From NCBI GenBank assembly GCA_017656505.1, contig JACDNU010000011.1, forward strand, positions 1 through 56,508: 56,508 nt of DNA. The letters run 5' to 3'. This stretch comes from Archaeoglobus sp. (GTDB lineage: Archaea > Halobacteriota > Archaeoglobi > Archaeoglobales > Archaeoglobaceae). This document shows positions 1 to 56,508 of this stretch, piece after piece. The notes under the pieces are model-generated. The model saw nothing but the letters and a program-made list of their open reading frames with translations. It made no database searches and was not told where the DNA came from. Each line of letters opens with the position of its first letter. Within the stretch, counting starts at the first letter, position 1. The translations under genes were made by a program, and so were the position numbers.

Positions 1-45
1 TGGGCCGTCCTGAAAGTGAAGGAATAGGGGGATTTAGTTTGGTGG

Positions 46-118
46 GCTCCCGTGGGGTAGTGGGACATCCTTGAGGTCTCCGGAACCTCAGACCCGGGTT
101 CAATTCCCGGCGGGAGCG
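46..118 (+). tRNA. tRNA-Arg (anticodon CCG)
   Basis: The acceptor stem GCTCCCG (46-52) pairs perfectly with CGGGAGC (111-117), followed by discriminator G at 118. The anticodon stem GAGGT/ACCTC (73-77/85-89) closes the seven-base loop CTCCGGA, giving anticodon CCG at 80-82, which reads the arginine codon CGG. The T arm is CCGGG-TTCAATT-CCCGG. No intron and no encoded CCA are seen. A T run follows directly, which could end transcription. The D stem is weak by eye, so the exact D-arm pairing is uncertain. Confidence 0.9.
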
Positions 119-171
119 TTTTTAGTCCATCCATAAACTTTTGTTTGTGGGTAAGCACTAATTAGATAATT

Positions 172-846
172 TCAGAAGACATAAACCAGAATCGGAGAAA
201 TCAGCAGAGAAGGGAGCATGTTCCCCGGCTTCAAATCAACAACTCCCATCAGTCTTAAGCCTATTGCAACTATCAAAATCCCGCCCGTAGCTGTGATCTC
301 GTTAACAACTCCCTCCGGAAGCATTCCGGCTGTTACCACAGCAAGGATTGTGAAGAAGCCTTGGTAAAGCAAAACTGACACGGATGAGAATATCACGCCT
401 ATTCCGAGAGTTGAAGCGAGGGCTATCGCAGCTACCCCATCGAGCATGGATTTGGTAATCAAGAGGGAGTAGTCGCCAGTCAATCCCTCTTGAATTGGAC
501 CCACAATAGCCATTGAGCCGACACAGAAAAGCAGGGTGGCAGATACAAAACCCTCAGCAAACTTCGAAGCCTCAAATCTCCTTTCAACTCTCTTTCCCAG
601 ATTTTCAAGCCCTCTTTCAATTCCTGCCATCTCTCCCATCGCCGTGCCGATGAGGATGCTCACGGTTAGCAAAACTATCTCTCTGGTTTTTATTGCCATC
701 GTCAAACCAATCAGGACAACAACCAATCCTAAAGAACGCATTAATGCATTTCTCAAATCTTCGTTCAATTTTGAGCCAATGAGAAGCCCGAAGAGGCTTG
801 CGACAACTATCGTTGCGGAGTTAATTATCGTTCCTATCCCGATCAT
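172..846 (-). CDS. DUF554 family membrane protein
   Basis: This 224-residue, very hydrophobic protein has about six to seven membrane segments and begins with MIGIGTIINSATIVVAS, the typical start of the DUF554 (YdfK-like) family. A short charged loop (about residues 70-95, RGLENLGKRVERRFEA) separates the first helices from the rest. The function of the family is not established; transport has been suggested. The gene stands alone between the tRNA and the CO dehydrogenase operon, and has the same strand as that operon but lies 133 bases beyond its last gene. The length is normal for the family. Confidence 0.85.
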   Translation of the reverse strand: MIGIGTIINSATIVVASLFGLLIGSKLNEDLRNALMRSLGLVVVLIGLTMAIKTREIVLLTVSILIGTAMGEMAGIERGLENLGKRVERRFEASKFAEGFVSATLLFCVGSMAIVGPIQEGLTGDYSLLITKSMLDGVAAIALASTLGIGVIFSSVSVLLYQGFFTILAVVTAGMLPEGVVNEITATGGILIVAIGLRLMGVVDLKPGNMLPSLLISPILVYVF

Positions 847-979
847 TCAGGAATGGAGTTAGGAAGTGTTTATTTATTTTGTTTTTACTTTGTTTTATGT
901 GTTTGAGAAAATGTAAAAATGCAAACGAGCAAAAACCAAGGCCATAAAGCCAGATCGTCTAAATAAATTTAAATAAAAA

Positions 980-1690
980 TCAATATAATTTTCCCAAGAC
1001 AAATTTCTCTGCCTGCATGCGTTTCTTGCAGTCTTCACACAGAACTTCTTTGATTGACAGCATTCCATAAAGCCTCTCAGTCACAACTTCCTTTCCACAT
1101 CTCTCGCATCTCAGAAATCTATGCTCAGACAGAACTCTGGGCCCAACCATCAGCTTTCCGTTCTCAAATCTGATCGCACCCGTCGGACAGACATTCGTAC
1201 ATGCAAGACATCCGGCACAGAAGTCTGTAGGAACCCCAAAGGGGGCGTTTACCTTTCTATCGATACCTCTGCTTTCAAATGCTATGGCTGAAACGCCCAT
1301 AACACTGCAAACGTTGACGCATAGACCGCAGAGAACGCATTTCTTGTCACCCTTAACCTCTAGCCCATATGAAGATGCGAGTTTCTCCACAATCTCTGAA
1401 GAGGTGTGGTTAGCTAGTAGCTCAATAACTCCTCTCCTAAGCTCTTGAATTCTATCTGAGTTCGTTCTTATTTTCATTCCATCCTTGACTTGGGTAGAGC
1501 ATGAGGCAACGATCCTCCATCCATTCTCTTCAATCTCAACGAGACAAAGCCTGCAGGCCCCGTAACTTCCTATGGCTTTATGATAACACAGATGGGGAAT
1601 TTCAAATCCCAACTCTAATAGGACATCGAGAAGTCTCTTTTCCCCGTCAACTTCATAATCGTTCCCATCAACTTCGATTTTCATTTTCAT
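980..1690 (-). CDS. HoxU/NuoG-N-terminal-like iron-sulfur subunit
   Basis: The protein has about 236 residues. The first 80 form a plant-type [2Fe-2S] ferredoxin domain (cysteines in CYHKAIGSYGACRLC and the following C). After it come two [4Fe-4S] motifs, CVLCGLCVNVC and CAGCLACTNVC, and a C-terminal zinc-like pair (CERCGKE, CEDCKKR). This arrangement matches HoxU and the N-terminal part of NuoG, which carry electrons between the NADH-binding flavoprotein and a partner enzyme. ATG at 1690 is chosen because AGGTGA sits five bases upstream; an upstream GTG at 1699 is possible. It is the last gene of the cooF-cooS-nuoE-nuoF operon, 44 bases after the nuoF-like gene. No hydrogenase gene is adjacent, so CooS is the likely electron donor (inference). 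Confidence 0.85.
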   Translation of the reverse strand: MKMKIEVDGNDYEVDGEKRLLDVLLELGFEIPHLCYHKAIGSYGACRLCLVEIEENGWRIVASCSTQVKDGMKIRTNSDRIQELRRGVIELLANHTSSEIVEKLASSYGLEVKGDKKCVLCGLCVNVCSVMGVSAIAFESRGIDRKVNAPFGVPTDFCAGCLACTNVCPTGAIRFENGKLMVGPRVLSEHRFLRCERCGKEVVTERLYGMLSIKEVLCEDCKKRMQAEKFVLGKLY

Positions 1691-1734
1691 CCCATTCACC
1701 TTTCTCGCATACCTTAATTTTCGCTTAACTTAAG

Positions 1735-3525
1735 CTACCACCTTTCGACAGCCTCGAATTTGCAGACACTGAAACATGAACCGCAGCTTATGCATTTCTC
1801 GGGGTCTATTTTGTATACTTCATCAACCTCATCGATCGCTTCCGCGGGACAATTCAGCTTGCACAAACCACATCCGGTGCATTTGTCCTCGATAATTCTG
1901 TACCTCACAAGGGCCCTACAAACTCCTGCCGGACATCTCCCTTCTATATGCTCTTCATACTCTTGCCTGAAATACCTGAGCGTCGTGAGCAGCGGATTTG
2001 GGGCTGTCTTTCCCAAACCGCATAGAGATGCGTTTGCAACGATATCGGCGAGCTTTTCAAGCTTTTCTATATCAGATAGACTCCCTTTTCCTTGGGTTAT
2101 CTTCTCTATCAAATCCACCATCTCTGTCAGACCAAGTCTGCATGGAACGCATTTACCGCAAGATTCGATTTTGGAGAATTCGAGGAAGTATTTCGCAACA
2201 TCCACCATACAAGTGCTTTCGTCCATCACAACTAATCCGCCAGAACCCATTATCGAGCCAAGCTCGGTCAGCTTCTCGTAATCGACAGCAACATCCATCA
2301 GGGCTCTTGGTATGCACCCCCCTGTGGGGCCGCCAGTCTGAACGGCCTTAACGTTTTCAGCCATTCCTATTTCCTCAACAACCTCTCTAAGGCTAATCCC
2401 CATGGGCACCTCTATCAGTCCCGTATTTTTGACCCTTCCAACAAGGGAGAACACCTTTGTTCCCTTGCTCTTCTCCGTTCCGAGTGATGCGAAGAACTCC
2501 CAGCCGTTGAGGATTATAGGTGATATATTTGCCCAGGTTTCGACGTTGTTTATTACCGTCGGCTTTCCCCAGAGCCCCTTTTCTGCAGGATAAGGCGGTC
2601 TAACTCTTGGCTCTCCAATATATCCTTCGATGGACGCTATCAAAGCTGTCTCCTCACCGCATACAAAGGCTCCAGCTCCTTTGGCAACGTGTATGTCGAA
2701 AGAGAAATCAGTACCCATGATGTTATTCCCGAGGAAGCCGTGCTTTCTTGCGATCTCAATAGCCTCCTCGACTCTTTTAACAGCGAGAGGATACTCGTTC
2801 CTTATGTAAACGAATCCTAGTTTAGCTCCTATCGCATACGCTCCGATCGTCATGCCCTCGATAACGCTGAACGGATCACCTTCGAGCACACTTCTGTCCA
2901 TGTATGCTCCCGGATCGCCTTCATCAGCATTGCAGATAATGTATTCACCGCCATTCTTCCTTGCAATCTCCCATTTCAATCCAGTTGGGAATCCGGCACC
3001 ACCTCTTCCGCGCAATCCTGATTTCTTAACTTCCTCGATAACATCCCAAGGTTTCATCTCGAGAATCTTTTGCAAAGCTCGATAACCACCCATCGCTACG
3101 TACTGGCTAATGTCTAGGGGCTCGATTATTCCGCAGTTTCTGAGCACAACCTTTACCTGTTTTCTGTAGAACGGATGCTCAACCAATCTTGGATACTCCT
3201 TATATCCTTCCAAATCAGGATGCTCTACTTTAAGGGGTGAGAACTCCCATGGATAAAACCACCCCAAGACTTCCGCTTCCTCAATTTTCTTCACGTCTCT
3301 GTAAACTAATGCTGCTTTCCCATCTTCCTGCACGTATACTAGCGGTTCTGCAGCACATAAGCCGAGACAGCCAACTTCAGCAATATTCGCATCGCTTTTG
3401 CTTTTTAGTTCCTCCAAAACCTCCAAAGCTCCCGCAGCTATGCCACATGTTGAAGTTCCAACGGCAATTCTATCGCTGTAGAGCTTGTCAATCCCCTCTT
3501 CTTTTAGCCTATCAAGATCGACCAT
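1735..3525 (-). CDS. NuoF/HoxF-like NAD(P)H- and FMN-binding diaphorase subunit with C-terminal ferredoxin
   Basis: The protein has an N-terminal thioredoxin-like [2Fe-2S] domain, then the NuoF core with the NADH/FMN loop GRGGAGFPTGLKW and GDPGAYMDRSVLEGDP, then the [4Fe-4S] motif SCGKCVPCR, and finally an added two-cluster ferredoxin (CTGCGLCKLNC, CISCGSC) about 60 residues long. This composite is typical of HydB/HndC-type subunits. It should exchange electrons between iron-sulfur clusters and NAD(P). The reading frame opens at 3588, but MVDLDRL at 3525 fits family starts better and avoids overlap with the nuoE-like gene; the start is not certain. Together with NuoE-like and HoxU-like subunits it makes a complete diaphorase module next to CO dehydrogenase. 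Confidence 0.9.
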   Translation of the reverse strand: MVDLDRLKEEGIDKLYSDRIAVGTSTCGIAAGALEVLEELKSKSDANIAEVGCLGLCAAEPLVYVQEDGKAALVYRDVKKIEEAEVLGWFYPWEFSPLKVEHPDLEGYKEYPRLVEHPFYRKQVKVVLRNCGIIEPLDISQYVAMGGYRALQKILEMKPWDVIEEVKKSGLRGRGGAGFPTGLKWEIARKNGGEYIICNADEGDPGAYMDRSVLEGDPFSVIEGMTIGAYAIGAKLGFVYIRNEYPLAVKRVEEAIEIARKHGFLGNNIMGTDFSFDIHVAKGAGAFVCGEETALIASIEGYIGEPRVRPPYPAEKGLWGKPTVINNVETWANISPIILNGWEFFASLGTEKSKGTKVFSLVGRVKNTGLIEVPMGISLREVVEEIGMAENVKAVQTGGPTGGCIPRALMDVAVDYEKLTELGSIMGSGGLVVMDESTCMVDVAKYFLEFSKIESCGKCVPCRLGLTEMVDLIEKITQGKGSLSDIEKLEKLADIVANASLCGLGKTAPNPLLTTLRYFRQEYEEHIEGRCPAGVCRALVRYRIIEDKCTGCGLCKLNCPAEAIDEVDEVYKIDPEKCISCGSCFSVCKFEAVERW

Positions 3526-3565
3526 CTTATCCCATCTTATCCAACATCTTATCTGACCATCCTGC

Positions 3566-3982
3566 CTATTGGGCATCCTCCGACACAACGCTATCTGATG
3601 TGAGCTTTGAAATCATCCTTTTCAGCCGGTTAACTGTCATTTTTCCGTAAACCTTGCCATCGATAACAACAACCGGAGCCAAGCTGCACGCCCCAAAACA
3701 CCTTATCGGCTGATAGGTAAAATCCTCGTCATCCAAAACCCCCATCTGCTCTAAGGCATCTTCGAAAACTTCTGAACCCTTTATAACGCATGCCGTACCC
3801 TTGCAGATGTGGATAATGTGTTTGCCAACGGGCTTAAGGGAGAATGCGTTGTAGAAGGTGGCAATGCTGTAAACCCTGCTTATTGGAACGTTGAACTCTT
3901 TGGAAATCCTTTCCAATTCATCTTTTGGCAGATAGCCATGTTTACTCTGAATCTCAAGCAAAGAGTTGAGGAGAAATCTCAT
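3566..3982 (-). CDS. NuoE/HndA-like [2Fe-2S] subunit
   Basis: This 138-residue protein has the helical N-terminus of NuoE (QSKHGYLPKDELERI, YSIATFYNAFSLKP) and a thioredoxin-like [2Fe-2S] domain with cysteines in CKGTACVIKGS and RCFGACSLAP. Its length is slightly below the usual 150-170. It partners NuoF in NADH dehydrogenases and electron-bifurcating hydrogenases. GGTGATC lies just upstream of the ATG. It follows cooS by 27 bases and precedes the nuoF-like gene in the same operon. Confidence 0.9.
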   Translation of the reverse strand: MRFLLNSLLEIQSKHGYLPKDELERISKEFNVPISRVYSIATFYNAFSLKPVGKHIIHICKGTACVIKGSEVFEDALEQMGVLDDEDFTYQPIRCFGACSLAPVVVIDGKVYGKMTVNRLKRMISKLTSDSVVSEDAQ

Positions 3983-4009
3983 CCGATCACCAGAATAAAA
4001 AATAAGAGA

Positions 4010-5899
4010 TCAGATTCCGAGTTTTCTCCTCTTTTCCATTATTATCTCTTCCATCCTATCTGCTGCTTTTACCGGATCCCCTTCGATGAAGAAGTATCCC
4101 CCTAGCAAATCCTTCACGTCTTCGGTAAGAATCTTCGTAACCTTCTCACTTCCTAAAACAGGCGGCACGGGCCAGAGGTGAACTGGGATTCCGGAGGCTA
4201 TGAAGTAGGTTCCGATTGAAACTGCCTTTTCTGTGTACCATTCAGGGGCAGATCCAACCAATGGCAAGTCAGAGATGTCTGCGTTCAGGTAGTCGGCGAT
4301 AGCTCCCGCCAGAACGAGCATCCTTGAGCAATCGACACATGAACCCATGTGGAGGACTGGCGGAATGTTTAAAGCTTGGCATACACCTTTCAAACCCTCG
4401 CCCGCCAAGTTTACGGCATCCATCGTCATCAATCCAGCTTTTGCTGCAGCTATAGCCCAGCATCCAGTTCCTATAACGAGAATATCCCTTGAAATAAGCT
4501 CCTTTGTTAGAGTTACATGGAAGTAGTCCTGCTTAACCTTCGGATTGTTGCAGCCAACTATCCCGGCAACACCTTTTATCTTTCCTTCAACTATCACATC
4601 AACGATCGGCTTAACACTTCCACCCAAAGCTTTGAGTATCTGCTCAACGCTGAAGCCGACTATCGCTTTGCTCGAGTGTTTCGGAACGTAGATCTTGGAT
4701 TTATCTCTTCTGCTGTAAGCTTCGATGGCCTTCTCGATTATTTTCCTTGCAGTCTCACTGGCTTTATCCTCCTCGAACTGGATATGTATTCCTTTCTCGA
4801 ATTTAGCCTGCTCGCTCGTCGATATGAAGACCGTGTGGAAGCAGTCCGTTAGCTCCCCCAAAGCCGGGAAGATGCACTGCACATCTACGACCATCGCGTC
4901 TATCGCACCAGTAACAATGGAAAGCTCAGAGTGGAGAATGTTTCCGGCTATTGGTACTCCCTGTCTCATCAGGATCTCGTTTCCAGTGCAGCACATGCCC
5001 AAAATGTTTAATCCCTTCGCACCAGCCCGCTTGGCTTTCTCCTGCATCTCCTCGCTTTCCGCGATCTCAACTATTTTCTCCGATAGAACGGGCTCATGCC
5101 CGTGGACTATTATGTTAACGTAATCTGGATCGATTACGCCTAAGTTCGCCTGAACTTCCTTCACCATTGGAGTTCCGAAAAGGATGTCCTGAAATTCTGT
5201 AGCTATAAGCGAGCCACCCCAGCCATCCGCCAAGGCAGCCCTGATGCCTTGGGCTAATAGAGATAGAGCCTCGTTATCAACGCCGATGTGCGTTCTGTGC
5301 ATTATGTCAACGACCTCCCTATCAATGTTTCTTGGCAGTATTCTGATTTTCGCATTTGCTGAAAGCATCTCCTCAACTTTCTTCCACAGTTCAATCCTCT
5401 TCTTTGGTGCGTAGGCCATCAGAAACCTTATCGGCTCCTCATCCTGTTTGCCAAAATCGTTCAAAGCTATCTCAGCAACCTTCAACGCGATCTCGTTGAC
5501 ATCTCCACTGGTATCGATTCCCAGCCTTTCGGCAACGGCTTTGAGTTTCTCAACATCCTTTATCTGATAATCCTGATTTTTGTTCTCCGCAACCTCCTTA
5601 AGGAGTATCGCCGGCCTCCTCCCGTGGTCGGAGTGTGCTGAGGCTCCACCGGCGATCATTCTGTCGATGTTTCTGGCGACTATAACATCCGCACTTGCAC
5701 CACATACACCCTTTTGTGGCTCATCGCCGAAGGGGTTTATTCTGCAGGGCCCCATCATGCAGTTTCTGCAGCAAACTCCGAGCAATCCAAAACCGCATTG
5801 CGGTTGCTGCTTTTCAAGTCTTTCCCAGACGGTCTCATATCCTTCTCTTTCAACAATTTCGAGCATTTCTAAAGCTGCAGGATCAAAACTTCTTTCCAT
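4010..5899 (-). CDS. cooS: Ni-containing anaerobic CO dehydrogenase, catalytic subunit
   Basis: This 629-residue protein oxidises CO to CO2. The D-cluster cysteines are C35 and C43, and the B-cluster cysteines are C44, C47, C52 and C66 (CGFGLLGVCCRNC, MGPCRINP, KGVC). C-cluster ligands are recognisable in HGHEP, MCCTGNE, VQCIFP, VGCNNP, GTGCWA and MGSCVDC, so the enzyme looks intact. The length is normal for CooS. GAGGTGAT sits directly upstream and overlaps the cooF stop, suggesting coupled translation. It is a monofunctional CooS and not the Cdh subunit of the acetyl-CoA synthase complex. No acsB, cooC or hydrogenase gene is adjacent. Confidence 0.97.
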   Translation of the reverse strand: MERSFDPAALEMLEIVEREGYETVWERLEKQQPQCGFGLLGVCCRNCMMGPCRINPFGDEPQKGVCGASADVIVARNIDRMIAGGASAHSDHGRRPAILLKEVAENKNQDYQIKDVEKLKAVAERLGIDTSGDVNEIALKVAEIALNDFGKQDEEPIRFLMAYAPKKRIELWKKVEEMLSANAKIRILPRNIDREVVDIMHRTHIGVDNEALSLLAQGIRAALADGWGGSLIATEFQDILFGTPMVKEVQANLGVIDPDYVNIIVHGHEPVLSEKIVEIAESEEMQEKAKRAGAKGLNILGMCCTGNEILMRQGVPIAGNILHSELSIVTGAIDAMVVDVQCIFPALGELTDCFHTVFISTSEQAKFEKGIHIQFEEDKASETARKIIEKAIEAYSRRDKSKIYVPKHSSKAIVGFSVEQILKALGGSVKPIVDVIVEGKIKGVAGIVGCNNPKVKQDYFHVTLTKELISRDILVIGTGCWAIAAAKAGLMTMDAVNLAGEGLKGVCQALNIPPVLHMGSCVDCSRMLVLAGAIADYLNADISDLPLVGSAPEWYTEKAVSIGTYFIASGIPVHLWPVPPVLGSEKVTKILTEDVKDLLGGYFFIEGDPVKAADRMEEIIMEKRRKLGI

Positions 5900-5903
5900 A
5901 AAA

Positions 5904-6467
5904 TCACCTCACAACCCAAATCAAATCTCTAAAAGTGGCAGTTGTCTTTGGCATAGCTATTTCCTTCACTTCTCTTTCAGCTTTCATGCCGCGTATGAAC
6001 CTCTTTGCACCTTCAATCTTAGCTCTCTTGGAAATCTCTTCTGCCCTCTCGAATTTCAACGCATTAACCGGGCAAGCCTCTACGCATGCGGGGAGCAAGC
6101 CGTTCGCTAATCTCTCATTGCATTGATCGCACTTGAATGCCACTCTCTCAAGTCTGATGGCTCCATAGGGGCAGACTATCACACAACTCCTGCAGCCAAT
6201 GCATTTCGAAGTATCGATTATAACGGGCCCATCATCTCTGCTTATCGCATTCGTCGGGCATACTTCTAGGCATGGTGCGTTATCGCAATGCCTGCAGTTC
6301 ATCGGAACGGGAATTCCAACGTAAACAACGTCCATATATGGTTTTGTTTTCTGTAGAACGGCAGAAAACAGGTCTTTTCCATCGGAATGTTCAATTGCAC
6401 AGGCAATCTCGCAGGTTTTGCATCCAAGACAGAGATCAATATCTGGATAAAGAACAAACTGGTACAT
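5904..6467 (-). CDS. cooF: CooF-like four-cluster ferredoxin
   Basis: The protein has about 188 residues and four cysteine groups (CLGCKTCEIAC, CRHCDNAPCLEVC, CIGCRSCVIVC, CDQCNERLANGLLPACVEAC), the pattern of CooF and DMSO-reductase B-type electron carriers. It should take electrons from CooS and pass them on. The frame opens at 6494, but the TATA element at 6500-6510 predicts transcription starting near 6478, inside that extension. ATG 6467 (MYQFVLYPD) with GGGTG upstream is therefore preferred. It is the first gene of the CO operon and ends 4 bases before cooS. Confidence 0.92.
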   Translation of the reverse strand: MYQFVLYPDIDLCLGCKTCEIACAIEHSDGKDLFSAVLQKTKPYMDVVYVGIPVPMNCRHCDNAPCLEVCPTNAISRDDGPVIIDTSKCIGCRSCVIVCPYGAIRLERVAFKCDQCNERLANGLLPACVEACPVNALKFERAEEISKRAKIEGAKRFIRGMKAEREVKEIAMPKTTATFRDLIWVVR

Positions 6468-6499
6468 TTCAAGCACCCGATTTGACATTATCATTCATT

Positions 6500-6543
6500 A
6501 ATTTAAGTTTTGCTGTTCAATTTTGATTAGCATAATATCAAAA
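6500..6543 (-). promoter_or_regulatory. Promoter and inverted repeat upstream of the CO operon
   Basis: Read on the minus strand, AAACTTAAAT at 6501-6510 is a good archaeal TATA element about 25-30 bases before the likely transcription start. Immediately upstream is a perfect 7-bp inverted repeat, TTTTGAT (6521-6527) and ATCAAAA (6537-6543), with a 9-base spacer. Its position just beyond the TFB site suits an activator. The neighbouring HTH/V4R gene is the obvious candidate regulator (inference). Confidence 0.55.
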
Positions 6544-6659
6544 ATCGTATTTTTATGAGCAAGTAAGAAAGTTTGTCAAGATTATCATAAAGTTGAAAAG
6601 TATCGAAAAAGTAAACTTCGGGAATTTTGAGAATTGTTATTTTTTATATTTTATAACTT

Positions 6660-7007
6660 TTATACTTTTTTAAGGCGTATGTCGAACTCACAGTGATCGT
6701 ATCCAGTTCCCCAGCATTTCGTCTCTATGGCAAAGGCCGGTCTCTTCGTTATAACTTCATAAGCCCCGGCCATCAGCCCACCTTCAAAATAGCAGACCGT
6801 TTTTCCTATATTCGACATCCCTGAACATGAAACGCATTCGTAGATGCTTATTTTGACCACATCTTCCTTGAATGCCTCAAGTTCAAGCAACCCAATTCTT
6901 AGCCTCTCGAAGATCTTTGATAATCCGTCAAAGATTTCCTCTGGATTATCATTCTTTATGATCTCTGGAGAGACCTCTCTTGCTATTTCCTGTCCTATTC
7001 TATACAT
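6660..7007 (-). CDS. V4R (4-vinyl reductase) sensor domain, 3' half of a split regulator
   Basis: The 115 residues form a V4R domain, with helices followed by ECVSCSGMSNIGKTVCYFEGG and CWGTGYDHCEF, the conserved glycines and cysteines of this small-ligand or metal-binding fold. The ATG overlaps the stop of the upstream HTH gene as TAATG, so re-initiation could still make the domain. Removing one copy of the 14-bp tandem repeat at 7007-7034 fuses both ORFs in frame through ...MSGADSIMYRIGQE..., so the ancestral gene encoded one HTH-V4R protein of about 240 residues. As I recall, Thermococcus CO clusters are controlled by a two-protein pair, CorQ (V4R) and CorR (HTH). The position beside cooF suggests the same role here. 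Confidence 0.8.
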   Translation of the reverse strand: MYRIGQEIAREVSPEIIKNDNPEEIFDGLSKIFERLRIGLLELEAFKEDVVKISIYECVSCSGMSNIGKTVCYFEGGLMAGAYEVITKRPAFAIETKCWGTGYDHCEFDIRLKKV

Positions 7008-7034
7008 TATGCTGTCGGCATTATGCTGTCGGCA
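7007..7034. repeat. 14-bp perfect tandem duplication causing a frameshift
   Basis: TTATGCTGTCGGCA occurs twice with no spacer (7007-7020 and 7021-7034). Fourteen is not a multiple of three, so the second copy moves the HTH frame to a stop and creates a TAATG junction with the V4R frame. With one copy the frame is open across both domains. It could be a real slippage event, a phase-variation switch, or an assembly error. Confidence 0.95.
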
Positions 7035-7399
7035 CCGCTCATCAGAATCAAAGCCATCCTTTCTAATCTGAAGAGATGCATAGAAATGAGATCTCCAAGC
7101 TTCTCTCTTATGGGCAAGGATTCCTCATCTTTCAGCATTTTCAGTATGTGTGGCTTCTCCACTTCTTGAATAATGTAGGATGCCTCCAGATAGTTTCCTG
7201 AAAGATACCACAGTTTCGCGGGTCCTATGGGTCGATAATCCACAAAACCTCTAGCTCTGAGAATCTCAAGATGTCTTGAAACGGTCATTCTGTTCAGGCT
7301 TGCAACGCTTGCTATCTGAGAGATTGACAATCCAAAGGGATGCTTTTTCAGAGTCTCGATTATCATTGTATCGATGTTATTTTGGGCAATTACTCGCAT
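7007..7399 (-). CDS. ArsR-like winged-helix DNA-binding domain, 5' half of a split regulator
   Basis: The 130-residue ORF contains a winged helix in its first 70 residues (FGLSISQIASVASLNRMTVSRHLEILRARGFVDYRPIG), followed by a linker helix region that in HTH-V4R proteins leads into the sensor domain. The ORF ends MSGADSIMPTA because of the tandem duplication. A TATA-like ATTTAAATA lies about 25 bases upstream of the start, in 7400-7440. It is divergent from nothing and is read toward the CO operon, 165 bases before cooF. It probably regulates cooF-cooS expression in response to CO or redox state (inference). Confidence 0.85.
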   Translation of the reverse strand: MRVIAQNNIDTMIIETLKKHPFGLSISQIASVASLNRMTVSRHLEILRARGFVDYRPIGPAKLWYLSGNYLEASYIIQEVEKPHILKMLKDEESLPIREKLGDLISMHLFRLERMALILMSGADSIMPTA

Positions 7400-7470
7400 A
7401 GCAATCTGATATCATCATAGTATTTAAATCATAAGCTGAATTTTGTTGGGGGCAGCGAGCTAAATCTGAT

Positions 7471-8613
7471 TCACTGCACACCGAGAATTCTCCTACCGAT
7501 TAACCATTTCTCGATCTCCTTGGTTCCTTCATAGATCTCGATTGCCTTTACATCCCGATAGAATCTGGAAATTGGATGATCGCTGAAGTAACCTATCCCA
7601 CCATGAATCTGCAGCGCCTCATCTACAATTTCAACAGCGATTTTAGCTGCATACCATTTCGCCATAGCAGAAAAGACTGGATTTATCTCTCCTTTATCGA
7701 GCATATAAGCTGCCTTGTATGCAAGCAATCTCGCAGCCTCCAGCTTTGTTGCCATTTCAGCTATTTTGAACTGAATTGCTTGGAATGACGCTATTTTATT
7801 TCCAAAAGCCTCTCTTTCCCTTGAATACTCGATGGCAAAACCCAAGGCACCTTTCGCAGCACCAACAGCCTGGGCTGCGACCCAAGTTCTGCTCCTATTG
7901 AAGAAGTCCATTATGTGGTAGAACCCTCCTCCACGCTTTCCCATCAAATTTTCTTTCGGCACGTGAACGTTTTTGAATGTAATCTCAGCAGTATCGCTAG
8001 CTCTCATACCAAGTTTTCCCGTTAGCTTCCTCCTCTCTACTCCATCTTCTTTCAGATCAACAATGAAGGTGCTGAACCTTCTATGCCTTTCACCGCTGTC
8101 TTCGGTTCTCGCAAGCACAATTGCGTAATCTGCTATCGATCCGTTGGTTGAGAAAGTTTTCGTTCCATTTATCACCCAGTAATTTCCAATTTTCTCGGCC
8201 TTAGTTTTAATTCCGGCCACATCGCTTCCCGCTTGAGGCTCGGTAACCATAATCGCCATTATTGCCTTTCCTTTTACGAGAGGCGGCAGATACGTTAGCT
8301 TTTGGTCCTCATTTCCATTGACAAGCAGAGTTTCGGCACCTATTGTCGTTCCTAAAGTAGCAAATCCACATCCTGGGTCGATACCGTGAAATTCTTCCCA
8401 AATTAGGGCGTTCTCGAGATATCCATATCCTTGGCCTTTATAAGCCTCGTCGATGAAAACACCAACAAATCCGTGTTTGCAAGAATCTCTCCACAAATCC
8501 CAAGGAAATTCTTCTTTTTCATCACACTCCTTCGAATACTTTGGAATTTCCCTCTCCGCAAACTCTCGAGCGGCTTTTTTAATGTCAAGCTGTTCTTTGG
8601 TAAGCTCAATCAT
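7471..8613 (-). CDS. Acyl-CoA dehydrogenase
   Basis: This 380-residue flavoprotein has all the family marks: N-terminal helical domain, the FAD-binding ITVTEPQAGSD-like segment (MVTEPQAGSDVAG), GTKTFSTNG, the C-terminal helical domain, and catalytic Glu in IYEGTKEIEKWLIGRR. It oxidises acyl-CoA thioesters to enoyl-CoA in fatty-acid or aromatic-ring degradation; the substrate cannot be read from sequence. Archaeoglobales carry many paralogues. It stands alone, 72 bases upstream of the HTH gene on the same strand. No electron-transfer flavoprotein genes are adjacent. Confidence 0.95.
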   Translation of the reverse strand: MIELTKEQLDIKKAAREFAEREIPKYSKECDEKEEFPWDLWRDSCKHGFVGVFIDEAYKGQGYGYLENALIWEEFHGIDPGCGFATLGTTIGAETLLVNGNEDQKLTYLPPLVKGKAIMAIMVTEPQAGSDVAGIKTKAEKIGNYWVINGTKTFSTNGSIADYAIVLARTEDSGERHRRFSTFIVDLKEDGVERRKLTGKLGMRASDTAEITFKNVHVPKENLMGKRGGGFYHIMDFFNRSRTWVAAQAVGAAKGALGFAIEYSREREAFGNKIASFQAIQFKIAEMATKLEAARLLAYKAAYMLDKGEINPVFSAMAKWYAAKIAVEIVDEALQIHGGIGYFSDHPISRFYRDVKAIEIYEGTKEIEKWLIGRRILGVQ

Positions 8614-8728
8614 ACTTTTTAATTATAAAAGAGATACTTAATCTTTTACCTAACCTTTTACTTCCTTTGCTCTCCCTTGTTTTCCCTTGCTTTTTTACCT
8701 CCATCCTGATAGCGCTTAACCACAGTGT

Positions 8729-9118
8729 TTAACCATACAGTAAGGCCCTAACCTTAAGACCGATAAAAATGTTAAGAAGGGCAAGAAGGGCTGCAGAAGC
8801 CAAAAAAGGCAAAAATGGGGATGAAATTAAGCCAGTCTGGTAAAGCCACATAGTCACAGCCATCAAGCTCAAAACAGAAGAGAAAAGGGCGAGGGAGGTG
8901 TACGTCTGTAAAGTCTTCTTCTTTTCTTGAACGGCTGAAACTAATTCTTTCAAGTCGGTAGTTTTCTTTCGCAGCACGAAATCGTAGTAATCAAGAATTT
9001 TGGAATCAAATTTATATTCGGGTTCATCCATCGGCTTTATATTCTTGTAAAAATCCTCTCTGCTTATTTTATCGCTGAACCAGCCACCAGAAATGTTTTT
9101 CTCAGAAGGATTTTTCAT
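8729..9118 (-). CDS. Small membrane protein of unknown function
   Basis: This 129-residue protein has a polar N-terminus (first 65 residues, with a KKTTDLKELVSAVQEKKK coiled segment) and two adjacent membrane helices at the C-terminus (about residues 76-95 and 101-122). I do not recognise a family. The two-helix hairpin with a cytosolic coil resembles small membrane anchors. It is a single gene between the acyl-CoA dehydrogenase and tRNA-Ala; T-rich sequence lies beyond its stop. Confidence 0.6.
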   Translation of the reverse strand: MKNPSEKNISGGWFSDKISREDFYKNIKPMDEPEYKFDSKILDYYDFVLRKKTTDLKELVSAVQEKKKTLQTYTSLALFSSVLSLMAVTMWLYQTGLISSPFLPFLASAALLALLNIFIGLKVRALLYG

Positions 9119-9296
9119 CGTTTGTAGTTGAATCTTTTCGTTAAATACATTTTCGTCTTTTCAATCTAGTTCATAATAATTCTCAATTAGATCTTGGGTG
9201 ATCGTTGTGATTGTGAAGTCTCACGTCCATGCAACATCTCATGCAACACCGCAAAATTGATAAACCATTTTTTAGAATGCAAAAAAGAAGACAAAA

Positions 9297-9370
9297 GGGC
9301 CGGTAGCTCAGTTTGGAAGAGCGCTCGCTTGGCATGCGAGAGGCCTGGGGTTCAAATCCCCACCGGTCCA
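9297..9370 (+). tRNA. tRNA-Ala (anticodon GGC)
   Basis: The acceptor stem GGGCCGG pairs with CCGGTCC (9363-9369), including the G3-U70 wobble pair that is the main identity element for alanyl-tRNA synthetase. The anticodon arm CTCGC-TTGGCAT-GCGAG gives GGC. The T arm is TGGGG-TTCAAAT-CCCCA, and the discriminator is A at 9370. There is no intron and no encoded CCA. Confidence 0.97.
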
Positions 9371-9611
9371 TATGAATTCTTTTGCTACCGGGTGATTTAA
9401 GGCATAGAGCACTTCTAAGATCTTTGTTTCCACGAAGTGGCTAAGATTTGGTATGATTTGCCTTGAAGCTTCGTAAAGTCTTTTATTTAGGTATATTTTG
9501 ACAGATTTTTTGTTTGAATTAGATTTCACCATAGGTTCACTGAAATAAAAAGATTTCATAAATTTCTTTAAAAAAACGGGCTATTGAAGTACATTTTCCA
9601 AATTAGCAATC

Positions 9612-9926
9612 TTATCTCGGCTTAAACCTATACTGAATCCATGAAATCAAGAACAAAGAGAGAAAGGGGTAAAAGAAAGAGAAGATGAGAAAATGCCCGG
9701 AAAAGGAAGAACTGTAGTTGGTGGCGACGTAGAGTGGTGGATTGAAGACGAGGTATAGCAGCTTGCCCGAACGTAGCACTTTCAGATTGACGGGCAGATA
9801 GTTTATTGAGAGTCGGATTACGAGATCAATCACTGGCCCGATGTATCCCTTCATAACTATTGGGAAGCCTAGAATTAGGTATGTCAGGCCTATTTTAGAT
9901 ACCTTAGGGAGCTTCAAAACTATCAC
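9612..9926 (-). CDS. Putative small membrane protein
   Basis: The ORF is hydrophobic throughout, with likely membrane segments near residues 15-45 and 75-100, and ends in the basic WIQYRFKPR. No family is recognised. The frame opens at a TTG (9953), but a TATA-like CATTTATAAC at 9954-9963 is too close to that codon; GTG at 9926 would fit a leaderless transcript. Codon usage looks ordinary, and no competing frame is convincing. It may be a real small gene or chance, so confidence is low. Confidence 0.4.
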   Translation of the reverse strand: MIVLKLPKVSKIGLTYLILGFPIVMKGYIGPVIDLVIRLSINYLPVNLKVLRSGKLLYLVFNPPLYVATNYSSSFSGHFLIFSFFYPFLSLFLISWIQYRFKPR

Positions 9927-10042
9927 CGTTCTAAAGTAAATTAGGAATGGCAATGTTATAAATGCTAGAAATCGGTGTTAGAACTTTTAGGTTAGAGATT
10001 CAGATCTTAGAGATTTAGACCTAATTATCAGATTCAGTTCGA

Positions 10043-10528
10043 TCAATCATTTTTCGAGAGTATTTCTTCGATAGTCTTGACGTGTCTACTTTCCCACTTG
10101 GCCAGCTCTTTCAGGGTCTCTTTTATTTTGTTCACTTTATCCTCGCCGATCCTTTCAGCAACATCCGAGTAGTCAAGGTTCAACAGATGTGAATAGTACT
10201 TTTGGCTTCCTATCTCCCACCTCAGCGCCTCTTCGAGGAACTTTCTCATGTCTCCTTCCTCTCGTGGAATGTATCTTTTTATACTAACTGTTTTTAGAGC
10301 GAATTCTCTGAAGCTCTCGATTTCAAAGCCCAGAAGTCTTACGATTTCCTCGATCATGAGTCTGTGTGCCTCGCAATCGTACATCACGATAAATAGCGAA
10401 TCCCAGATGCTGTCATCGGTCGTGTGGAGAAGACTCTCAGCCAACGCCTCACCCACAGCAAATTCTCCCGAGTAAGCCCTACCCAGCAGGGATGCCAAGG
10501 CCCTAAAGTCTATCTTAATGTTCTGCAT
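10043..10528 (-). CDS. Ferritin-like (rubrerythrin-fold) protein
   Basis: The 161 residues are almost all helical, with three acid/histidine helices: CEAHRLMIEEIV near residue 50, EEALRWEIGSQKYYSHLL near 105, and LAKWESRHVKTIEEI near 145. The E...ExxH-like spacing suggests a diiron four-helix bundle of the ferritin/rubrerythrin superfamily, perhaps for oxidative stress or iron handling. There is no rubredoxin domain. It is a single gene, divergent from asd. The metal site is an inference from motif spacing only. Confidence 0.6.
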   Translation of the reverse strand: MQNIKIDFRALASLLGRAYSGEFAVGEALAESLLHTTDDSIWDSLFIVMYDCEAHRLMIEEIVRLLGFEIESFREFALKTVSIKRYIPREEGDMRKFLEEALRWEIGSQKYYSHLLNLDYSDVAERIGEDKVNKIKETLKELAKWESRHVKTIEEILSKND

Positions 10529-10766
10529 ATGGGAAGTAACTGTCCTGAATTTAATATCTCTTTCTAATCTCGTATGATTGGATGATTCCTTTTTTCATGA
10601 TAACTTTTGGAGTGATTTTTTGGGAATAATTGATTAGTTGATGGGGGAGTTGATTACTTTGTTAATTAGATTGAATACGGCAATGAATCAACTTTGCAGT
10701 CATTTAAAGTCAGTTAGATAGAATCGATTCAACAGTCCTTTAACGATTTCAAACAATTCAACAATA

Positions 10767-10776
10767 AATTATATAA
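10767..10776 (+). promoter_or_regulatory. TATA element for asd
   Basis: AATTATATAAAA lies about 26-30 bases before the ATG at 10800, so the asd transcript is probably leaderless. This also argues against the TTG at 10794 as start. Confidence 0.6.
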
Positions 10777-10799
10777 AACAATTCCAGAATCGCTTGCTC

Positions 10800-11834
10800 A
10801 TGAGAAAGTACAAGGCTGCTATCCTTGGAGCAACAGGGATGGTAGGGCAGAAGTTCATTCAGATGCTCAGCCAGCATGACTGGTTTGAAATAACTTCTCT
10901 AGCGGCCTCCGAAAGAAGGATTGGCAAGCTTTATGGCGATGAGGTAGACTGGAAGGTCTCCGCAAACATTCCGGAAGAGGTTAGAGAACTTGAGATGCTC
11001 CCGATGGAGCCCAAGGCAATGGATGCCGATATCGTTTTTTCAGCTCTTCCAAGCGATACAGCTAGAAAAGTTGAATCTGAATTTGCTGCAGCCGGTTTTG
11101 TTGTAGCATCTAACGCATCGGCCTACAGAATGGAGGAAGATGTCCCTCTAGTAATTCCGGAAGTAAATCCCGAGCATCTTGGCCTGATAGAGGTTCAGAA
11201 GAGGAGAAGAGGGTGGGATGGCTTTATCGTTACAAACCCGAACTGCACGACCATTGTTCTTGTGATAAGTCTTAAGCCTTTAATGGATCTGGGCTTGAAA
11301 GATGTCAAGGTTGCCACGATGCAAGCTTTAAGTGGGGCAGGCTATCCGGGAGTTCCATCGCTTGCGATAACCGACAACATCATTCCGTTTATTAAGGGAG
11401 AAGAGGATAAGGTGGAAAATGAACCTTTAAAGCTTCTGGGAAAGTTCAACGGCGAGAAAATTGAATTCGCTCCCATAAAGGTTTCTGCTTCCTGTCATCG
11501 CGTTCCGGTTATTGATGGGCATACTGAAGCGGTCTGGGCAGAGTTTGAGAAAGAAATAACGATTGAAGAGGTAATAGAAGCTTTCAACTCGCTAAAACCT
11601 CTAGACTTGCCGACCTCGCCGGAGAAGGTTATAATTGTTAGAAATGAACCTGACAGACCGCAGCCTAGGTTCGATAGAGATGAAGGAAACGGGATGAGCG
11701 TTACTGTTGGAAGAATAAGGAATGACGGCAACTCTGCGATAAAATACATTGTAATGGGACACAATACCGTGAGAGGGGCTGCAGGAGCCAGCATTCTGAA
11801 TGCGGAACTTATGATTAAAGAAAAATTAATATAA
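10800..11834 (+). CDS. asd: Aspartate-semialdehyde dehydrogenase (archaeal/fungal type)
   Basis: The 344-residue enzyme converts aspartyl phosphate to aspartate semialdehyde with NADPH, for lysine, threonine and methionine synthesis. The NADP-binding motif LGATGMVGQKF is at the N-terminus. The active-site cysteine is in VTNPNCTTIV (about residue 150), and the substrate-binding histidine is in SCHRVPVIDGHTEAVW. Length and motifs match the archaeal class. ATG 10800 is preferred over the TTG two codons upstream because of the TATA spacing. The gene is followed after 45 bases by the alba gene, with a strong ribosome-binding site in the gap. Confidence 0.95.
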   Translation: MRKYKAAILGATGMVGQKFIQMLSQHDWFEITSLAASERRIGKLYGDEVDWKVSANIPEEVRELEMLPMEPKAMDADIVFSALPSDTARKVESEFAAAGFVVASNASAYRMEEDVPLVIPEVNPEHLGLIEVQKRRRGWDGFIVTNPNCTTIVLVISLKPLMDLGLKDVKVATMQALSGAGYPGVPSLAITDNIIPFIKGEEDKVENEPLKLLGKFNGEKIEFAPIKVSASCHRVPVIDGHTEAVWAEFEKEITIEEVIEAFNSLKPLDLPTSPEKVIIVRNEPDRPQPRFDRDEGNGMSVTVGRIRNDGNSAIKYIVMGHNTVRGAAGASILNAELMIKEKLI

Positions 11835-11845
11835 CATGAAGTATG

Positions 11846-11872
11846 CCTCCTTTTCACTAAAAAACAAGGAGG
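11846..11872 (+). promoter_or_regulatory. Hairpin sequestering the alba ribosome-binding site
   Basis: CCTCCTT (11846-11852) is the exact complement of AAGGAGG (11866-11872), with a 13-base loop. AAGGAGG is the Shine-Dalgarno sequence of the Alba gene, seven bases before ATG 11880. In the transcript, the stem would hide the ribosome-binding site. Alba proteins bind RNA as well as DNA, so autoregulation is conceivable (inference). Confidence 0.6.
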
Positions 11873-11879
11873 GATAAAG

Positions 11880-12149
11880 ATGGCCGAGAATGCAGTGTTT
11901 GTTGGGAATAAGCCGGTTATGAACTACGTGCTTGCAGTATTGACGCAGTTCAACAGCGGGGTAAATGAGGTTTCCGTTAAAGCGAGGGGAAGGGCTATCA
12001 GCAGAGCTGTCGATGTGGCAGAGATTGTCAGGAAGAGGTTCCTGCCGGATGTAGAGGTGAAGGATATTCAGATCTCCACTGAGAAGGTGGAGAGCGAGCA
12101 GGGAGAGGCAAACGTTTCGGCAATAGAGATAACCCTTGCTAAGAAGTAG
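11880..12149 (+). CDS. albA: Alba DNA/RNA-binding chromatin protein
   Basis: The 89 residues match Alba end to end: [14 protein letters not shown], the strand [28 protein letters not shown] with the DNA-contacting lysine region, and a C-terminal [10 protein letters not shown]. Alba dimers coat DNA and also bind RNA; a lysine in KPVM is the known acetylation region. The strong Shine-Dalgarno AAGGAGG, rare for the leaderless genes nearby, lies in a hairpin. It may be co-transcribed with asd or have its own promoter in the A/T-rich end of asd. Confidence 0.96.
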
Positions 12150-12354
12150 TTTTATCAGTTTTAGTGGTTTAAGTTTTAGATTAGTTTTAGAACCTGAAAT
12201 TTATTTTTATTTGGCTTTCTGGGACTTTTTCGGAATTGTGAACATTTTATTCGCCCCTCTTTTGATTTACTAGCCAAACTGGAAATCAGGGAACTTACTA
12301 GATACTTACCAGAATATCACAAAATTTTTTAATTTGGAAACAAATATAGATTCG

Positions 12355-13572
12355 ATGATTGAAGATTTGCCTACTCTTGATGATGTTCCCTTTTCCGGTA
12401 AAAATATTGTCCTCCGGATTGACATCAACGCCCCAATTGTTAACTCAACCATCTTAGATACGACGCGGTTTGAAAGTCACATTCCGACTCTAGAGGAATT
12501 GGATGGTTGTAAGGTTGTTATACTCGCCCACCAGAGTAGAGCCGGTAAAAAGGACTTCACAACTCTTGAAGCTCATGCTAAAACCCTTTCCAGATTACTT
12601 GGTAGGGAGGTAGAGTACATCGATGAGGTTTTTGGGAGCTGTGCAATTAAGAGAATCAAGGAAAAGAAGAAGGGATACATTTTACTGGAAAACGTGAGGT
12701 TTTATGCAGAGGAAACACTAAAGAGAACTCCTGAAGAGCACTCGAACTCTCTACTTGTTAGAAGATTAGCCCCTCTCTTCGATTTGTACGTTAACGATGC
12801 ATTCTCCGCCTCTCATCGAGCCCAAGCCTCTTTAGTTGGCTTTCCCCCTGTTCTTCCATCTGTGGTTGGGAGATTGGTCGAAAAAGAGATCAAAGCCCTG
12901 TCAACAGCTCTCAAAAGTGATGACAGCAAAATTTTCGTACTTGGAGGGGCGAAAATCTCGGATTCTGTAAAAGTTATGCAGAACGTTCTGACGAAAAACA
13001 TAGCCGAAAAGGTTGCGATAACGGGCGTAGTTGCTAACTACTTCCTCATGCTTGAGGGGAAGAAGCTCGGTGAGGCCAATGAGAAGGTTGTAGAAGAGAA
13101 TAAAGAAGGAATCAATGATGAGGAGATGAAAACCCTGCTTGAAAAGTACAGAGACAAGATAATTTTGCCTGTCGATCTAGGAGTGGAAGTTGAAGGGAAG
13201 AGAGAGGATGTGAGCATAGATGAATTTGATGGAAATGGTAGGATAATGGACGTTGGTGTTAATACGATATCCGTTCTTGCTGAAGAGATACCAAAGTATG
13301 GTGTTGCGGTAATAAACGGACCAGCTGGTGTTTTTGAGGATGAGAGGTTCTCTTTAGGGACTTTCGAAATTCTGAAATCCGTTGCAAAAGCCGGGTTTTC
13401 AGTCGTTGGAGGAGGGCATATTTCTACGGCTGCCAGACTGATAGGAATTGATAAAAAGATGAATCATGTCTCGACTGGTGGTGGAGCCAGCATAAGATTT
13501 CTGAGCGGGGAAAAGCTGCCGGCTTTGGAGGTTATAAAGGTATACTGGGAGAAGAAGTGGTCTAAGAAGTAA
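12355..13572 (+). CDS. pgk: Phosphoglycerate kinase
   Basis: The 405-residue glycolytic/gluconeogenic enzyme transfers phosphate between 1,3-bisphosphoglycerate and ADP. Motifs seen: VLRIDINAPI near the start (the family RxDxNxP), HQSRAGKKDF, VNDAFSASHR, the hinge LGGAKISDSVKV, and the C-terminal nucleotide loop VGGGHISTAA with STGGGASIRF. It is an archaeal-type PGK. The frame opens at a TTG (12334), but ATG 12355 fits the T-rich TATA region at about 12325-12333 as a leaderless start. It is monocistronic. Confidence 0.96.
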   Translation: MIEDLPTLDDVPFSGKNIVLRIDINAPIVNSTILDTTRFESHIPTLEELDGCKVVILAHQSRAGKKDFTTLEAHAKTLSRLLGREVEYIDEVFGSCAIKRIKEKKKGYILLENVRFYAEETLKRTPEEHSNSLLVRRLAPLFDLYVNDAFSASHRAQASLVGFPPVLPSVVGRLVEKEIKALSTALKSDDSKIFVLGGAKISDSVKVMQNVLTKNIAEKVAITGVVANYFLMLEGKKLGEANEKVVEENKEGINDEEMKTLLEKYRDKIILPVDLGVEVEGKREDVSIDEFDGNGRIMDVGVNTISVLAEEIPKYGVAVINGPAGVFEDERFSLGTFEILKSVAKAGFSVVGGGHISTAARLIGIDKKMNHVSTGGGASIRFLSGEKLPALEVIKVYWEKKWSKK

Positions 13573-13637
13573 TCAATAAGAAACTGGAATGGTACTCTTA
13601 CCTTTCCCTAGCCTTATTCTGCTTTCAATCTGCCCTT

Positions 13638-14228
13638 TCAATCTATTTCCTTATCCTTTAAAATTAACCCTTTCCACCTTTCGTATTCTACATCAAACCC
13701 GAGCATATCTAAAACGCGATAAACAGTATGGTTCACTAAATCGTCCACAGTTTTGGGTTTTGCATAAAATGCAGGAACCGGAGGCATAACGATTGCTCCC
13801 ATTTGCGACAGCTTCAAGAGCGTTGAAAGGTGGCCTTGATGGAGAGGAGTCTCTCTAACCAGAAGGATTAGCTTACGTCTCTCCTTCAAAGCTACATCCG
13901 CAGCCCTTGCAATCAAATTGTCTGCAATCCCGTAGGCTATTGATGAAGCAGTGTTGATCGTGCAGGGGGCTATCACCATTCCATCATGTTTGAAACTGCC
14001 ACTTGCTATCGCCGCTCCTATATCTGAGGGAGAGTAATAGTAGTCTGCAAGCCTTCTGAGATAATCTTCAGTTTTATCCGTCTCAACACTCATTGTTAGC
14101 ACAGCAGGCTTTGACACAATTAGATGGATTTCAGAATCAAGATCTCTAAGCATCTCAAGAAGCCTGATTCCGTATATCTGGCCGCTGGCCCCAGTCATGG
14201 CAAGGATAATTTTTTTGAACTTTTTCAT
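13638..14228 (-). CDS. ubiX: UbiX-like flavin prenyltransferase
   Basis: The 196-residue protein has the N-terminal flavin-binding motif MTGASGQIYGIRLLE, the central SGSFKHDGMVIAPCTINTASSIAYGIADNL, and RRKLILLVRETPLH near the C-terminal third, all diagnostic of UbiX/Pad1. UbiX makes prenylated FMN, the cofactor of UbiD-type decarboxylases; the partner UbiD is not in this window. In Archaeoglobales it may serve menaquinone synthesis or aromatic metabolism. The gene is divergent from the HEPN gene, with an inverted repeat between them. Confidence 0.95.
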   Translation of the reverse strand: MKKFKKIILAMTGASGQIYGIRLLEMLRDLDSEIHLIVSKPAVLTMSVETDKTEDYLRRLADYYYSPSDIGAAIASGSFKHDGMVIAPCTINTASSIAYGIADNLIARAADVALKERRKLILLVRETPLHQGHLSTLLKLSQMGAIVMPPVPAFYAKPKTVDDLVNHTVYRVLDMLGFDVEYERWKGLILKDKEID

Positions 14229-14304
14229 TGGATTGATAAATAATCAATGAAATTAAAACATTTCCTTCTTCTTTGAATTTTGATCTATCAAGAGCACAAA
14301 AATT

Positions 14305-14323
14305 AATTAGTTCCCAACTAATT
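14305..14323. promoter_or_regulatory. Perfect inverted repeat between ubiX and a toxin-antitoxin operon
   Basis: AATTAGTT (14305-14312), spacer CCC, AACTAATT (14316-14323) is a perfect 8-bp inverted repeat 10 bases before the HEPN start codon at 14333. It lies where the TATA box or transcription start should be, so a bound protein would repress. It could be the operator of the HEPN/MNT module or of ubiX. Confidence 0.5.
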
Positions 14324-14332
14324 TTTAAAAAG

Positions 14333-14737
14333 ATGAGAAGGGAAGTTATACTCTGGCTCAAAAGTGCTGAAGAGGATATCTACGATGCTGAGTTTTTTCT
14401 TGAAAACTCTAGGTTTTTCCGTACCGCTTTCTTTTCGCAGCAGGGAGTTGAAAAAGCCTTAAAGGCTCTGTTCTTCATCGTTAAAAGACAGGAACCCCCT
14501 AAGCTTCACACGGTGACTGAGCTTTACTTTGAACTGAAAAAAAACGGCTTCAATCTTCCGGAGAAACTTGAAAAAGAGCTTTTCGTTCTTAACAAATACT
14601 ATACTGTTTCCAGATATCCGGATGCTGCAAATGGATTGCCGTCCGAGAGTGTAGATGAGGAGGAGGCAAGAAGAGCGCTTAGAATTGCGAAAGAGGTACT
14701 CGAGTATGCTCGAGAATATACCGAGAGAAGTGGTTGA
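14333..14737 (+). CDS. HEPN domain protein (putative toxin of a HEPN/MNT module)
   Basis: The 134-residue helical protein carries HEPN marks: WLKSAEEDIYDAEFFLE, FSQQGVEKALKALFF, KLHTVTEL and YYTVSRYPDAANG. HEPN proteins paired with nucleotidyltransferases are usually ribonuclease toxins. The catalytic Rx4-6H motif expected in active HEPN RNases is not obvious in the C-terminal helix, so activity is uncertain. ATG 14333 is chosen because the upstream extension is poor and crosses the inverted repeat. Its 3' end overlaps the MNT gene by 32 bases, which indicates translational coupling. Confidence 0.88.
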   Translation: MRREVILWLKSAEEDIYDAEFFLENSRFFRTAFFSQQGVEKALKALFFIVKRQEPPKLHTVTELYFELKKNGFNLPEKLEKELFVLNKYYTVSRYPDAANGLPSESVDEEEARRALRIAKEVLEYAREYTERSG

Positions 14738-15038
14738 TACAATCAAAAAGTTGAAAGAGGGGCTGAAAAGGAAAGGAATTGAAATTGAGGCGATCTATCT
14801 TTTTGGAAGTTATGCAAAGGGGGATTATCTCGAAACAAGCGACATAGATGTTATAGTGGTTTCAGATTACTGGGAAGGTATGCCTTTTCTCAGGCGAATG
14901 GACATCGTAAACGAAGTTCTTTGGCGTGAAGGAATTAGGAAGGTGGAAGCCATCCCCCTGACTAAAGAGGAGATTGACAGGAAAGAATCTACCCTTTTAA
15001 GGGATGCATCAAGATACTGGATCGAACTTAAAATTTGA
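14706..15038 (+). CDS. MNT minimal nucleotidyltransferase (antitoxin partner)
   Basis: The 110-residue protein contains the polymerase-beta-type nucleotidyltransferase signature FGSYAKGDYLETSDIDVIVV (GS...DxD). MNT antitoxins neutralise HEPN toxins, in studied cases by AMPylating them. The frame is open upstream to 14655, but ATG 14706 (MLENIPREVV) fits the usual length and the overlap with HEPN. It ends 20 bases from the 3' end of a second, convergent HEPN/MNT module. Confidence 0.9.
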   Translation: MLENIPREVVDTIKKLKEGLKRKGIEIEAIYLFGSYAKGDYLETSDIDVIVVSDYWEGMPFLRRMDIVNEVLWREGIRKVEAIPLTKEEIDRKESTLLRDASRYWIELKI

Positions 15039-15058
15039 GTTTCTGCCTTTCTCAGTTC

Positions 15059-15478
15059 TTAGGTGGAGGAGATCAGATCTGAGACCGTTCTAACAACCTT
15101 TGATGCATGCTCAAAGGCTCTTTGGGCGTAACCCTTAGTGTATAACCTCTGTGGTGGAAGTCCGGTTTCCTCATCTCCGTACATGCTTGGTTCTCTCTCC
15201 CTCCTTAGCCATCTCGATATGTAAGCAAATTCTTCGATTTCTTCCTGAAACCACTCAGGAAATCTTTTTCTATTTTCAATCAAAATTAATCCTACATCAT
15301 GCCATTTTGGAGGTTCGATTCCAACGAATCTCAATGCTGATTTTAAAGAAAGTTCCACCGCTTCCTGACACTGTCGTATACAGTACGCATACCCACTTTC
15401 ATCCAGAGCGAGTTTGGCAGTTTTTATTCTCCTCTGAGCTTCTTCCATATATGCTCTTGCCATTTCTTTGTTATTCAA
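15059..15478 (-). CDS. HEPN domain protein, second module
   Basis: The 139-residue protein has the HEPN pattern AYMEEAQRRIKTAKLAL, YCIRQCQEAVELSLKSALRF, PKWHDVG and EFAYISRWLRREREPSMYGDE. It is only distantly similar to the HEPN protein at 14333, so the two modules are not a recent duplication. The C-terminal QRAFEHASK has R and H close together but not in the classical Rx4-6H spacing. The start overlaps the upstream MNT gene by 8 bases; here MNT comes first, the reverse of the neighbouring module. Confidence 0.88.
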   Translation of the reverse strand: MNNKEMARAYMEEAQRRIKTAKLALDESGYAYCIRQCQEAVELSLKSALRFVGIEPPKWHDVGLILIENRKRFPEWFQEEIEEFAYISRWLRREREPSMYGDEETGLPPQRLYTKGYAQRAFEHASKVVRTVSDLISST

Positions 15479-16007
15479 TTTCTATTACCTCCCCAAATCG
15501 GTAATCCTCCTTCAAAATCCAGTACCACATCCTGCCCATTCTGATACGCCTGGCTTTAAACTCCTTTAGTCTTTTCCTCAACCTCTCAAGTATTTTTTCG
15601 AAAAAAGAATTGCGATCAAAGATAATTATTGCATCTTCCACCATGTCGAGATAGAGTGGAGACAAATGTTTGGCTTCATCTACTGACTTAATTATGGGGC
15701 TGATAAAAATATTGTAACCCTCTTTCCTTAATTTTTTTACAAGCCAATCTATCTCCCTTTCAGCCAAATCAAAGAGTTTGAATCTCTCGTATCTATCTTT
15801 TGGAAGGCCTTCAGCGATTAAAAGAATATCAACATCACTGTCTTTTTTCGCATCACCTCTTGCAACAGAGCCATAAACAACAAAGCTGACAAGATCAAAG
15901 TATTTTTCTGAAGCTCTAAGAAGCTCTTCCAGAACTTTGCTATAGGGTTCTTGCACCTTTGGATCTTTAGGTTTCTGTCTGTTTGTTTTCTGTCTGTTTT
16001 CCCCCAT
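15471..16007 (-). CDS. MNT-type nucleotidyltransferase, second module
   Basis: This 178-residue protein carries VVYGSVARGDAKKDSDVDIL, the GS...DxD signature, in its centre, and a longer C-terminal helical part than the first MNT. The N-terminus is basic and repetitive (NRQKTNRQKP), so a later start such as one nearer PYSKVLEEL may be used. It is the first gene of a two-gene minus-strand module with the HEPN gene and probably the antitoxin. Confidence 0.87.
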   Translation of the reverse strand: MGENRQKTNRQKPKDPKVQEPYSKVLEELLRASEKYFDLVSFVVYGSVARGDAKKDSDVDILLIAEGLPKDRYERFKLFDLAEREIDWLVKKLRKEGYNIFISPIIKSVDEAKHLSPLYLDMVEDAIIIFDRNSFFEKILERLRKRLKEFKARRIRMGRMWYWILKEDYRFGEVIEIE

Positions 16008-16234
16008 CTAACCTTTTAATCTGATTTTCTGGTAAATAAATTTTCTTTCAGTAGTTGATACATCTGGATGCACCTAAATTTTTCTGGGTTTTGGTACATA
16101 ACAATTCTTTCTTAGAGTTAGATGGATTATAAAAGCTCTTTAAAGCCAATAGAAATTAAGAAACCTTGAATCTCGAAATTAAAATTAAAACAAAAATAAG
16201 GAAAAAATAAAATTTGTTCTTTAACGTTTCGCGT

Positions 16235-18796
16235 TTATCGTCTCCTCAGCAGGTATGCCACTGCCAGCAGGCCTGCGACTGCGAAGATTGCTTCGAAGCC
16301 GGGCTGCTTCTCTGGAGTCTTGGTTGGAGTTGGCTTAGGTGTAGCAGTCGGGGTCGGCTTAGGTGTTGGAGTTGGCGTTGGTGTGGGTGTTGGGGTTGGA
16401 GTTGGCGTTGGTGTGGGTGTTGGGGTTGGAGTTGGCGTTGGTGTGGGTGTTGGGGTTGGAGTTGGCTGCTGTGGTAGCTCTTTGACTATTGTGAAGACTG
16501 CCGTTGCAAGTGCATCATCTGCGATTGGATCACCAGCGAGCCATGGCTCATCTGGGGACTTCTTAACGTTGGACCCCTCAGTGAGTGGATAGTCATCGCT
16601 TGCGGTTCTTACGTCATCTCTGACGTAAACAACATAGTCAGCCTCTGCGAAGGTGTATGTCTGCAGTTCGTAGGTTGCAGTTCCGTTCTCATCTGGCACA
16701 ATTGTTATTGGACCAACTTCCTTGTTGGGTCCTTCAATGTAGAGCCAGATGTTGCCGCCCATTGATGGATAGTCTTCATTTCTTACGGTCTTAACCGTGA
16801 TCGTTACGGGATCACCCTGTTTGACAGTTGAGGCCATGCTAACAGATATTGTTGGTCTGGTCAGCTCAACTGCCAAGGAATCTGAAGCTACTTCATCTCC
16901 AGCGTATTTCACTGTGACTGTGAGTGTATACAGTCCGGGATCTGGATATCCGCTGCCTGTTATTTCGTCTTTGGTATCAATCGATATCTTGAACTCTCCA
17001 GCATCTTCATCAGTCCATTCGAAGACATCGGCCATGTCGAATGATTTCTTAATGTTCATTCCCTCGAATTTGACAGTAACATCTACTTGATCTGTATCTG
17101 CTGCGTTTGTAACTCCCTCAACGGTGATCTTGTTTCCAAGGACAACTGTGGTTGGAGCAGTTGTTATTGTGACAGTTGGGTTAACGACATTTACCGCGAG
17201 CAGTATCTGTGGGTCTTCGTATGTGTTTACCTCGCTTTGGTTGACGATTCCATAAACTGAGATCATGTATGCTCCTTCGTCGGCGTCATCACTTACATCG
17301 ATGTCTATTGGCAAGTCAACGTCACTCAAATCGATTACAACGCCAGTTGCAGTAGATATCTTCCCGTCAGTTGGAGTGGGCTCTGCTTTGAGGTTGTTCC
17401 CATCGTAACTGAACAGATCTTCTCCGTCCTCATCAGTGAACAACACGAGATATGGTGAGTCTGTTGAACCGTTAAGTGTTAGCGTTCCACCTCTTATAAC
17501 GGTCGGATTGTCAAAGTACAGATTAAGCACCTGTCTTACGATTTTAACTTTGATCTCATTGCTCTCTACAGTACTACCGGTCTCGGTTGAGGTTGCTTTT
17601 ATCTTCAATGTTGTTAGGTTGGCATTGTTTTTAACTGTGAAATCATATGAGAATTTACCAGCTGCATCAGTGTGTGTCACATAAGGCCCTGCTTCGGTAA
17701 GCTCTTGGGCACCCTCAACAGTTATCGTTACACTTGAGTTCGTGGGTAGTGTAGATTCGCCTGAAATTGTGAAATCACCGCCTCTAACGACTGAATAGAC
17801 ATCAGAGGATATAGTTATTTCTGGTGCGAGTACGGTGGCTTTTACATCATCGCTTTCTGTATACCCAGTATCAACTGTGACAGTTGCTTCTATTACAATG
17901 TCGATGTCAGATAGGGTTCTTGGTACATCCCAGTACCATTTCCAAGAGCCAGTAGATGAGACTTGAATTCCAGTCTGTTCAGCTATGACATTGGACTCAT
18001 TACCGTCCTCATATATCTTAACTTTTATAACATTTGTTACTCCTGCATCCTGTGCACTTCCTGAAGCAGCAACATTTGTTGAACCTGAAATTGTTACAAC
18101 TGAACCTGGTCTAATTTCGGTTGGGGCACTGACTGTGATCTCTGGATCGATTACATTAAATGGATAGACCACGGTTGTGTTAACGAAGTCCCATACCATT
18201 ACTTTCAGAGCATAAGTACCTGTTTCAGTCAGCTGTACTGAGATGTCTGCGCTCCCACCAGTAGCTATACCTCCCACAGTGACGTTAGGTCCTGCAACGA
18301 CCCACTTGAATGTTGTTGATGGATAAGTTGTAACACTTGCGGTGAAATTATCTCCTGTGACTACATCATAATCGTCAATGTCTACATCAACTTCTGTACC
18401 TCCTGAAACTGTCGAGGTTACAACTATCGTTCCACTGAACAAGTCAGCTGGTAGGCCAGAATCCGTGCTGTTGTATATTGGGTCTCCGTCTTCATCAAGG
18501 ATTTGCAGGTAGTACTCTCCTGGGAATAGCAATCCAGTAGTATCAACAGTGAAACTTGCTTCTGCTTGATCACTCGGCAAAACAAATACTTTTTCAGTAT
18601 CTCCAGTATCGTTGTTTATGATTTTTAATGCACCATTTCCTGAATAAATCACATCGATTGTGAACGTCTCCCCATAGGTCAAATTGTCATCGGAGACATC
18701 CACACTGAACAGCGTCAGAGCACTTGCCATCCCAGTCGCTGCAATCAGTAGTACCAGTAATGCTGCAATCCCTATTTTCACATTTACCCTACTCAT
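16235..18796 (-). CDS. S-layer-like surface glycoprotein with Thr-Pro stalk and PGF-CTERM anchor
   Basis: This 853-residue protein has a signal peptide (residues 1-26, ending GMASA), six or more beta-rich Ig-like repeats that share an [16 protein letters not shown] type of strand, and many NxS/T sites. A (Thr-Pro)n stalk of about 60 residues follows, ending in the PGF-CTERM signal [22 protein letters not shown]. Archaeosortase A is known to process such signals and attach lipid. A strong Shine-Dalgarno (GGAGGT, about 11 bases upstream) and a clear TATA suggest high expression. It is probably the S-layer protein or a major surface protein of the cell. No archaeosortase gene is in the window. 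Confidence 0.88.
16363..16466. repeat. 30-bp tandem repeat encoding the Thr-Pro stalk
   Basis: Positions 16381-16410 and 16411-16440 are identical 30-base units; 16441-16466 is a third, partial exact copy, and 16363-16380 matches the end of a unit. Ten codons per unit keep the frame, so the stalk can lengthen or shorten by slippage without breaking the gene. The DNA identity exceeds what the Thr-Pro protein repeat requires, so amplification is recent. Confidence 0.92.
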
Positions 18797-18807
18797 ATTT
18801 TCTCTAC

Positions 18808-18862
18808 CTCCTTACATAAATCTCCTTAGTTGTGCTTTCGCTTATACCTTCCACTATATAAA
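18808..18862 (-). promoter_or_regulatory. Promoter and ribosome-binding site of the surface-protein gene
   Basis: On the minus strand, TTTATATA (18862-18855) is a consensus TATA element, predicting transcription starting near 18833 and a leader of roughly 35-40 bases. AAGGAGGT lies 10 or so bases before ATG 18796. Both elements are near consensus, which fits a very highly expressed protein. Confidence 0.75.
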
Positions 18863-18874
18863 CCCTACTTTTGT

Positions 18875-18963
18875 GTGACGACGAAGGCGGGTTCGACAAT
18901 CAGCGAAAGGGCATATTTTTGCCTTTCGCTAATAATCAAATCATATCCGCCCTCTGCCGTCAC
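18875..18963. repeat. Nested inverted repeats upstream of the surface-protein promoter
   Basis: The inner arms AGCGAAAGG (18902-18910) and CCTTTCGCT (18922-18930) are perfect with an 11-base loop. Outer arms 18875-18890 (GTGACG...GGCGG) and 18947-18963 (CCGCC...CGTCAC) are complementary apart from a few central mismatches. The structure starts 12 bases upstream of the TATA element. It may bind a regulator, extrude as a cruciform, or be a small mobile-element relic. Confidence 0.6.
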
Positions 18964-19467
18964 CGCTCACTCTTTATAAAACTTAACCATATTTAAATTT
19001 TTTGCTATTTTTACTCATCAAATTTGTGTGAGCAAATGATGGAGTTTATAGAAGCGTCTCAGAGATGTACGAGATGATAGGCGTTCAGTATGGGGATTGT
19101 AAAAATTAATGACGATCTAAAGGGATCATCGATGTTGTTTTCATTCTTTATCAGTTATGTAGATGGATGAATAATAATTAGTGAAATGGGGCCAAAACCT
19201 TTTCGCTGAGTAATTCTCCAGATGGAAAGCTGTAGAAATTGTTCTATAATAGAATTTAAAGTTGATAAATTAATAGATGTTTTTAGCCATATTGCAAAGC
19301 CAAAAGTTAAGGAACAAGATAGTAGATCCCGCTGAGGGAGAAAATACAAACAAACTTAGTGATTTGAGCCGAGAATAATTAATGAAAGTAAAATCAAAGC
19401 ATAAATCTCATCAAATTTAAGTCGAAAACCTTTATATATATTCCTGAGAAAAACTAGATTGAATAGG
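18964..19467. other. Intergenic stretch with no convincing gene
   Basis: About 500 A/T-rich bases separate the inverted repeat from the DUF373 gene. Two short plus-strand ORFs are visible. 19090-19170 (26 codons) begins MGIVKINDDLKG, which resembles the start of ribbon-helix-helix proteins. 19222-19335 (37 codons) begins MESCRNCSIIEF and has a CxxC. Neither has a clear ribosome-binding site; they may be remnants of a decayed gene. A TATA element CTTTATATATA (19430-19440) belongs to the DUF373 gene. Confidence 0.4.
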
Positions 19468-20571
19468 ATGCCTAAAAAAGTTGTTCTCGCAATAGATAGG
19501 GATAACGACCTCGGAAGAAAAGCGAAAATCGAGGGTGTTGTTCTGGGTAGAAAGGAGAATCTTGACGCGGCTATAAAGCTTGCTGAAGCGGATCCTGAAG
19601 ATTCCGACATAAATACGATTTTCGCAGCTCTTAAAATATACGACGAACTGATCAGACAGGGGGAGGATGCCGAGGTAGCAACCATTACAGGAGACGAGAA
19701 GGTTGGTATATCTTCTGATACGAAAATAGCGGAACAGTTGGATTTCATTAAAAGAAAGATAAATCCATCAAGTGTTATAGTTGTTTCAGACGGTTCAGAG
19801 GATGAATTCGTTTTGCCAATCATCGCTTCCAGATTCAAAATAGATTCAGTCAGGAGGATAGTTGTTAAGCAAAGTAAAACGATTGAAGGTACTTATTACT
19901 TGATAAGAAAGATGCTCAGCGATCCAAAGGTTGCAAAAACCTTCTTCGTGCCTATTGGAATAATCCTGATAATTTATTCCCTCTTTGTTTTCGCAAACTA
20001 CCCACAGTACGCTGTAGGTACGATGATTTTACTCGTGGGTCTGTACCTTATATTGAGGGCATACGATCTGGATACGGGTATCGAAACGTTCTTCTCCAAT
20101 ACGAAAACGGCCCTGCTCGAGGGCAGAATTTCTTTTGTAACGTATATAATTGCCGCCGTCCTATTGATAATCGGTTTCATTGAGGGCTTTTACACCTTCT
20201 GGAGGTTCAGCAACCAGCCCGTGTCGCCCGGGTTGATAACGCTTGCAACCTCCTTCATTTATGGAGCGATATGGTATTACATAGCTTCTGGCATATTCAT
20301 AGCGGGTGGTAAGCTCTTAGATGCAATTATAGAGCATAAGAGTTTCATAAAATACATATCCATGTCGTTTCTTCTAGTTTCAGCAGGTCTCGCCCTTTGG
20401 GGAGGTAGCCTCTATATCCTATCCAACTATGAACCCTTCCAAATGGATTCGGGAGATGCGATACGATACTTCGCCCTTTCGATTTTCGGTTCCGTTTTCA
20501 TTGCTATAGTCGGTATCCTCCCGATGAGGGGGGAGAGAAAGGGCAGTTCAGGAGCTGAGAGAGTAGTTTAA
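19468..20571 (+). CDS. DUF373 archaeal membrane protein
   Basis: The 367-residue protein starts MPKKVVLAIDRDNDLG, has a soluble N-terminal domain of about 150 residues containing GVVLGRKENLDAAIKLAEADPEDSDINTIFAALK, and then about six membrane helices. This is the archaeal DUF373 family, whose function is unknown. The N-terminal domain resembles nucleotide- or metal-dependent regulatory folds. The TATA at 19430-19440 places transcription start near 19460, so the mRNA is almost leaderless and ATG 19468 is preferred over the TTG at 19459. Confidence 0.92.
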   Translation: MPKKVVLAIDRDNDLGRKAKIEGVVLGRKENLDAAIKLAEADPEDSDINTIFAALKIYDELIRQGEDAEVATITGDEKVGISSDTKIAEQLDFIKRKINPSSVIVVSDGSEDEFVLPIIASRFKIDSVRRIVVKQSKTIEGTYYLIRKMLSDPKVAKTFFVPIGIILIIYSLFVFANYPQYAVGTMILLVGLYLILRAYDLDTGIETFFSNTKTALLEGRISFVTYIIAAVLLIIGFIEGFYTFWRFSNQPVSPGLITLATSFIYGAIWYYIASGIFIAGGKLLDAIIEHKSFIKYISMSFLLVSAGLALWGGSLYILSNYEPFQMDSGDAIRYFALSIFGSVFIAIVGILPMRGERKGSSGAERVV

Positions 20572-20755
20572 TTATAATATAAAGTTATAATTAAAAATAT
20601 TAATAAATTTAAAATCTCAATGACAGTGGATTATCCGATAAGCTTGGGATGAAGGTTGCACTAGGGAAAATCTAAAAAATACAAAAAATGAATATTTCGA
20701 AACTTCCAAAATTCAAGGAAATTGATTTAAACAAGAATCCATTCCTCAATTTGAA

Positions 20756-21967
20756 ATGAAACCGCTTAAATTCAAAATCAGGGAGACATTTGAAGGGATG
20801 CGAACGGGAGTTGTTGAGACACGCCATGGGAAGTTTAGAACTCCAGTATTCGTTCCTGTTGCCACCTCAGCGACTGTCAGGGCATTAGACAACAGGGATC
20901 TGGAAGAGTTGGGGGCGGAAGTAATTCTTGCAAACACCTACCACCTTCATCTTAAGCCGGGTGATGAGCTGATAAAGAAGCTCGGCGGCCTTCACAAGTT
21001 CATGGGAATTGATAAGCCGATAATAACCGACTCTGGCGGTTTTCAGGCATTCTCTCTAGGTTTTGGAATGGAGCATGGAGTCGGGAAAATAGCGGATAAC
21101 ATCTTCCTTGAGGGCTTAAGAGAAGTCAATTTTAAAGCTAATTTTAAAGGAGAAAAATGGGCTTTCGTTAACGATGAGGGGGTTAGATTTAAAGATCCCT
21201 ACTCGGGAGAAATCGTGGAGCTAACTCCGAAAAAGTCGATGGAGATTCAGGCCAATCTCGGCTCGGACATAATCTTTGCTTTTGACGAGTGTACCTCTCC
21301 TCTTTCTGACAAAGAGTATACGGCCAAAGCGATGGAGCGAACACACAGATGGGCAGAGGAATGCTTGGAATATCACGACAAAAGACAGGCCCTTTTCGGA
21401 ATAGTCCAGGGAGGCGAGTATAGAGATCTAAGGGAAAAGTCAGCGAAGTTCATCGCTGAAAGAGACTTTGCTGGTTTCGGGATTGGAGGTTCGTTGGGCA
21501 AAAGCAAACAAGATATGCTCAATATTTTAGAATGGGTCGTACCTCTGCTTCCGGAAGAGAAACCCAGGCATCTGCTTGGGATAGGGGCAGTTGAAGATCT
21601 CTTTAACTGCGTCGAGCGAGGAGTGGATATGTTCGACTGTGTGGCTCCTACCAGATGGGCGAGGAGAGGGCATCTTTACGTAAGCCCGCCGGAAGGAAAT
21701 CCTGCTAACAAGTTTAGAATCCACATCCAGAATTCGAGATTCAGAGAAGATCCAAAGCCGATAGACGAAAACTGCGAGTGTTTCGTTTGCCAGACATATT
21801 CTAGGGCTTATCTGAGACATCTTTTTGTCGCGAATGAACTCTCCTACTTCCGCCTAGCTTCATATCACAATCTCCACTTCATTTTGAAGCTTATGGATGG
21901 AATAAGAGAATCAATAAAGGATGGAAGCTTCTTTGAGCTAAAAAAGGAGTGGTTGGGGTATATTTGA
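20756..21967 (+). CDS. tgt: tRNA-guanine transglycosylase, bacterial type
   Basis: The 403-residue enzyme exchanges guanine for a deazaguanine base in tRNA. It contains ITDSGGFQAFSLG, ALGSDII-like NLGSDIIFAFDECT, FGIVQGG, GFGIGGSLG and the nucleophile region VDMFDCVAPTRWARRG, and ends with the zinc site CECFVCQTYSRAYLRHL...H. The length and MFDC.PTR..R.G motif match bacterial queuosine-type TGT; archaeal archaeosine TGTs are longer and carry a PUA domain, absent here. Compared with bacterial TGTs, there is an insertion of about 35 residues after FSLG. GATTTAAAC near 20725 is a likely TATA for a near-leaderless transcript. Confidence 0.93.
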   Translation: MKPLKFKIRETFEGMRTGVVETRHGKFRTPVFVPVATSATVRALDNRDLEELGAEVILANTYHLHLKPGDELIKKLGGLHKFMGIDKPIITDSGGFQAFSLGFGMEHGVGKIADNIFLEGLREVNFKANFKGEKWAFVNDEGVRFKDPYSGEIVELTPKKSMEIQANLGSDIIFAFDECTSPLSDKEYTAKAMERTHRWAEECLEYHDKRQALFGIVQGGEYRDLREKSAKFIAERDFAGFGIGGSLGKSKQDMLNILEWVVPLLPEEKPRHLLGIGAVEDLFNCVERGVDMFDCVAPTRWARRGHLYVSPPEGNPANKFRIHIQNSRFREDPKPIDENCECFVCQTYSRAYLRHLFVANELSYFRLASYHNLHFILKLMDGIRESIKDGSFFELKKEWLGYI

Positions 21968-22062
21968 TATTTGATTAATTTATTTGATCAATCTAATGGT
22001 TTTAATGGTTTTAATGTTTAATTTTGATTGCTTTTTGAATAATCAGCTTACAACAATCAAAA

Positions 22063-23421
22063 TCAATTCGCCTCCTTAAACCCTCTTAAAAATTCTTTAA
22101 GACACGTTAGATATCCTAAAGCCACACCCAGCGAAAGCATGCCCAAAGCTGGTTCAACTATCGTTTTGAGAAAGATGTTGTCGTAGGGATTAGGTGAGTA
22201 AGCTCCTGGGGGATTCCCGAGCATGTAGAGGTTTATTCCGATAGAAGCAATGAGATAACCTCCAAGCGTTAGATAGCCAGCAATTTTGCCCATTTTTCCA
22301 AGGCTGATGGGATAGATTATGTAGATCACAAAAAGGATAACACCCCATGTCAGCAAAAGAATGTGCCAGTGGCCGATGTTATAGGCGAGTTCTGCCCAAT
22401 CCCACATTTCATCTCTGAACGCGGGATTGAAGAAAAGTGGTTTTCTCAGACTCATCGCAACCAAAGCACCGGGGATGGCAACCCCAACCCACATGATCGC
22501 ATTGCCGATTAAGAGGGCCAGCTTGATGAGGTTCCACTCCTCTACCCTGAAACTTAGCATGAGGGTTGAGAAAATTAAGAGTATTGCCGCTGGCGTTATG
22601 GCCAAGTGGGCTATTGCACCAAAAAACCAAACGGAATAGGAAGCTAAGGCCATTATAATTTGGGATGGTATGGCAAGATAGAGTAAGTATTTAGTTGTTT
22701 TTCCTCCCTTTAACTTAACGAGAGATAGAGCTATGAAGAAGACGAATACGAGAGCGAGAGCCATCATCGCATGTTCGTGGGCTGTCAAAGCCCTCCAGTA
22801 AACGTTTTCTTCAGCCAGACTCGGAGTGAATCTGCTCTCAATCAGAGCATGTAGGAACTCCTTCCTATGTTCCATGAAACTTGCTCCGAGCCAGCCTCCA
22901 ATTATCCCTCCCAAGAGTAGCAAAATTCCGGAAATATAGATGTTCCAGGCCATCATGCCTTTAGGCCTAAATTCTTTGAGTGTGAGCAGGCCGGATGCAA
23001 AAATGAATGACAATCCGGCTATGAACAATCCATGGAATAGAAAATCTCGGGTTATGTAGCCGTATGCGACTCCACCAAGTAGCGTTAGCAAAACTCCAAT
23101 GAACATCAGGTCGAGTATGTGTTTTGCTTCTCTCGAATCCTTCAGATAAATTCTAGCGAATACAAGGAATGAGCCGAAAAGCAAAATTGCGAATACGCTG
23201 TGATACATGAACGTAATTCTTCCAAGATAAATCTCCCCCGAATGTGGGTTTATTATGTCAGCTCCCCCTGCACTTTCGTTGTATCTGGTCCCTTCCAGCT
23301 CCATTAAGCCGATTCTCTCCCTAAAGGGTTTGAACGGAGGGGAGAGGAGTACGCCGTATGCTACTAGGCTTACGGCAAGTGTGAAAGCTATAACCATATA
23401 GAATTTGCTAACATCGCCCAT
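22063..23421 (-). CDS. Polytopic membrane protein resembling heme-copper oxidase/NO reductase subunit I
   Basis: The 452 residues make about 12 membrane helices. An early helix, LGRITFMYHSVFAILLFG, resembles helix II of cbb3 oxidases and NO reductases, where the His binds low-spin heme. A late helix, YNIGHWHILLLTWGVILF, resembles helix X (GHVHSGALGW in cbb3). Others are TAHEHAMMALAL and GAIAHLAITPAA. The usual HxxxY/HH copper-site arrangement is not evident, so this may be a divergent or copper-free relative. A small membrane protein gene lies 22 bases upstream. No subunit II or c-type partner is adjacent. The assignment rests on a few motifs. Confidence 0.5.
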   Translation of the reverse strand: MGDVSKFYMVIAFTLAVSLVAYGVLLSPPFKPFRERIGLMELEGTRYNESAGGADIINPHSGEIYLGRITFMYHSVFAILLFGSFLVFARIYLKDSREAKHILDLMFIGVLLTLLGGVAYGYITRDFLFHGLFIAGLSFIFASGLLTLKEFRPKGMMAWNIYISGILLLLGGIIGGWLGASFMEHRKEFLHALIESRFTPSLAEENVYWRALTAHEHAMMALALVFVFFIALSLVKLKGGKTTKYLLYLAIPSQIIMALASYSVWFFGAIAHLAITPAAILLIFSTLMLSFRVEEWNLIKLALLIGNAIMWVGVAIPGALVAMSLRKPLFFNPAFRDEMWDWAELAYNIGHWHILLLTWGVILFVIYIIYPISLGKMGKIAGYLTLGGYLIASIGINLYMLGNPPGAYSPNPYDNIFLKTIVEPALGMLSLGVALGYLTCLKEFLRGFKEAN

Positions 23422-23443
23422 TAGTTTCCCTCCACATCGTTTT

Positions 23444-23704
23444 CTATCGTTCGACTAAATAAACCCCCAAAGCAAGTAGGAAGCGGAAATAAAGAGTAGA
23501 GGATGCAATAGTTGTACGTACCGCAAGCTCGGTGAGAATGGGTTTTCTAGCTGAAATACTTGCAAGGGCCAATCTTCCGATGGATATCGTTACTCCGCTG
23601 AGGGTGAAAAGCAAGATGTATGGAATCTTTTCTTTTTCCCTGTATCTAATCATTGAAGTCGCGGTCAGTACAGGTGAGGAGAGATGAGTTACGTATTCCA
23701 GCAT
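23444..23704 (-). CDS. Small membrane protein upstream of the oxidase-like gene
   Basis: The 86-residue protein has two or three possible membrane helices (about residues 28-48 and 65-84) separated by a basic loop. No family is recognised. Its close spacing to the heme-copper-like gene downstream suggests co-transcription and perhaps a subunit role. The upstream gap to the molybdopterin gene is 205 bases. Confidence 0.55.
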   Translation of the reverse strand: MLEYVTHLSSPVLTATSMIRYREKEKIPYILLFTLSGVTISIGRLALASISARKPILTELAVRTTIASSTLYFRFLLALGVYLVER

Positions 23705-23909
23705 GAAATTTTTTATTCCCGGCTGGTAAAAACAAATAGTTTCTCCCTCAAATGTTCGGGATTAGGTTGATTTGTTGGTGTAGATTTTTCGGGTTGGTTT
23801 GAAGGCAAAAACTAAAAGTAAGATAAAAGTATGCTGTAATATTGTGGCATAACATTGCGAACATCGAGAACATTGCAGTAACACTTTCAATTTCAGACCT
23901 CTACCCCAG

Positions 23910-24734
23910 TTAACTTCTTACTGGCTCGATCCTGCATGGAATAGCCCGATACGTAGGCGCTCCAGTTAAAGGCTCGAAGATGTTGGCAGTTAGTAGATTC
24001 GCGTTACAATTTTCCCACCCATGGGGTATTGAGATTGTGTATGGATGCATTTCGGATTTTATCAAGGCCTTAATCTCCAGTTCCCCGTATTTTGTTTTTA
24101 TTCTTATGAAATCTCCATCTGAAATCCCCTCTCTTTCTGAAATCTCCCTCCCAACCTCAGCAACCGGTTCAGGGATTAGCCTCTTCAAAGGTTCTATATT
24201 CCGGAATTGAGAGTGGTAGTAAGGCATAACTCTGGCCCCTGTAATCAAAAGGTAGGGGTATTCCCCGCTTTTAACTTGAATAAAATCCACTGGGGAAAGT
24301 TCTTGCATTTTCATTTTCTTTAGGATTTCAGGAAACAGCTCTATTTTCCTTGAAGGTGTTGGAAAACCATTTTTTCTTATCTCGCCAACGAGATTTTCAA
24401 GCAAAACTCCCTTCTCGAGCTCTTGGAAGGGATAACTTTTAACTTCTGTCCCTTTCAGAAGTTCTTTAAGAACGTCATCCTCGGAAGAGTATGGGAAGTA
24501 GCCCTGATACCCCATCTTTTTTGCAAGGGCCATAATGAATTCGGCCTCTGATTTTGCCTCCCCTAAAGGTTCAACGATTCTCCTCTTTATTTGAATCCAT
24601 CTGTATTTCTTCAGAGACACCGCATCGATTTCAGCCTTTTCGAAGAATGTGGAAGCTAGTAAAACGATATCCGCATACTTGCAGGTTGCGGTCATAAAGA
24701 TGTCATGTACAACAACCACCTCCAGTTTTTTCAT
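23910..24734 (-). pseudogene. Molybdopterin oxidoreductase, C-terminal part after a frameshift
   Basis: These 274 residues complete the enzyme begun at 25947. They start in the domain that binds the second pterin (VVVHDIFMTATCKYADIVLLASTFFEKAE) and end with the molydopterin dinucleotide-binding beta barrel (YLLITGARVMPYYHSQFRN; ISIPHGWENCNANLLTANIFEPLTGAP). The ATG used by this ORF is an internal methionine of the original protein. Deleting one A from the A6 run at 24748-24753 joins both ORFs through ...DTKKLIKAMKKLEVV..., giving about 680 residues. Without that, the fragment alone cannot form an enzyme. Confidence 0.85.
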
Positions 24735-24738
24735 CGCC

Positions 24739-25947
24739 TTAATTAGCTTTTTTAGTGTCGGGCAGAGTTAGTAGAGGATTGGATTTAAAAACAATCAACA
24801 CTTTTATGGGATAGCTGCCTGAGAGAATTACATCGCTGAGGTATGCACTGCAATCCTTGGCAAGGGGGAATTTGTCTTTCCAGAATGGTATTTTGGAATT
24901 TTTAGAGTTTTTGGAATCCAAGGGCTCTCCAAGTGTGATGTCGTTGAGTTTAATCGAGGGATTCCAGATCAGCCCTCCTTCAACATCAACATTCCCTGTA
25001 ATCGCTGAAAGTGTGGCTATCGCTCTCGAAGTTTGGAAGCCGTTAACGTTATGCAGCACACCCTCCCGTCTGTCTATAGCGGCTGGTTTAATGTTTCCGA
25101 GCAAATCCCCGACCTCCTCGATGAGCTTGGCAGGAATATCGGTTTCAGATTCCACGTATTCTATCGAGAAATCTTTTACTGATCCAGCAAGCTTTTCAAA
25201 ACCGGAGACGTGTTTTTCAACGAATTTTTTATCGTAAAGATCGTTTTCGATGAGGTAGTTAATCCATCCGAGAGCAAGGAAAATATCGCTTCCTGGTCTG
25301 ATTTTTAGATGGTAGTCCGCTATTTTCGCGGTTTCAGACCTCCTCGGATCGATTACAACGATCTTTGCTCCGTTTCTTTTGGCATGGAGTATGTCTTCTA
25401 CTATTCCGTAGTATCTGTGAATTCTGGAAACCAGAGGGTTCGTACCCCACAACACTATGAGTTTTGAGTTTGCGAAATCGCCTATCGGGTATGGAAAACC
25501 GAAAAGCATCTCCGAAGCAAGAACCTTCGGCCCAACACAGTAAGACCAGCTCCCGGTTACGTTTGGTGTTCCAAAAACGTTGGCAAACCTTTTCACAATA
25601 CTTCTATCGATTATTCTCGCAGCGGGGCCGTATAAGAATACTAGAGCCTCCTCTAATTTCTCTCTTTTAAGTTCTACAAGTTTTTCTGCAATCCTCTCTA
25701 AAGCTTCGTCCCAGCTTGTCTCTTTCCATTCTGGATTCCCTCTTTCGCCGACATTCAAAAGGGGTTTTCTAAGCCTTTCGGGATGGTAAAGGATTTCGAC
25801 GGAATTTTTTCCTTTAATACATAACTTGCCCCTATTGTTCGGGTTCTCGGGATCTCCCCTAACTCTAACTATTCTCCCGTTCTCAATCTCGGCAATCATT
25901 CCACAATCGCATTTACAAATCTGACAGATCGTTCTTCTTGCAATCAC
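24739..25947 (-). pseudogene. Molybdopterin oxidoreductase (DMSO reductase family), N-terminal part
   Basis: The 402 residues carry the N-terminal [4Fe-4S] motif CQICKCDCG ... LCIKGK, a segment ITGSWSYCVGPKVLA-like (VTGSWSYCVGPK) whose Cys is the likely molybdenum ligand, and the first pterin-binding domain (LIVLWGTNPLVSRIH, VVIDPRRSETA). The ORF ends TLPDTKKAN at a frameshift in an A6 run. The family includes formate dehydrogenases and thiosulfate, polysulfide and nitrate reductases; the short length (about 680 in total) and lone gene context do not decide the substrate. No ferredoxin or NrfD subunit is adjacent. Sequencing error, programmed slippage or true decay are all possible. Confidence 0.85.
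24748..24753 (-). other. A6 run at the molybdopterin-enzyme frameshift
   Basis: The coding strand reads ACT AAA AAA GCT AAT TAA. With five instead of six A residues it reads ACT AAA AAG CTA ATT AAG GCG ATG and continues into the second ORF. The two frames differ by exactly one base. Confidence 0.9.
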
Positions 25948-26221
25948 ACTTTATCACATCACTTTGGAGAACTTTAGATGATTCTTTGATGTTAAACCTA
26001 GATGTTAAATCTAAAAAGCCTTTTAAAAGCTTCTCGTTTTATTTTTCCATTCGAAATTTAATTCCGAATTTCATACTCTTAAAAACGATCTCTAGATTAA
26101 AATTAATGAAAGCTGAATAGAATCTAAGGTAAAAAGGTAATGATCTAAGGTAATCCAACCCTCCAAAATTTTCATTAAAAAAATATGATATAGTAGTAGT
26201 TCAAATTTTTATTGGTCGGCC

Positions 26222-27076
26222 ATGACGCGTTCAGATCGGGTAAGAATCGAAACCGGGAAAGGCAAGATCGACGCCCTACACTATCCGGGCGAGGAAACGT
26301 GTATTGTGATGGCCCATGGCTTTGGAGCTGTTAAAGATGGATTGATTCCGTTTGCCGAGATCTTCTCGGAGAAATTTGGAGTTCTCCTCTTCGACTACAG
26401 ACATTTTGGAGAAAGTGAGGGAGAGCCGAGACAGCTAATCGATATAAAAAAGCAATTGGAAGACTGGAAAAAAGCGGTTGAATTTGCTAAGGAACTTGGA
26501 TACGAAAACATAGCCCTATGGGGAACATCTTTTAGCGGAGGGCATGTTTTAAGGCTTTCATCCGAAATTGATGTGAAGGCTGTTGTTGCTCAGGCTCCTA
26601 TGGTTGACGGGCTTGCAACCGTCAGGGCGATACATAGTATAGGTAACATTCTAACCTTAACAGCCCTTGGCATCGCGGATAAATTTGCCTCAATTTTCGG
26701 GAAAAGTTTTCGATTGCCGATAGTTGCTGAGCCGGAGAAGCTGGCCTTCATGAATACGCCTGAAGCAATGAGGTACCTGGAAATAATCCCTGAGGGAGCG
26801 AAATGGGAGAATTCTGCCCCGGCGAGAATAGCTCTTAGTGCATCATTTTACCGTCCAATCAAGGTTGTGGCAAAAATAAAGTGCCCTGTGCTGTATGTTG
26901 TTGGGGAAAGGGACACAATCACTCCCGCGAAGGCGACTCTGAGGGCAGCGGAAATAACCCCGAAAGCCGAAGTTGTAACCTTCGACGGAGGGCACTTCGA
27001 CGGATATCTCGAGCTGTTTGAGTTCTGTGCTGAAAAAGAATACGAGTTCTTCGTAAATCACTTGGAGAAGGATTAA
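26222..27076 (+). CDS. Alpha/beta hydrolase
   Basis: The 284-residue protein has the alpha/beta hydrolase layout: oxyanion region VMAHGFGAVKDG, FDYRHFGESEGEPR, nucleophile elbow WGTSFSGGH, acid in VGERDTITPAKA and catalytic His in GGHFDGYL. It resembles bacterial and archaeal dienelactone-hydrolase/peptidase S15-like esterases; the substrate is unknown. The gene is divergent from the molybdopterin oxidoreductase and read toward tRNA-Ser. Confidence 0.9.
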   Translation: MTRSDRVRIETGKGKIDALHYPGEETCIVMAHGFGAVKDGLIPFAEIFSEKFGVLLFDYRHFGESEGEPRQLIDIKKQLEDWKKAVEFAKELGYENIALWGTSFSGGHVLRLSSEIDVKAVVAQAPMVDGLATVRAIHSIGNILTLTALGIADKFASIFGKSFRLPIVAEPEKLAFMNTPEAMRYLEIIPEGAKWENSAPARIALSASFYRPIKVVAKIKCPVLYVVGERDTITPAKATLRAAEITPKAEVVTFDGGHFDGYLELFEFCAEKEYEFFVNHLEKD

Positions 27077-27102
27077 TCAGGAGTTAATCAGGCAAAATCG
27101 GA

Positions 27103-27209
27103 CGCCGGGGCTGGGACTTGAACCCAGGCGTCCCAGAAGGGACACGAGCTTTCTGGCGAGCCCATGCGTATGACTCCAGGCTCGCGCAGTGCCTCTCTGC
27201 CACCCCGGC
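27103..27209 (-). tRNA. tRNA-Ser (anticodon GGA) with a 23-base intron
   Basis: The acceptor stem GCCGGGG pairs with CCCCGGC, discriminator G (27103). The D arm is GCAG-AGAGGCA-CTGC. The anticodon stem is CGAGC (27184-27180) with GCTCG (27149-27145). A long variable arm, GTCCC-TTCT-GGGAC, marks a class II tRNA, and G at the discriminator fits serine. The loop becomes the normal seven bases, CTGGAGA with anticodon GGA, only if 27151-27173 is removed, an intron at the canonical 37/38 position. CTGG (exon) and CCAG (intron) form the 4-bp central helix between the two 3-base bulges, as in archaeal splice sites, though the inner helix is weak. Confidence 0.88.
27151..27173 (-). other. tRNA intron
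   Basis: The 23 bases begin after G37 and end before A38 of tRNA-Ser. The intron contains GGCTCGC, a second exact partner for the 5' half of the anticodon stem (GCGAGCC), so the precursor can fold in a competing hairpin. Confidence 0.75.
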
Positions 27210-27372
27210 TTACGGGTTGAATCTAAGGATCTAAGTTAGATCTATGTTAGATCTAGCCTTAATTCGCGCTCAGGATTATAAAGAATTAACGGTCAACGTA
27301 TTTCTCCAACAACTTTTTAAAAACGAAAATAACGTCTGATTACCTTGGATGCCTTGGATGCGCTGGGGAAGA

Positions 27373-28257
27373 TTAAATCTCCCATTTTGTTTTCTTCATT
27401 TCTCCCTTTTCTTTTCCCTCAGTTTTGCCATTACGTTTTTCTTCATCTTTCTCCTCCTTCATTTCTTTCATCTCTTTTTCTCCTCCTTCTCCAATTCTCC
27501 AACTCCCCCCTCTTTTTGAAAAAATGAAAATAAAAATCCCGGCTATAATCAGCAGGATTCCACCCAAAAAGGCTGGGCTATTCAGGTTATTAAAACTATT
27601 GAGAGTATTCAAATTATCTCCTTGCTCAGCCGGTAGAACAGGTTCTCTCTGCTTAAATCTGAGCAGGATCTCGTCACCTTGGGTGAGGTTGTTCGCTTCG
27701 AAAATTGAATAGTTATTCTGCCCCAGAACGGCTTTCCCCCTGTAAACGAGATTATCGGATCTTTCCGGAATCTCATAGGTTGCCGGGATTAAAATCAGCA
27801 GTCTCTTTATCTCCATTGTGATTTTTTTACTGAAGACCTCACCTTGGATCGCATACTCTATTGCCAGGTGGCTTCCGGTGGTAACGCTCGCGTTCTGCAG
27901 CAGAAGATTGTTTCCTTCAGTTTTTGCAGAAGAATAATTCAAACTTCCAGAGATGTTTATTAGTTTTGCATTCTTAGGCAGTTCTACAACCAGCTGGGAG
28001 AAATAACCACTATCATTGAAGGAAAGAACCTCTATAACTATCTCATTTGGGATGATGATTATATGGGAATTTTTCACGACGGGATTTGCCAGATCTGCCG
28101 AGTTATCAATTGCTGAGGCCGTAGGGAGAAAGAATATTGGGTGTAGCGATATCAAAATTAAAAGTAATCCAATAAAGATAAATCTAGAGTATCTCAAAGT
28201 TCTGGTTAATCCCGTACTGGGCAAACTTTTAGGCGAAATCCTAGGCGTATTTTCCAT
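27373..28257 (-). CDS. Membrane-anchored extracellular protein with charged cytoplasmic tail
   Basis: The protein has about 294 residues. A basic N-terminus precedes a hydrophobic signal/anchor segment (about residues 25-47, ending TASA), followed by about 170 residues of beta-rich, N-glycosylation-site-containing sequence, one membrane helix (GGILLIIAGIFIFIFS) and a Lys/Glu-rich tail of about 50 residues. No family is recognised. The low-complexity tail is encoded by a purine-rich strand. ATG 28257 with AGGGG upstream is preferred to the TTG at 28263. It is divergent from the DUF362 gene. Confidence 0.65.
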   Translation of the reverse strand: MENTPRISPKSLPSTGLTRTLRYSRFIFIGLLLILISLHPIFFLPTASAIDNSADLANPVVKNSHIIIIPNEIVIEVLSFNDSGYFSQLVVELPKNAKLINISGSLNYSSAKTEGNNLLLQNASVTTGSHLAIEYAIQGEVFSKKITMEIKRLLILIPATYEIPERSDNLVYRGKAVLGQNNYSIFEANNLTQGDEILLRFKQREPVLPAEQGDNLNTLNSFNNLNSPAFLGGILLIIAGIFIFIFSKRGGSWRIGEGGEKEMKEMKEEKDEEKRNGKTEGKEKGEMKKTKWEI

Positions 28258-28383
28258 AATCAATACCCCTAATCAATTCTCTAATTTTGAAGCATCCTTT
28301 TTTGAAGCATCTCTACCATCCACCATAAAACTTAATCTAAAACCTGACAAAACGTTAAATAGTTTACTCCAAAAGCTCAAAAC

Positions 28384-29484
28384 ATGAGTGAGGTTTATTT
28401 TGTCGATTCTAGGGCGCGGGTTATTGATCCGGCTGAATGGTTTCAGCCCCAGCTAAGCCTTGTGAGCAAGCTCAGAGATCTTATAAGAAAGAGTGGAGTT
28501 CTGGATTTTATTGAGAAGGAAGATGTGGTGGCGATAAAAACCCATTTCGGAGATAGAGGTACAACAAAAACCCTTCGCTCCGTTTACATAAGAACGATTG
28601 TTGAGGAGATAAAAAACAGAGGTGGGAGGCCTTTCGTAACTGAAACAACTGGCTTAGGCCTGACTCGCGACAGGTGTACAGCGTTGGGCAGAATCGAGAT
28701 AGCGGAAGAGAATGGTTACACAAAGCAGACGATGAAAGCTCCCATAGTAATCGCCGACGGAATTCTTGGTTTCGATTTCGTGGATGTGCCTGTCGATGGA
28801 AAGAACCTGAAAGTTATCCACGTGGCCAAAGCTTTCGAGTGGGTTGACAAGGTTGTATGTGCAACCCACTTCAAGCTCCACATGCAGGGGGGTATTGGTG
28901 GGAGCATAAAGAACATAGGGGTTGGATGTGTTGCAAAGCCTTCGAAATTCGATATTCATTCTCCGAATCCTCCAGAAATCAATGAGAACTGCACGGAATG
29001 CGGGAAATGCGTTGAAATCTGCCCGGTTAATGCGATAGAGAATTTCAGGATCAACCATTCGAAATGTCTGAAATGCATGGGCTGCAGGGAGGTTTGCGAA
29101 GATGATGCGATATCAATCGGCCCCTGGCTCAGCGGGGCGGATATATGCGAGAGGATAGTAGAATGCGCGAAAGGAGTTTTCGAGCTGGTGGGGAAGGAAA
29201 ACTTCGCATTTTTCAACTTCCTGATCGACATAACACCCCACTGCGACTGTCATCCCTATAGCGATAACCCCATAGCTCCGGATGTCGGAGTTTTTGCGTC
29301 GAGAGATATTGTTTCGGCTGATGCTGCCTGTTTAGATGTTCTGAAAAGGCTTGAGGCTAACAGGGATGCCTTAACAGGCGAGCAGAAATTCTGGGAGTGG
29401 ACCGCTCCAGAAGTTCAGATCAGCTATGCAGAAGAACTCGGCCTTGGGGAGAGGGGGTATGAGATCTATGACATCTCTGATTGA
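28384..29484 (+). CDS. DUF362 protein with two-cluster ferredoxin
   Basis: The 366-residue protein combines a DUF362 domain (KTHFGDRGTTKTLRSVYIR; VVCATHFKLHMQGGIGGSIKNIGVG) with an inserted 2x[4Fe-4S] ferredoxin (CTECGKCVEICPVNAI; CLKCMGCREVC) around residues 195-245, and a conserved C-terminal part (DITPHCDCHPYSD). The biochemical role of DUF362 is unknown; redox enzymology is likely. It overlaps the next gene, an E1-like enzyme, by 17 bases, so the two are co-translated and may share a pathway. Confidence 0.92.
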   Translation: MSEVYFVDSRARVIDPAEWFQPQLSLVSKLRDLIRKSGVLDFIEKEDVVAIKTHFGDRGTTKTLRSVYIRTIVEEIKNRGGRPFVTETTGLGLTRDRCTALGRIEIAEENGYTKQTMKAPIVIADGILGFDFVDVPVDGKNLKVIHVAKAFEWVDKVVCATHFKLHMQGGIGGSIKNIGVGCVAKPSKFDIHSPNPPEINENCTECGKCVEICPVNAIENFRINHSKCLKCMGCREVCEDDAISIGPWLSGADICERIVECAKGVFELVGKENFAFFNFLIDITPHCDCHPYSDNPIAPDVGVFASRDIVSADAACLDVLKRLEANRDALTGEQKFWEWTAPEVQISYAEELGLGERGYEIYDISD

Positions 29485-30244
29485 TGCCGAGAGATATAGC
29501 AGGCAGATAATGATCTCTTATTTTGGAGAAGAAGCACAGGAAAAACTTTTGAAGGCAAAGGTTGTTGTTATCGGAGCGGGCGGGCTTGGAAGCCCCGCAA
29601 TAATGTATCTTGCGGCAGCTGGAGTGGGAAAGCTTACCGTTGTTGACTTTGACACGGTTGAGAAGAGCAATCTGCAACGTCAGGTAATCCACTCCGGCAG
29701 GATAGGGTGGAACAAGGCCGAATCCGCAAAAGAATTCGTGGAAAGCCTTAATCCGGATGTAAAAGTTAAAGTCTTGAAGGAAAAAATTGAGCCCGAAAAT
29801 GTTGTTAGGATCATCGAAAACCATGATGTTGTGGTTTCCTGCCCTGACAACTTTCGAACCAGGTTCATTTTAAACGATGCCTGCAGAATCCTCGACATTC
29901 CAATGGTTCATGCAGCGATTTACGAGTTCGAGGGGGAAGCGATGACGATAAAGCACAGCCCATGCTACCGCTGCGTATATCCGGCTGCTCCTCCCTCGAA
30001 AGTACCGGGCATAATAGGTGCCACGGCAGGAGTTTTGGGAAGTATTCAGGCAGTTGAGGCTATGAAAATAATTACAGGAATAGGAAACACCATCTCAGGC
30101 TTACTGAGGATCGATCTCCAGAACATGGAGTTTTTTAACATAAATGTGAAACCCAACGAAAGCTGTCCCGTGTGTAGTGGTAGAATTAAAAGGATTCATC
30201 TGGAAAATTATTCGGATTCATGCAAAGTTGTAAAGTTTGATTGA
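29468..30244 (+). CDS. ThiF/MoeB/HesA-family E1-like adenylyltransferase
   Basis: The 258-residue protein has the E1 nucleotide-binding motif VVVIGAGGLGSPAIMYLAAAGVG, RQVIHS and NPDVKVKVLKEKI, the catalytic-Cys region PCYRCVYPAAPP, and a C-terminal zinc pair with CPVCSGRI. Such enzymes adenylate the C-terminal Gly-Gly of ubiquitin-like sulfur carriers (MoaD, ThiS, SAMP). No carrier gene is adjacent. It overlaps the DUF362 gene; ATG 29468 (MTSLIDAERYSRQ) is the family-like start. It could serve molybdopterin or tRNA thiolation. Confidence 0.92.
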   Translation: MTSLIDAERYSRQIMISYFGEEAQEKLLKAKVVVIGAGGLGSPAIMYLAAAGVGKLTVVDFDTVEKSNLQRQVIHSGRIGWNKAESAKEFVESLNPDVKVKVLKEKIEPENVVRIIENHDVVVSCPDNFRTRFILNDACRILDIPMVHAAIYEFEGEAMTIKHSPCYRCVYPAAPPSKVPGIIGATAGVLGSIQAVEAMKIITGIGNTISGLLRIDLQNMEFFNINVKPNESCPVCSGRIKRIHLENYSDSCKVVKFD

Positions 30245-30344
30245 AATCTTATATTATTCCATATTGCACTTTATCATTTAATGGAGTGAGACTCTCAGAG
30301 CTTCTCAGAGTTATATTATTGTTATATTTTATCCCAGCAATCAA

Positions 30345-31061
30345 TCATCGCATCTCAATAATTTCCCTGAGCTTCTTTAAATCCCCCATCTCGTATATTC
30401 CATCCTCAATAGCATAGACCTCTATCGCAGCTGAGGAGAAAGAGTTCAAAATCGGAGAGAGGAATTCGAAGGTGGAGAGAACGTCGGAACCTTTAAGCAT
30501 CGGAGAAAAGGCAGGAAGAACCAGAACCTCCCTCTCATTCGAGCACCTCAGGAAACAGGGGTAGGTATAGGATGAGTAACCGGAGCGAAGCCTTATGGAA
30601 GGGTGCTCATGCCCGATCACCAGCTTCTTTCCCTCAACCTCTTCATGCCCGTGAACGATCGTCCAGTCTGCCAGCTCTATCCTTCTTTCCAATTCTATGC
30701 CGTATTTTGCAAGAATCGTAGCCAAATAGTTGTCGTGATTTCCTCTCACGACTCGCAGCTTTCCGATTTCGAGCATCCTTTCAACGAAGTATCTCACATC
30801 ATCCCATTCGTATGGCATGTTCTGGCTGAACTCGTGCTTCATATCCCCATTAACGATCAGAGTTTCAATGCCGTAATCGAATATTTTTTCTGCCATTTCG
30901 ACAATTTCCCTTATCTGAAGCCTTGGAACCGAGCCGGGCATCGACTGCTCTATCCCTAGGTGCAGATCGGAGATTATAGCCGTATCATCAATTATGATTG
31001 CCTTCTCGGGCAGCAGAATCACTCCATCAATTTCAAGCGTTCCGTTTCCTTCCATACCCAT
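30345..31061 (-). CDS. Calcineurin-like metallophosphoesterase, Lhr-associated
   Basis: The 238-residue protein carries the five metallophosphoesterase motifs: ISDLHLG, NGDMKHE, RGNHDNY, VHGHEEVEG and IGHEHPS. The family is the archaeal/bacterial phosphoesterase found next to DNA ligase or Lhr helicase genes. Here its start is 7 bases after the lhr stop on the same strand, so the two form an operon. A role in nucleic-acid end processing or repair is likely from this association (inference). The start is the second codon (ATG 31061), not the TTG. Confidence 0.9.
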   Translation of the reverse strand: MGMEGNGTLEIDGVILLPEKAIIIDDTAIISDLHLGIEQSMPGSVPRLQIREIVEMAEKIFDYGIETLIVNGDMKHEFSQNMPYEWDDVRYFVERMLEIGKLRVVRGNHDNYLATILAKYGIELERRIELADWTIVHGHEEVEGKKLVIGHEHPSIRLRSGYSSYTYPCFLRCSNEREVLVLPAFSPMLKGSDVLSTFEFLSPILNSFSSAAIEVYAIEDGIYEMGDLKKLREIIEMR

Positions 31062-31067
31062 CAAAAA

Positions 31068-33695
31068 CTACTTACTGTCAGCCAAAGCTTCAGCCCTTAA
31101 CTCTATCAACCGCGTGATCTTCTCGTAGAGACTCCTTATTATCTTCTTCCTGTCTTCCATCAGCACGACGTCCTCCTCTCCAAGCACGAATATGTTCAAC
31201 GCGAAGGGGCTTGGATAGGGCGTTCTGGCAAGCCTTATCTCCATTTGTCTCAGCCTGTTCAGAAAGTCGACAGCATTCTCCAAATCCATTGAATCCTCCA
31301 TGATCTCTCTGTACGTTTCCTTCAGAACAGGAAAGTCGTTTCCAAAGTTCTTTTTGATCAGCCGAAGCAGAGAATCCGCATTAAGCTGCTGTCTCCAGAC
31401 GCTTTTTTCCCTTCCGAGATAGTTCCTGAGAACCATCAGAGATCTCACCGCAACGTGCCTGAATCTCCTCCTCAGAATCTCCGTCCTGTCCAAAGCTCTA
31501 ACCAGATGATCTACGAAGTTCTCCGGGCTGAGCAACTCGATTATCTCTTCTTTGCTCAATCTCTTCCTGTAGGGAAGTTTGAGCATGAAACCGTTATCGT
31601 TTATGGCAATTTTGACGCTACAGTTCTTCAACATGCCAGCCCTGAAAGCAACAACCCTGGAAATAGCGCTGTTAGCTCTTCTGCCAATCAGGGAGTGGAA
31701 AACGTAGCATTCGCTCCCCTCGTCCTGAAAGTTCTCGATCAGGAATCTTTTATCCGTGGGAATGAAGCTAAAGAGGTTTTGTTCCCGAAAGTATCTCACA
31801 ATCGCTTCGGCTGAACTCCTTTCGAGGTTGTAGTTCTTTCTTAAATAGTAAACAGCATCCTCGAATTCTAGAAGCTCGGAATTCAGAATCTCCTCCATCT
31901 CCCGCCTGAATCTCTGTATTCTCAAAGCCAGATCGTAGCTAAGCGGTAATTGCTCTGAGAACCAGCTTGGTACAGTTGGTTTCTCCCCCTCAACCTCTTC
32001 AACTATTATGTTCATGCCCTTAGATCTCAAAAATCTGAAAGTCCTTCCCGCCAGAACGAAAACGTCTCCCCTGACAAGCCTTTCGGCGAATTCCTCCTCA
32101 ACTTTTCCTACTCTCTTTCCCTCCTTCGTTATAACCTTTATAGCAACCTCGTCGGGAATTGTTCCAACGTTTAGATAGTAAATAGGCCTTAGCAACTTCC
32201 CCCTTCTCCCGAAAACTTCCTCGCTCTCATCAAACCATATCTTTCCGTAAACCCTCTTCTTCTCAAAATCCGAGTGTCCTGCTAAGTATTTAAGCACCGA
32301 AATGAACTCATCCTTCGTTAGATTTCTGTAAGGATAGCTACTCCGTATGAGCTTCAAAGCCTCGTCAACGCTCCACTTCTTCTCTATCGCCATCCCAACG
32401 ATGTGCTGGCATAGAACATCCAGGGGCTTCTGTGGAATTTTTATTCTGTCAAGCCTTCTGTTCAAAGCCTCGTTCGTTAAAACCGTGCACTCGACAAGGT
32501 CATCCTGATCAACTACTACAACTCTACCAACCGATACCTCATGCAGCTTGTGGCCGCTCCTTCCTATCCTCTGCAACGCCCTGTTTATGCTTTTAGGCGA
32601 TCCAAGCAGCACGACCAAATCGATATAGCCTATATCTATGCCCAGCTCGAGGCTTGTTGATGAAACAACGCATCTAAGCTTCCCGTTCTTCAGCTCGTCC
32701 TCAACCTCAAGCCTCACGTTCTTTGAAAGCGATGAATGATGGGCCCGTATCGGGAAATCCTTGCCCAGCCTTTTTCTGAGGTTGTAGACAACCCTCTCCG
32801 TTGCGCTTCTCGTGTTCGTGAAGATGAGTGTCGTTTTCGATGATTTTATAAGGTCTGCAAGGGTTTCGTAGAGTTTCTCGCTTATACTCTCGGAACTCTC
32901 CCTGAAGAAATCTTCAACCGGCGAAATCACCTTGATGTCAATTGGCTTGGAGAAGCTCACGTCGGCTATAATACAATCCCTCTCCCTCCCGTTTTCAAAC
33001 CCAACCAAAAACTTAGCAACCTCTTCAAGCGGATGAATTGTCGCGGAGAGACCTATTCTTACCATCTTCCCTTCCTGGATGCGCTGAAGCCTTTCCACAG
33101 AAAGCGAGAGATGTGTCCCCCTTTTGTTCTCAGCTACCGCATGGATCTCATCGATGATGAGGAATTTTATCCTTGTCAGCGATCGGGAAAGCTTGGGGCT
33201 GACCAGAATAATCGATAAGGTTTCCGGAGTCGTTATGAAGATGTGGGGTGGCTTCCTCGTCTGTTGTTGCCTTTCTTTCTGCTCGGTATCTCCCGTTCTG
33301 ACTCCGATTCTTATGGGCTGGAGCTTGATGCCCTTTCTTTCGGCAAGCTCATAAATTTCTTCAAGCGGCTCCTCGAGGTTCTTTCTTATGTCGTTGTTCA
33401 GGGCTTTCAGCGGGGAGACGTAAAGGGTGTAGACTCTATCTTCCAGCTCGTTCTTGGAGGCTAAATCGATAAGCATGTTCAGGGTTGTAAGAAAGGCGGC
33501 GAGGGTTTTCCCGCTCCCAGTTGGAGATGAAATAAGAATATTGTTGCCCTTAAAAGCCTCGTATATCGCGTACTTCTGGGGAGGGGTGAAGGAGGTAAAC
33601 TTACTTTTAAACCATTCTCTAAGCAGAGGATGGAGGAGTTTTTCGATCTCAGAATCCTCGTACTCCTTTCCTTGCACTATCCCCTTCTGCCTCAT
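31068..33695 (-). CDS. lhr: Lhr-type superfamily 2 DNA helicase
   Basis: The 875-residue protein has motif I SPTGSGKTLAAF, motif Ia YVSPLKALNNDIR, motif II DEIH, motif III GLSATIHP, and motifs IV-VI (IFTNTRSATERVVYNLR; STSLELGIDIG; QRIGRSGH). A winged helix and the Lhr C-terminal domain follow. The DEIH box and layout mark the Lhr core; the size is normal for the archaeal form. Lhr is a 3'-5' helicase that unwinds forks and RNA:DNA hybrids. It is followed by a phosphoesterase gene in the same operon. Confidence 0.95.
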   Translation of the reverse strand: MRQKGIVQGKEYEDSEIEKLLHPLLREWFKSKFTSFTPPQKYAIYEAFKGNNILISSPTGSGKTLAAFLTTLNMLIDLASKNELEDRVYTLYVSPLKALNNDIRKNLEEPLEEIYELAERKGIKLQPIRIGVRTGDTEQKERQQQTRKPPHIFITTPETLSIILVSPKLSRSLTRIKFLIIDEIHAVAENKRGTHLSLSVERLQRIQEGKMVRIGLSATIHPLEEVAKFLVGFENGRERDCIIADVSFSKPIDIKVISPVEDFFRESSESISEKLYETLADLIKSSKTTLIFTNTRSATERVVYNLRKRLGKDFPIRAHHSSLSKNVRLEVEDELKNGKLRCVVSSTSLELGIDIGYIDLVVLLGSPKSINRALQRIGRSGHKLHEVSVGRVVVVDQDDLVECTVLTNEALNRRLDRIKIPQKPLDVLCQHIVGMAIEKKWSVDEALKLIRSSYPYRNLTKDEFISVLKYLAGHSDFEKKRVYGKIWFDESEEVFGRRGKLLRPIYYLNVGTIPDEVAIKVITKEGKRVGKVEEEFAERLVRGDVFVLAGRTFRFLRSKGMNIIVEEVEGEKPTVPSWFSEQLPLSYDLALRIQRFRREMEEILNSELLEFEDAVYYLRKNYNLERSSAEAIVRYFREQNLFSFIPTDKRFLIENFQDEGSECYVFHSLIGRRANSAISRVVAFRAGMLKNCSVKIAINDNGFMLKLPYRKRLSKEEIIELLSPENFVDHLVRALDRTEILRRRFRHVAVRSLMVLRNYLGREKSVWRQQLNADSLLRLIKKNFGNDFPVLKETYREIMEDSMDLENAVDFLNRLRQMEIRLARTPYPSPFALNIFVLGEEDVVLMEDRKKIIRSLYEKITRLIELRAEALADSK

Positions 33696-33764
33696 CTGAG
33701 GAATAAAGTTGCCTTTGGATGTTTATATGGGTTTTCGTTGGGTAATATTTGATAAACTGATAAT

Positions 33765-35264
33765 TTATTCTTCAATCCCCTCTATCCCGAGTGCGTTCAG
33801 GAATCTCTTCCTCACAGCCTCCCTGATGAGCTTGGCGAGAACCTCCTTTTCCGAGATCTCCCCGAAGATGCCAAGGGGTATTTGGCCACCCGCTGCGTGA
33901 GCATGCCCGCCTGCACTTCCCACATCACCAAAAGCCCGCCTTAGAATTTCGCCTATGTTTATTCTGACATCGTTGTTTCGGGCTGATAGATGAACGACAT
34001 CCTTCACAACGCCAAAAACCAGAACCGTGGAGATCCCTTCAAGCTTCAGCAGGTAATCGGCTGCCTGAGTTATGGCATCCTTCTCGTTAATGAAGCCCGC
34101 AAAAGAAATCAGAACCGGAGGATACACCTCTCTGTTCTTTATCGCAGTTCCAAGAACATCGAGGGTTTCATAGGATAAGGCCGGCCCCTCCATCTTCTCG
34201 ATCAGATCGTGATCAACGTAGGGGTACAGAATTGCCGCAGCGGAGAAGTCTTCTGTTCTCGCATTTCTCTTGAACTCGTCAGTCTCGCTCTTTATACCGA
34301 AAAACAAAGCTGTTGCGAGGGTTCTGCTCGGCACGAGGTTCAGCTCAACCATGTAATTCGTCATTATCGTAGCAGTGGATCCGACGTTATCCCTTATATC
34401 CACAAACTCAGCCTCAACGTTCTCGGCCGGATGGTGATCTATGACGATGTTAAGCTGGATCTCTTCAGGAATCGAGTTGTTCACTCCTTTAGCAGACGAA
34501 TCTACGAGCGCGAACTTCTCGAACTGCTTCAGATCAACATCGTTCGCTTTAACTATCTCGATGTTCAGAAGGTTAACCATAGCCTTGTTCTCCTGGTGGG
34601 AGATCTCGCCGTAGTAGATTATCTCCGCCTCAATTCCCATGTGCTTGGCGATCTCCTTCAACGCCATTGCCGAAGACAGAGCATCAGGATCGGGGTTGTC
34701 ATGGGTGAAGATGGCGAGCTTCTTGTCTTTCATGCTGCTCAGGACTTCTTTAAACTTCCTTATCCTCCTCAGTGTTTCCATTCGATTCAGTGTCTCGATC
34801 ACCATCTTCGTCATCGCAGAAGATGGGGTAATGACAGCATCAGCTCCAAGAGCTTCAAGCTCTTCCCTTTCCTTCGTGCCGGAGGCTCTTGCTATTATGA
34901 AAACGGACTTTGAAATCGATCTTATCTGCTTTACAGCTTTCCTGTTAATCTCGAAGTTTGGCAGAAGAAGGAAAACAACCGAAATTTTGTCAAAATCGAA
35001 GGAGAGGAGAAAATCATCCTTTGAAACGTCTCCAAGAATCGCGTTGAAGTCCTGATCCTTGAGCACCTCGATCTTTTCCGGAGAAGAATCGACCGCAAGT
35101 ACTTTCTTTCCATCTTTCGCCAGCTCTTTGAGGACATTGAACCCGAAGCTCCCGCACCCAATAAGCAGGTACTCGAATTCTCCGTTATCGACCGTTTCTT
35201 CCTGCAAACTGTCGGATTCTAAGGATTCCGAATCGCCATCCGATTCAGCGTTAGGTTTGCTCAT
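33765..35264 (-). CDS. RCK/TrkA-N and DHH-DHHA1 phosphoesterase fusion
   Basis: The 499-residue protein begins with an acidic low-complexity tail (about 30 residues). A Rossmann RCK/TrkA-N domain follows (LLIGCGSFGFNVLKELAKDGKKVLAV), then a DHH phosphoesterase domain (FTHDNPDPDALSSAMAL; IVIDHHP), and the DHHA1 domain with GGHAHAAGGQIP. The fusion is typical of archaeal proteins related to nanoRNases and c-di-AMP phosphodiesterases, so nucleotide-second-messenger control is possible. RCK domains often bind NAD or c-di-AMP. It is a single gene divergent from mazG. Confidence 0.93.
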   Translation of the reverse strand: MSKPNAESDGDSESLESDSLQEETVDNGEFEYLLIGCGSFGFNVLKELAKDGKKVLAVDSSPEKIEVLKDQDFNAILGDVSKDDFLLSFDFDKISVVFLLLPNFEINRKAVKQIRSISKSVFIIARASGTKEREELEALGADAVITPSSAMTKMVIETLNRMETLRRIRKFKEVLSSMKDKKLAIFTHDNPDPDALSSAMALKEIAKHMGIEAEIIYYGEISHQENKAMVNLLNIEIVKANDVDLKQFEKFALVDSSAKGVNNSIPEEIQLNIVIDHHPAENVEAEFVDIRDNVGSTATIMTNYMVELNLVPSRTLATALFFGIKSETDEFKRNARTEDFSAAAILYPYVDHDLIEKMEGPALSYETLDVLGTAIKNREVYPPVLISFAGFINEKDAITQAADYLLKLEGISTVLVFGVVKDVVHLSARNNDVRINIGEILRRAFGDVGSAGGHAHAAGGQIPLGIFGEISEKEVLAKLIREAVRKRFLNALGIEGIEE

Positions 35265-35318
35265 TACAACGCAATATAAACCAGCAAGATATTTAAAATT
35301 ATCCTGATTACCTATTTT

Positions 35319-35597
35319 ATGGAGCTAAAAGAAATAAGGCGGAGAATGAGGGAGAAATACCTCGAAACAGACAAAAAATCTGGAGCTCTTTTCCTTCTCG
35401 CTGTTTTAGTGGAAGAGGTTGGCGAGCTCGCCGAAGCCGTTAGAAAAGAGGAAAAGCAGAACATAGCAGAAGAGCTTACCGATGTTCTTTTCATGGTTTT
35501 GAGCGTGGCAAATTTCTTTGAAGTTGATATCGAGGAAAGACTGATTGAAAAGTACATAAAGAAAGATCCCAGCTCGAGGTGGGATTTACCTTTTTAG
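35319..35597 (+). CDS. MazG-like nucleotide pyrophosphohydrolase
   Basis: The 92-residue all-alpha protein shows the MazG metal-binding pattern EEVGELAEAV (ExxE) and EELTDVLFMV (ExxD). Such small MazG enzymes hydrolyse NTPs or dNTPs to NMP and pyrophosphate and clear damaged nucleotides. A TATA-like ATATTTAAAA lies about 25-30 bases before the ATG, which suits a leaderless transcript. The length is at the short end of the family. Confidence 0.93.
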   Translation: MELKEIRRRMREKYLETDKKSGALFLLAVLVEEVGELAEAVRKEEKQNIAEELTDVLFMVLSVANFFEVDIEERLIEKYIKKDPSSRWDLPF

Positions 35598-35624
35598 TGG
35601 TTAATTTTACCTATCTAAATTTTG

Positions 35625-36959
35625 TTACTCTTGGGTCGGATTTCTTTTCTTAATCCTCTCAACAACCTTCTTTTTCTTCTCAATTGCCGCCTTTGCAGCC
35701 TGATCAACTTTCCTCCTCATCTCCTCGAAATCTGGAGGTGTCCTCTCACCAACAACCTTCTTTAGTGGTGTGTATGCTGACTCCCTGAACCTTGGCTTTA
35801 AAAGCTCCTTCTTGCCGTTCTTGACGAAGTACGCTCCCTTTCCCTCCTCTACCCAACCCGCCTCAACCACTTTCACCCCAGCCCCCCTTATCGCCCTTTT
35901 AACCTCTTCCGCAATCTCAGGCGGGGCTATTACCATCAAAGAGTCTATGGACACTCCCATAAAATCGATTTCCAGCTCCTCAAGCATTCTCAGGATCTTT
36001 GGATTTACAGCTTTCCTCGTCTCCTCATAGTCGAAAACGATAGCCTTTCCGGATACGGCTGAGATCTCTTCTGCATCCCCTCTAATCCCCCCGTTCGTCA
36101 CATCGCTCATAGAGTGGATTTTTTCCACAAGTCCAGCTGAGAAGATAGCTTCGCATGAAAGGAGGAAGTCGATGTTCAGGGTTTCATCGATCAGCTCATG
36201 CATTCCGTAGAAGATTGCCGTTGTAACGATCGTCCCACCTCCAGCTCCTTCTGTGAGCAGAATCAAATCTCCCTCCTTAGCGTTCTTTCTCGGGGTTATG
36301 TGCTCCGAAACTCCCACGCATCCGACACCACCTGTCATCCTCTCTCCTATAACCATATCTCCGCCGATGCGGAGGGTGCTCCCGCTCACCAAAGGCACGC
36401 CTGTGAGATCGCAGACAGCAGTTATCCCTGCAATGTGGTCGAAAATTTTGGAAACGTCTCCATCATCTGCAACATGAATGTCGGAGAAAACTGCTACCGG
36501 CTTTGCTCCCATAACGTAGACATCCCTCATCGCGGCCCTTGTAACATGGAAGCCTGCAACGAACGGATATTCGCTCAGCCTCGAATGAATGCCATCTATT
36601 GCAACGGAGATGTAGAGTCCGTTGTATTTCACAACTCCAGCATCATCCAGATCTTTTGTGGAGAGAACAGCATCGCTTTCCCCTATAACTTCTGCAATCT
36701 TTCTGTGAACGTAAAAATCACCTCTGCCGCGAGATCCAACTCCAAACTCCCCCATGCTAACTCCAGATGGGGAGTAGTCCAGAACCGGATGGGATTTTGA
36801 GGTTGCGTTTTTCACTTCCAGAACAACCGCCTCTGCCCATTTTGCTGCCCTATCAGCATCCCAGCCCTTTATTTCGGCGATTCTTTCTGCAAGCAACCTC
36901 TTAACTTCTTCTTCGCCAACTCTGGAGAGCATTCTTCTCGCAAATCCTTCGAGATCCAT
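35625..36959 (-). CDS. AIR synthase-related (PurM/HypE-fold) protein
   Basis: The 444-residue protein has the PurM-superfamily two-domain layout. GVGSRGRGDFYVHRKIAEVIG and DLDDAGVV form the ATP site, DVYVMGAKPVAVFSDIHVADDGD follows, then a glycine-rich GAGGGTIVTTAIFYG and the central MSDVTNGGIRGDAEEI. It matches archaeal COG2144-type proteins, whose substrate is unknown; relatives make aminoimidazole ribonucleotide, selenophosphate or mature HypE. The basic C-terminal tail (about residues 415-444) is unusual. It is convergent with mazG. Confidence 0.9.
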   Translation of the reverse strand: MDLEGFARRMLSRVGEEEVKRLLAERIAEIKGWDADRAAKWAEAVVLEVKNATSKSHPVLDYSPSGVSMGEFGVGSRGRGDFYVHRKIAEVIGESDAVLSTKDLDDAGVVKYNGLYISVAIDGIHSRLSEYPFVAGFHVTRAAMRDVYVMGAKPVAVFSDIHVADDGDVSKIFDHIAGITAVCDLTGVPLVSGSTLRIGGDMVIGERMTGGVGCVGVSEHITPRKNAKEGDLILLTEGAGGGTIVTTAIFYGMHELIDETLNIDFLLSCEAIFSAGLVEKIHSMSDVTNGGIRGDAEEISAVSGKAIVFDYEETRKAVNPKILRMLEELEIDFMGVSIDSLMVIAPPEIAEEVKRAIRGAGVKVVEAGWVEEGKGAYFVKNGKKELLKPRFRESAYTPLKKVVGERTPPDFEEMRRKVDQAAKAAIEKKKKVVERIKKRNPTQE

Positions 36960-37134
36960 TTATTCCACCAAACACTTTTAGGTTGCTCGGTTTAAAAATT
37001 GTTAACAAAACCCAAAATAATCGGAATTAAAAAGGTTAGATTGTAGCTAAAACAGCAGCAAATCAGCTAAATGTTTCCAATTTTGGGTATTTTTCATCAG
37101 ATAATACATCCATAATATTAGATCAATTCTCTTC

Positions 37135-37183
37135 AATATTTTCAAAAATATTCCAAAATATTCAAAAAGAAAAACTTAAAAAC
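37135..37183 (+). promoter_or_regulatory. Promoter region of the cytochrome/Hdr membrane operon
   Basis: AAAACTTAAAAAC (37171-37183) is a TATA-type element about 28 bases before GTG 37207. Upstream lie three AATATTnnAAA-like elements starting near 37135, 37147 and 37158, spaced about one helical turn, possible operator or bent-DNA sites. The preceding 36960-37134 is A/T-rich with no ORF. Confidence 0.5.
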
Positions 37184-37206
37184 AAGTAATATTAAAAAGT
37201 ATAGAA

Positions 37207-37296
37207 GTGGCGGAATTTACCTTTAATCCGGTTATTGGTGACTCCAACCCAGACAAAAATCGTTTTGATTGGGTTGAATTTGGGGTGAGTGAATGA
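37207..37296 (+). CDS. Candidate 29-residue leaderless ORF at the head of the membrane operon
   Basis: GTG 37207 lies about 28 bases after the TATA element, the right distance for a leaderless mRNA. The encoded peptide starts MAEFTFNPVIGDSNPDKNR and ends DWVEFGVSE. It looks like ordinary folded-protein sequence, and its TGA overlaps the ATG of the next gene as ATGA. It may be a small subunit, a leader for translational coupling, or the N-terminus of the HdrC protein displaced by a frameshift. No homologue is recognised. Confidence 0.45.
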   Translation: MAEFTFNPVIGDSNPDKNRFDWVEFGVSE

Positions 37297-38312
37297 GGGT
37301 TAACCCAGAATTTGCAAAAAAATTAAAAAAATTAGGGGCCACGAGGGTCACTGAATGCTTTAACTGCGGCAATTGCACTGCAATATGTCCATTATCAACT
37401 GAAGATTTCATGTTCCCCCGAAAGATCATAAGATATATCCAACTCGGCTTGGAACCCAGAGCAATTCAAAGCCCTGAACCCTGGCTTTGCCATGCATGTG
37501 GGGAATGCTCAACGACCTGTCCAAGACAAGCATTTCCCAGCGAGATCATGAATTCTGTGAGAAACTATGCTTTCATAAGTTATTCTACTCCGAGATTTAT
37601 GGGAGTGCTCTTCTCCTCACCAGTCTATCTGCCGATAGTAATAGCGATCTCAGCCGTTCTGCTCTACTTCTATCTTCATCTTGCCTTTTTGGGGTACCTT
37701 CTACTGGCTTACGTTGCTGTAGTGTCGATTTACAGCATATGGAAATTTTGGAGAGCACTCGGTGGAGAGACAGTTTCTGACTTTTTTGCAACTTTTAAGG
37801 AAACCCTTGCCGAAATTCTCAAACATGACAGGTTTACCAAATGTGAAACGAGTGCCTACAGATACTATGCTCACATCGGTGTCTTTTATGGATTCGTCAT
37901 CCTTGGCATCTCCAAGTTTGTGGCCATCCTCTCTTACATCCCTGGCAAAGTTCTAAACAACATAGGAGCAATCGTTCTGCTGGTTGGTGCTGTTTGGATT
38001 GTGAACAACAGAATAACCTACAGAGAGAGGGTTGGTTCTGGCAGCTACCATGATTGGTTCTTCATTTCCTTGGTTTTCCTCCTCACCATCACTGGAATAC
38101 TAAATGAGATGCTGAATTTCTCATCTCTAACTCTCATTGGCTATGTGGTGTATCTGCTTCACGGACTTTCTGCGATAATGATTTTCGTATTTGCACCATA
38201 TTCTAAGTTTATCCATGCCTTTTACCGGGGATTTGCGATGGTTATCGCTCGATCGAGGGAATCTGGGGAGTCAAAGGTTGAAGCAGAGGAAACAGCTGCA
38301 GAGGCTGCATAG
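37293..38312 (+). CDS. HdrC-type iron-sulfur domain fused to a diheme b membrane domain (QmoC/DsrM-like)
   Basis: The 339-residue protein begins with a two-cluster HdrC domain (CFNCGNCTAICP, CHACGECSTTCP; residues 20-85) and continues with about five membrane helices. Histidines in AHIGVFYG, YHDWFF, LLHGLSA and KFIHAFY could hold two b hemes, as in NarI, DsrM and QmoC. It should pass electrons between the quinone pool and a cytoplasmic Hdr partner. GGTGAG precedes the ATG. The first 30 residues are nearly identical to those of the soluble HdrCD protein at 45842. Confidence 0.9.
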   Translation: MRVNPEFAKKLKKLGATRVTECFNCGNCTAICPLSTEDFMFPRKIIRYIQLGLEPRAIQSPEPWLCHACGECSTTCPRQAFPSEIMNSVRNYAFISYSTPRFMGVLFSSPVYLPIVIAISAVLLYFYLHLAFLGYLLLAYVAVVSIYSIWKFWRALGGETVSDFFATFKETLAEILKHDRFTKCETSAYRYYAHIGVFYGFVILGISKFVAILSYIPGKVLNNIGAIVLLVGAVWIVNNRITYRERVGSGSYHDWFFISLVFLLTITGILNEMLNFSSLTLIGYVVYLLHGLSAIMIFVFAPYSKFIHAFYRGFAMVIARSRESGESKVEAEETAAEAA

Positions 38313-38363
38313 AGGTGAAGTGGAATGAATTCCTTTCGAAAACTCAAGAGCAGGGTGGTTTAA

Positions 38364-38849
38364 ATGGGTAGAAGATCGAGTGGGATAGGCAAAATGGATA
38401 AAATGAACAAAAATAATGAATTGAATATGGGTAAGAGTATGGGCAATATGAGCAATATGAGTAAAGTGAAAGGCTTGAAAAGCTTAATCATCCTGTCTTT
38501 GATCCTCTTTATGGTATTTCTAGTGGGCTGTGTTCAAAAAACAACTGAAGAAGTCTCATTAAAGCAAGTGGACATCCTTAAAGGATGTCAGTGCCATACT
38601 CGACCTTGGGAGTATTCTCCACACAAAGAAGGTGCTGAACATTGTCTAGAATGTCATACCATTAGCGCTCATCCCAAAGGAAATTGGAGCAGCGGGTATA
38701 GCTCTGATGATTTAACCAACTGTAAGAGATGCCATGAAACCAACCTAATCAGGGGACACCTGCCAACGGTAAAATGTGAAGATTGCCATGGTGATCCAGC
38801 AAAGATCCATGAAAAGTTTGAAAAGGAGCTGATGGGGGAGTCAAGATGA
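38364..38849 (+). CDS. Multiheme c-type cytochrome lipoprotein A1
   Basis: The 161-residue protein has an odd Met/Asn-rich, basic N-terminus of about 33 residues, a hydrophobic segment ending in the lipobox FLVGC (C about residue 53), and heme sites GCQCH, CLECH, CKRCH and CEDCH. The first lacks one spacer residue for CxxCH. GGGTGG five bases before ATG 38364 supports this start, although a later Met (MSKVKGLKS) would give a normal signal peptide. The cytochrome is probably anchored on the outside of the membrane. It is a paralogue of the gene at 41781 and overlaps the next gene as ATGA. Confidence 0.88.
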   Translation: MGRRSSGIGKMDKMNKNNELNMGKSMGNMSNMSKVKGLKSLIILSLILFMVFLVGCVQKTTEEVSLKQVDILKGCQCHTRPWEYSPHKEGAEHCLECHTISAHPKGNWSSGYSSDDLTNCKRCHETNLIRGHLPTVKCEDCHGDPAKIHEKFEKELMGESR

Positions 38850-39283
38850 AAAGGGTATTTATTTTAGCCATTTCAATTTTAGCTGTATTCATACTCTCAA
38901 TTGGAATCCTGCCGCTTGGAGCGGAGAATGCCAAAGATCCAGCTTCCGACTCGGTCTGTGATACGTGTCACAAAAACCCTTCTAAGTATGTGAAGCATAT
39001 GAAAGCTGGAAAATACTGCCAAGAATGTCATACCGACAACCTTCACTTTGTACATTCCTTGAACTGTACTGCTTGTCACTCGAGTAAGGTTTCAGAAGAC
39101 TTCTGTCATGAGACAAAGCCCAACCTTCAGGTGTTCGAATCTGGGGATTTCTCATCGTGCGAGAGCTGCCATACGAACGTAATTACTGAGCATCCGAACG
39201 TTAGCTGCGAAACCTGCCATCAGAATCCGGTCAAGATTCACACAAAGGCGGATAAATTTGCAACTGGATCTTCTGGGTCTTAG
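38846..39283 (+). CDS. Multiheme c-type cytochrome B1
   Basis: The 145-residue exported protein has an N-terminal signal/anchor (residues 1-25) and five CxxCH heme sites (CDTCH, CQECH, CTACH, CESCH, CETCH), plus a lone CH in EDFCHET located eight residues after the third site. The paralogue at 42149 keeps that FCH at the same spacing. Many further histidines could serve as distal ligands. It is translated with the preceding lipoprotein cytochrome (ATGA overlap), so the two likely act as a pair in electron transfer outside the membrane. Confidence 0.9.
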   Translation: MKRVFILAISILAVFILSIGILPLGAENAKDPASDSVCDTCHKNPSKYVKHMKAGKYCQECHTDNLHFVHSLNCTACHSSKVSEDFCHETKPNLQVFESGDFSSCESCHTNVITEHPNVSCETCHQNPVKIHTKADKFATGSSGS

Positions 39284-39300
39284 AGGATCAATAAAATTTT

Positions 39301-40515
39301 ATGGGTGATAACTTGAGAAAACTGGAAGTCATAGCCGGGTTGGTTTTAGTAATCCTAATCCTAATCGGTGGATTGGGAGTACTCCAGATGCATACCCAGC
39401 CGGTTATGCCTATCGAGCCATTTGAGTCGGCAGTGGGTATTCCGTGGAGGACACTTGTTGCCGTTTACGTTTTCTTCGTCGTCTCTACAACTGGTTTGTG
39501 TATTGTAGCATCTTTGGGAGAAGTCTTTGGCTTCACGAAACTCGAACCCATTGTAAAAGAGGGCTTGCTCATGGCCCTCGTCACTATCCTTATAGGCCTT
39601 ATGACAATCGGCTTAGAAATCGAGCAGGTTACAAGAGGCTACTATGCGATGATCGGCCACGTTAATGCAAAAAGCGTGATGTTCTGGATGATTATGTTCT
39701 ACGTTCTTTACGTTGTCTTCCTCATAGTTGAGATGTGGTTTTACTTCTACGATGATTTACTCGAACAGAGAAAAAGTGAAGGACTCAGGGGCTTGGTTGC
39801 AAGAATACTTACGATTCCAAAAGCTACGGACACGAAAGATTTCGCAAGGGTTATCGGGTTTATAACCGTTTTCACAGCGATTGTCGCTCATAGTAACCTC
39901 GGAGCCCTCTTTGGGGTGAACTACCTTCCGTTCTGGCACGGCCCATTGCTGCCGGTTTATTTCATCCTCTCAGCAATCGTTTCGGGGGCAGCCCTGACAG
40001 TAATAGGAGCATACCTAACCGATCTCATAAGGGGGGTTAAGATTGAGGGAGAGAGATATGAAGCGATTCAGATGCTTAGGCTAGTTCTGGGCTTCTCCCT
40101 CGTTGTAACAATATTCTTCACTGCATGGAAACTTGTAGTCAAAGCGTACCCGAATTCAACCCTTCTGTCAAGGGAAGGTGTAGAAGTTTTCCTGTCTGGA
40201 AACTTTGCGTTTAACTTCTGGGTAATGGAAGTGCTGATCGGACTTCTGATTCCCCTGATCTTGCTTGCAGTTCCACAAACTGGAAGAAAAGCTGGAGGTG
40301 TTTTTGCTGCTTCTCTGCTTACTATCATAGGCATATTCTTCCTTAGAATAGACTTGGTAATGGGTGGGTTAGTTCCGAAGCTAATCACGGGATTGAGATT
40401 TCCCTCTCCCGTCTATCATCCCTTTGAACTCATGGCAACTGCAGGATTCTTTGCCCTTGCGATCTTTCTCTACTACATCGGCTACAAGCTCCTTCCAATG
40501 GAGGTGGAAGGATGA
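39301..40515 (+). CDS. NrfD/PsrC/DsrP-type membrane subunit
   Basis: The 404-residue protein has about ten membrane helices and NrfD-family marks: WRTLVAVYVFFVVSTTGLCIVASLGEVFG, GLEIEQVTRGYYAMIGHVN, VAHSNLGALFGV and WHGPLLPVYFILSAIVSGAAL. Such subunits have no heme and oxidise or reduce menaquinol for a ferredoxin-like partner. The partner gene, a Tat-exported ferredoxin, overlaps by four bases (ATGA). It corresponds to DsrP or HmeB of sulfate reducers. Confidence 0.93.
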   Translation: MGDNLRKLEVIAGLVLVILILIGGLGVLQMHTQPVMPIEPFESAVGIPWRTLVAVYVFFVVSTTGLCIVASLGEVFGFTKLEPIVKEGLLMALVTILIGLMTIGLEIEQVTRGYYAMIGHVNAKSVMFWMIMFYVLYVVFLIVEMWFYFYDDLLEQRKSEGLRGLVARILTIPKATDTKDFARVIGFITVFTAIVAHSNLGALFGVNYLPFWHGPLLPVYFILSAIVSGAALTVIGAYLTDLIRGVKIEGERYEAIQMLRLVLGFSLVVTIFFTAWKLVVKAYPNSTLLSREGVEVFLSGNFAFNFWVMEVLIGLLIPLILLAVPQTGRKAGGVFAASLLTIIGIFFLRIDLVMGGLVPKLITGLRFPSPVYHPFELMATAGFFALAIFLYYIGYKLLPMEVEG

Positions 40516-41273
40516 AAAAGGGAAAGATGAAAAGGCGAAACTTCCTCAAGCTCATTGCAGGATTAATCCCGATTACAGCTTTTACCACATTAACAAAGGC
40601 ATTCAAGGCTGGAGAAAGTGGGAAAAGCTATGTAATGGTTGTTGATGTTAACAAGTGCATAGGATGCGGAAAGTGTGTTATCGCCTGCAAAACCGAGAAT
40701 GGTGTTCCAATGGAACTCCCACTTTCCAGAACTTGGATTGAGGGGTATTCTGTTGAAGAAAAGATACCGATATCGGAGTCTGAGGTGAAAAAGAAGGTGC
40801 TCAGCACTTCCGAGAATCCATTCCTTGATAAAGACTGGATTGAGGACACGAAAAACCTCAAAACTTTCTATGTCCCTAAGCTTTGCAACCATTGCATCAA
40901 CGCTCCATGCGTGAACGTTTGCCCGGTTTATGCTAGGTTTTACACGAGGGATGGAATCGTGCTCGTTGATAAGGAGACTTGTATTGGATGCAAGTACTGC
41001 ATTGTAGCATGCCCCTATGGGGCGACTTTCCTTCATCCTGAGCAGGGGGTTACCGATAAGTGTACATTTTGCTATCACAGAATAGAGAGGGGTTTGCAGC
41101 CCGCATGTGTTTTGGCATGCCCGACTGGAGCGAGAGTTTTCGGAGACATAAACGATGAAAACAGCGAGGTTAGCAAGCTTGTGCGAGGAAACAAAGTGAG
41201 CGTTCTCAAGCCGGAAGAAGGCACATTTCCGAGGGTGCTTTACATTGGGCTCGACTCGTATGTGGTGGAATAG
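40512..41273 (+). CDS. Tat-exported four-cluster ferredoxin (DsrO/HmeA-like)
   Basis: The 253-residue protein starts with a twin-arginine signal (KRRNFLKLIAGLIPITAF) and then has four cysteine groups (CIGCGKCVIAC, CNHCINAPCVNVC, CIGCKYCIVAC, CTFCYHRIERGLQPACVLAC). It should dock on the outer side of the NrfD subunit encoded immediately upstream. The set NrfD plus Tat-ferredoxin plus cytochrome is the DsrP-O-J module. Two nearby Met codons (residues 1 and 6) could start translation; the RR motif is near the N-terminus either way. Confidence 0.93.
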   Translation: MKKGKMKRRNFLKLIAGLIPITAFTTLTKAFKAGESGKSYVMVVDVNKCIGCGKCVIACKTENGVPMELPLSRTWIEGYSVEEKIPISESEVKKKVLSTSENPFLDKDWIEDTKNLKTFYVPKLCNHCINAPCVNVCPVYARFYTRDGIVLVDKETCIGCKYCIVACPYGATFLHPEQGVTDKCTFCYHRIERGLQPACVLACPTGARVFGDINDENSEVSKLVRGNKVSVLKPEEGTFPRVLYIGLDSYVVE

Positions 41274-41301
41274 CTGAATGGAGTTGAATGGAGTGGTATA
41301 A

Positions 41302-41715
41302 GTGAAGGGAAAAACGATAGTTCTCGGAGTGATATTCGGTGTAATTGTTTACTTAATCCTTTTCACCTATGTTTTTGGATTTTCTCCTTTTGTAACAGGC
41401 AGCAGTCAATCAAAATGGATTGAACTCGAGCTTTCAAGAGAACCGAAGTTTTCCGACACGGCTATCTGTAAGGAGTGTCACTACCAGCTTTACACTGGAA
41501 TGAAGAATCATTCAAGCGTTAATTGTGAAGCTTGTCATGGCCCAGGGGCTGAGCACACGATTAAGCGATCAAAGGACACCATCGAGATAAACAGAAGCAG
41601 AGATGCCTGTCTGAGATGTCATATGGAAATCGCTGGCAGGAATGCTGTAAAAGTCGTGAATGAGAGCCATAGCACTGGCATCCTCTGCGTTGTCTGCCAC
41701 AATCCCCATGAATAA
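41302..41715 (+). CDS. Tetraheme c-type cytochrome (DsrJ-like position)
   Basis: The 137-residue protein begins at GTG, has one N-terminal membrane anchor (residues 5-27) and four CxxCH sites (CKECH, CEACH, CLRCH, CVVCH). The domain resembles the NapC/cytochrome c554-like CxxCHxxx...ACHGPG pattern. Its place after NrfD and the Tat-ferredoxin is that of DsrJ, which has three hemes in sulfate reducers; here four canonical sites are present. Confidence 0.9.
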   Translation: MKGKTIVLGVIFGVIVYLILFTYVFGFSPFVTGSSQSKWIELELSREPKFSDTAICKECHYQLYTGMKNHSSVNCEACHGPGAEHTIKRSKDTIEINRSRDACLRCHMEIAGRNAVKVVNESHSTGILCVVCHNPHE

Positions 41716-41780
41716 ATTGGGGGTCTATACTTTTTGGTTTATACTTTTTAAGATTCAATTCCCTTGTTGGAGGGGTGGTT

Positions 41781-42152
41781 GTGGATAAAAGAGTAGTTTC
41801 CCTAGCGCTGATTTTTGCTTTGATTCTAGTTGGATGTGTTCAGAAAGTTCAAGTTTCAGAGAAAGAGACTCAGGGTTTGGAGATTCAAAATAGGGTTCAG
41901 GACTGCCAGTGCCACGAAAAGGCATACAAATATCCATATCACGTTAATGGAACGAATTACTGTCTTGACTGCCATAAAATTGAGGAGCATCCAAAAATGA
42001 GTGAATATTCAGATTTGAAGGATTGCTCTAAATGCCATGAAAATAGTCTTTTCCGAATTCATATGCCGAACCATTCATGCGTGGAATGCCATGGTGATGC
42101 TAAATCTATTCACCAAAAATTCGAAAGCAAGTTTCTGGAGGAAGAGAAATGA
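41781..42152 (+). CDS. Multiheme c-type cytochrome lipoprotein A2
   Basis: The 123-residue paralogue of the gene at 38364 has a short signal ending in the lipobox LILVGC, followed by the same VQK, then DCQCH, CLDCH, CSKCH and CVECH. The non-canonical CQCH is again the first site. GTG 41781 follows GGAGGGG at a good distance; the GTG at 41775 is the alternative. It overlaps the next gene as ATGA, exactly as the A1-B1 pair does. Confidence 0.88.
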   Translation: MDKRVVSLALIFALILVGCVQKVQVSEKETQGLEIQNRVQDCQCHEKAYKYPYHVNGTNYCLDCHKIEEHPKMSEYSDLKDCSKCHENSLFRIHMPNHSCVECHGDAKSIHQKFESKFLEEEK

Positions 42153-42652
42153 AGCTTAAATTTTGGTCCTTCTTCATTCTGCTCTTGGTTTTAATCATCT
42201 TTTCAGCTGTAATAAACGCCGAGAAAGCGGGGAAATCAATCGGATCAGCTGAATCAACTGGCTCAATTGAACCAACTGAACCAACTGGCTCAATTAAACC
42301 AACTGAAGCCAGTGAACTCAATTTCAATCTCTCCTGTGATGAATGCCATGCTAATGCGGCTTTATATCCTAAGCATCTGCAAGGCTACACTTACTGCGAG
42401 GAATGCCATGGGGGGGAGGTTCACACCATCCACTCTTTTGACTGCAAGACCTGCCATCAAAACGAACCGTTAACACCTTTCTGCCATGGGGCTGACCCTG
42501 ACGTTCTGATTCCGACTGCGAATGGTTTGATATGCAAGGCATGTCACGAGAGCAATCTCATAAGTGTTCACGAGGACTGCCAACTCTGCCATCAAAACAT
42601 CAACGAGATTCACAAGAATGCTGATGTAATAGGAGGTGTTGGCGATGTTTGA
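42149..42652 (+). CDS. Multiheme c-type cytochrome B2
   Basis: The 167-residue paralogue of B1 has a signal/anchor (residues 1-24), a low-complexity linker with repeated GSIEPTEPT-type residues, and five CxxCH sites (CDECH, CEECH, CKTCH, CKACH, CQLCH). A conserved single FCH lies eight residues after the third site, as in B1. The linker is absent from B1. It overlaps the HdrE-HdrD gene by 8 bases. The A2-B2 pair is a tandem duplicate of A1-B1 with clear divergence. Confidence 0.9.
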   Translation: MKLKFWSFFILLLVLIIFSAVINAEKAGKSIGSAESTGSIEPTEPTGSIKPTEASELNFNLSCDECHANAALYPKHLQGYTYCEECHGGEVHTIHSFDCKTCHQNEPLTPFCHGADPDVLIPTANGLICKACHESNLISVHEDCQLCHQNINEIHKNADVIGGVGDV

Positions 42653-44552
42653 GACAATCTATTACGTGATGCTGGTTCTATCGCTTGCAGGTTTCAGCTA
42701 TGGAATTTGGCAGAAGTGGAAGTTCATTAACATTGGCTTGAAAGGAGAAAACCGAACTCAAAACCCATGGAAAAGACTTTGGTTCGTGGTAAGGGATGGA
42801 TTAGTTTTAGTGAGACTTTATCTAAGGGAATCAAAAATGGGGATCTCACACTTTCTTTTTCTTTGGGGAGTTATTGTTATTCTCATAAATATTTTAATCT
42901 TCACGATCTCATTCGTTTTTCCTGATCTTTTCAGACTCAGCTATCCCTGGCTTAAAGCATCGATGACTGTGGCGGGCATAATGCTCCTAATTGGTTTGGC
43001 TATCGCTGCGATCAATCGATTTCTAATTAAGCCAAGCAGATTTGATAGAAAGTATGAATTCGCTAAGGACGATAATCCGGTGCTTGCAATCTTCATCCTT
43101 GCAGCGATATTCGGCTTCGTACTCAAAGAATTCGTAAGGTTCAGTGATTTCAACACAACCTCTTTGCCCTACATCCTCTGGTTCCTCCATACGGTTTTCA
43201 TTCTGGCCTTCATCGCTTTAATTCCGTACACTAAGCTGCTCCACATATTTGCTGCTCCAATTAGCATCTTCACGAAAAGCGAGAGAAAGCCGGGGGTTAT
43301 GAGAGCTCCGCTGGGAGAGGAATATATGGGAGCTATAAGCCCGGCAGATCTCACAAGGAGAGATTTGCTTGCAAGTCTTGCTTGCATGAGGTGTGGAAGG
43401 TGCCAGGATGCCTGTCCGGCCACCAATTCCGGAGCAACTTTGAATCCGATGTTTTTGATGCAGAACATCAGGAGGCTGGAAAGGGTTTTGAAGGAAAGCG
43501 AAAACGGAGAATCCGGTGATGAGGGTAAAAACGAACAGAAAGCCGAGGACATACTTCTGCTCGATACGATAATGGACATGGAAGGTGTTTGGGCCTGCAC
43601 CACTTGTAGAGCTTGCATGGAGATGTGCCCAGTTTACATCGAGCAGATGGAGATTCTTGGTGAGATGAGGAGGGGGATAGTTGAGAGCGCCGAAGCTCCT
43701 CCTGACATAAGGGACTTCCTCACTAACATTCAGAAACAGAAGAATCCTTGGGGGGAGGCGAAGTTCAAAAGGGATCAATGGAAAAAGGGAGCTGAAATTG
43801 ACATTCCATTAGCTAAAGACACTGAATTCGAATGGCTCTGGTTTGTTGGCTGCGCTCACAGCTTCGATAACCGAAACAAACCGATAACGCAAAAGATAGC
43901 TAAACTTTTGGCTGATATAGGCATAAACTATGCGATTCTGGGGAGAGAGGAGGGATGCTGTGGCAACGATGTGAGGAGGGTCGGAGAAGAGGGTTTGTTC
44001 CAGATCTTGAGGGACGAGAATCTTCAGACGTTTGAAAAGTATGGGGTTGAAAGGATAATTGCTACTTCTCCTCACTGTTACAATACCTTCAAAAACGAGT
44101 ATGATGGCTACGACGTTAAATTTATTTTAGAGGTTATTTACGAGGCGATAAAATCCGGAAAGCTCAAATTGAAGAATCCAATCAATAAAAAAGTAACATT
44201 TCATGATCCCTGCTACCTTGGAAGGTACAACGGGATGTATGAGTTGCCAAGAGAGATTCTAAAATCCATTCCAGGTATAGAGCTCGTTGAGATGCCAAGG
44301 AATCGGGAAAGGAGTTTCTGCTGTGGAGCTGGAGGAGGAAATCTTGTAAGGGAATATCCCGGCGAGGATAGGCCGAACAACATTAGGGCCAGAGAAGCTG
44401 CCTCAACAACTGCTGACATTTTAGCTGTCGCGTGCCCCTTTTGTATGATAATGCTTGAAGATGGGGTGAAAACCGAAAGACTGGATGATAGGCTCGAGGT
44501 TTTGGACGTTATAGAGCTGGTCTGGAAGTCTGCTTACGGAGTTGAAGGATGA
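42645..44552 (+). CDS. HdrE-like membrane domain fused to HdrD (HmeD/DsrK-like)
   Basis: The 635-residue protein has about five N-terminal membrane helices (to residue 215, with His in GISHFLFLWG, LHTVF and LLHIF for b hemes), a two-cluster ferredoxin domain (CMRCGRCQDAC; CTTCRACMEMC) and two CCG domains (GCAHS...EGCCGND...SPHCYN and DPCYLG...SFCCGAGGGN...ACPFC). CCG domains bind the noncubane [4Fe-4S] clusters that split disulfides in HdrD. It should connect cytoplasmic disulfide chemistry to membrane quinones. ATG 42645 is chosen for GGAGGTG upstream. The C-terminal 400 residues closely match the soluble HdrCD protein. Confidence 0.92.
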   Translation: MFETIYYVMLVLSLAGFSYGIWQKWKFINIGLKGENRTQNPWKRLWFVVRDGLVLVRLYLRESKMGISHFLFLWGVIVILINILIFTISFVFPDLFRLSYPWLKASMTVAGIMLLIGLAIAAINRFLIKPSRFDRKYEFAKDDNPVLAIFILAAIFGFVLKEFVRFSDFNTTSLPYILWFLHTVFILAFIALIPYTKLLHIFAAPISIFTKSERKPGVMRAPLGEEYMGAISPADLTRRDLLASLACMRCGRCQDACPATNSGATLNPMFLMQNIRRLERVLKESENGESGDEGKNEQKAEDILLLDTIMDMEGVWACTTCRACMEMCPVYIEQMEILGEMRRGIVESAEAPPDIRDFLTNIQKQKNPWGEAKFKRDQWKKGAEIDIPLAKDTEFEWLWFVGCAHSFDNRNKPITQKIAKLLADIGINYAILGREEGCCGNDVRRVGEEGLFQILRDENLQTFEKYGVERIIATSPHCYNTFKNEYDGYDVKFILEVIYEAIKSGKLKLKNPINKKVTFHDPCYLGRYNGMYELPREILKSIPGIELVEMPRNRERSFCCGAGGGNLVREYPGEDRPNNIRAREAASTTADILAVACPFCMIMLEDGVKTERLDDRLEVLDVIELVWKSAYGVEG

Positions 44553-44681
44553 TTTTTGATTTTAATTTTTTTGTTAATTAATTAAGATTTTATTAAAGTT
44601 AGTTAAACCTTGGCTAAACTGCTGAATTAACTGCTAAATTTAAAAATAAACCAAAAAGTCTCAAAAAAGATTTAGAAAGGT
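44553..44681. terminator. Bidirectional terminator region between converging operons
   Basis: T runs follow each stop on its own strand: TTTTAATTTTTTTG after 44552 on the plus strand, and TTTTTTG plus TTTATTTTTAAA beyond 44682 on the minus strand. No ORF is present. Archaeal transcription commonly stops at such T-rich tracts. Confidence 0.5.
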
Positions 44682-45842
44682 TTAGCCCTCTTCGGGGCCA
44701 TAAACAGACTCGTAAACGAGCTCGATTATATCTCTCACAACTATCTTGTCATCGACTTTTTGCACCTTAACTCCGTCCTCCAGCATTATCATGCAGAATG
44801 GACATGCAACAGCAAGAACCTCTGCGCCCGTGTCTGCAGCCTCTTTCGCTCTGAGGTTGTTTGGTCTTATTTCTCCAGGATACTCGCTCACCACAAATCC
44901 TGCTCCACCACCGCAGCATAGAGCTTCTCTTCTGTTTCTTGGCATTTCTACGAGTTCTACGCCAGGAATCAATTTTAGAATCTCCCTTGGCAGTTCGTAG
45001 ATGTCGTTGTATCTCCCGAGATAACACGAGTCGTGGTAGGTAACCTTTTTGTTTACGGGGTGTTTCAGGGTTAGCGCGCCACTCTTTATGGCATCGTAGA
45101 TTATCTCCAAAAGTAGTTTTACGTCGTAGCCATCGTACTCGTTTTTGAAGGTATTGTAGCAGTGGGGTGATGCTGTAACTATCCTCTCCACACCATATTT
45201 TGCAAAGATTTGCTCGTTCTCTTCTTTCAAAAGCAGGAATAGACCTTCTTCTCCTGCTTTTCTCGCATCGTTTCCGCAGCAACCTTCTTCTCTTCCAAGG
45301 ATTGCATAGTTCAGTTCTATGTCATTCAGAAGTCTTGCTATCTTTTTACTTACCTCAATATTTCTGTTGTCAAAGCTATGCGCACAATCGACAAACCAAA
45401 GCCATTCGAATTCGGGGTTCTCTTTTACAGTAGGAGGTGGAGAATCAGCCTTTTTTCTCCACTGATCTCTCTTGAATTTCCCTATACCCCACGGATTTCT
45501 CTGTTTCTGGAGATTGTTCAGGAAGTCTCTCATGTGAACTGGGCACATACCACTCTCGATTATGTCCTTCCGTATAGCAACCATTATTTCGCTGGGGTAT
45601 GCCTCTCTCGGACATGTGACGGTGCACTGAGCGCATGTGAGGCATAGCCAAACTTCTGGGGCATTTAGCACCTTCTCCTCAAGTCCAAGCTGTATGTATC
45701 TTATTAGCCTTCTTGGAAAGGTTCCGTTGTTCTGCGGTGTAACAGGACATATGGCCGTACAGTTTCCGCAATTGAAGCACTCTGTAACCTTTGCTGCGCC
45801 TAACTCTTTAAATTCGGTAGCCAAAGTGGGATTAACCCTCAT
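44682..45842 (-). CDS. Soluble HdrC-HdrD fusion (disulfide reductase subunit)
   Basis: The 386-residue protein joins a two-cluster HdrC domain (CFNCGNCTAICP; CLTCAQCTVTCP) to two CCG domains (DCAHS...EGCCGND...SPHCYN; DSCYLG...ALCCGGGAG...ACPFC). It has no membrane segment. The ferredoxin part resembles the protein at 37293 (MRVNP..A...K.LGA..VTECFNCGNCTAICP) and the CCG part resembles that at 42645 (LQKQRNPWG, FKRDQWRK, SFDNRN). It is the last gene of the minus-strand DsrE-TusA-MvhD-HdrA operon and probably its catalytic disulfide subunit. Confidence 0.92.
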   Translation of the reverse strand: MRVNPTLATEFKELGAAKVTECFNCGNCTAICPVTPQNNGTFPRRLIRYIQLGLEEKVLNAPEVWLCLTCAQCTVTCPREAYPSEIMVAIRKDIIESGMCPVHMRDFLNNLQKQRNPWGIGKFKRDQWRKKADSPPPTVKENPEFEWLWFVDCAHSFDNRNIEVSKKIARLLNDIELNYAILGREEGCCGNDARKAGEEGLFLLLKEENEQIFAKYGVERIVTASPHCYNTFKNEYDGYDVKLLLEIIYDAIKSGALTLKHPVNKKVTYHDSCYLGRYNDIYELPREILKLIPGVELVEMPRNRREALCCGGGAGFVVSEYPGEIRPNNLRAKEAADTGAEVLAVACPFCMIMLEDGVKVQKVDDKIVVRDIIELVYESVYGPEEG

Positions 45843-45852
45843 TTACTCACCT

Positions 45853-46242
45853 TTACTCACTTTTCTCAGCTAGCTCGTAGGTAAAATATCCTTCTACTTC
45901 CTCAACCTCTCTAACCTCACCATATTTCCATAAAGTGAACAAGTGCCAAGTCACGACTTTAGACTCCAAATTGGTTTCGGAGACGATTTGCGGTATCGTT
46001 TTCGGGCCGGATTTCAGAGCTTCCTTGATTGCTTTAACGATCTGTCTCTGCTTTTTGTGTCTCTCCCTAAGCTCTTCTGATGCTTTTATTCCGGTTTTAT
46101 CTCTGAATTCCTTTAAGGTTGACTTCTTCTTTGGTTTTTCCTTTGCTTTTTCCGCTTTTTCCGCTTTTTCAGTCTTTTTTGCTTCAGTTTCTTCTGTCTG
46201 TTCTGGTTTTTCGGCTTTCTCAGCCTTACCCTCCTCAGCCAT
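45853..46242 (-). CDS. Winged-helix protein with Lys/Glu/Ala-rich N-terminus
   Basis: The 129-residue protein has an N-terminal half dominated by short KAEK/EKPE repeats (to about residue 45), probably a flexible or coiled tail. A winged-helix domain follows (RQIVKAIKEALKSGPKTIPQIVSETNLESKVVTWHLFTLWKYGEV, then a beta wing). ATG 46242 is chosen because GGAGGTG lies just upstream and overlaps the HdrA stop. It sits between hdrA and the HdrCD gene, so it may regulate the operon or be a structural part of the complex. I cannot tell which. Confidence 0.75.
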   Translation of the reverse strand: MAEEGKAEKAEKPEQTEETEAKKTEKAEKAEKAKEKPKKKSTLKEFRDKTGIKASEELRERHKKQRQIVKAIKEALKSGPKTIPQIVSETNLESKVVTWHLFTLWKYGEVREVEEVEGYFTYELAEKSE

Positions 46243-46244
46243 GG

Positions 46245-48182
46245 TCACACCTCCTCAACCATTGCATCTATCATCTTCCTCAGCTGATCGTATCGGTATC
46301 CTCTGAGATTTATCGCCTCCTCCGGACAAATTCCACCGCATGCTCCGCAACCTATGCACAGAACCTCATTTATAAACGCCTTTTTCTCTCCGCCCGCCAC
46401 CTCTTTTAGTTCGATAGCCTCCGTTGGGCATTCGGGTACGCAGTCTCCACAGCCTGTGCACTTTTCGGCATCAACTTCAGCGATGAAAGGCTCCAACTCG
46501 GTGTATCCTTTGAGGGTGTAAGTTTCTGTTTTAGCAGCAACAGCTGAAGCGGAAGCTGTTGTCTCGACTGTGTCTCTTGGAGCTTGGCAAGTTCCGCAAA
46601 TCAGAACTCCTCCGATGGCAGTCTCCACAGGCCTTATTTTTGGATGAATCTCTTGTAGGAAGCCATCTCGGCTGAATGGAACTCTTAGCATCTGGAAGAC
46701 ATCTTCATTTCTTGGCTCCATCCCAACAGAGAGCACAACCATATCCACAGGAAGCTCGATCTCCTCTCCGAAGGTTAGCTGATCTTTCACCTTGACAATG
46801 AGCTTATCGCCCTCTTTCTCAACTACCGGTGGCTCCTCTGGCACATATCTCAGGAAAAGTTCTCCTTTTTTGCCTGCCTCCTCGTAGTATCTCTCATACT
46901 TTCCGTAAGCCCTTATGTCTCGATAGATATGATAGATTCTGAGGTCGTTGTATTTCTCCAGTGCAGCCAGAGATGCGTTCAGTGTTGCTGTACAGCAATA
47001 ACGGGAGCAGTACTCATGTTCCCCATCCTTTTCCCTGCTGCCAACACAGTAAATGAACGCTATCTCCTTCACTTCTTTGCCGTTGTAGGTTAACTTTCCG
47101 TTGGACAATGCCATCAATCTCTCGAAGACAGGCAGAGTTATTACCCCTTCAAACTGCTTGTATCCGAACTCTCCTTCCTTTGGCTCGTAGGGGTTGAAAC
47201 CAGTAGCGAGAACAATTGTGCTGACATCAAATTCAACAGTCTCAGCTTCCTGCTCGAGATTTATAGCCCCACCGCAAATCTTTACACATTCACCACATTT
47301 ATTGCAGTTCTCCATATCAATTACTGGTAGCTCCGGATATGCACCCTCGTATGGATAGTAGATAGCCTTTCTTTTTGTCAAGCCGTAGTTGAACTCGTCA
47401 GGAACCTCAATCGGGCACTTTTCTATGGCATCATTGAAATTGCTGCAATTTCCAACAACATACCTGGGATTTACCTGAACGACGACGTGGAATTTGCCTA
47501 TCGTGCCTCCCAGAGATTTTATCTCTGCATTTGTGAAGAGTTTGATCTTTGACTCCTCTTTCTTGAGTTCCTCTATCAGCTCCTTGATAATTTCGCTCCC
47601 CATTCTACCGCTCGGATACGCTCCGTATCCTTGAGCAACCCTACCACCGATAAATGGCTGCTTTTCAACAAGATAAACCTCAACATCAGCCTTTGCCAGA
47701 TCCAAAGCGGCTCTGATCCCTGCGATACCGGCTCCAACAACGAGAACCTTCGGTTCCATGTCAACTCTTATAGTGGAAAGCTCTCTGGCTAAACTCACCT
47801 TTGCGATGCCCGATCTAACAAGTCTGATCGCTTTTTCGGTTGCAGCTTCCGGTTCATGCTTGTGAACCCAAGCCGAGTGCTCTCGAATGTTTATCTGCTC
47901 GAAGAGATATGGATTAAGGCCTCCTCTCTGGACAGCACCCCTGAAGGTTAGCTCATGCAGGTGGGGGGAGCACGATGCAACTACCACACCATTAAGATTG
48001 TAGTTTTTAATATCATCCTCAATCAGCTTTTGCCCCGGATCGGAGCACATGAACATGTATTCTCTGGCAACAGCGACCTCGGGCATATCTTTAACAGCTT
48101 CAACAACCTTGTAAACGTCAACAACATCGGATATATTTCCTCCACAATGGCAGATGTAAACCCCAATCCTATCGTTTACCAC
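46245..48182 (-). CDS. hdrA: HdrA-type FAD/iron-sulfur subunit, long form
   Basis: The 645-residue protein has the HdrA N-terminal domain (GVYICHCGGNI; MCSDPGQKLIEDDI), an FAD Rossmann fold (VLVVGAGIAGIRAALDLAKA, QPFIGGRVAQ), an inserted ferredoxin-like cluster (CNKCGECVKIC), the HdrA cysteine set SRYCCT and two C-terminal [4Fe-4S] motifs (CTGCGDCVPECP; CIGCGACGGICP). HdrA carries the electron-bifurcating flavin in Hdr complexes. It is similar in layout to QmoB/HdrA of sulfate reducers. It lies between the short HdrA gene and the winged-helix gene. Confidence 0.95.
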   Translation of the reverse strand: MVNDRIGVYICHCGGNISDVVDVYKVVEAVKDMPEVAVAREYMFMCSDPGQKLIEDDIKNYNLNGVVVASCSPHLHELTFRGAVQRGGLNPYLFEQINIREHSAWVHKHEPEAATEKAIRLVRSGIAKVSLARELSTIRVDMEPKVLVVGAGIAGIRAALDLAKADVEVYLVEKQPFIGGRVAQGYGAYPSGRMGSEIIKELIEELKKEESKIKLFTNAEIKSLGGTIGKFHVVVQVNPRYVVGNCSNFNDAIEKCPIEVPDEFNYGLTKRKAIYYPYEGAYPELPVIDMENCNKCGECVKICGGAINLEQEAETVEFDVSTIVLATGFNPYEPKEGEFGYKQFEGVITLPVFERLMALSNGKLTYNGKEVKEIAFIYCVGSREKDGEHEYCSRYCCTATLNASLAALEKYNDLRIYHIYRDIRAYGKYERYYEEAGKKGELFLRYVPEEPPVVEKEGDKLIVKVKDQLTFGEEIELPVDMVVLSVGMEPRNEDVFQMLRVPFSRDGFLQEIHPKIRPVETAIGGVLICGTCQAPRDTVETTASASAVAAKTETYTLKGYTELEPFIAEVDAEKCTGCGDCVPECPTEAIELKEVAGGEKKAFINEVLCIGCGACGGICPEEAINLRGYRYDQLRKMIDAMVEEV

Positions 48183-48208
48183 GTTTCCACCCCTGCATCT
48201 TTTTTGCT

Positions 48209-49549
48209 TTACTTTCCACTAACAACTCCTTCAGGCTCGGCAGTTTCGACCTTACTGATCTTGTACCCAAGCTCGTAGAGATAGTCTATGCACTGAGCTG
48301 CTGCTGCGCCGGCCTCAACAATCGAATCCGGTATATCTTTGGGCCCTGAAGCACATCCTGCAACGAATACTCCCTTCACATTTGTAAGAACCGGATTAGC
48401 GTTCACATCAAACTGGTTGATGAAGCCATAGGGGTCGAGTTCAACGTTTACATTCTTGAAAACCTTGATAACATCGGAATTTGCGAGCAGGCCGATAGCA
48501 AGCACGACCATGTCGTATTCTTCCTCTTCTATTTCTCCCGTCTCGAAGTTCTCAACTCTAACAATCAGGTTGTTGTTCTCTGTCTCCTCGATCTTTGCAA
48601 CCTTTCCTTTTACAAACCTGATTCCCATGTCTTCAGCCATGTTGTAGAATTCCTCGAATCCTTTCCCGAATGCTCTTATGTCCATATAGTATACAGTCAA
48701 ATCCGCCAGCAACTGAGCGGCGGAGAAGAGTATTGCCTGCTTAGCCGAGTACATGCAGCACACTCTTGAACAAATCGGGTTGCCCAGTGATTTATCTCTC
48801 GAGCCCACACAGAGCACCCATGCAACTTTGTCTGGTATTTTGCCATCGGAAGGCCTCAGAACAGCATTGTAAGGCCTTGATGGAGCAAGTAACCTTTCCA
48901 TTTCTAGGGCATGGATTACATTTGGATACTTCCCATACCCGTACTCGGTCTTCAAAGCCGCATCGAACGGTTTGAATCCTGTTGCGAGGATGACTGCTTT
49001 AACTTCAAATTCAAGCTCTTCTGGCTGCTGGAGAAAGTTTACAGCTTCAGTAGGGCATACCCTCTCGCATCTACCGCAAAGAATGCAGTTATCCAGATCT
49101 ATCTGCGCTATTCTCGGGGATGCCATAGCAAAGTAAATGTAGGCTGCCTTTCTGGCCACCAAACCGTAATTGTACTCATCAGGAACCAAAACAGGACAGG
49201 CGTATTCACACCTTTGGCATCCAATACAAGCATCTTCATCAATATATCTTGGTCTCTTCAAAACTTTAACCTTAAATTTACCTTCATCTTCTTTATAGAT
49301 TTCCTTAACTTCAGAATAGGTCATCATCTTGATATTTGGGTGTTTTGAGGTGGCGGCAATCTTTGGTGATATAATACAACCGGCACAATCGGTAGTAGGG
49401 AATACTTTGCTCAGCTCTGCCATCTTGCCACCAATACTTGGAGATTTTTCGACCAATAAAACTTTGTAACCTGCATCGGCCAGCACCAAGGCAGATTCCA
49501 TTCCGGCTACCCCACCCCCAATGACAAGAGCGTCATATTTTTCGACCAT
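48209..49549 (-). CDS. HdrA-type flavoprotein, short form (QmoA-like)
   Basis: The 446-residue protein has the FAD fold (ALVIGGGVAGMESALVLADAG), the family stretch TTDCAGCIISPKIAATS, two inserted clusters (CIGCQRCEYAC; CILCGRCERVC), SRVCCMYSAKQA, and a C-terminal FAD contact GVFVAGCASGPKDIPDS. It lacks the N-terminal and C-terminal ferredoxin parts of full HdrA, as QmoA does. Two unequal HdrA chains side by side suggest a heterodimer in place of the usual HdrA homodimer. GAGGTGA lies before ATG 49549. Confidence 0.94.
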   Translation of the reverse strand: MVEKYDALVIGGGVAGMESALVLADAGYKVLLVEKSPSIGGKMAELSKVFPTTDCAGCIISPKIAATSKHPNIKMMTYSEVKEIYKEDEGKFKVKVLKRPRYIDEDACIGCQRCEYACPVLVPDEYNYGLVARKAAYIYFAMASPRIAQIDLDNCILCGRCERVCPTEAVNFLQQPEELEFEVKAVILATGFKPFDAALKTEYGYGKYPNVIHALEMERLLAPSRPYNAVLRPSDGKIPDKVAWVLCVGSRDKSLGNPICSRVCCMYSAKQAILFSAAQLLADLTVYYMDIRAFGKGFEEFYNMAEDMGIRFVKGKVAKIEETENNNLIVRVENFETGEIEEEEYDMVVLAIGLLANSDVIKVFKNVNVELDPYGFINQFDVNANPVLTNVKGVFVAGCASGPKDIPDSIVEAGAAAAQCIDYLYELGYKISKVETAEPEGVVSGK

Positions 49550-49562
49550 TGTTTCACCTCTC

Positions 49563-49976
49563 TTAGGACTTCTTTATCGGTCCTAACTCCTCTAAGGTCT
49601 TTTCAAGCTCCTCGGTTTTTCCTACAATCGTCTCAACGCAAGTTGAGCATACTCCTGATAGCACTAGTCTCTCACCCTCTATTCCGTGCTCCTTTAGTAA
49701 CTCGTAAGCCTTCTCGACTCTTTTTGCTGTTTTATCAACGCATTTCTCTCCCATGAACGGGCAGTCAGGCCCGCTAGATGCAACAAAAACACCGTCGAAT
49801 CCCTTCTGAAATGCATACAGAATGAGCTCTGGTCTCAGTAAGCTAGCACAGGGTATTCTTACGATGTAGGTTGTGGAAGGATACTCTGACTTCGTCAGCC
49901 CTGCCATATCTGCAGCTCTGTAAGCCATCTCAGCGGCAAAAATTAAAATTTTAGGTTTAAAGTTTTCTTCCGCCAT
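49563..49976 (-). CDS. MvhD/FrhD-like delta subunit
   Basis: The 137-residue protein matches the MvhD family (ILIFAAEMAYRAADMAG; VRIPCASLLRPELILYAFQKGFDGVFVASSGPDCPF; SGVCSTCVETIVGKTEEL). MvhD carries a [2Fe-2S] cluster and links hydrogenase or formate dehydrogenase to HdrA. No hydrogenase subunits are here, so an alternative donor is expected. The start MAEENFKPK (49976) is preferred to the 13-codon extension because it follows GTGGAG. Confidence 0.92.
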   Translation of the reverse strand: MAEENFKPKILIFAAEMAYRAADMAGLTKSEYPSTTYIVRIPCASLLRPELILYAFQKGFDGVFVASSGPDCPFMGEKCVDKTAKRVEKAYELLKEHGIEGERLVLSGVCSTCVETIVGKTEELEKTLEELGPIKKS

Positions 49977-49995
49977 ACTTACTCCACTTCTTACT

Positions 49996-50250
49996 TCACT
50001 TTGTCTTTTTAACAAAAAGTCTGTCGTACCCGCTCTCCTCTACATACCCAAGGAATTCGTGACCAAGTTTCTTGCAGAGAGTTGGCAGATCTCTTCTTGT
50101 TCCCTTGTCGGAAGAGAGCACCTCAAGAATCCCGCCGACTGGAACTTTCGTCAATGCCTTCTTTGCTTCGAGCATTGGCCCAGGGCATGACTGACCTCTG
50201 GCATCCACAACCAAATCCGCCTTTAGGTTCTTCAATTCCTCAACATCCAT
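49996..50250 (-). CDS. tusA: TusA-family sulfur carrier
   Basis: The 84-residue protein has the TusA signature ARGQSCPGPMLEAKKAL, in which the Cys of CPGP carries a persulfide. In sulfur-oxidising and sulfur-disproportionating microbes TusA hands sulfane sulfur to DsrE-type proteins and to Hdr-like complexes. ATG 50250 is chosen for GGAGGTGAT upstream. It lies between DsrE and MvhD-like genes in the operon. Confidence 0.95.
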   Translation of the reverse strand: MDVEELKNLKADLVVDARGQSCPGPMLEAKKALTKVPVGGILEVLSSDKGTRRDLPTLCKKLGHEFLGYVEESGYDRLFVKKTK

Positions 50251-50318
50251 TTTAATCACCTCCAACTTTTAATCTATAAGGCTGTCTAAAAATTTTTTCG
50301 AATAGTGCGGAACAACGC

Positions 50319-50768
50319 CTATCCGATGTAGTAAGTGTACAGTGCCTTGCTGGCAATTTCATGCCACTCAAAGACTCCTGTTATGTCGTCAACGAGGTCA
50401 TCGAAAGCTGATGTGGTGTTTACACCCCACTGCTCGGCTGCAGTTGAACATACAAGTATCTCAAGTAAGCCCTCTTCCTTAGCCTCCTTGAAAAGCTCAT
50501 ACCATGAAGCGGTTCCAGCTCGCTTCATTTCCTTTATTACGGAGGCTGCATACTGTTTGTATTCCGGAGACCAGAAACTGTTTTCATCAAACTGATCCAG
50601 TTTTTGGATGTTCTCTTTGAGGAATGCCCAAGCACCCCATGTCTGCAGGAATACTACCACCTTAGCACCCATCATCGTCGCTCCGGTAACAAGAGAAGAG
50701 AGGTTCTGCAGCGCGTCAACTGTTCCCTTATTCAAAACAACCGCAACAATTTCTTCCTCCTCGGCCAT
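50319..50768 (-). CDS. DsrE/DsrF-like sulfurtransferase-family protein
   Basis: The 149-residue protein has the DsrE fold pattern: IVAVVLNKGTVDALQNLSSLVTGATMMGAKVVVFLQTWGAWAFLK, and the Cys-containing strand LEILVCSTAAEQWGV, where the Cys sits at the active position of DsrE. DsrE proteins bind persulfide and exchange it with TusA. It is the first gene of the TusA-MvhD-Hdr operon. The TATA at 50792-50802 predicts a leaderless mRNA beginning at ATG 50768. Confidence 0.92.
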   Translation of the reverse strand: MAEEEEIVAVVLNKGTVDALQNLSSLVTGATMMGAKVVVFLQTWGAWAFLKENIQKLDQFDENSFWSPEYKQYAASVIKEMKRAGTASWYELFKEAKEEGLLEILVCSTAAEQWGVNTTSAFDDLVDDITGVFEWHEIASKALYTYYIG

Positions 50769-50791
50769 GTTTTTGAATGGGTATTGCTAAG

Positions 50792-50930
50792 TATTTAAGT
50801 TTTCTCATTTCAAAAATGCCTCTAAACTTCTTCCCGCTGATTTTTTTAAACTAAAGGAGAATATTCTCTAAACAATTGGTTTTGACTGGTAATGAAAAAA
50901 GTAGTTAAACTTAAATAATTGGAACCAATT
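50792..50930. promoter_or_regulatory. Divergent promoters of the two DsrE genes with a palindrome
   Basis: AAACTTAAATA appears on the minus strand at 50792-50802 and, identically, on the plus strand at 50907-50917, each at TATA distance from its gene. A palindrome AATTGG-AA-CCAATT (50917-50930) overlaps the end of the plus-strand TATA. GAGGTGAG precedes ATG 50953. The same TATA core AAACTTAAA is used by the CO operon and the cytochrome operon. Confidence 0.55.
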
Positions 50931-50952
50931 CCTTTTCCGAGGTGAGTAAAAA

Positions 50953-51342
50953 ATGAAATTTAGCATCGTTCAGTTGAGTGGAGAAGTTGAAAAGCTTCAG
51001 GCAATGGCATCATTAGCCGGCGGAGCTGCCGCAATGGACATGGAGGTTAATATCTTCCTTGCAATGGACGGTTTAGCAGCTCTGAGGAAGAATGTTGTGG
51101 AGAAAAAAGCTTGGAAAGCTGCTGGAGAAGTAGGGGAGCGGATGCTCAGCTCTGGAATGCCAACATTTGTTGATTACTTGGCTCAAGCAAAACAGACGGG
51201 AAACCTCAAACTTTTTGCATGTGAAGACACGATGAACATCCTTGGTATAACAAAGGATGATTTATCGGACTTGATTGATGAGGTAACTGGCGTAGCAGGC
51301 TTTTTCGAGCTTTCGGCTGGCGGCCAAGTTATTGTGCTTTAG
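50953..51342 (+). CDS. DsrE-family protein, second copy
   Basis: The 129-residue protein has the DsrE2-like layout: KLQAMASLAGGAAAMDMEVNIFLAMDGLAAL, and LKLFACEDTMNILGITKDDL, with the Cys at the persulfide position. It is divergent from the DsrE-TusA operon and only distantly similar to its DsrE. Membrane helices seen in some DsrE2 proteins are absent. It probably exchanges sulfur with the TusA encoded across the intergenic region (inference). Confidence 0.92.
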   Translation: MKFSIVQLSGEVEKLQAMASLAGGAAAMDMEVNIFLAMDGLAALRKNVVEKKAWKAAGEVGERMLSSGMPTFVDYLAQAKQTGNLKLFACEDTMNILGITKDDLSDLIDEVTGVAGFFELSAGGQVIVL

Positions 51343-51434
51343 AAGAAGGGTGAAGTATCTAGTAAAGAGATAAAAATTTTATTTTTTAATACTAAAATAA
51401 AAAGATTTAAATCTGAGGCTGCTGTCTTTCAACT

Positions 51435-51794
51435 ATGACCAGGATAGCAATTCTGTGCTGTGAGAGTATTAGGGACAAAAGCTGTATAGCCTGTGCGAAA
51501 TGTTTTAAGGGAATAAAAGAGAAGAATGGTACTTTCGAGAAAATCGAGGACGAAATCGAACTTGTGGGGATAATAGGATGCGGAGGATGTCCAGGGCTGG
51601 TTGTTCCAAAGATGAAACTCTTTAAGACGTGTTTGGACTCCTTGGATATGGATTTCGATAAGCTTTTTGTTGGCACCTGTGTGAAAACCGCAATTGATAC
51701 GGGTAACTGCCCCATAGAAGACTATGGATTGCTGAAAAATATGCTTGAGGAAAAATTCGGTAAAGAAGTGATAATCGGAACTCATACTTGGTAG
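51435..51794 (+). CDS. CGGC domain protein
   Basis: The 119-residue protein matches the CGGC family with ILCCESIRDKSCIACAKC, the signature GCGGCPGLVVPK, and VGTCVKTAID; seven or more cysteines suggest a metal or persulfide site. Its function is unknown. A TATA-like GATTTAAAT at about 51405 implies a leaderless start at ATG 51435. It lies next to DsrE genes, so a role in sulfur or metal handling is plausible. Confidence 0.9.
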   Translation: MTRIAILCCESIRDKSCIACAKCFKGIKEKNGTFEKIEDEIELVGIIGCGGCPGLVVPKMKLFKTCLDSLDMDFDKLFVGTCVKTAIDTGNCPIEDYGLLKNMLEEKFGKEVIIGTHTW

Positions 51795-51918
51795 TTTGAA
51801 ATCCGATCTGGGAATTGGAAGCCCCAGTTACCACTAGAGAGCACTGGCTCTCAAAATTGCTAGCTTTAAGACATTTTTGCAGAAAGGCTTTAATACTGGA
51901 CTCATCAAAAGTTTTCCC

Positions 51919-52152
51919 ATGGCGCTGGGATTTGTTCTTGTTAAGATATCTCCAAAAAAGGAAAAAGAGGTTTATGAGAAACTGGCAAACTTGGAGGAAA
52001 TCGAGGAACTCTACCCCCTCTTTGGTGAGTATGATCTCATTGCGAAAATAGTTGTTAGGGATTTCGAAGAACTCAGTGATGTTGTTGTTAAGAAAATCAG
52101 ATCTCTTGACGGCGTTCTTGAGACGAAAACCCTAACAGGAGCTAAGTTCTAG
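51919..52152 (+). CDS. Lrp/AsnC-type RAM ligand-binding domain protein
   Basis: The 77-residue protein (MALGFVLVKISPKKEKEVYEKL ... LFGEYDLIAKIVVRD) is a stand-alone RAM domain (the effector-binding part of Lrp/AsnC regulators) without a DNA-binding domain. Such proteins bind amino acids and can form hetero-oligomers with Lrp regulators. TATA-like CTTTAATA at about 51889 supports ATG 51919 as a leaderless start; the frame is open 14 codons further upstream. Confidence 0.88.
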   Translation: MALGFVLVKISPKKEKEVYEKLANLEEIEELYPLFGEYDLIAKIVVRDFEELSDVVVKKIRSLDGVLETKTLTGAKF

Positions 52153-52208
52153 GCAATTTTATTTTTATTGATATGATATTGATAGAGTATTGATGGTACT
52201 GCGTGAAT

Positions 52209-52883
52209 ATGAATGGAAAAGAAGATAAAAGGGCTCTTAGGATAATAGTCCGGAACGAAATCGGTGTTTTGAGAGATGTTACAAAAATAGTTGCTGACTT
52301 TGAAGGAAACATAACGTATGCCCACACCTTTATAATAAAATACGGTGAGAATGCCGGGAATGCGATGATATACTTGGAGATTGAGAGTGGAGATTTTGAA
52401 AGAATAAAGGAAGAGATAAAAAAGCTGGATTCGGTTCTTGAATTTGAAGAGGAGAAACCCTTTGAGGAAGTTTTCGGCAAGAGGGTGATTATTTTCGGTG
52501 GGGGCGCTTTGGTTTCTCAGGTGGCTCTGGGAGCTATAAGCGAAGCGGACAGACACAATCTGCGGGGCGAGAGGATCAGCGTTGACACGATGCCGATTAT
52601 TGGGGAGGAGGAGCTTGCTGAAGCGGTTAAGGCTGTATCAAGGCTACATAGGGCTGAGATACTCGTGCTTGCCGGCGGGCTGATGGGGGGAAAGATAACG
52701 GAAGAGGTGAAGGGGCTTAGAAAGGCCGGGATCCCTGTTATTGCTTTAAACATGTTTGGAACAGTTCCGAGAGTTGCGGATGTTGTTATAAGCGACCCGG
52801 TCATGGCTGGAACGCTCGCAGTCATGCACATTTCTGAAAAGGCTAAATTCGACATCAGGAGGGTGAGAGGAAAGAGGATTTAG
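52209..52883 (+). CDS. ACT domain protein with DUF5612
   Basis: The 224-residue protein starts with an ACT domain (IIVRNEIGVLRDVTKIVADFEGNITY) of about 75 residues and continues with the archaeal DUF5612 domain (IIFGGGALVSQVALGAISEADRHN; ILVLAGGLMGGKITEEVKGLRKAGIPVIALNMFGTVPRVADVVISDPVMAG). ACT domains bind amino acids; the second domain looks like a Rossmann-type or CBS-free sensor. It follows the RAM protein and may share a regulatory role. GTG 52203 is an alternative start. Confidence 0.9.
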   Translation: MNGKEDKRALRIIVRNEIGVLRDVTKIVADFEGNITYAHTFIIKYGENAGNAMIYLEIESGDFERIKEEIKKLDSVLEFEEEKPFEEVFGKRVIIFGGGALVSQVALGAISEADRHNLRGERISVDTMPIIGEEELAEAVKAVSRLHRAEILVLAGGLMGGKITEEVKGLRKAGIPVIALNMFGTVPRVADVVISDPVMAGTLAVMHISEKAKFDIRRVRGKRI

Positions 52884-52932
52884 AATTTTAAGGATTTAGT
52901 TTTAAATTGATTGAAAAATAAAAATCTCCAAT

Positions 52933-53949
52933 CTATATCCCATAAAGCTTGTAGCATCCTCTGCAACATTCGGGTGGAGAGAACTTGAGAAAATCCCTGT
53001 CACCAAATCCGAGAATGTATTTTAGGCTTCTTGTTGCTTCAATTCTTCTTTCAAACCTTTCCCTAAATTGGGAATAAACTTTCGAGTTCCATATCTCTTC
53101 GAGGGTTTTCTCTGTCACATTTCCGAATTCTGGTCTTTCAACGAAGATCTTCTTACCTTTGAAATACCTAGAAATTCGCCTGAAGGGTAAGTTGAGATAA
53201 ACACAAGGGAATACATCCCCCTCTACAGAAAAAACAATTGCTGATTCGGGGAAAGCATCGCATACTGCTCTCTCCACCGACTTAAGCGATGGACGCTTGA
53301 AGGGAATTCCAAGATTTCTGGCATCCTTTTCAATCTTTCCAATGATTTTTTCCACCTTTTCGCTTACCTTAGAATCAAAAACCCTCAGATTGTAAGTTGT
53401 CTCATCGAAAGTGTAGTCCAGATTCGTTAGAATCAGTCCGGTATTGAGTTTGGAAGCGAGTTTAAAGGCGAGGGGTATCTCATCGAGGTTCATCGTTGTC
53501 ATGAGAAATGTTAGGTTAATGAAAGGAAGATGGCTCTTGAACCTTTTCTTCATCTCGTTTAAGAATTCGATGCTCTTGATCAAGTTCTCAAAGGAACTGC
53601 CTTTCCTGATTTTTCCCTGGGTTTCAGGACCGCTGATCGATACGGCGATATAATCGAGCTGAAGCTTCACAATCTCTTCACAGAATTTTTTGAGTAAGCT
53701 TCCATTCGTTGTCAATCCGGTTTTAGCATGTTCCTTTGCAATTCGAATCATTTCAATGATCTCAGGGTGCAAAAATGACTCCCCCCATCCCTGGAGGTGG
53801 ATCATATCCGTCTTATCAAAATACTCTGAAATTTTTAGAAATGTCTCAAAACTCATATCTTCTTTTTCAGGAAACAATCTTGATGGGCAGATTAAACAAT
53901 CCAGATTGCATTTCCTCGTTACCTCAATTTGAAAAAACCTGAATCGCAT
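52933..53949 (-). CDS. Radical SAM protein with SPASM-like C-terminus
   Basis: The 338-residue protein has the radical SAM motif CNLDCLIC in EVTRKCNLDCLICPS, followed by HLQGWGESFLHPEI (the GE motif) and TTNGSLL. The C-terminal part has cysteines in DVFPCVYL and CCRGCYKLYG that could hold an extra cluster, as in SPASM peptide or cofactor maturases. The substrate is unknown; no small peptide substrate gene is seen next to it. It is convergent with the DUF5612 gene. Confidence 0.9.
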   Translation of the reverse strand: MRFRFFQIEVTRKCNLDCLICPSRLFPEKEDMSFETFLKISEYFDKTDMIHLQGWGESFLHPEIIEMIRIAKEHAKTGLTTNGSLLKKFCEEIVKLQLDYIAVSISGPETQGKIRKGSSFENLIKSIEFLNEMKKRFKSHLPFINLTFLMTTMNLDEIPLAFKLASKLNTGLILTNLDYTFDETTYNLRVFDSKVSEKVEKIIGKIEKDARNLGIPFKRPSLKSVERAVCDAFPESAIVFSVEGDVFPCVYLNLPFRRISRYFKGKKIFVERPEFGNVTEKTLEEIWNSKVYSQFRERFERRIEATRSLKYILGFGDRDFLKFSPPECCRGCYKLYGI

Positions 53950-54033
53950 GTTATGTTCTTATCTTATGACCTTTTAATCATTGTTTCTATTGTCTCTTTC
54001 TTATGTCTCTTCTTCCTCTCACCACTCATCAAC

Positions 54034-55170
54034 TCAAACCAGAAGATGCCTTGCCAGTTTCGCATACAATTTCGGCTTCAAGGCCACCTTTTTTATTAGG
54101 GTTGGCATAATCTTTAACACCGAAGAAGGATGATCCATGTCGAGCTTTGAGAAATCTAGATCCTTTCCCAGCTTAACGAGCTCGTTGTAATCGCTATCGG
54201 AAAGAACGCTGTATAGCTTCAAAATTTTGAGACCGGTGCTGTATTCCTTTCCCATCTTCTCCAGGTATCGTTTTTTGTAGAGTTCAAGGTCGGGGAAGCT
54301 TTTGCCGAGGATCTCTGCTGCTATGAGATGGTAGTAAAGCCCGCCGCCAGTATAAGGTTTCACCATGCCGGCAGAATCTCCTATGAGGCAGACGTTCCCA
54401 TCAACGCCATTAACGATCTCATTCAGGCCGATGGGGATTATTCCAGCATTTAATTCAAGATAACTACCTTTAAATCGTTTAGCAGCAGAAGGATGCTTGT
54501 CGATCAGGTTTCTCAGAAAAGTTAGAGGGTCTCTTTTAGATACAACACCGACTCTCGCCAAGCCATCACCGATGGGAATCGCATATGCAAAAAAACCGTC
54601 AGAATATCGGCTGCCGAAGTAAAGTTCAACCATGTTTTCTTCCAAAGGTTCAAAGGTCGCCTCCACCTGAACGGCCGAATAGAATTCTGGCCTCGAAAAG
54701 CTGAATTCAGCAGCGACTTTTGAATTTGCTCCATCTGCTCCGATCAAGTAATCATATTTCAGAAATCTTTCTTGGGAGTTCTGGATAATTTTAGCACCTT
54801 TTCTGCTTACCCCAACGAATTTTGTCTTTACCAAAACGTCGGCGATCTCTGACGCTTTTGATAAAAGTTCAACATCCAGAATCTTCCTTTCGATTACAAC
54901 TCCTTTTCTCTTTCCGACCATCTCAATGTAATTCCCATTCGGTGAGAAGAAGAATGCCCCTCTTATCCTGTTAACAAAGCACCTCCTTGAGTATTTTTTT
55001 AAACTCTCATAGCATTCATCGCTGATAAGCCCAGCACACTGAACAGGGAAACCTGCTGCCTGGTGCTCCTCGATTATGGTAATATTCCCTATTTTCAAAT
55101 TTAAAGCAGCGAGACTTCCTGCGGGACCTGCTCCAACTATCAGAATATCCACAATGGAGGTAGGTGGCAA
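54034..55170 (-). CDS. Geranylgeranyl reductase-family flavoprotein
   Basis: The 378-residue protein has the FAD motif ILIVGAGPAGSLAAL, PVQCAGLISDECYESL, the GADGANSKVA segment, and GDSAGMVKPYTGGGLYYHLIAAEIL, all typical of digeranylgeranylglycerophospholipid reductases and related alkene reductases. It may saturate archaeal membrane lipids or menaquinone side chains. The length matches the family (about 380-400). It is a single gene upstream of the radical SAM gene on the same strand, 84 bases apart. Confidence 0.9.
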   Translation of the reverse strand: MPPTSIVDILIVGAGPAGSLAALNLKIGNITIIEEHQAAGFPVQCAGLISDECYESLKKYSRRCFVNRIRGAFFFSPNGNYIEMVGKRKGVVIERKILDVELLSKASEIADVLVKTKFVGVSRKGAKIIQNSQERFLKYDYLIGADGANSKVAAEFSFSRPEFYSAVQVEATFEPLEENMVELYFGSRYSDGFFAYAIPIGDGLARVGVVSKRDPLTFLRNLIDKHPSAAKRFKGSYLELNAGIIPIGLNEIVNGVDGNVCLIGDSAGMVKPYTGGGLYYHLIAAEILGKSFPDLELYKKRYLEKMGKEYSTGLKILKLYSVLSDSDYNELVKLGKDLDFSKLDMDHPSSVLKIMPTLIKKVALKPKLYAKLARHLLV

Positions 55171-55326
55171 ATTAAAAAAACTTTGGATATTAAATTGAAA
55201 ACCTGAATTGAAAAGCTAGATTGAAAAACCAACTCCACTCAAAATTCTGATAATTTCTTCCTTTTTCTGATAACTTAATTTTCAGAAAGTCTTGATGGTG
55301 TAACATCTCCTTTGGAAGGTATAGAA

Positions 55327-55716
55327 TTACCTTATCCACAAAATTTCAGGGTAAACTCCTTCAAATTCTTTATCACCAGTAACAATCACTCCCTTTCTGT
55401 CAATAGCAGTTGCCACAACAAATGCATCAGCGTATGAAAGGCTGTGCATGGCTTTAATCCTGGCAGCAGTTAAAGCTATGCTCTCGTTAACACCAGTAAA
55501 TTCAACATTCCATCTCTTTACAATAGCAACAGCCTCATTTGCCTTCGCAACCCCAAATTCCCTAGCGATGATATAGTAGACCTCTCCGAGATTAACGTAA
55601 TTCATGAAAAGCTTTACTTCTTCACCAGCCTTCTCGAGTAACACTTCAACTTTGTCAGCCCCTTCCTCGTTTCCAAGGTAGGCTAAAACAGCGAAGGTGT
55701 CAAGGATGTAATTCAT
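55327..55716 (-). CDS. vapC: PIN-domain ribonuclease toxin VapC
   Basis: The 129-residue PIN protein has conserved acids in ILDTFAVLAYL, GEVYYIIARE, SYADAFVVATA and GVIVTGDKEF. It probably cleaves RNA and is kept in check by the AbrB-type protein encoded 4 bases upstream. The ATG is very close to the antitoxin stop, a standard vapBC layout. Confidence 0.93.
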   Translation of the reverse strand: MNYILDTFAVLAYLGNEEGADKVEVLLEKAGEEVKLFMNYVNLGEVYYIIAREFGVAKANEAVAIVKRWNVEFTGVNESIALTAARIKAMHSLSYADAFVVATAIDRKGVIVTGDKEFEGVYPEILWIR

Positions 55717-55720
55717 CCTT

Positions 55721-55954
55721 TCATCTCCTTTTTTTCTCTCTCTTCTTCTCCTCTTCTTTATATTCAGCTATTATATCACTGAGTTTTCTTCTAAATTTTA
55801 TAAATCCTCTTCCTTTAGTTTCAGGAATTGGCACGATAACTATCTCACCTCCAAAATCCAGAATTTCAATCTCTTTGCCCACATCAATTTTGTACTTCTT
55901 TCTCAGCTCTGCAGGTAAAACTATCTGCCCTTTTGTGGACATCTTAACTGTCAT
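55721..55954 (-). CDS. vapB: AbrB-family antitoxin VapB
   Basis: The 77-residue protein has a swapped-hairpin AbrB DNA-binding domain (MSTKGQIVLPAELRKKYKID) and a basic/acidic helical tail (KEEEKKREKKRR) that would bind the toxin. GGTGAG lies just before ATG. Two direct repeats upstream are candidate binding sites for the VapBC complex. Confidence 0.93.
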   Translation of the reverse strand: MTVKMSTKGQIVLPAELRKKYKIDVGKEIEILDFGGEIVIVPIPETKGRGFIKFRRKLSDIIAEYKEEEKKREKKRR

Positions 55955-55967
55955 ACTCTCACCGTAT

Positions 55968-56000
55968 TATGTTTTACCTAATAGGATATATGTTTTACCT
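55968..56000. promoter_or_regulatory. Direct repeats upstream of vapB
   Basis: TATGTTTTACCT occurs at 55968-55979 and again at 55989-56000, a 21-base offset (two helical turns), which places both copies on one face of the DNA. The pair overlaps the expected TATA region, suitable for autorepression. Confidence 0.6.
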
Positions 56001-56076
56001 TTTAGCGATTATACTTACAAAAGTAAAAAAACAAATTAAACTGAAAATTAAAAAAGACAAAATTAATCCAGAACAA

Positions 56077-56508
56077 TTACATATCCAGAGCCTCTTTTAC
56101 AGCCTCCTCTTTGGACTTTAGATCGGCGAGCATCTGCAAAAAGATTATCGCCGCTGCTGGCGAGCCACCTCCGTGGATGGCTCCAAGCAAGTGAGAGCTC
56201 GTGGCCCAGAACTCTATGAACTTTATTATCTTCATTCTCTCTACGGTTGTAAAGTTCGGACTTGCTTGTAGATATTTCTCGACAAGTTTGCCGATTTCAG
56301 GATTCTTCAGATCGAACTCGGACGGAGCTGTAACGGGAATTCCACCAGCGATATCGGCGAGGTGCATTATGACCTTGTTAAAGCCATCGACTCCAATTAT
56401 TTTACCCGCATTTGCCATCAACATGTTCGGCTGCCATGCTCCGTGATCATCCCATCCCTTTACTGCAGCCCCTATGGCTATCCCATAAGCAGCTTCGGCA
56501 ACCCCAAC
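56077..56508 (-). CDS. 4-hydroxybutyryl-CoA dehydratase/4-hydroxyphenylacetate 3-hydroxylase family, C-terminal part
   Basis: The frame stays open from the window edge, so the internal Met at 56424 is not the start; 143 C-terminal residues are present. They include AEAAYGIAIGAAVKGWDDHG, a long helical region and FWATSSHLLGAIHGGGSPAA near the end, typical of the FAD-containing HpaB/AbfD family. AbfD dehydrates 4-hydroxybutyryl-CoA using FAD and a [4Fe-4S] cluster; the cluster-binding residues lie mostly in the missing part, so dehydratase and hydroxylase cannot be separated here. Confidence 0.85.
   Translation of the reverse strand, partial: VGVAEAAYGIAIGAAVKGWDDHGAWQPNMLMANAGKIIGVDGFNKVIMHLADIAGGIPVTAPSEFDLKNPEIGKLVEKYLQASPNFTTVERMKIIKFIEFWATSSHLLGAIHGGGSPAAAIIFLQMLADLKSKEEAVKEALDM

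Follow-up and report, generated by a model that had tools for sequence, protein, structure and literature searches.

What would a membrane-bound complex of Hdr- and NrfD-type subunits do with five multiheme cytochromes in a heat-loving sulfate-reducing archaeon? The question is raised by nine ORFs, all on the + strand at 37293-44552 of the window (the whole 56,508-nucleotide stretch of Archaeoglobus sp. DNA analysed here), which form a tight operon, neighbouring genes lying no more than 59 bp apart and start and stop overlapping at four junctions (Table 1). The first-pass annotation had placed an HdrC-b protein, NrfD, a Tat ferredoxin, cytochromes and HdrE-HdrD in one operon, and indeed all nine ORFs are present with domains that agree. 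Its membrane quinone/Hdr-type complex with additional hemes was borne out as well, the extra hemes being exoplasmic by prediction, and so was its placement of the host in Archaeoglobales. PADLOC run on the sequence gave no match. The complex resembles an enzyme of fatty-acid oxidation that has been connected to a quinone module through small multiheme cytochromes facing outward, and from sequence comparison we hold with middling confidence that these nine genes specify a member of the ETF:menaquinone oxidoreductase (EtfD/EMO) family in a cytochrome-wired form.

Table 1. Genes of the operon and the adjoining HdrCB gene (positions in the window).
Feature	Position	Strand	Description
QmoC-like protein	37293..38312	+	HdrC-type 2x[4Fe-4S] cytoplasmic domain fused to HdrE-type membrane cytochrome b
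cytA3	38364..38849	+	Lipoprotein cytochrome; 3 CxxCH + 1 CQCH; predicted tetraheme
cytB5	38846..39283	+	Secreted pentaheme cytochrome; 5 CxxCH + lone CH; duplicate of cytE5
NrfD-type subunit	39301..40515	+	Integral membrane quinone subunit
Fe-S protein	40512..41273	+	RR (Tat) signal; 16 cluster cysteines (4x[4Fe-4S]); NrfC/TtrB-like
cytC4	41302..41715	+	Membrane-anchored tetraheme cytochrome; belongs to NrfD-FeS module
cytD3	41775..42152	+	Lipoprotein cytochrome; 3 CxxCH + CQCH; orthologue of cyt3 of other genomes
cytE5	42149..42652	+	Secreted pentaheme cytochrome; orthologue of cyt5 of other genomes
HdrED	42636..44552	+	Five-helix HdrE-type membrane domain + 2x[4Fe-4S] + two CCG domains; EtfD/EMO-like
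HdrCB	44682..45842	-	Final gene of convergent TusA-FlpD-HdrA-HdrA cluster; may be a partner (candidate only)

By far the nearest solved relative of HdrED is EtfD (9ojn), at 264 bits against ~25 for HdrB, the soluble HdrB being the sole Hdr comparator because no structure of a membrane-bound HdrD has been solved. As in EtfD/EMO, a single chain holds five TM helices, two [4Fe-4S] and two CCG domains. The b-heme ligands His78 and His241 of EtfD align with H72 and H203, and EtfD His583, which closes cluster D2 (PMC13083937), aligns with H480 (invariant in 16/16); C526, C562, C563, C600 and C603 are likewise aligned and invariant. Cluster D1 differs. CCG domain 1 has C442 where EtfD has Thr539 and S478 where EtfD has Cys581, and the EtfD ligand set of the linear [3Fe-4S] D1, with Thr539, is not found in HdrED. 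FadF and DgcB also lack the D1 cysteines, and this set thus does not define all EtfD/EMO members. Nor are the Hdr cysteine sets C-CC-CxxC found in both CCG domains, domain 1 reading SPHC with no CxxC. Since the Hdr-type second cysteine (C442) is kept together with Ser478, disulfide chemistry at cluster D1 is still conceivable. The label 'quinone-thiol' given earlier is doubtful, the HdrD-like part being nearest to EtfD, including its His ligand.

The cytochrome-linked HdrEDs form a single group, distinguished from stand-alone homologues on the outer face. The TM1 His, present in 6/6 stand-alone proteins, is Tyr in 10/10 cytochrome-linked ones (Tyr9 here); the N-terminus measures 6-9 aa versus 27-63 aa, and the TM4-5 loop 17-18 (one 31) versus 34. 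The cytoplasmic inter-helix loops are equal in both, and the remodelling is exoplasmic only, by a topology based on hydropathy and charge.

CxxCH sites number 3, 5, 4, 3 and 5 in gene order, the total of 20 reported before, and no other window ORF of at least 80 aa contains one. Both proteins annotated as lipoproteins have the lipobox LVGC. The true start of cytA3 is possibly a downstream Met. The cyt3-cyt5 pair is present twice (cytA3-B5, cytD3-E5); a recent tandem duplication was rejected, as the pairs are only ~38% identical and cytD3-E5 is closer to orthologues in other genera than to cytA3-B5. All 11 cyt3 proteins share CQCH, a heme motif shorter than usual by one residue, with a single residue between the cysteines, and this site aligns with the first CxxCH of cyt5. 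Both pentahemes carry an invariant 'xCH' lacking the first cysteine; neither feature had been recorded in the first-pass annotation. One idea that the sequence permits is that this lone CH may serve as a sixth heme site; the 11 invariant His of cyt5 fit five bis-His hemes and one spare. A literature search, with subscription journals mostly outside its coverage, found no description of a CXCH or CX1CH heme motif, and a PDB profile search with cyt3 gave weak NrfH/NrfB-like scores at most. AlphaFold models of cyt3 (mean pLDDT 46.8, 6-row alignment) and HdrED (42.6, 5-row alignment) were too low in confidence for use.

The operon combines two modules, NrfD-FeS-tetraheme and lipo-cyt3/cyt5/HdrED, both found only in Archaeoglobales as far as searched. 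They co-occur in 9/38 genomes (a tenth is partial), in one operon or separately, and their holders are mostly dsrAB-bearing with few other multiheme cytochromes. To these modules the window adds a duplicated arm of a QmoC-like protein, cyt3 and cyt5; no QmoC-like gene was found at the equivalent place in the relatives examined. An orthologous acyl-CoA synthetase (72-95% identical) adjoins cyt3-cyt5-HdrED in three lineages, no other acyl-CoA synthetase gene being present in the loci examined, and in the genome G036 the HdrED gene overlaps an acyl-CoA dehydrogenase gene. No fatty-acid gene lies beside the operon in this window, where the nearest acyl-CoA dehydrogenase (7471-8613) is 30 kb away. 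AF0755, the A. fulgidus relative of HdrED, was earlier proposed as a membrane Hdr and is induced along with beta-oxidation genes, and also with the Vht hydrogenase (PMC3949148). Our analysis suggests that this archaeal 'membrane heterodisulfide reductase' may be an ETF oxidoreductase.

As an ETF:menaquinone oxidoreductase variant, the complex would pass beta-oxidation electrons from ETF through HdrED, cyt5/cyt3, cyt4 and FeS to NrfD and menaquinone. On the cytoplasmic side, acyl-CoA dehydrogenases would reduce an ETF-type flavoprotein, the exchange partner of the two CCG domains and two [4Fe-4S] of HdrED, and electrons would cross the membrane via a single b heme (ligands H72/H203). The second, outer b-heme site of the stand-alone homologues would have lost one ligand (His to Tyr9) along with the outer segments, and pentaheme cyt5 and lipoprotein cyt3 may dock on the remodelled exoplasmic surface, from which electrons would reach the tetraheme-FeS-NrfD module and reduce menaquinone there. 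The uphill step could be driven by the membrane potential or by ion coupling at NrfD, and the flow may also run in reverse. The duplicated arm (QmoC-like protein, cytA3 and cytB5) probably links another partner on the cytoplasmic side to the same heme network, and the HdrA cluster next to the operon may be that partner. A bolder joint reading, which we regard as tentative and somewhat short of probable, is that an exoplasmic chain of ~22-24 c-type hemes, ending at an ion-coupled NrfD module, has taken the place of the outer b heme and its quinone site, making a new kind of machine for reverse electron transport in the anaerobic oxidation of fatty acids, and that cyt3 attaches one heme via CX1CH.

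The best-surviving alternative, which we consider unlikely, is a quinol:disulfide complex like Dsr/Hme, in which menaquinol oxidised at NrfD would send electrons via FeS, cyt4 and cyt5/cyt3 to HdrED and on to a cytoplasmic disulfide such as the DsrC trisulfide. The part types match the DsrMKJOP set, HdrED has two CCG domains with C442 corresponding to the extra Hdr cysteine, AF0755 has been proposed as a membrane Hdr (PMC3949148), and most module holders that were scored for dsrA have dsrAB, though it was not detected in holders G014 and G037. However, the same genome has full-scoring DsrK (684.9 bits) and DsrJ on contig C7, next to dsrAB, and the nine-gene operon is therefore an extra complex. 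HdrED reaches only 73 bits for DsrK (cut-off 400); the operon Fe-S subunit scores 198 bits for DsrO (cut-off 200) and falls outside the DsrO clade in the tree (support 100/100); and cytC4 has four CxxCH and matches other profiles, the DsrJ-like triheme adjoining DsrK on C7. The first-pass view of an enlarged DsrMKJOP-like complex was abandoned on these grounds. The acyl-CoA synthetase linkage also speaks against disulfide reduction, as does the much closer kinship of HdrED to EtfD, with which it shares the His ligand that makes the EtfD cluster non-catalytic.

It is improbable that the main function in this genome is a hub, with the duplicated arm connecting the TusA/FlpD/HdrA cluster to menaquinone. 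That cluster lies 130 bp from the operon in convergent orientation, and in G004 its last two genes (a small protein and a QmoC-like protein) are also convergent to the cyt3-cyt5-HdrED module. The usual final gene, a QmoC-like anchor in G004, G020 and G021, is here replaced by HdrCB, whose CCG part is 70% identical to that of HdrED, and by its HdrC domain the QmoC-like protein of the window belongs with such clusters. Its HdrE domain, however, is nearer to canonical QmoC, and G003, UBA230 and S5B8 carry the six-gene core with no adjacent HdrA cluster.

Least probable is extracellular electron transfer with Fe(III), sulfur or a partner cell as acceptor or donor, which the first-pass annotation had proposed and which the lipoprotein and secreted exoplasmic multihemes, with at least 20 predicted hemes in one operon, might invite: the comparison of iron-reducing with non-reducing Archaeoglobales came out against it, the module being absent from the iron reducers F. 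placidus and Geoglobus, whose genomes contain 30 and 25 clustered heme-motif pairs at other loci. In the host such pairs are confined to DsrJ, this operon and a further NrfD cluster; it has no large surface/S-layer cytochrome to cross the S-layer, and it belongs to a genus whose species are described as cytochrome-poor and not using Fe(III) (PMC4600277).

An ETF:menaquinone oxidoreductase of this kind bears on a central bioenergetic question, the uphill transfer of electrons from acyl-CoA dehydrogenation to menaquinone in anaerobes. Stand-alone HdrED, HdrED with cyt3-cyt5, the form joined by NrfD and the duplicated form make a natural series for a comparative test in one archaeal family, and the invariant CQCH offers a direct way to probe the limits of heme c attachment.

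Among known systems, canonical QmoC is likewise an HdrC-HdrE fusion with four heme-b His, all retained in the window protein, which differs in its HdrC type, its trimmed outer loops and its cytochromes in place of QmoAB-AprAB; it scores 242.7 against the NCBIfam cut-off of 300, and the canonical copy lies with qmoAB on contig C21. NrfBCD-type quinol:cytochrome c modules have the same contiguous NrfD, four-cluster Fe-S protein and small multiheme, yet those of Geoglobus and Ferroglobus adjoin octaheme or 12-heme cytochromes, whereas the operon couples HdrED instead of NrfA or an octaheme partner. DsrMKJOP/Hme, from the same organism group, shares the logic of HdrE, HdrD, cytochrome, Fe-S protein and NrfD, but here the cytochromes are not DsrJ, HdrE and HdrD are fused, and cyt3/cyt5 are added; the DsrK/DsrJ locus beside dsrAB has its own DsrO-like Fe-S protein. 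The AF0755-type fused HdrDE of Archaeoglobus is homologous to HdrED over its full length and is the stand-alone counterpart where cytochromes are absent, keeping the TM1 His and long outer segments. EtfD of mycobacteria and EMO of Syntrophus are ETF:menaquinone oxidoreductases with the one-chain layout and the heme and D2 His ligands of HdrED, to which the acyl-CoA gene linkage in relatives of HdrED adds a further likeness; bacterial EMO is diheme and operates as a reverse redox loop (PMC8805022). From HdrED a TM His has been lost, as have the outer segments, and its D1 ligands differ; to what are otherwise single-chain enzymes that reduce menaquinone directly, its system adds five c-type multihemes and an NrfD-FeS module.

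All nine ORFs that the first-pass annotation had assigned to the operon were found, arranged compactly on the plus strand, and our domain calls agreed with its assignments; from 5' to 3' they are QmoC-like, cytA3, cytB5, NrfD, FeS, cytC4, cytD3, cytE5 and HdrED. Its total of 20 CxxCH sites over five cytochromes also held (3, 5, 4, 3 and 5 for cytA3, cytB5, cytC4, cytD3 and cytE5), as did its two lipoproteins, with lipoboxes in cytA3 and cytD3; CxxCH was absent from all other window ORFs of at least 80 aa. Besides an RR signal, the Fe-S protein has 16 cluster cysteines. Beyond the canonical motifs, CQCH, with one residue between its cysteines, is the first site in all lipoprotein cytochromes (cyt3, 11/11). 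When 22 proteins are aligned together, both its cysteines and its histidine fall on the first CxxCH of the pentaheme cytochromes (cyt5), and a tyrosine and a distal histidine nine residues past it are also conserved. As cyt3 has in addition eight invariant histidines, four post-motif and four distal (six-row alignment A6, five-row A2), CQCH likely binds heme, via one or two thioether bonds. A lone CH (FCH or LCH) without the first cysteine is invariant in the cyt5 sequences (11/11), possibly a single-thioether heme or an unusual ligand.

Coordinates of the genes and clusters discussed (window positions unless another contig is named)
Feature	Position	Strand	Remark
CODH (CooS-like), NuoE/F-like and ferredoxin genes	980-6494	-	assigned by eye
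Two neighbouring ORFs resembling one split molybdopterin oxidoreductase	23910-25947	-	by eye; possibly a frameshift
Operon	37293-44552	+	nine ORFs
QmoC-like	37293-38312	+	
cytA3	38364-38849	+	CQCH
cytB5	38846-39283	+	lone CH
cytD3	41775-42152	+	CQCH
cytE5	42149-42652	+	lone CH
DsrE-TusA-FlpD-HdrA'-HdrA-small protein-HdrCB	44682-50768	-	conserved cluster
Second NrfD-FeS-tetraheme cluster (host contig C20, locus L034)	9578-13579		with octaheme cytochrome

The operon holds two modules, NrfD-FeS-cytC4 and cyt3-cyt5-HdrED, where HdrED is an AF0755-type fused HdrDE. NrfD orthologues (41-84% identity) were confined to Archaeoglobales in both collections searched. NrfD-FeS-cytC4 is a lone three-gene unit in many genomes; it is followed by cyt3-cyt5-HdrED in UBA230 (G019), S5B8, JdFR-27 (G003) and AUK153 (G013), and the latter module lies elsewhere in the same genome in G011, G014, G024 and G032. 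Both modules were present in 9 of 38 Archaeoglobales genomes and neither in 28; in one (G037) cyt3-cyt5-HdrED is a contig-end fragment. This co-occurrence (Fisher p ~6e-8, shared ancestry ignored), like the neighbourhood counts, takes the mostly metagenome-assembled genomes as independent of phylogeny. The UBA230 genome (locus L025), assigned to the A. fulgidus genus, has the operon core, with an NrfD 84% identical to that of the window, though the core is absent from A. fulgidus; lateral transfer is possible. At another locus (L092) a set resembling the window CODH genes adjoins the NrfD module (by eye).

The syntenic G003 locus lacks QmoC-like, cytA3 and cytB5, so this arm was either gained in the window lineage or lost outside it. 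On a long branch, cytA3-cytB5 falls outside every D3-E5 pair of the fused type. The QmoC-like protein seems to be a chimera of domains, its HdrC part grouping with the TusA-cluster type and its HdrE part with canonical QmoC, again on a long branch. In the neighbouring TusA cluster, gene order is kept where covered (G004, G008, G013, G020, G021), and the last subunit varies among relatives (HdrCB, QmoC-like, or separate HdrC and HdrB).

Acyl-CoA synthetase orthologues, 72-95% identical, lie near cyt3-cyt5-HdrED. In G011, G024 and G032 the gene precedes cyt3 by 98-119 bp; in G019 it is convergent, 5 bp downstream of HdrED, with S5B8 arranged alike; no further homologues occurred across the fetched loci. 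The HdrED gene of G036 overlaps one for an acyl-CoA dehydrogenase. Growth on H2 induces AF0755 alongside beta-oxidation genes, and also alongside Vht (PMC3949148); bacterial ETF:menaquinone oxidoreductase (EMO) is a diheme enzyme with a reverse loop driven by membrane potential (PMC8805022), and subunits of the NrfD type have been proposed to translocate ions (PMC8076601). Taken together, these linkages and precedents make ETF:menaquinone chemistry, in our estimate, roughly twice as likely as disulfide reduction.

The operon had been annotated as an enlarged DsrMKJOP-like complex. The host (2.52 Mb, 95 contigs, 99.6% complete; the window is its contig C11) already carries dsrAB and, on C7, DsrK (684.9 bits) with an adjoining DsrJ-like triheme; C21 holds a canonical qmoABC. 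The window complex therefore comes on top of those for sulfate reduction. The FeS tree also separates the module from DsrO, placing it closer to its counterpart in the C20 cluster, whose make-up is resembled by units in Geoglobus and Ferroglobus. Cytochrome-c assembly genes were found in the host genome, and MCR was absent from it. One congeneric genome, presumably A. sulfaticallidus, is a single contig of 2,076,931 bp.

The evidence went against the suggested extracellular Fe(III) or sulfur role: in comparing iron-reducing with other Archaeoglobales, the module was missing from the genomes we take to be F. placidus, with 30 clustered heme-motif pairs, and G. ahangari, with 25; such pairs in the host occur only in DsrJ, the window operon and the C20 cluster. 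Archaeoglobus species, by description, do not use Fe(III) (PMC4600277).

Cytochrome-linked HdrEDs (10/10) form a single group versus the stand-alone type, and, with topology drawn from hydropathy and charge only, they differ at the outer face. Close to the outer end of helix 1, all six stand-alone sequences have a histidine where the ten linked ones have tyrosine. The outer N-terminus has 27-63 residues in the stand-alone type against 6-9 in the linked type, and the outer TM4-5 loop 34 against 17-18 (31 in one); cytoplasmic interhelix loops are of equal length. The window QmoC-like protein lacks pieces of two predicted outer loops and retains four heme-b histidines. We read these changes as an outer heme/quinone site having given way to docked cytochromes.

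The best solved relative of HdrED is EtfD (264 bits, covering membrane and soluble parts); soluble HdrB, the Hdr subunit used for comparison, gave ~25 bits. EtfD has b-heme ligands His78 and His241, and His583 plus cysteines at cluster D2 (PMC13083937). These align with H72, H203, H480, C526, C562/563, C600 and C603 of HdrED, invariant in 16/16 Archaeoglobales sequences. The D1 site differs, C442 replacing Thr539 of EtfD and S478 replacing Cys581, and HdrED is thus related to EtfD/EMO, its D1 site being intermediate.
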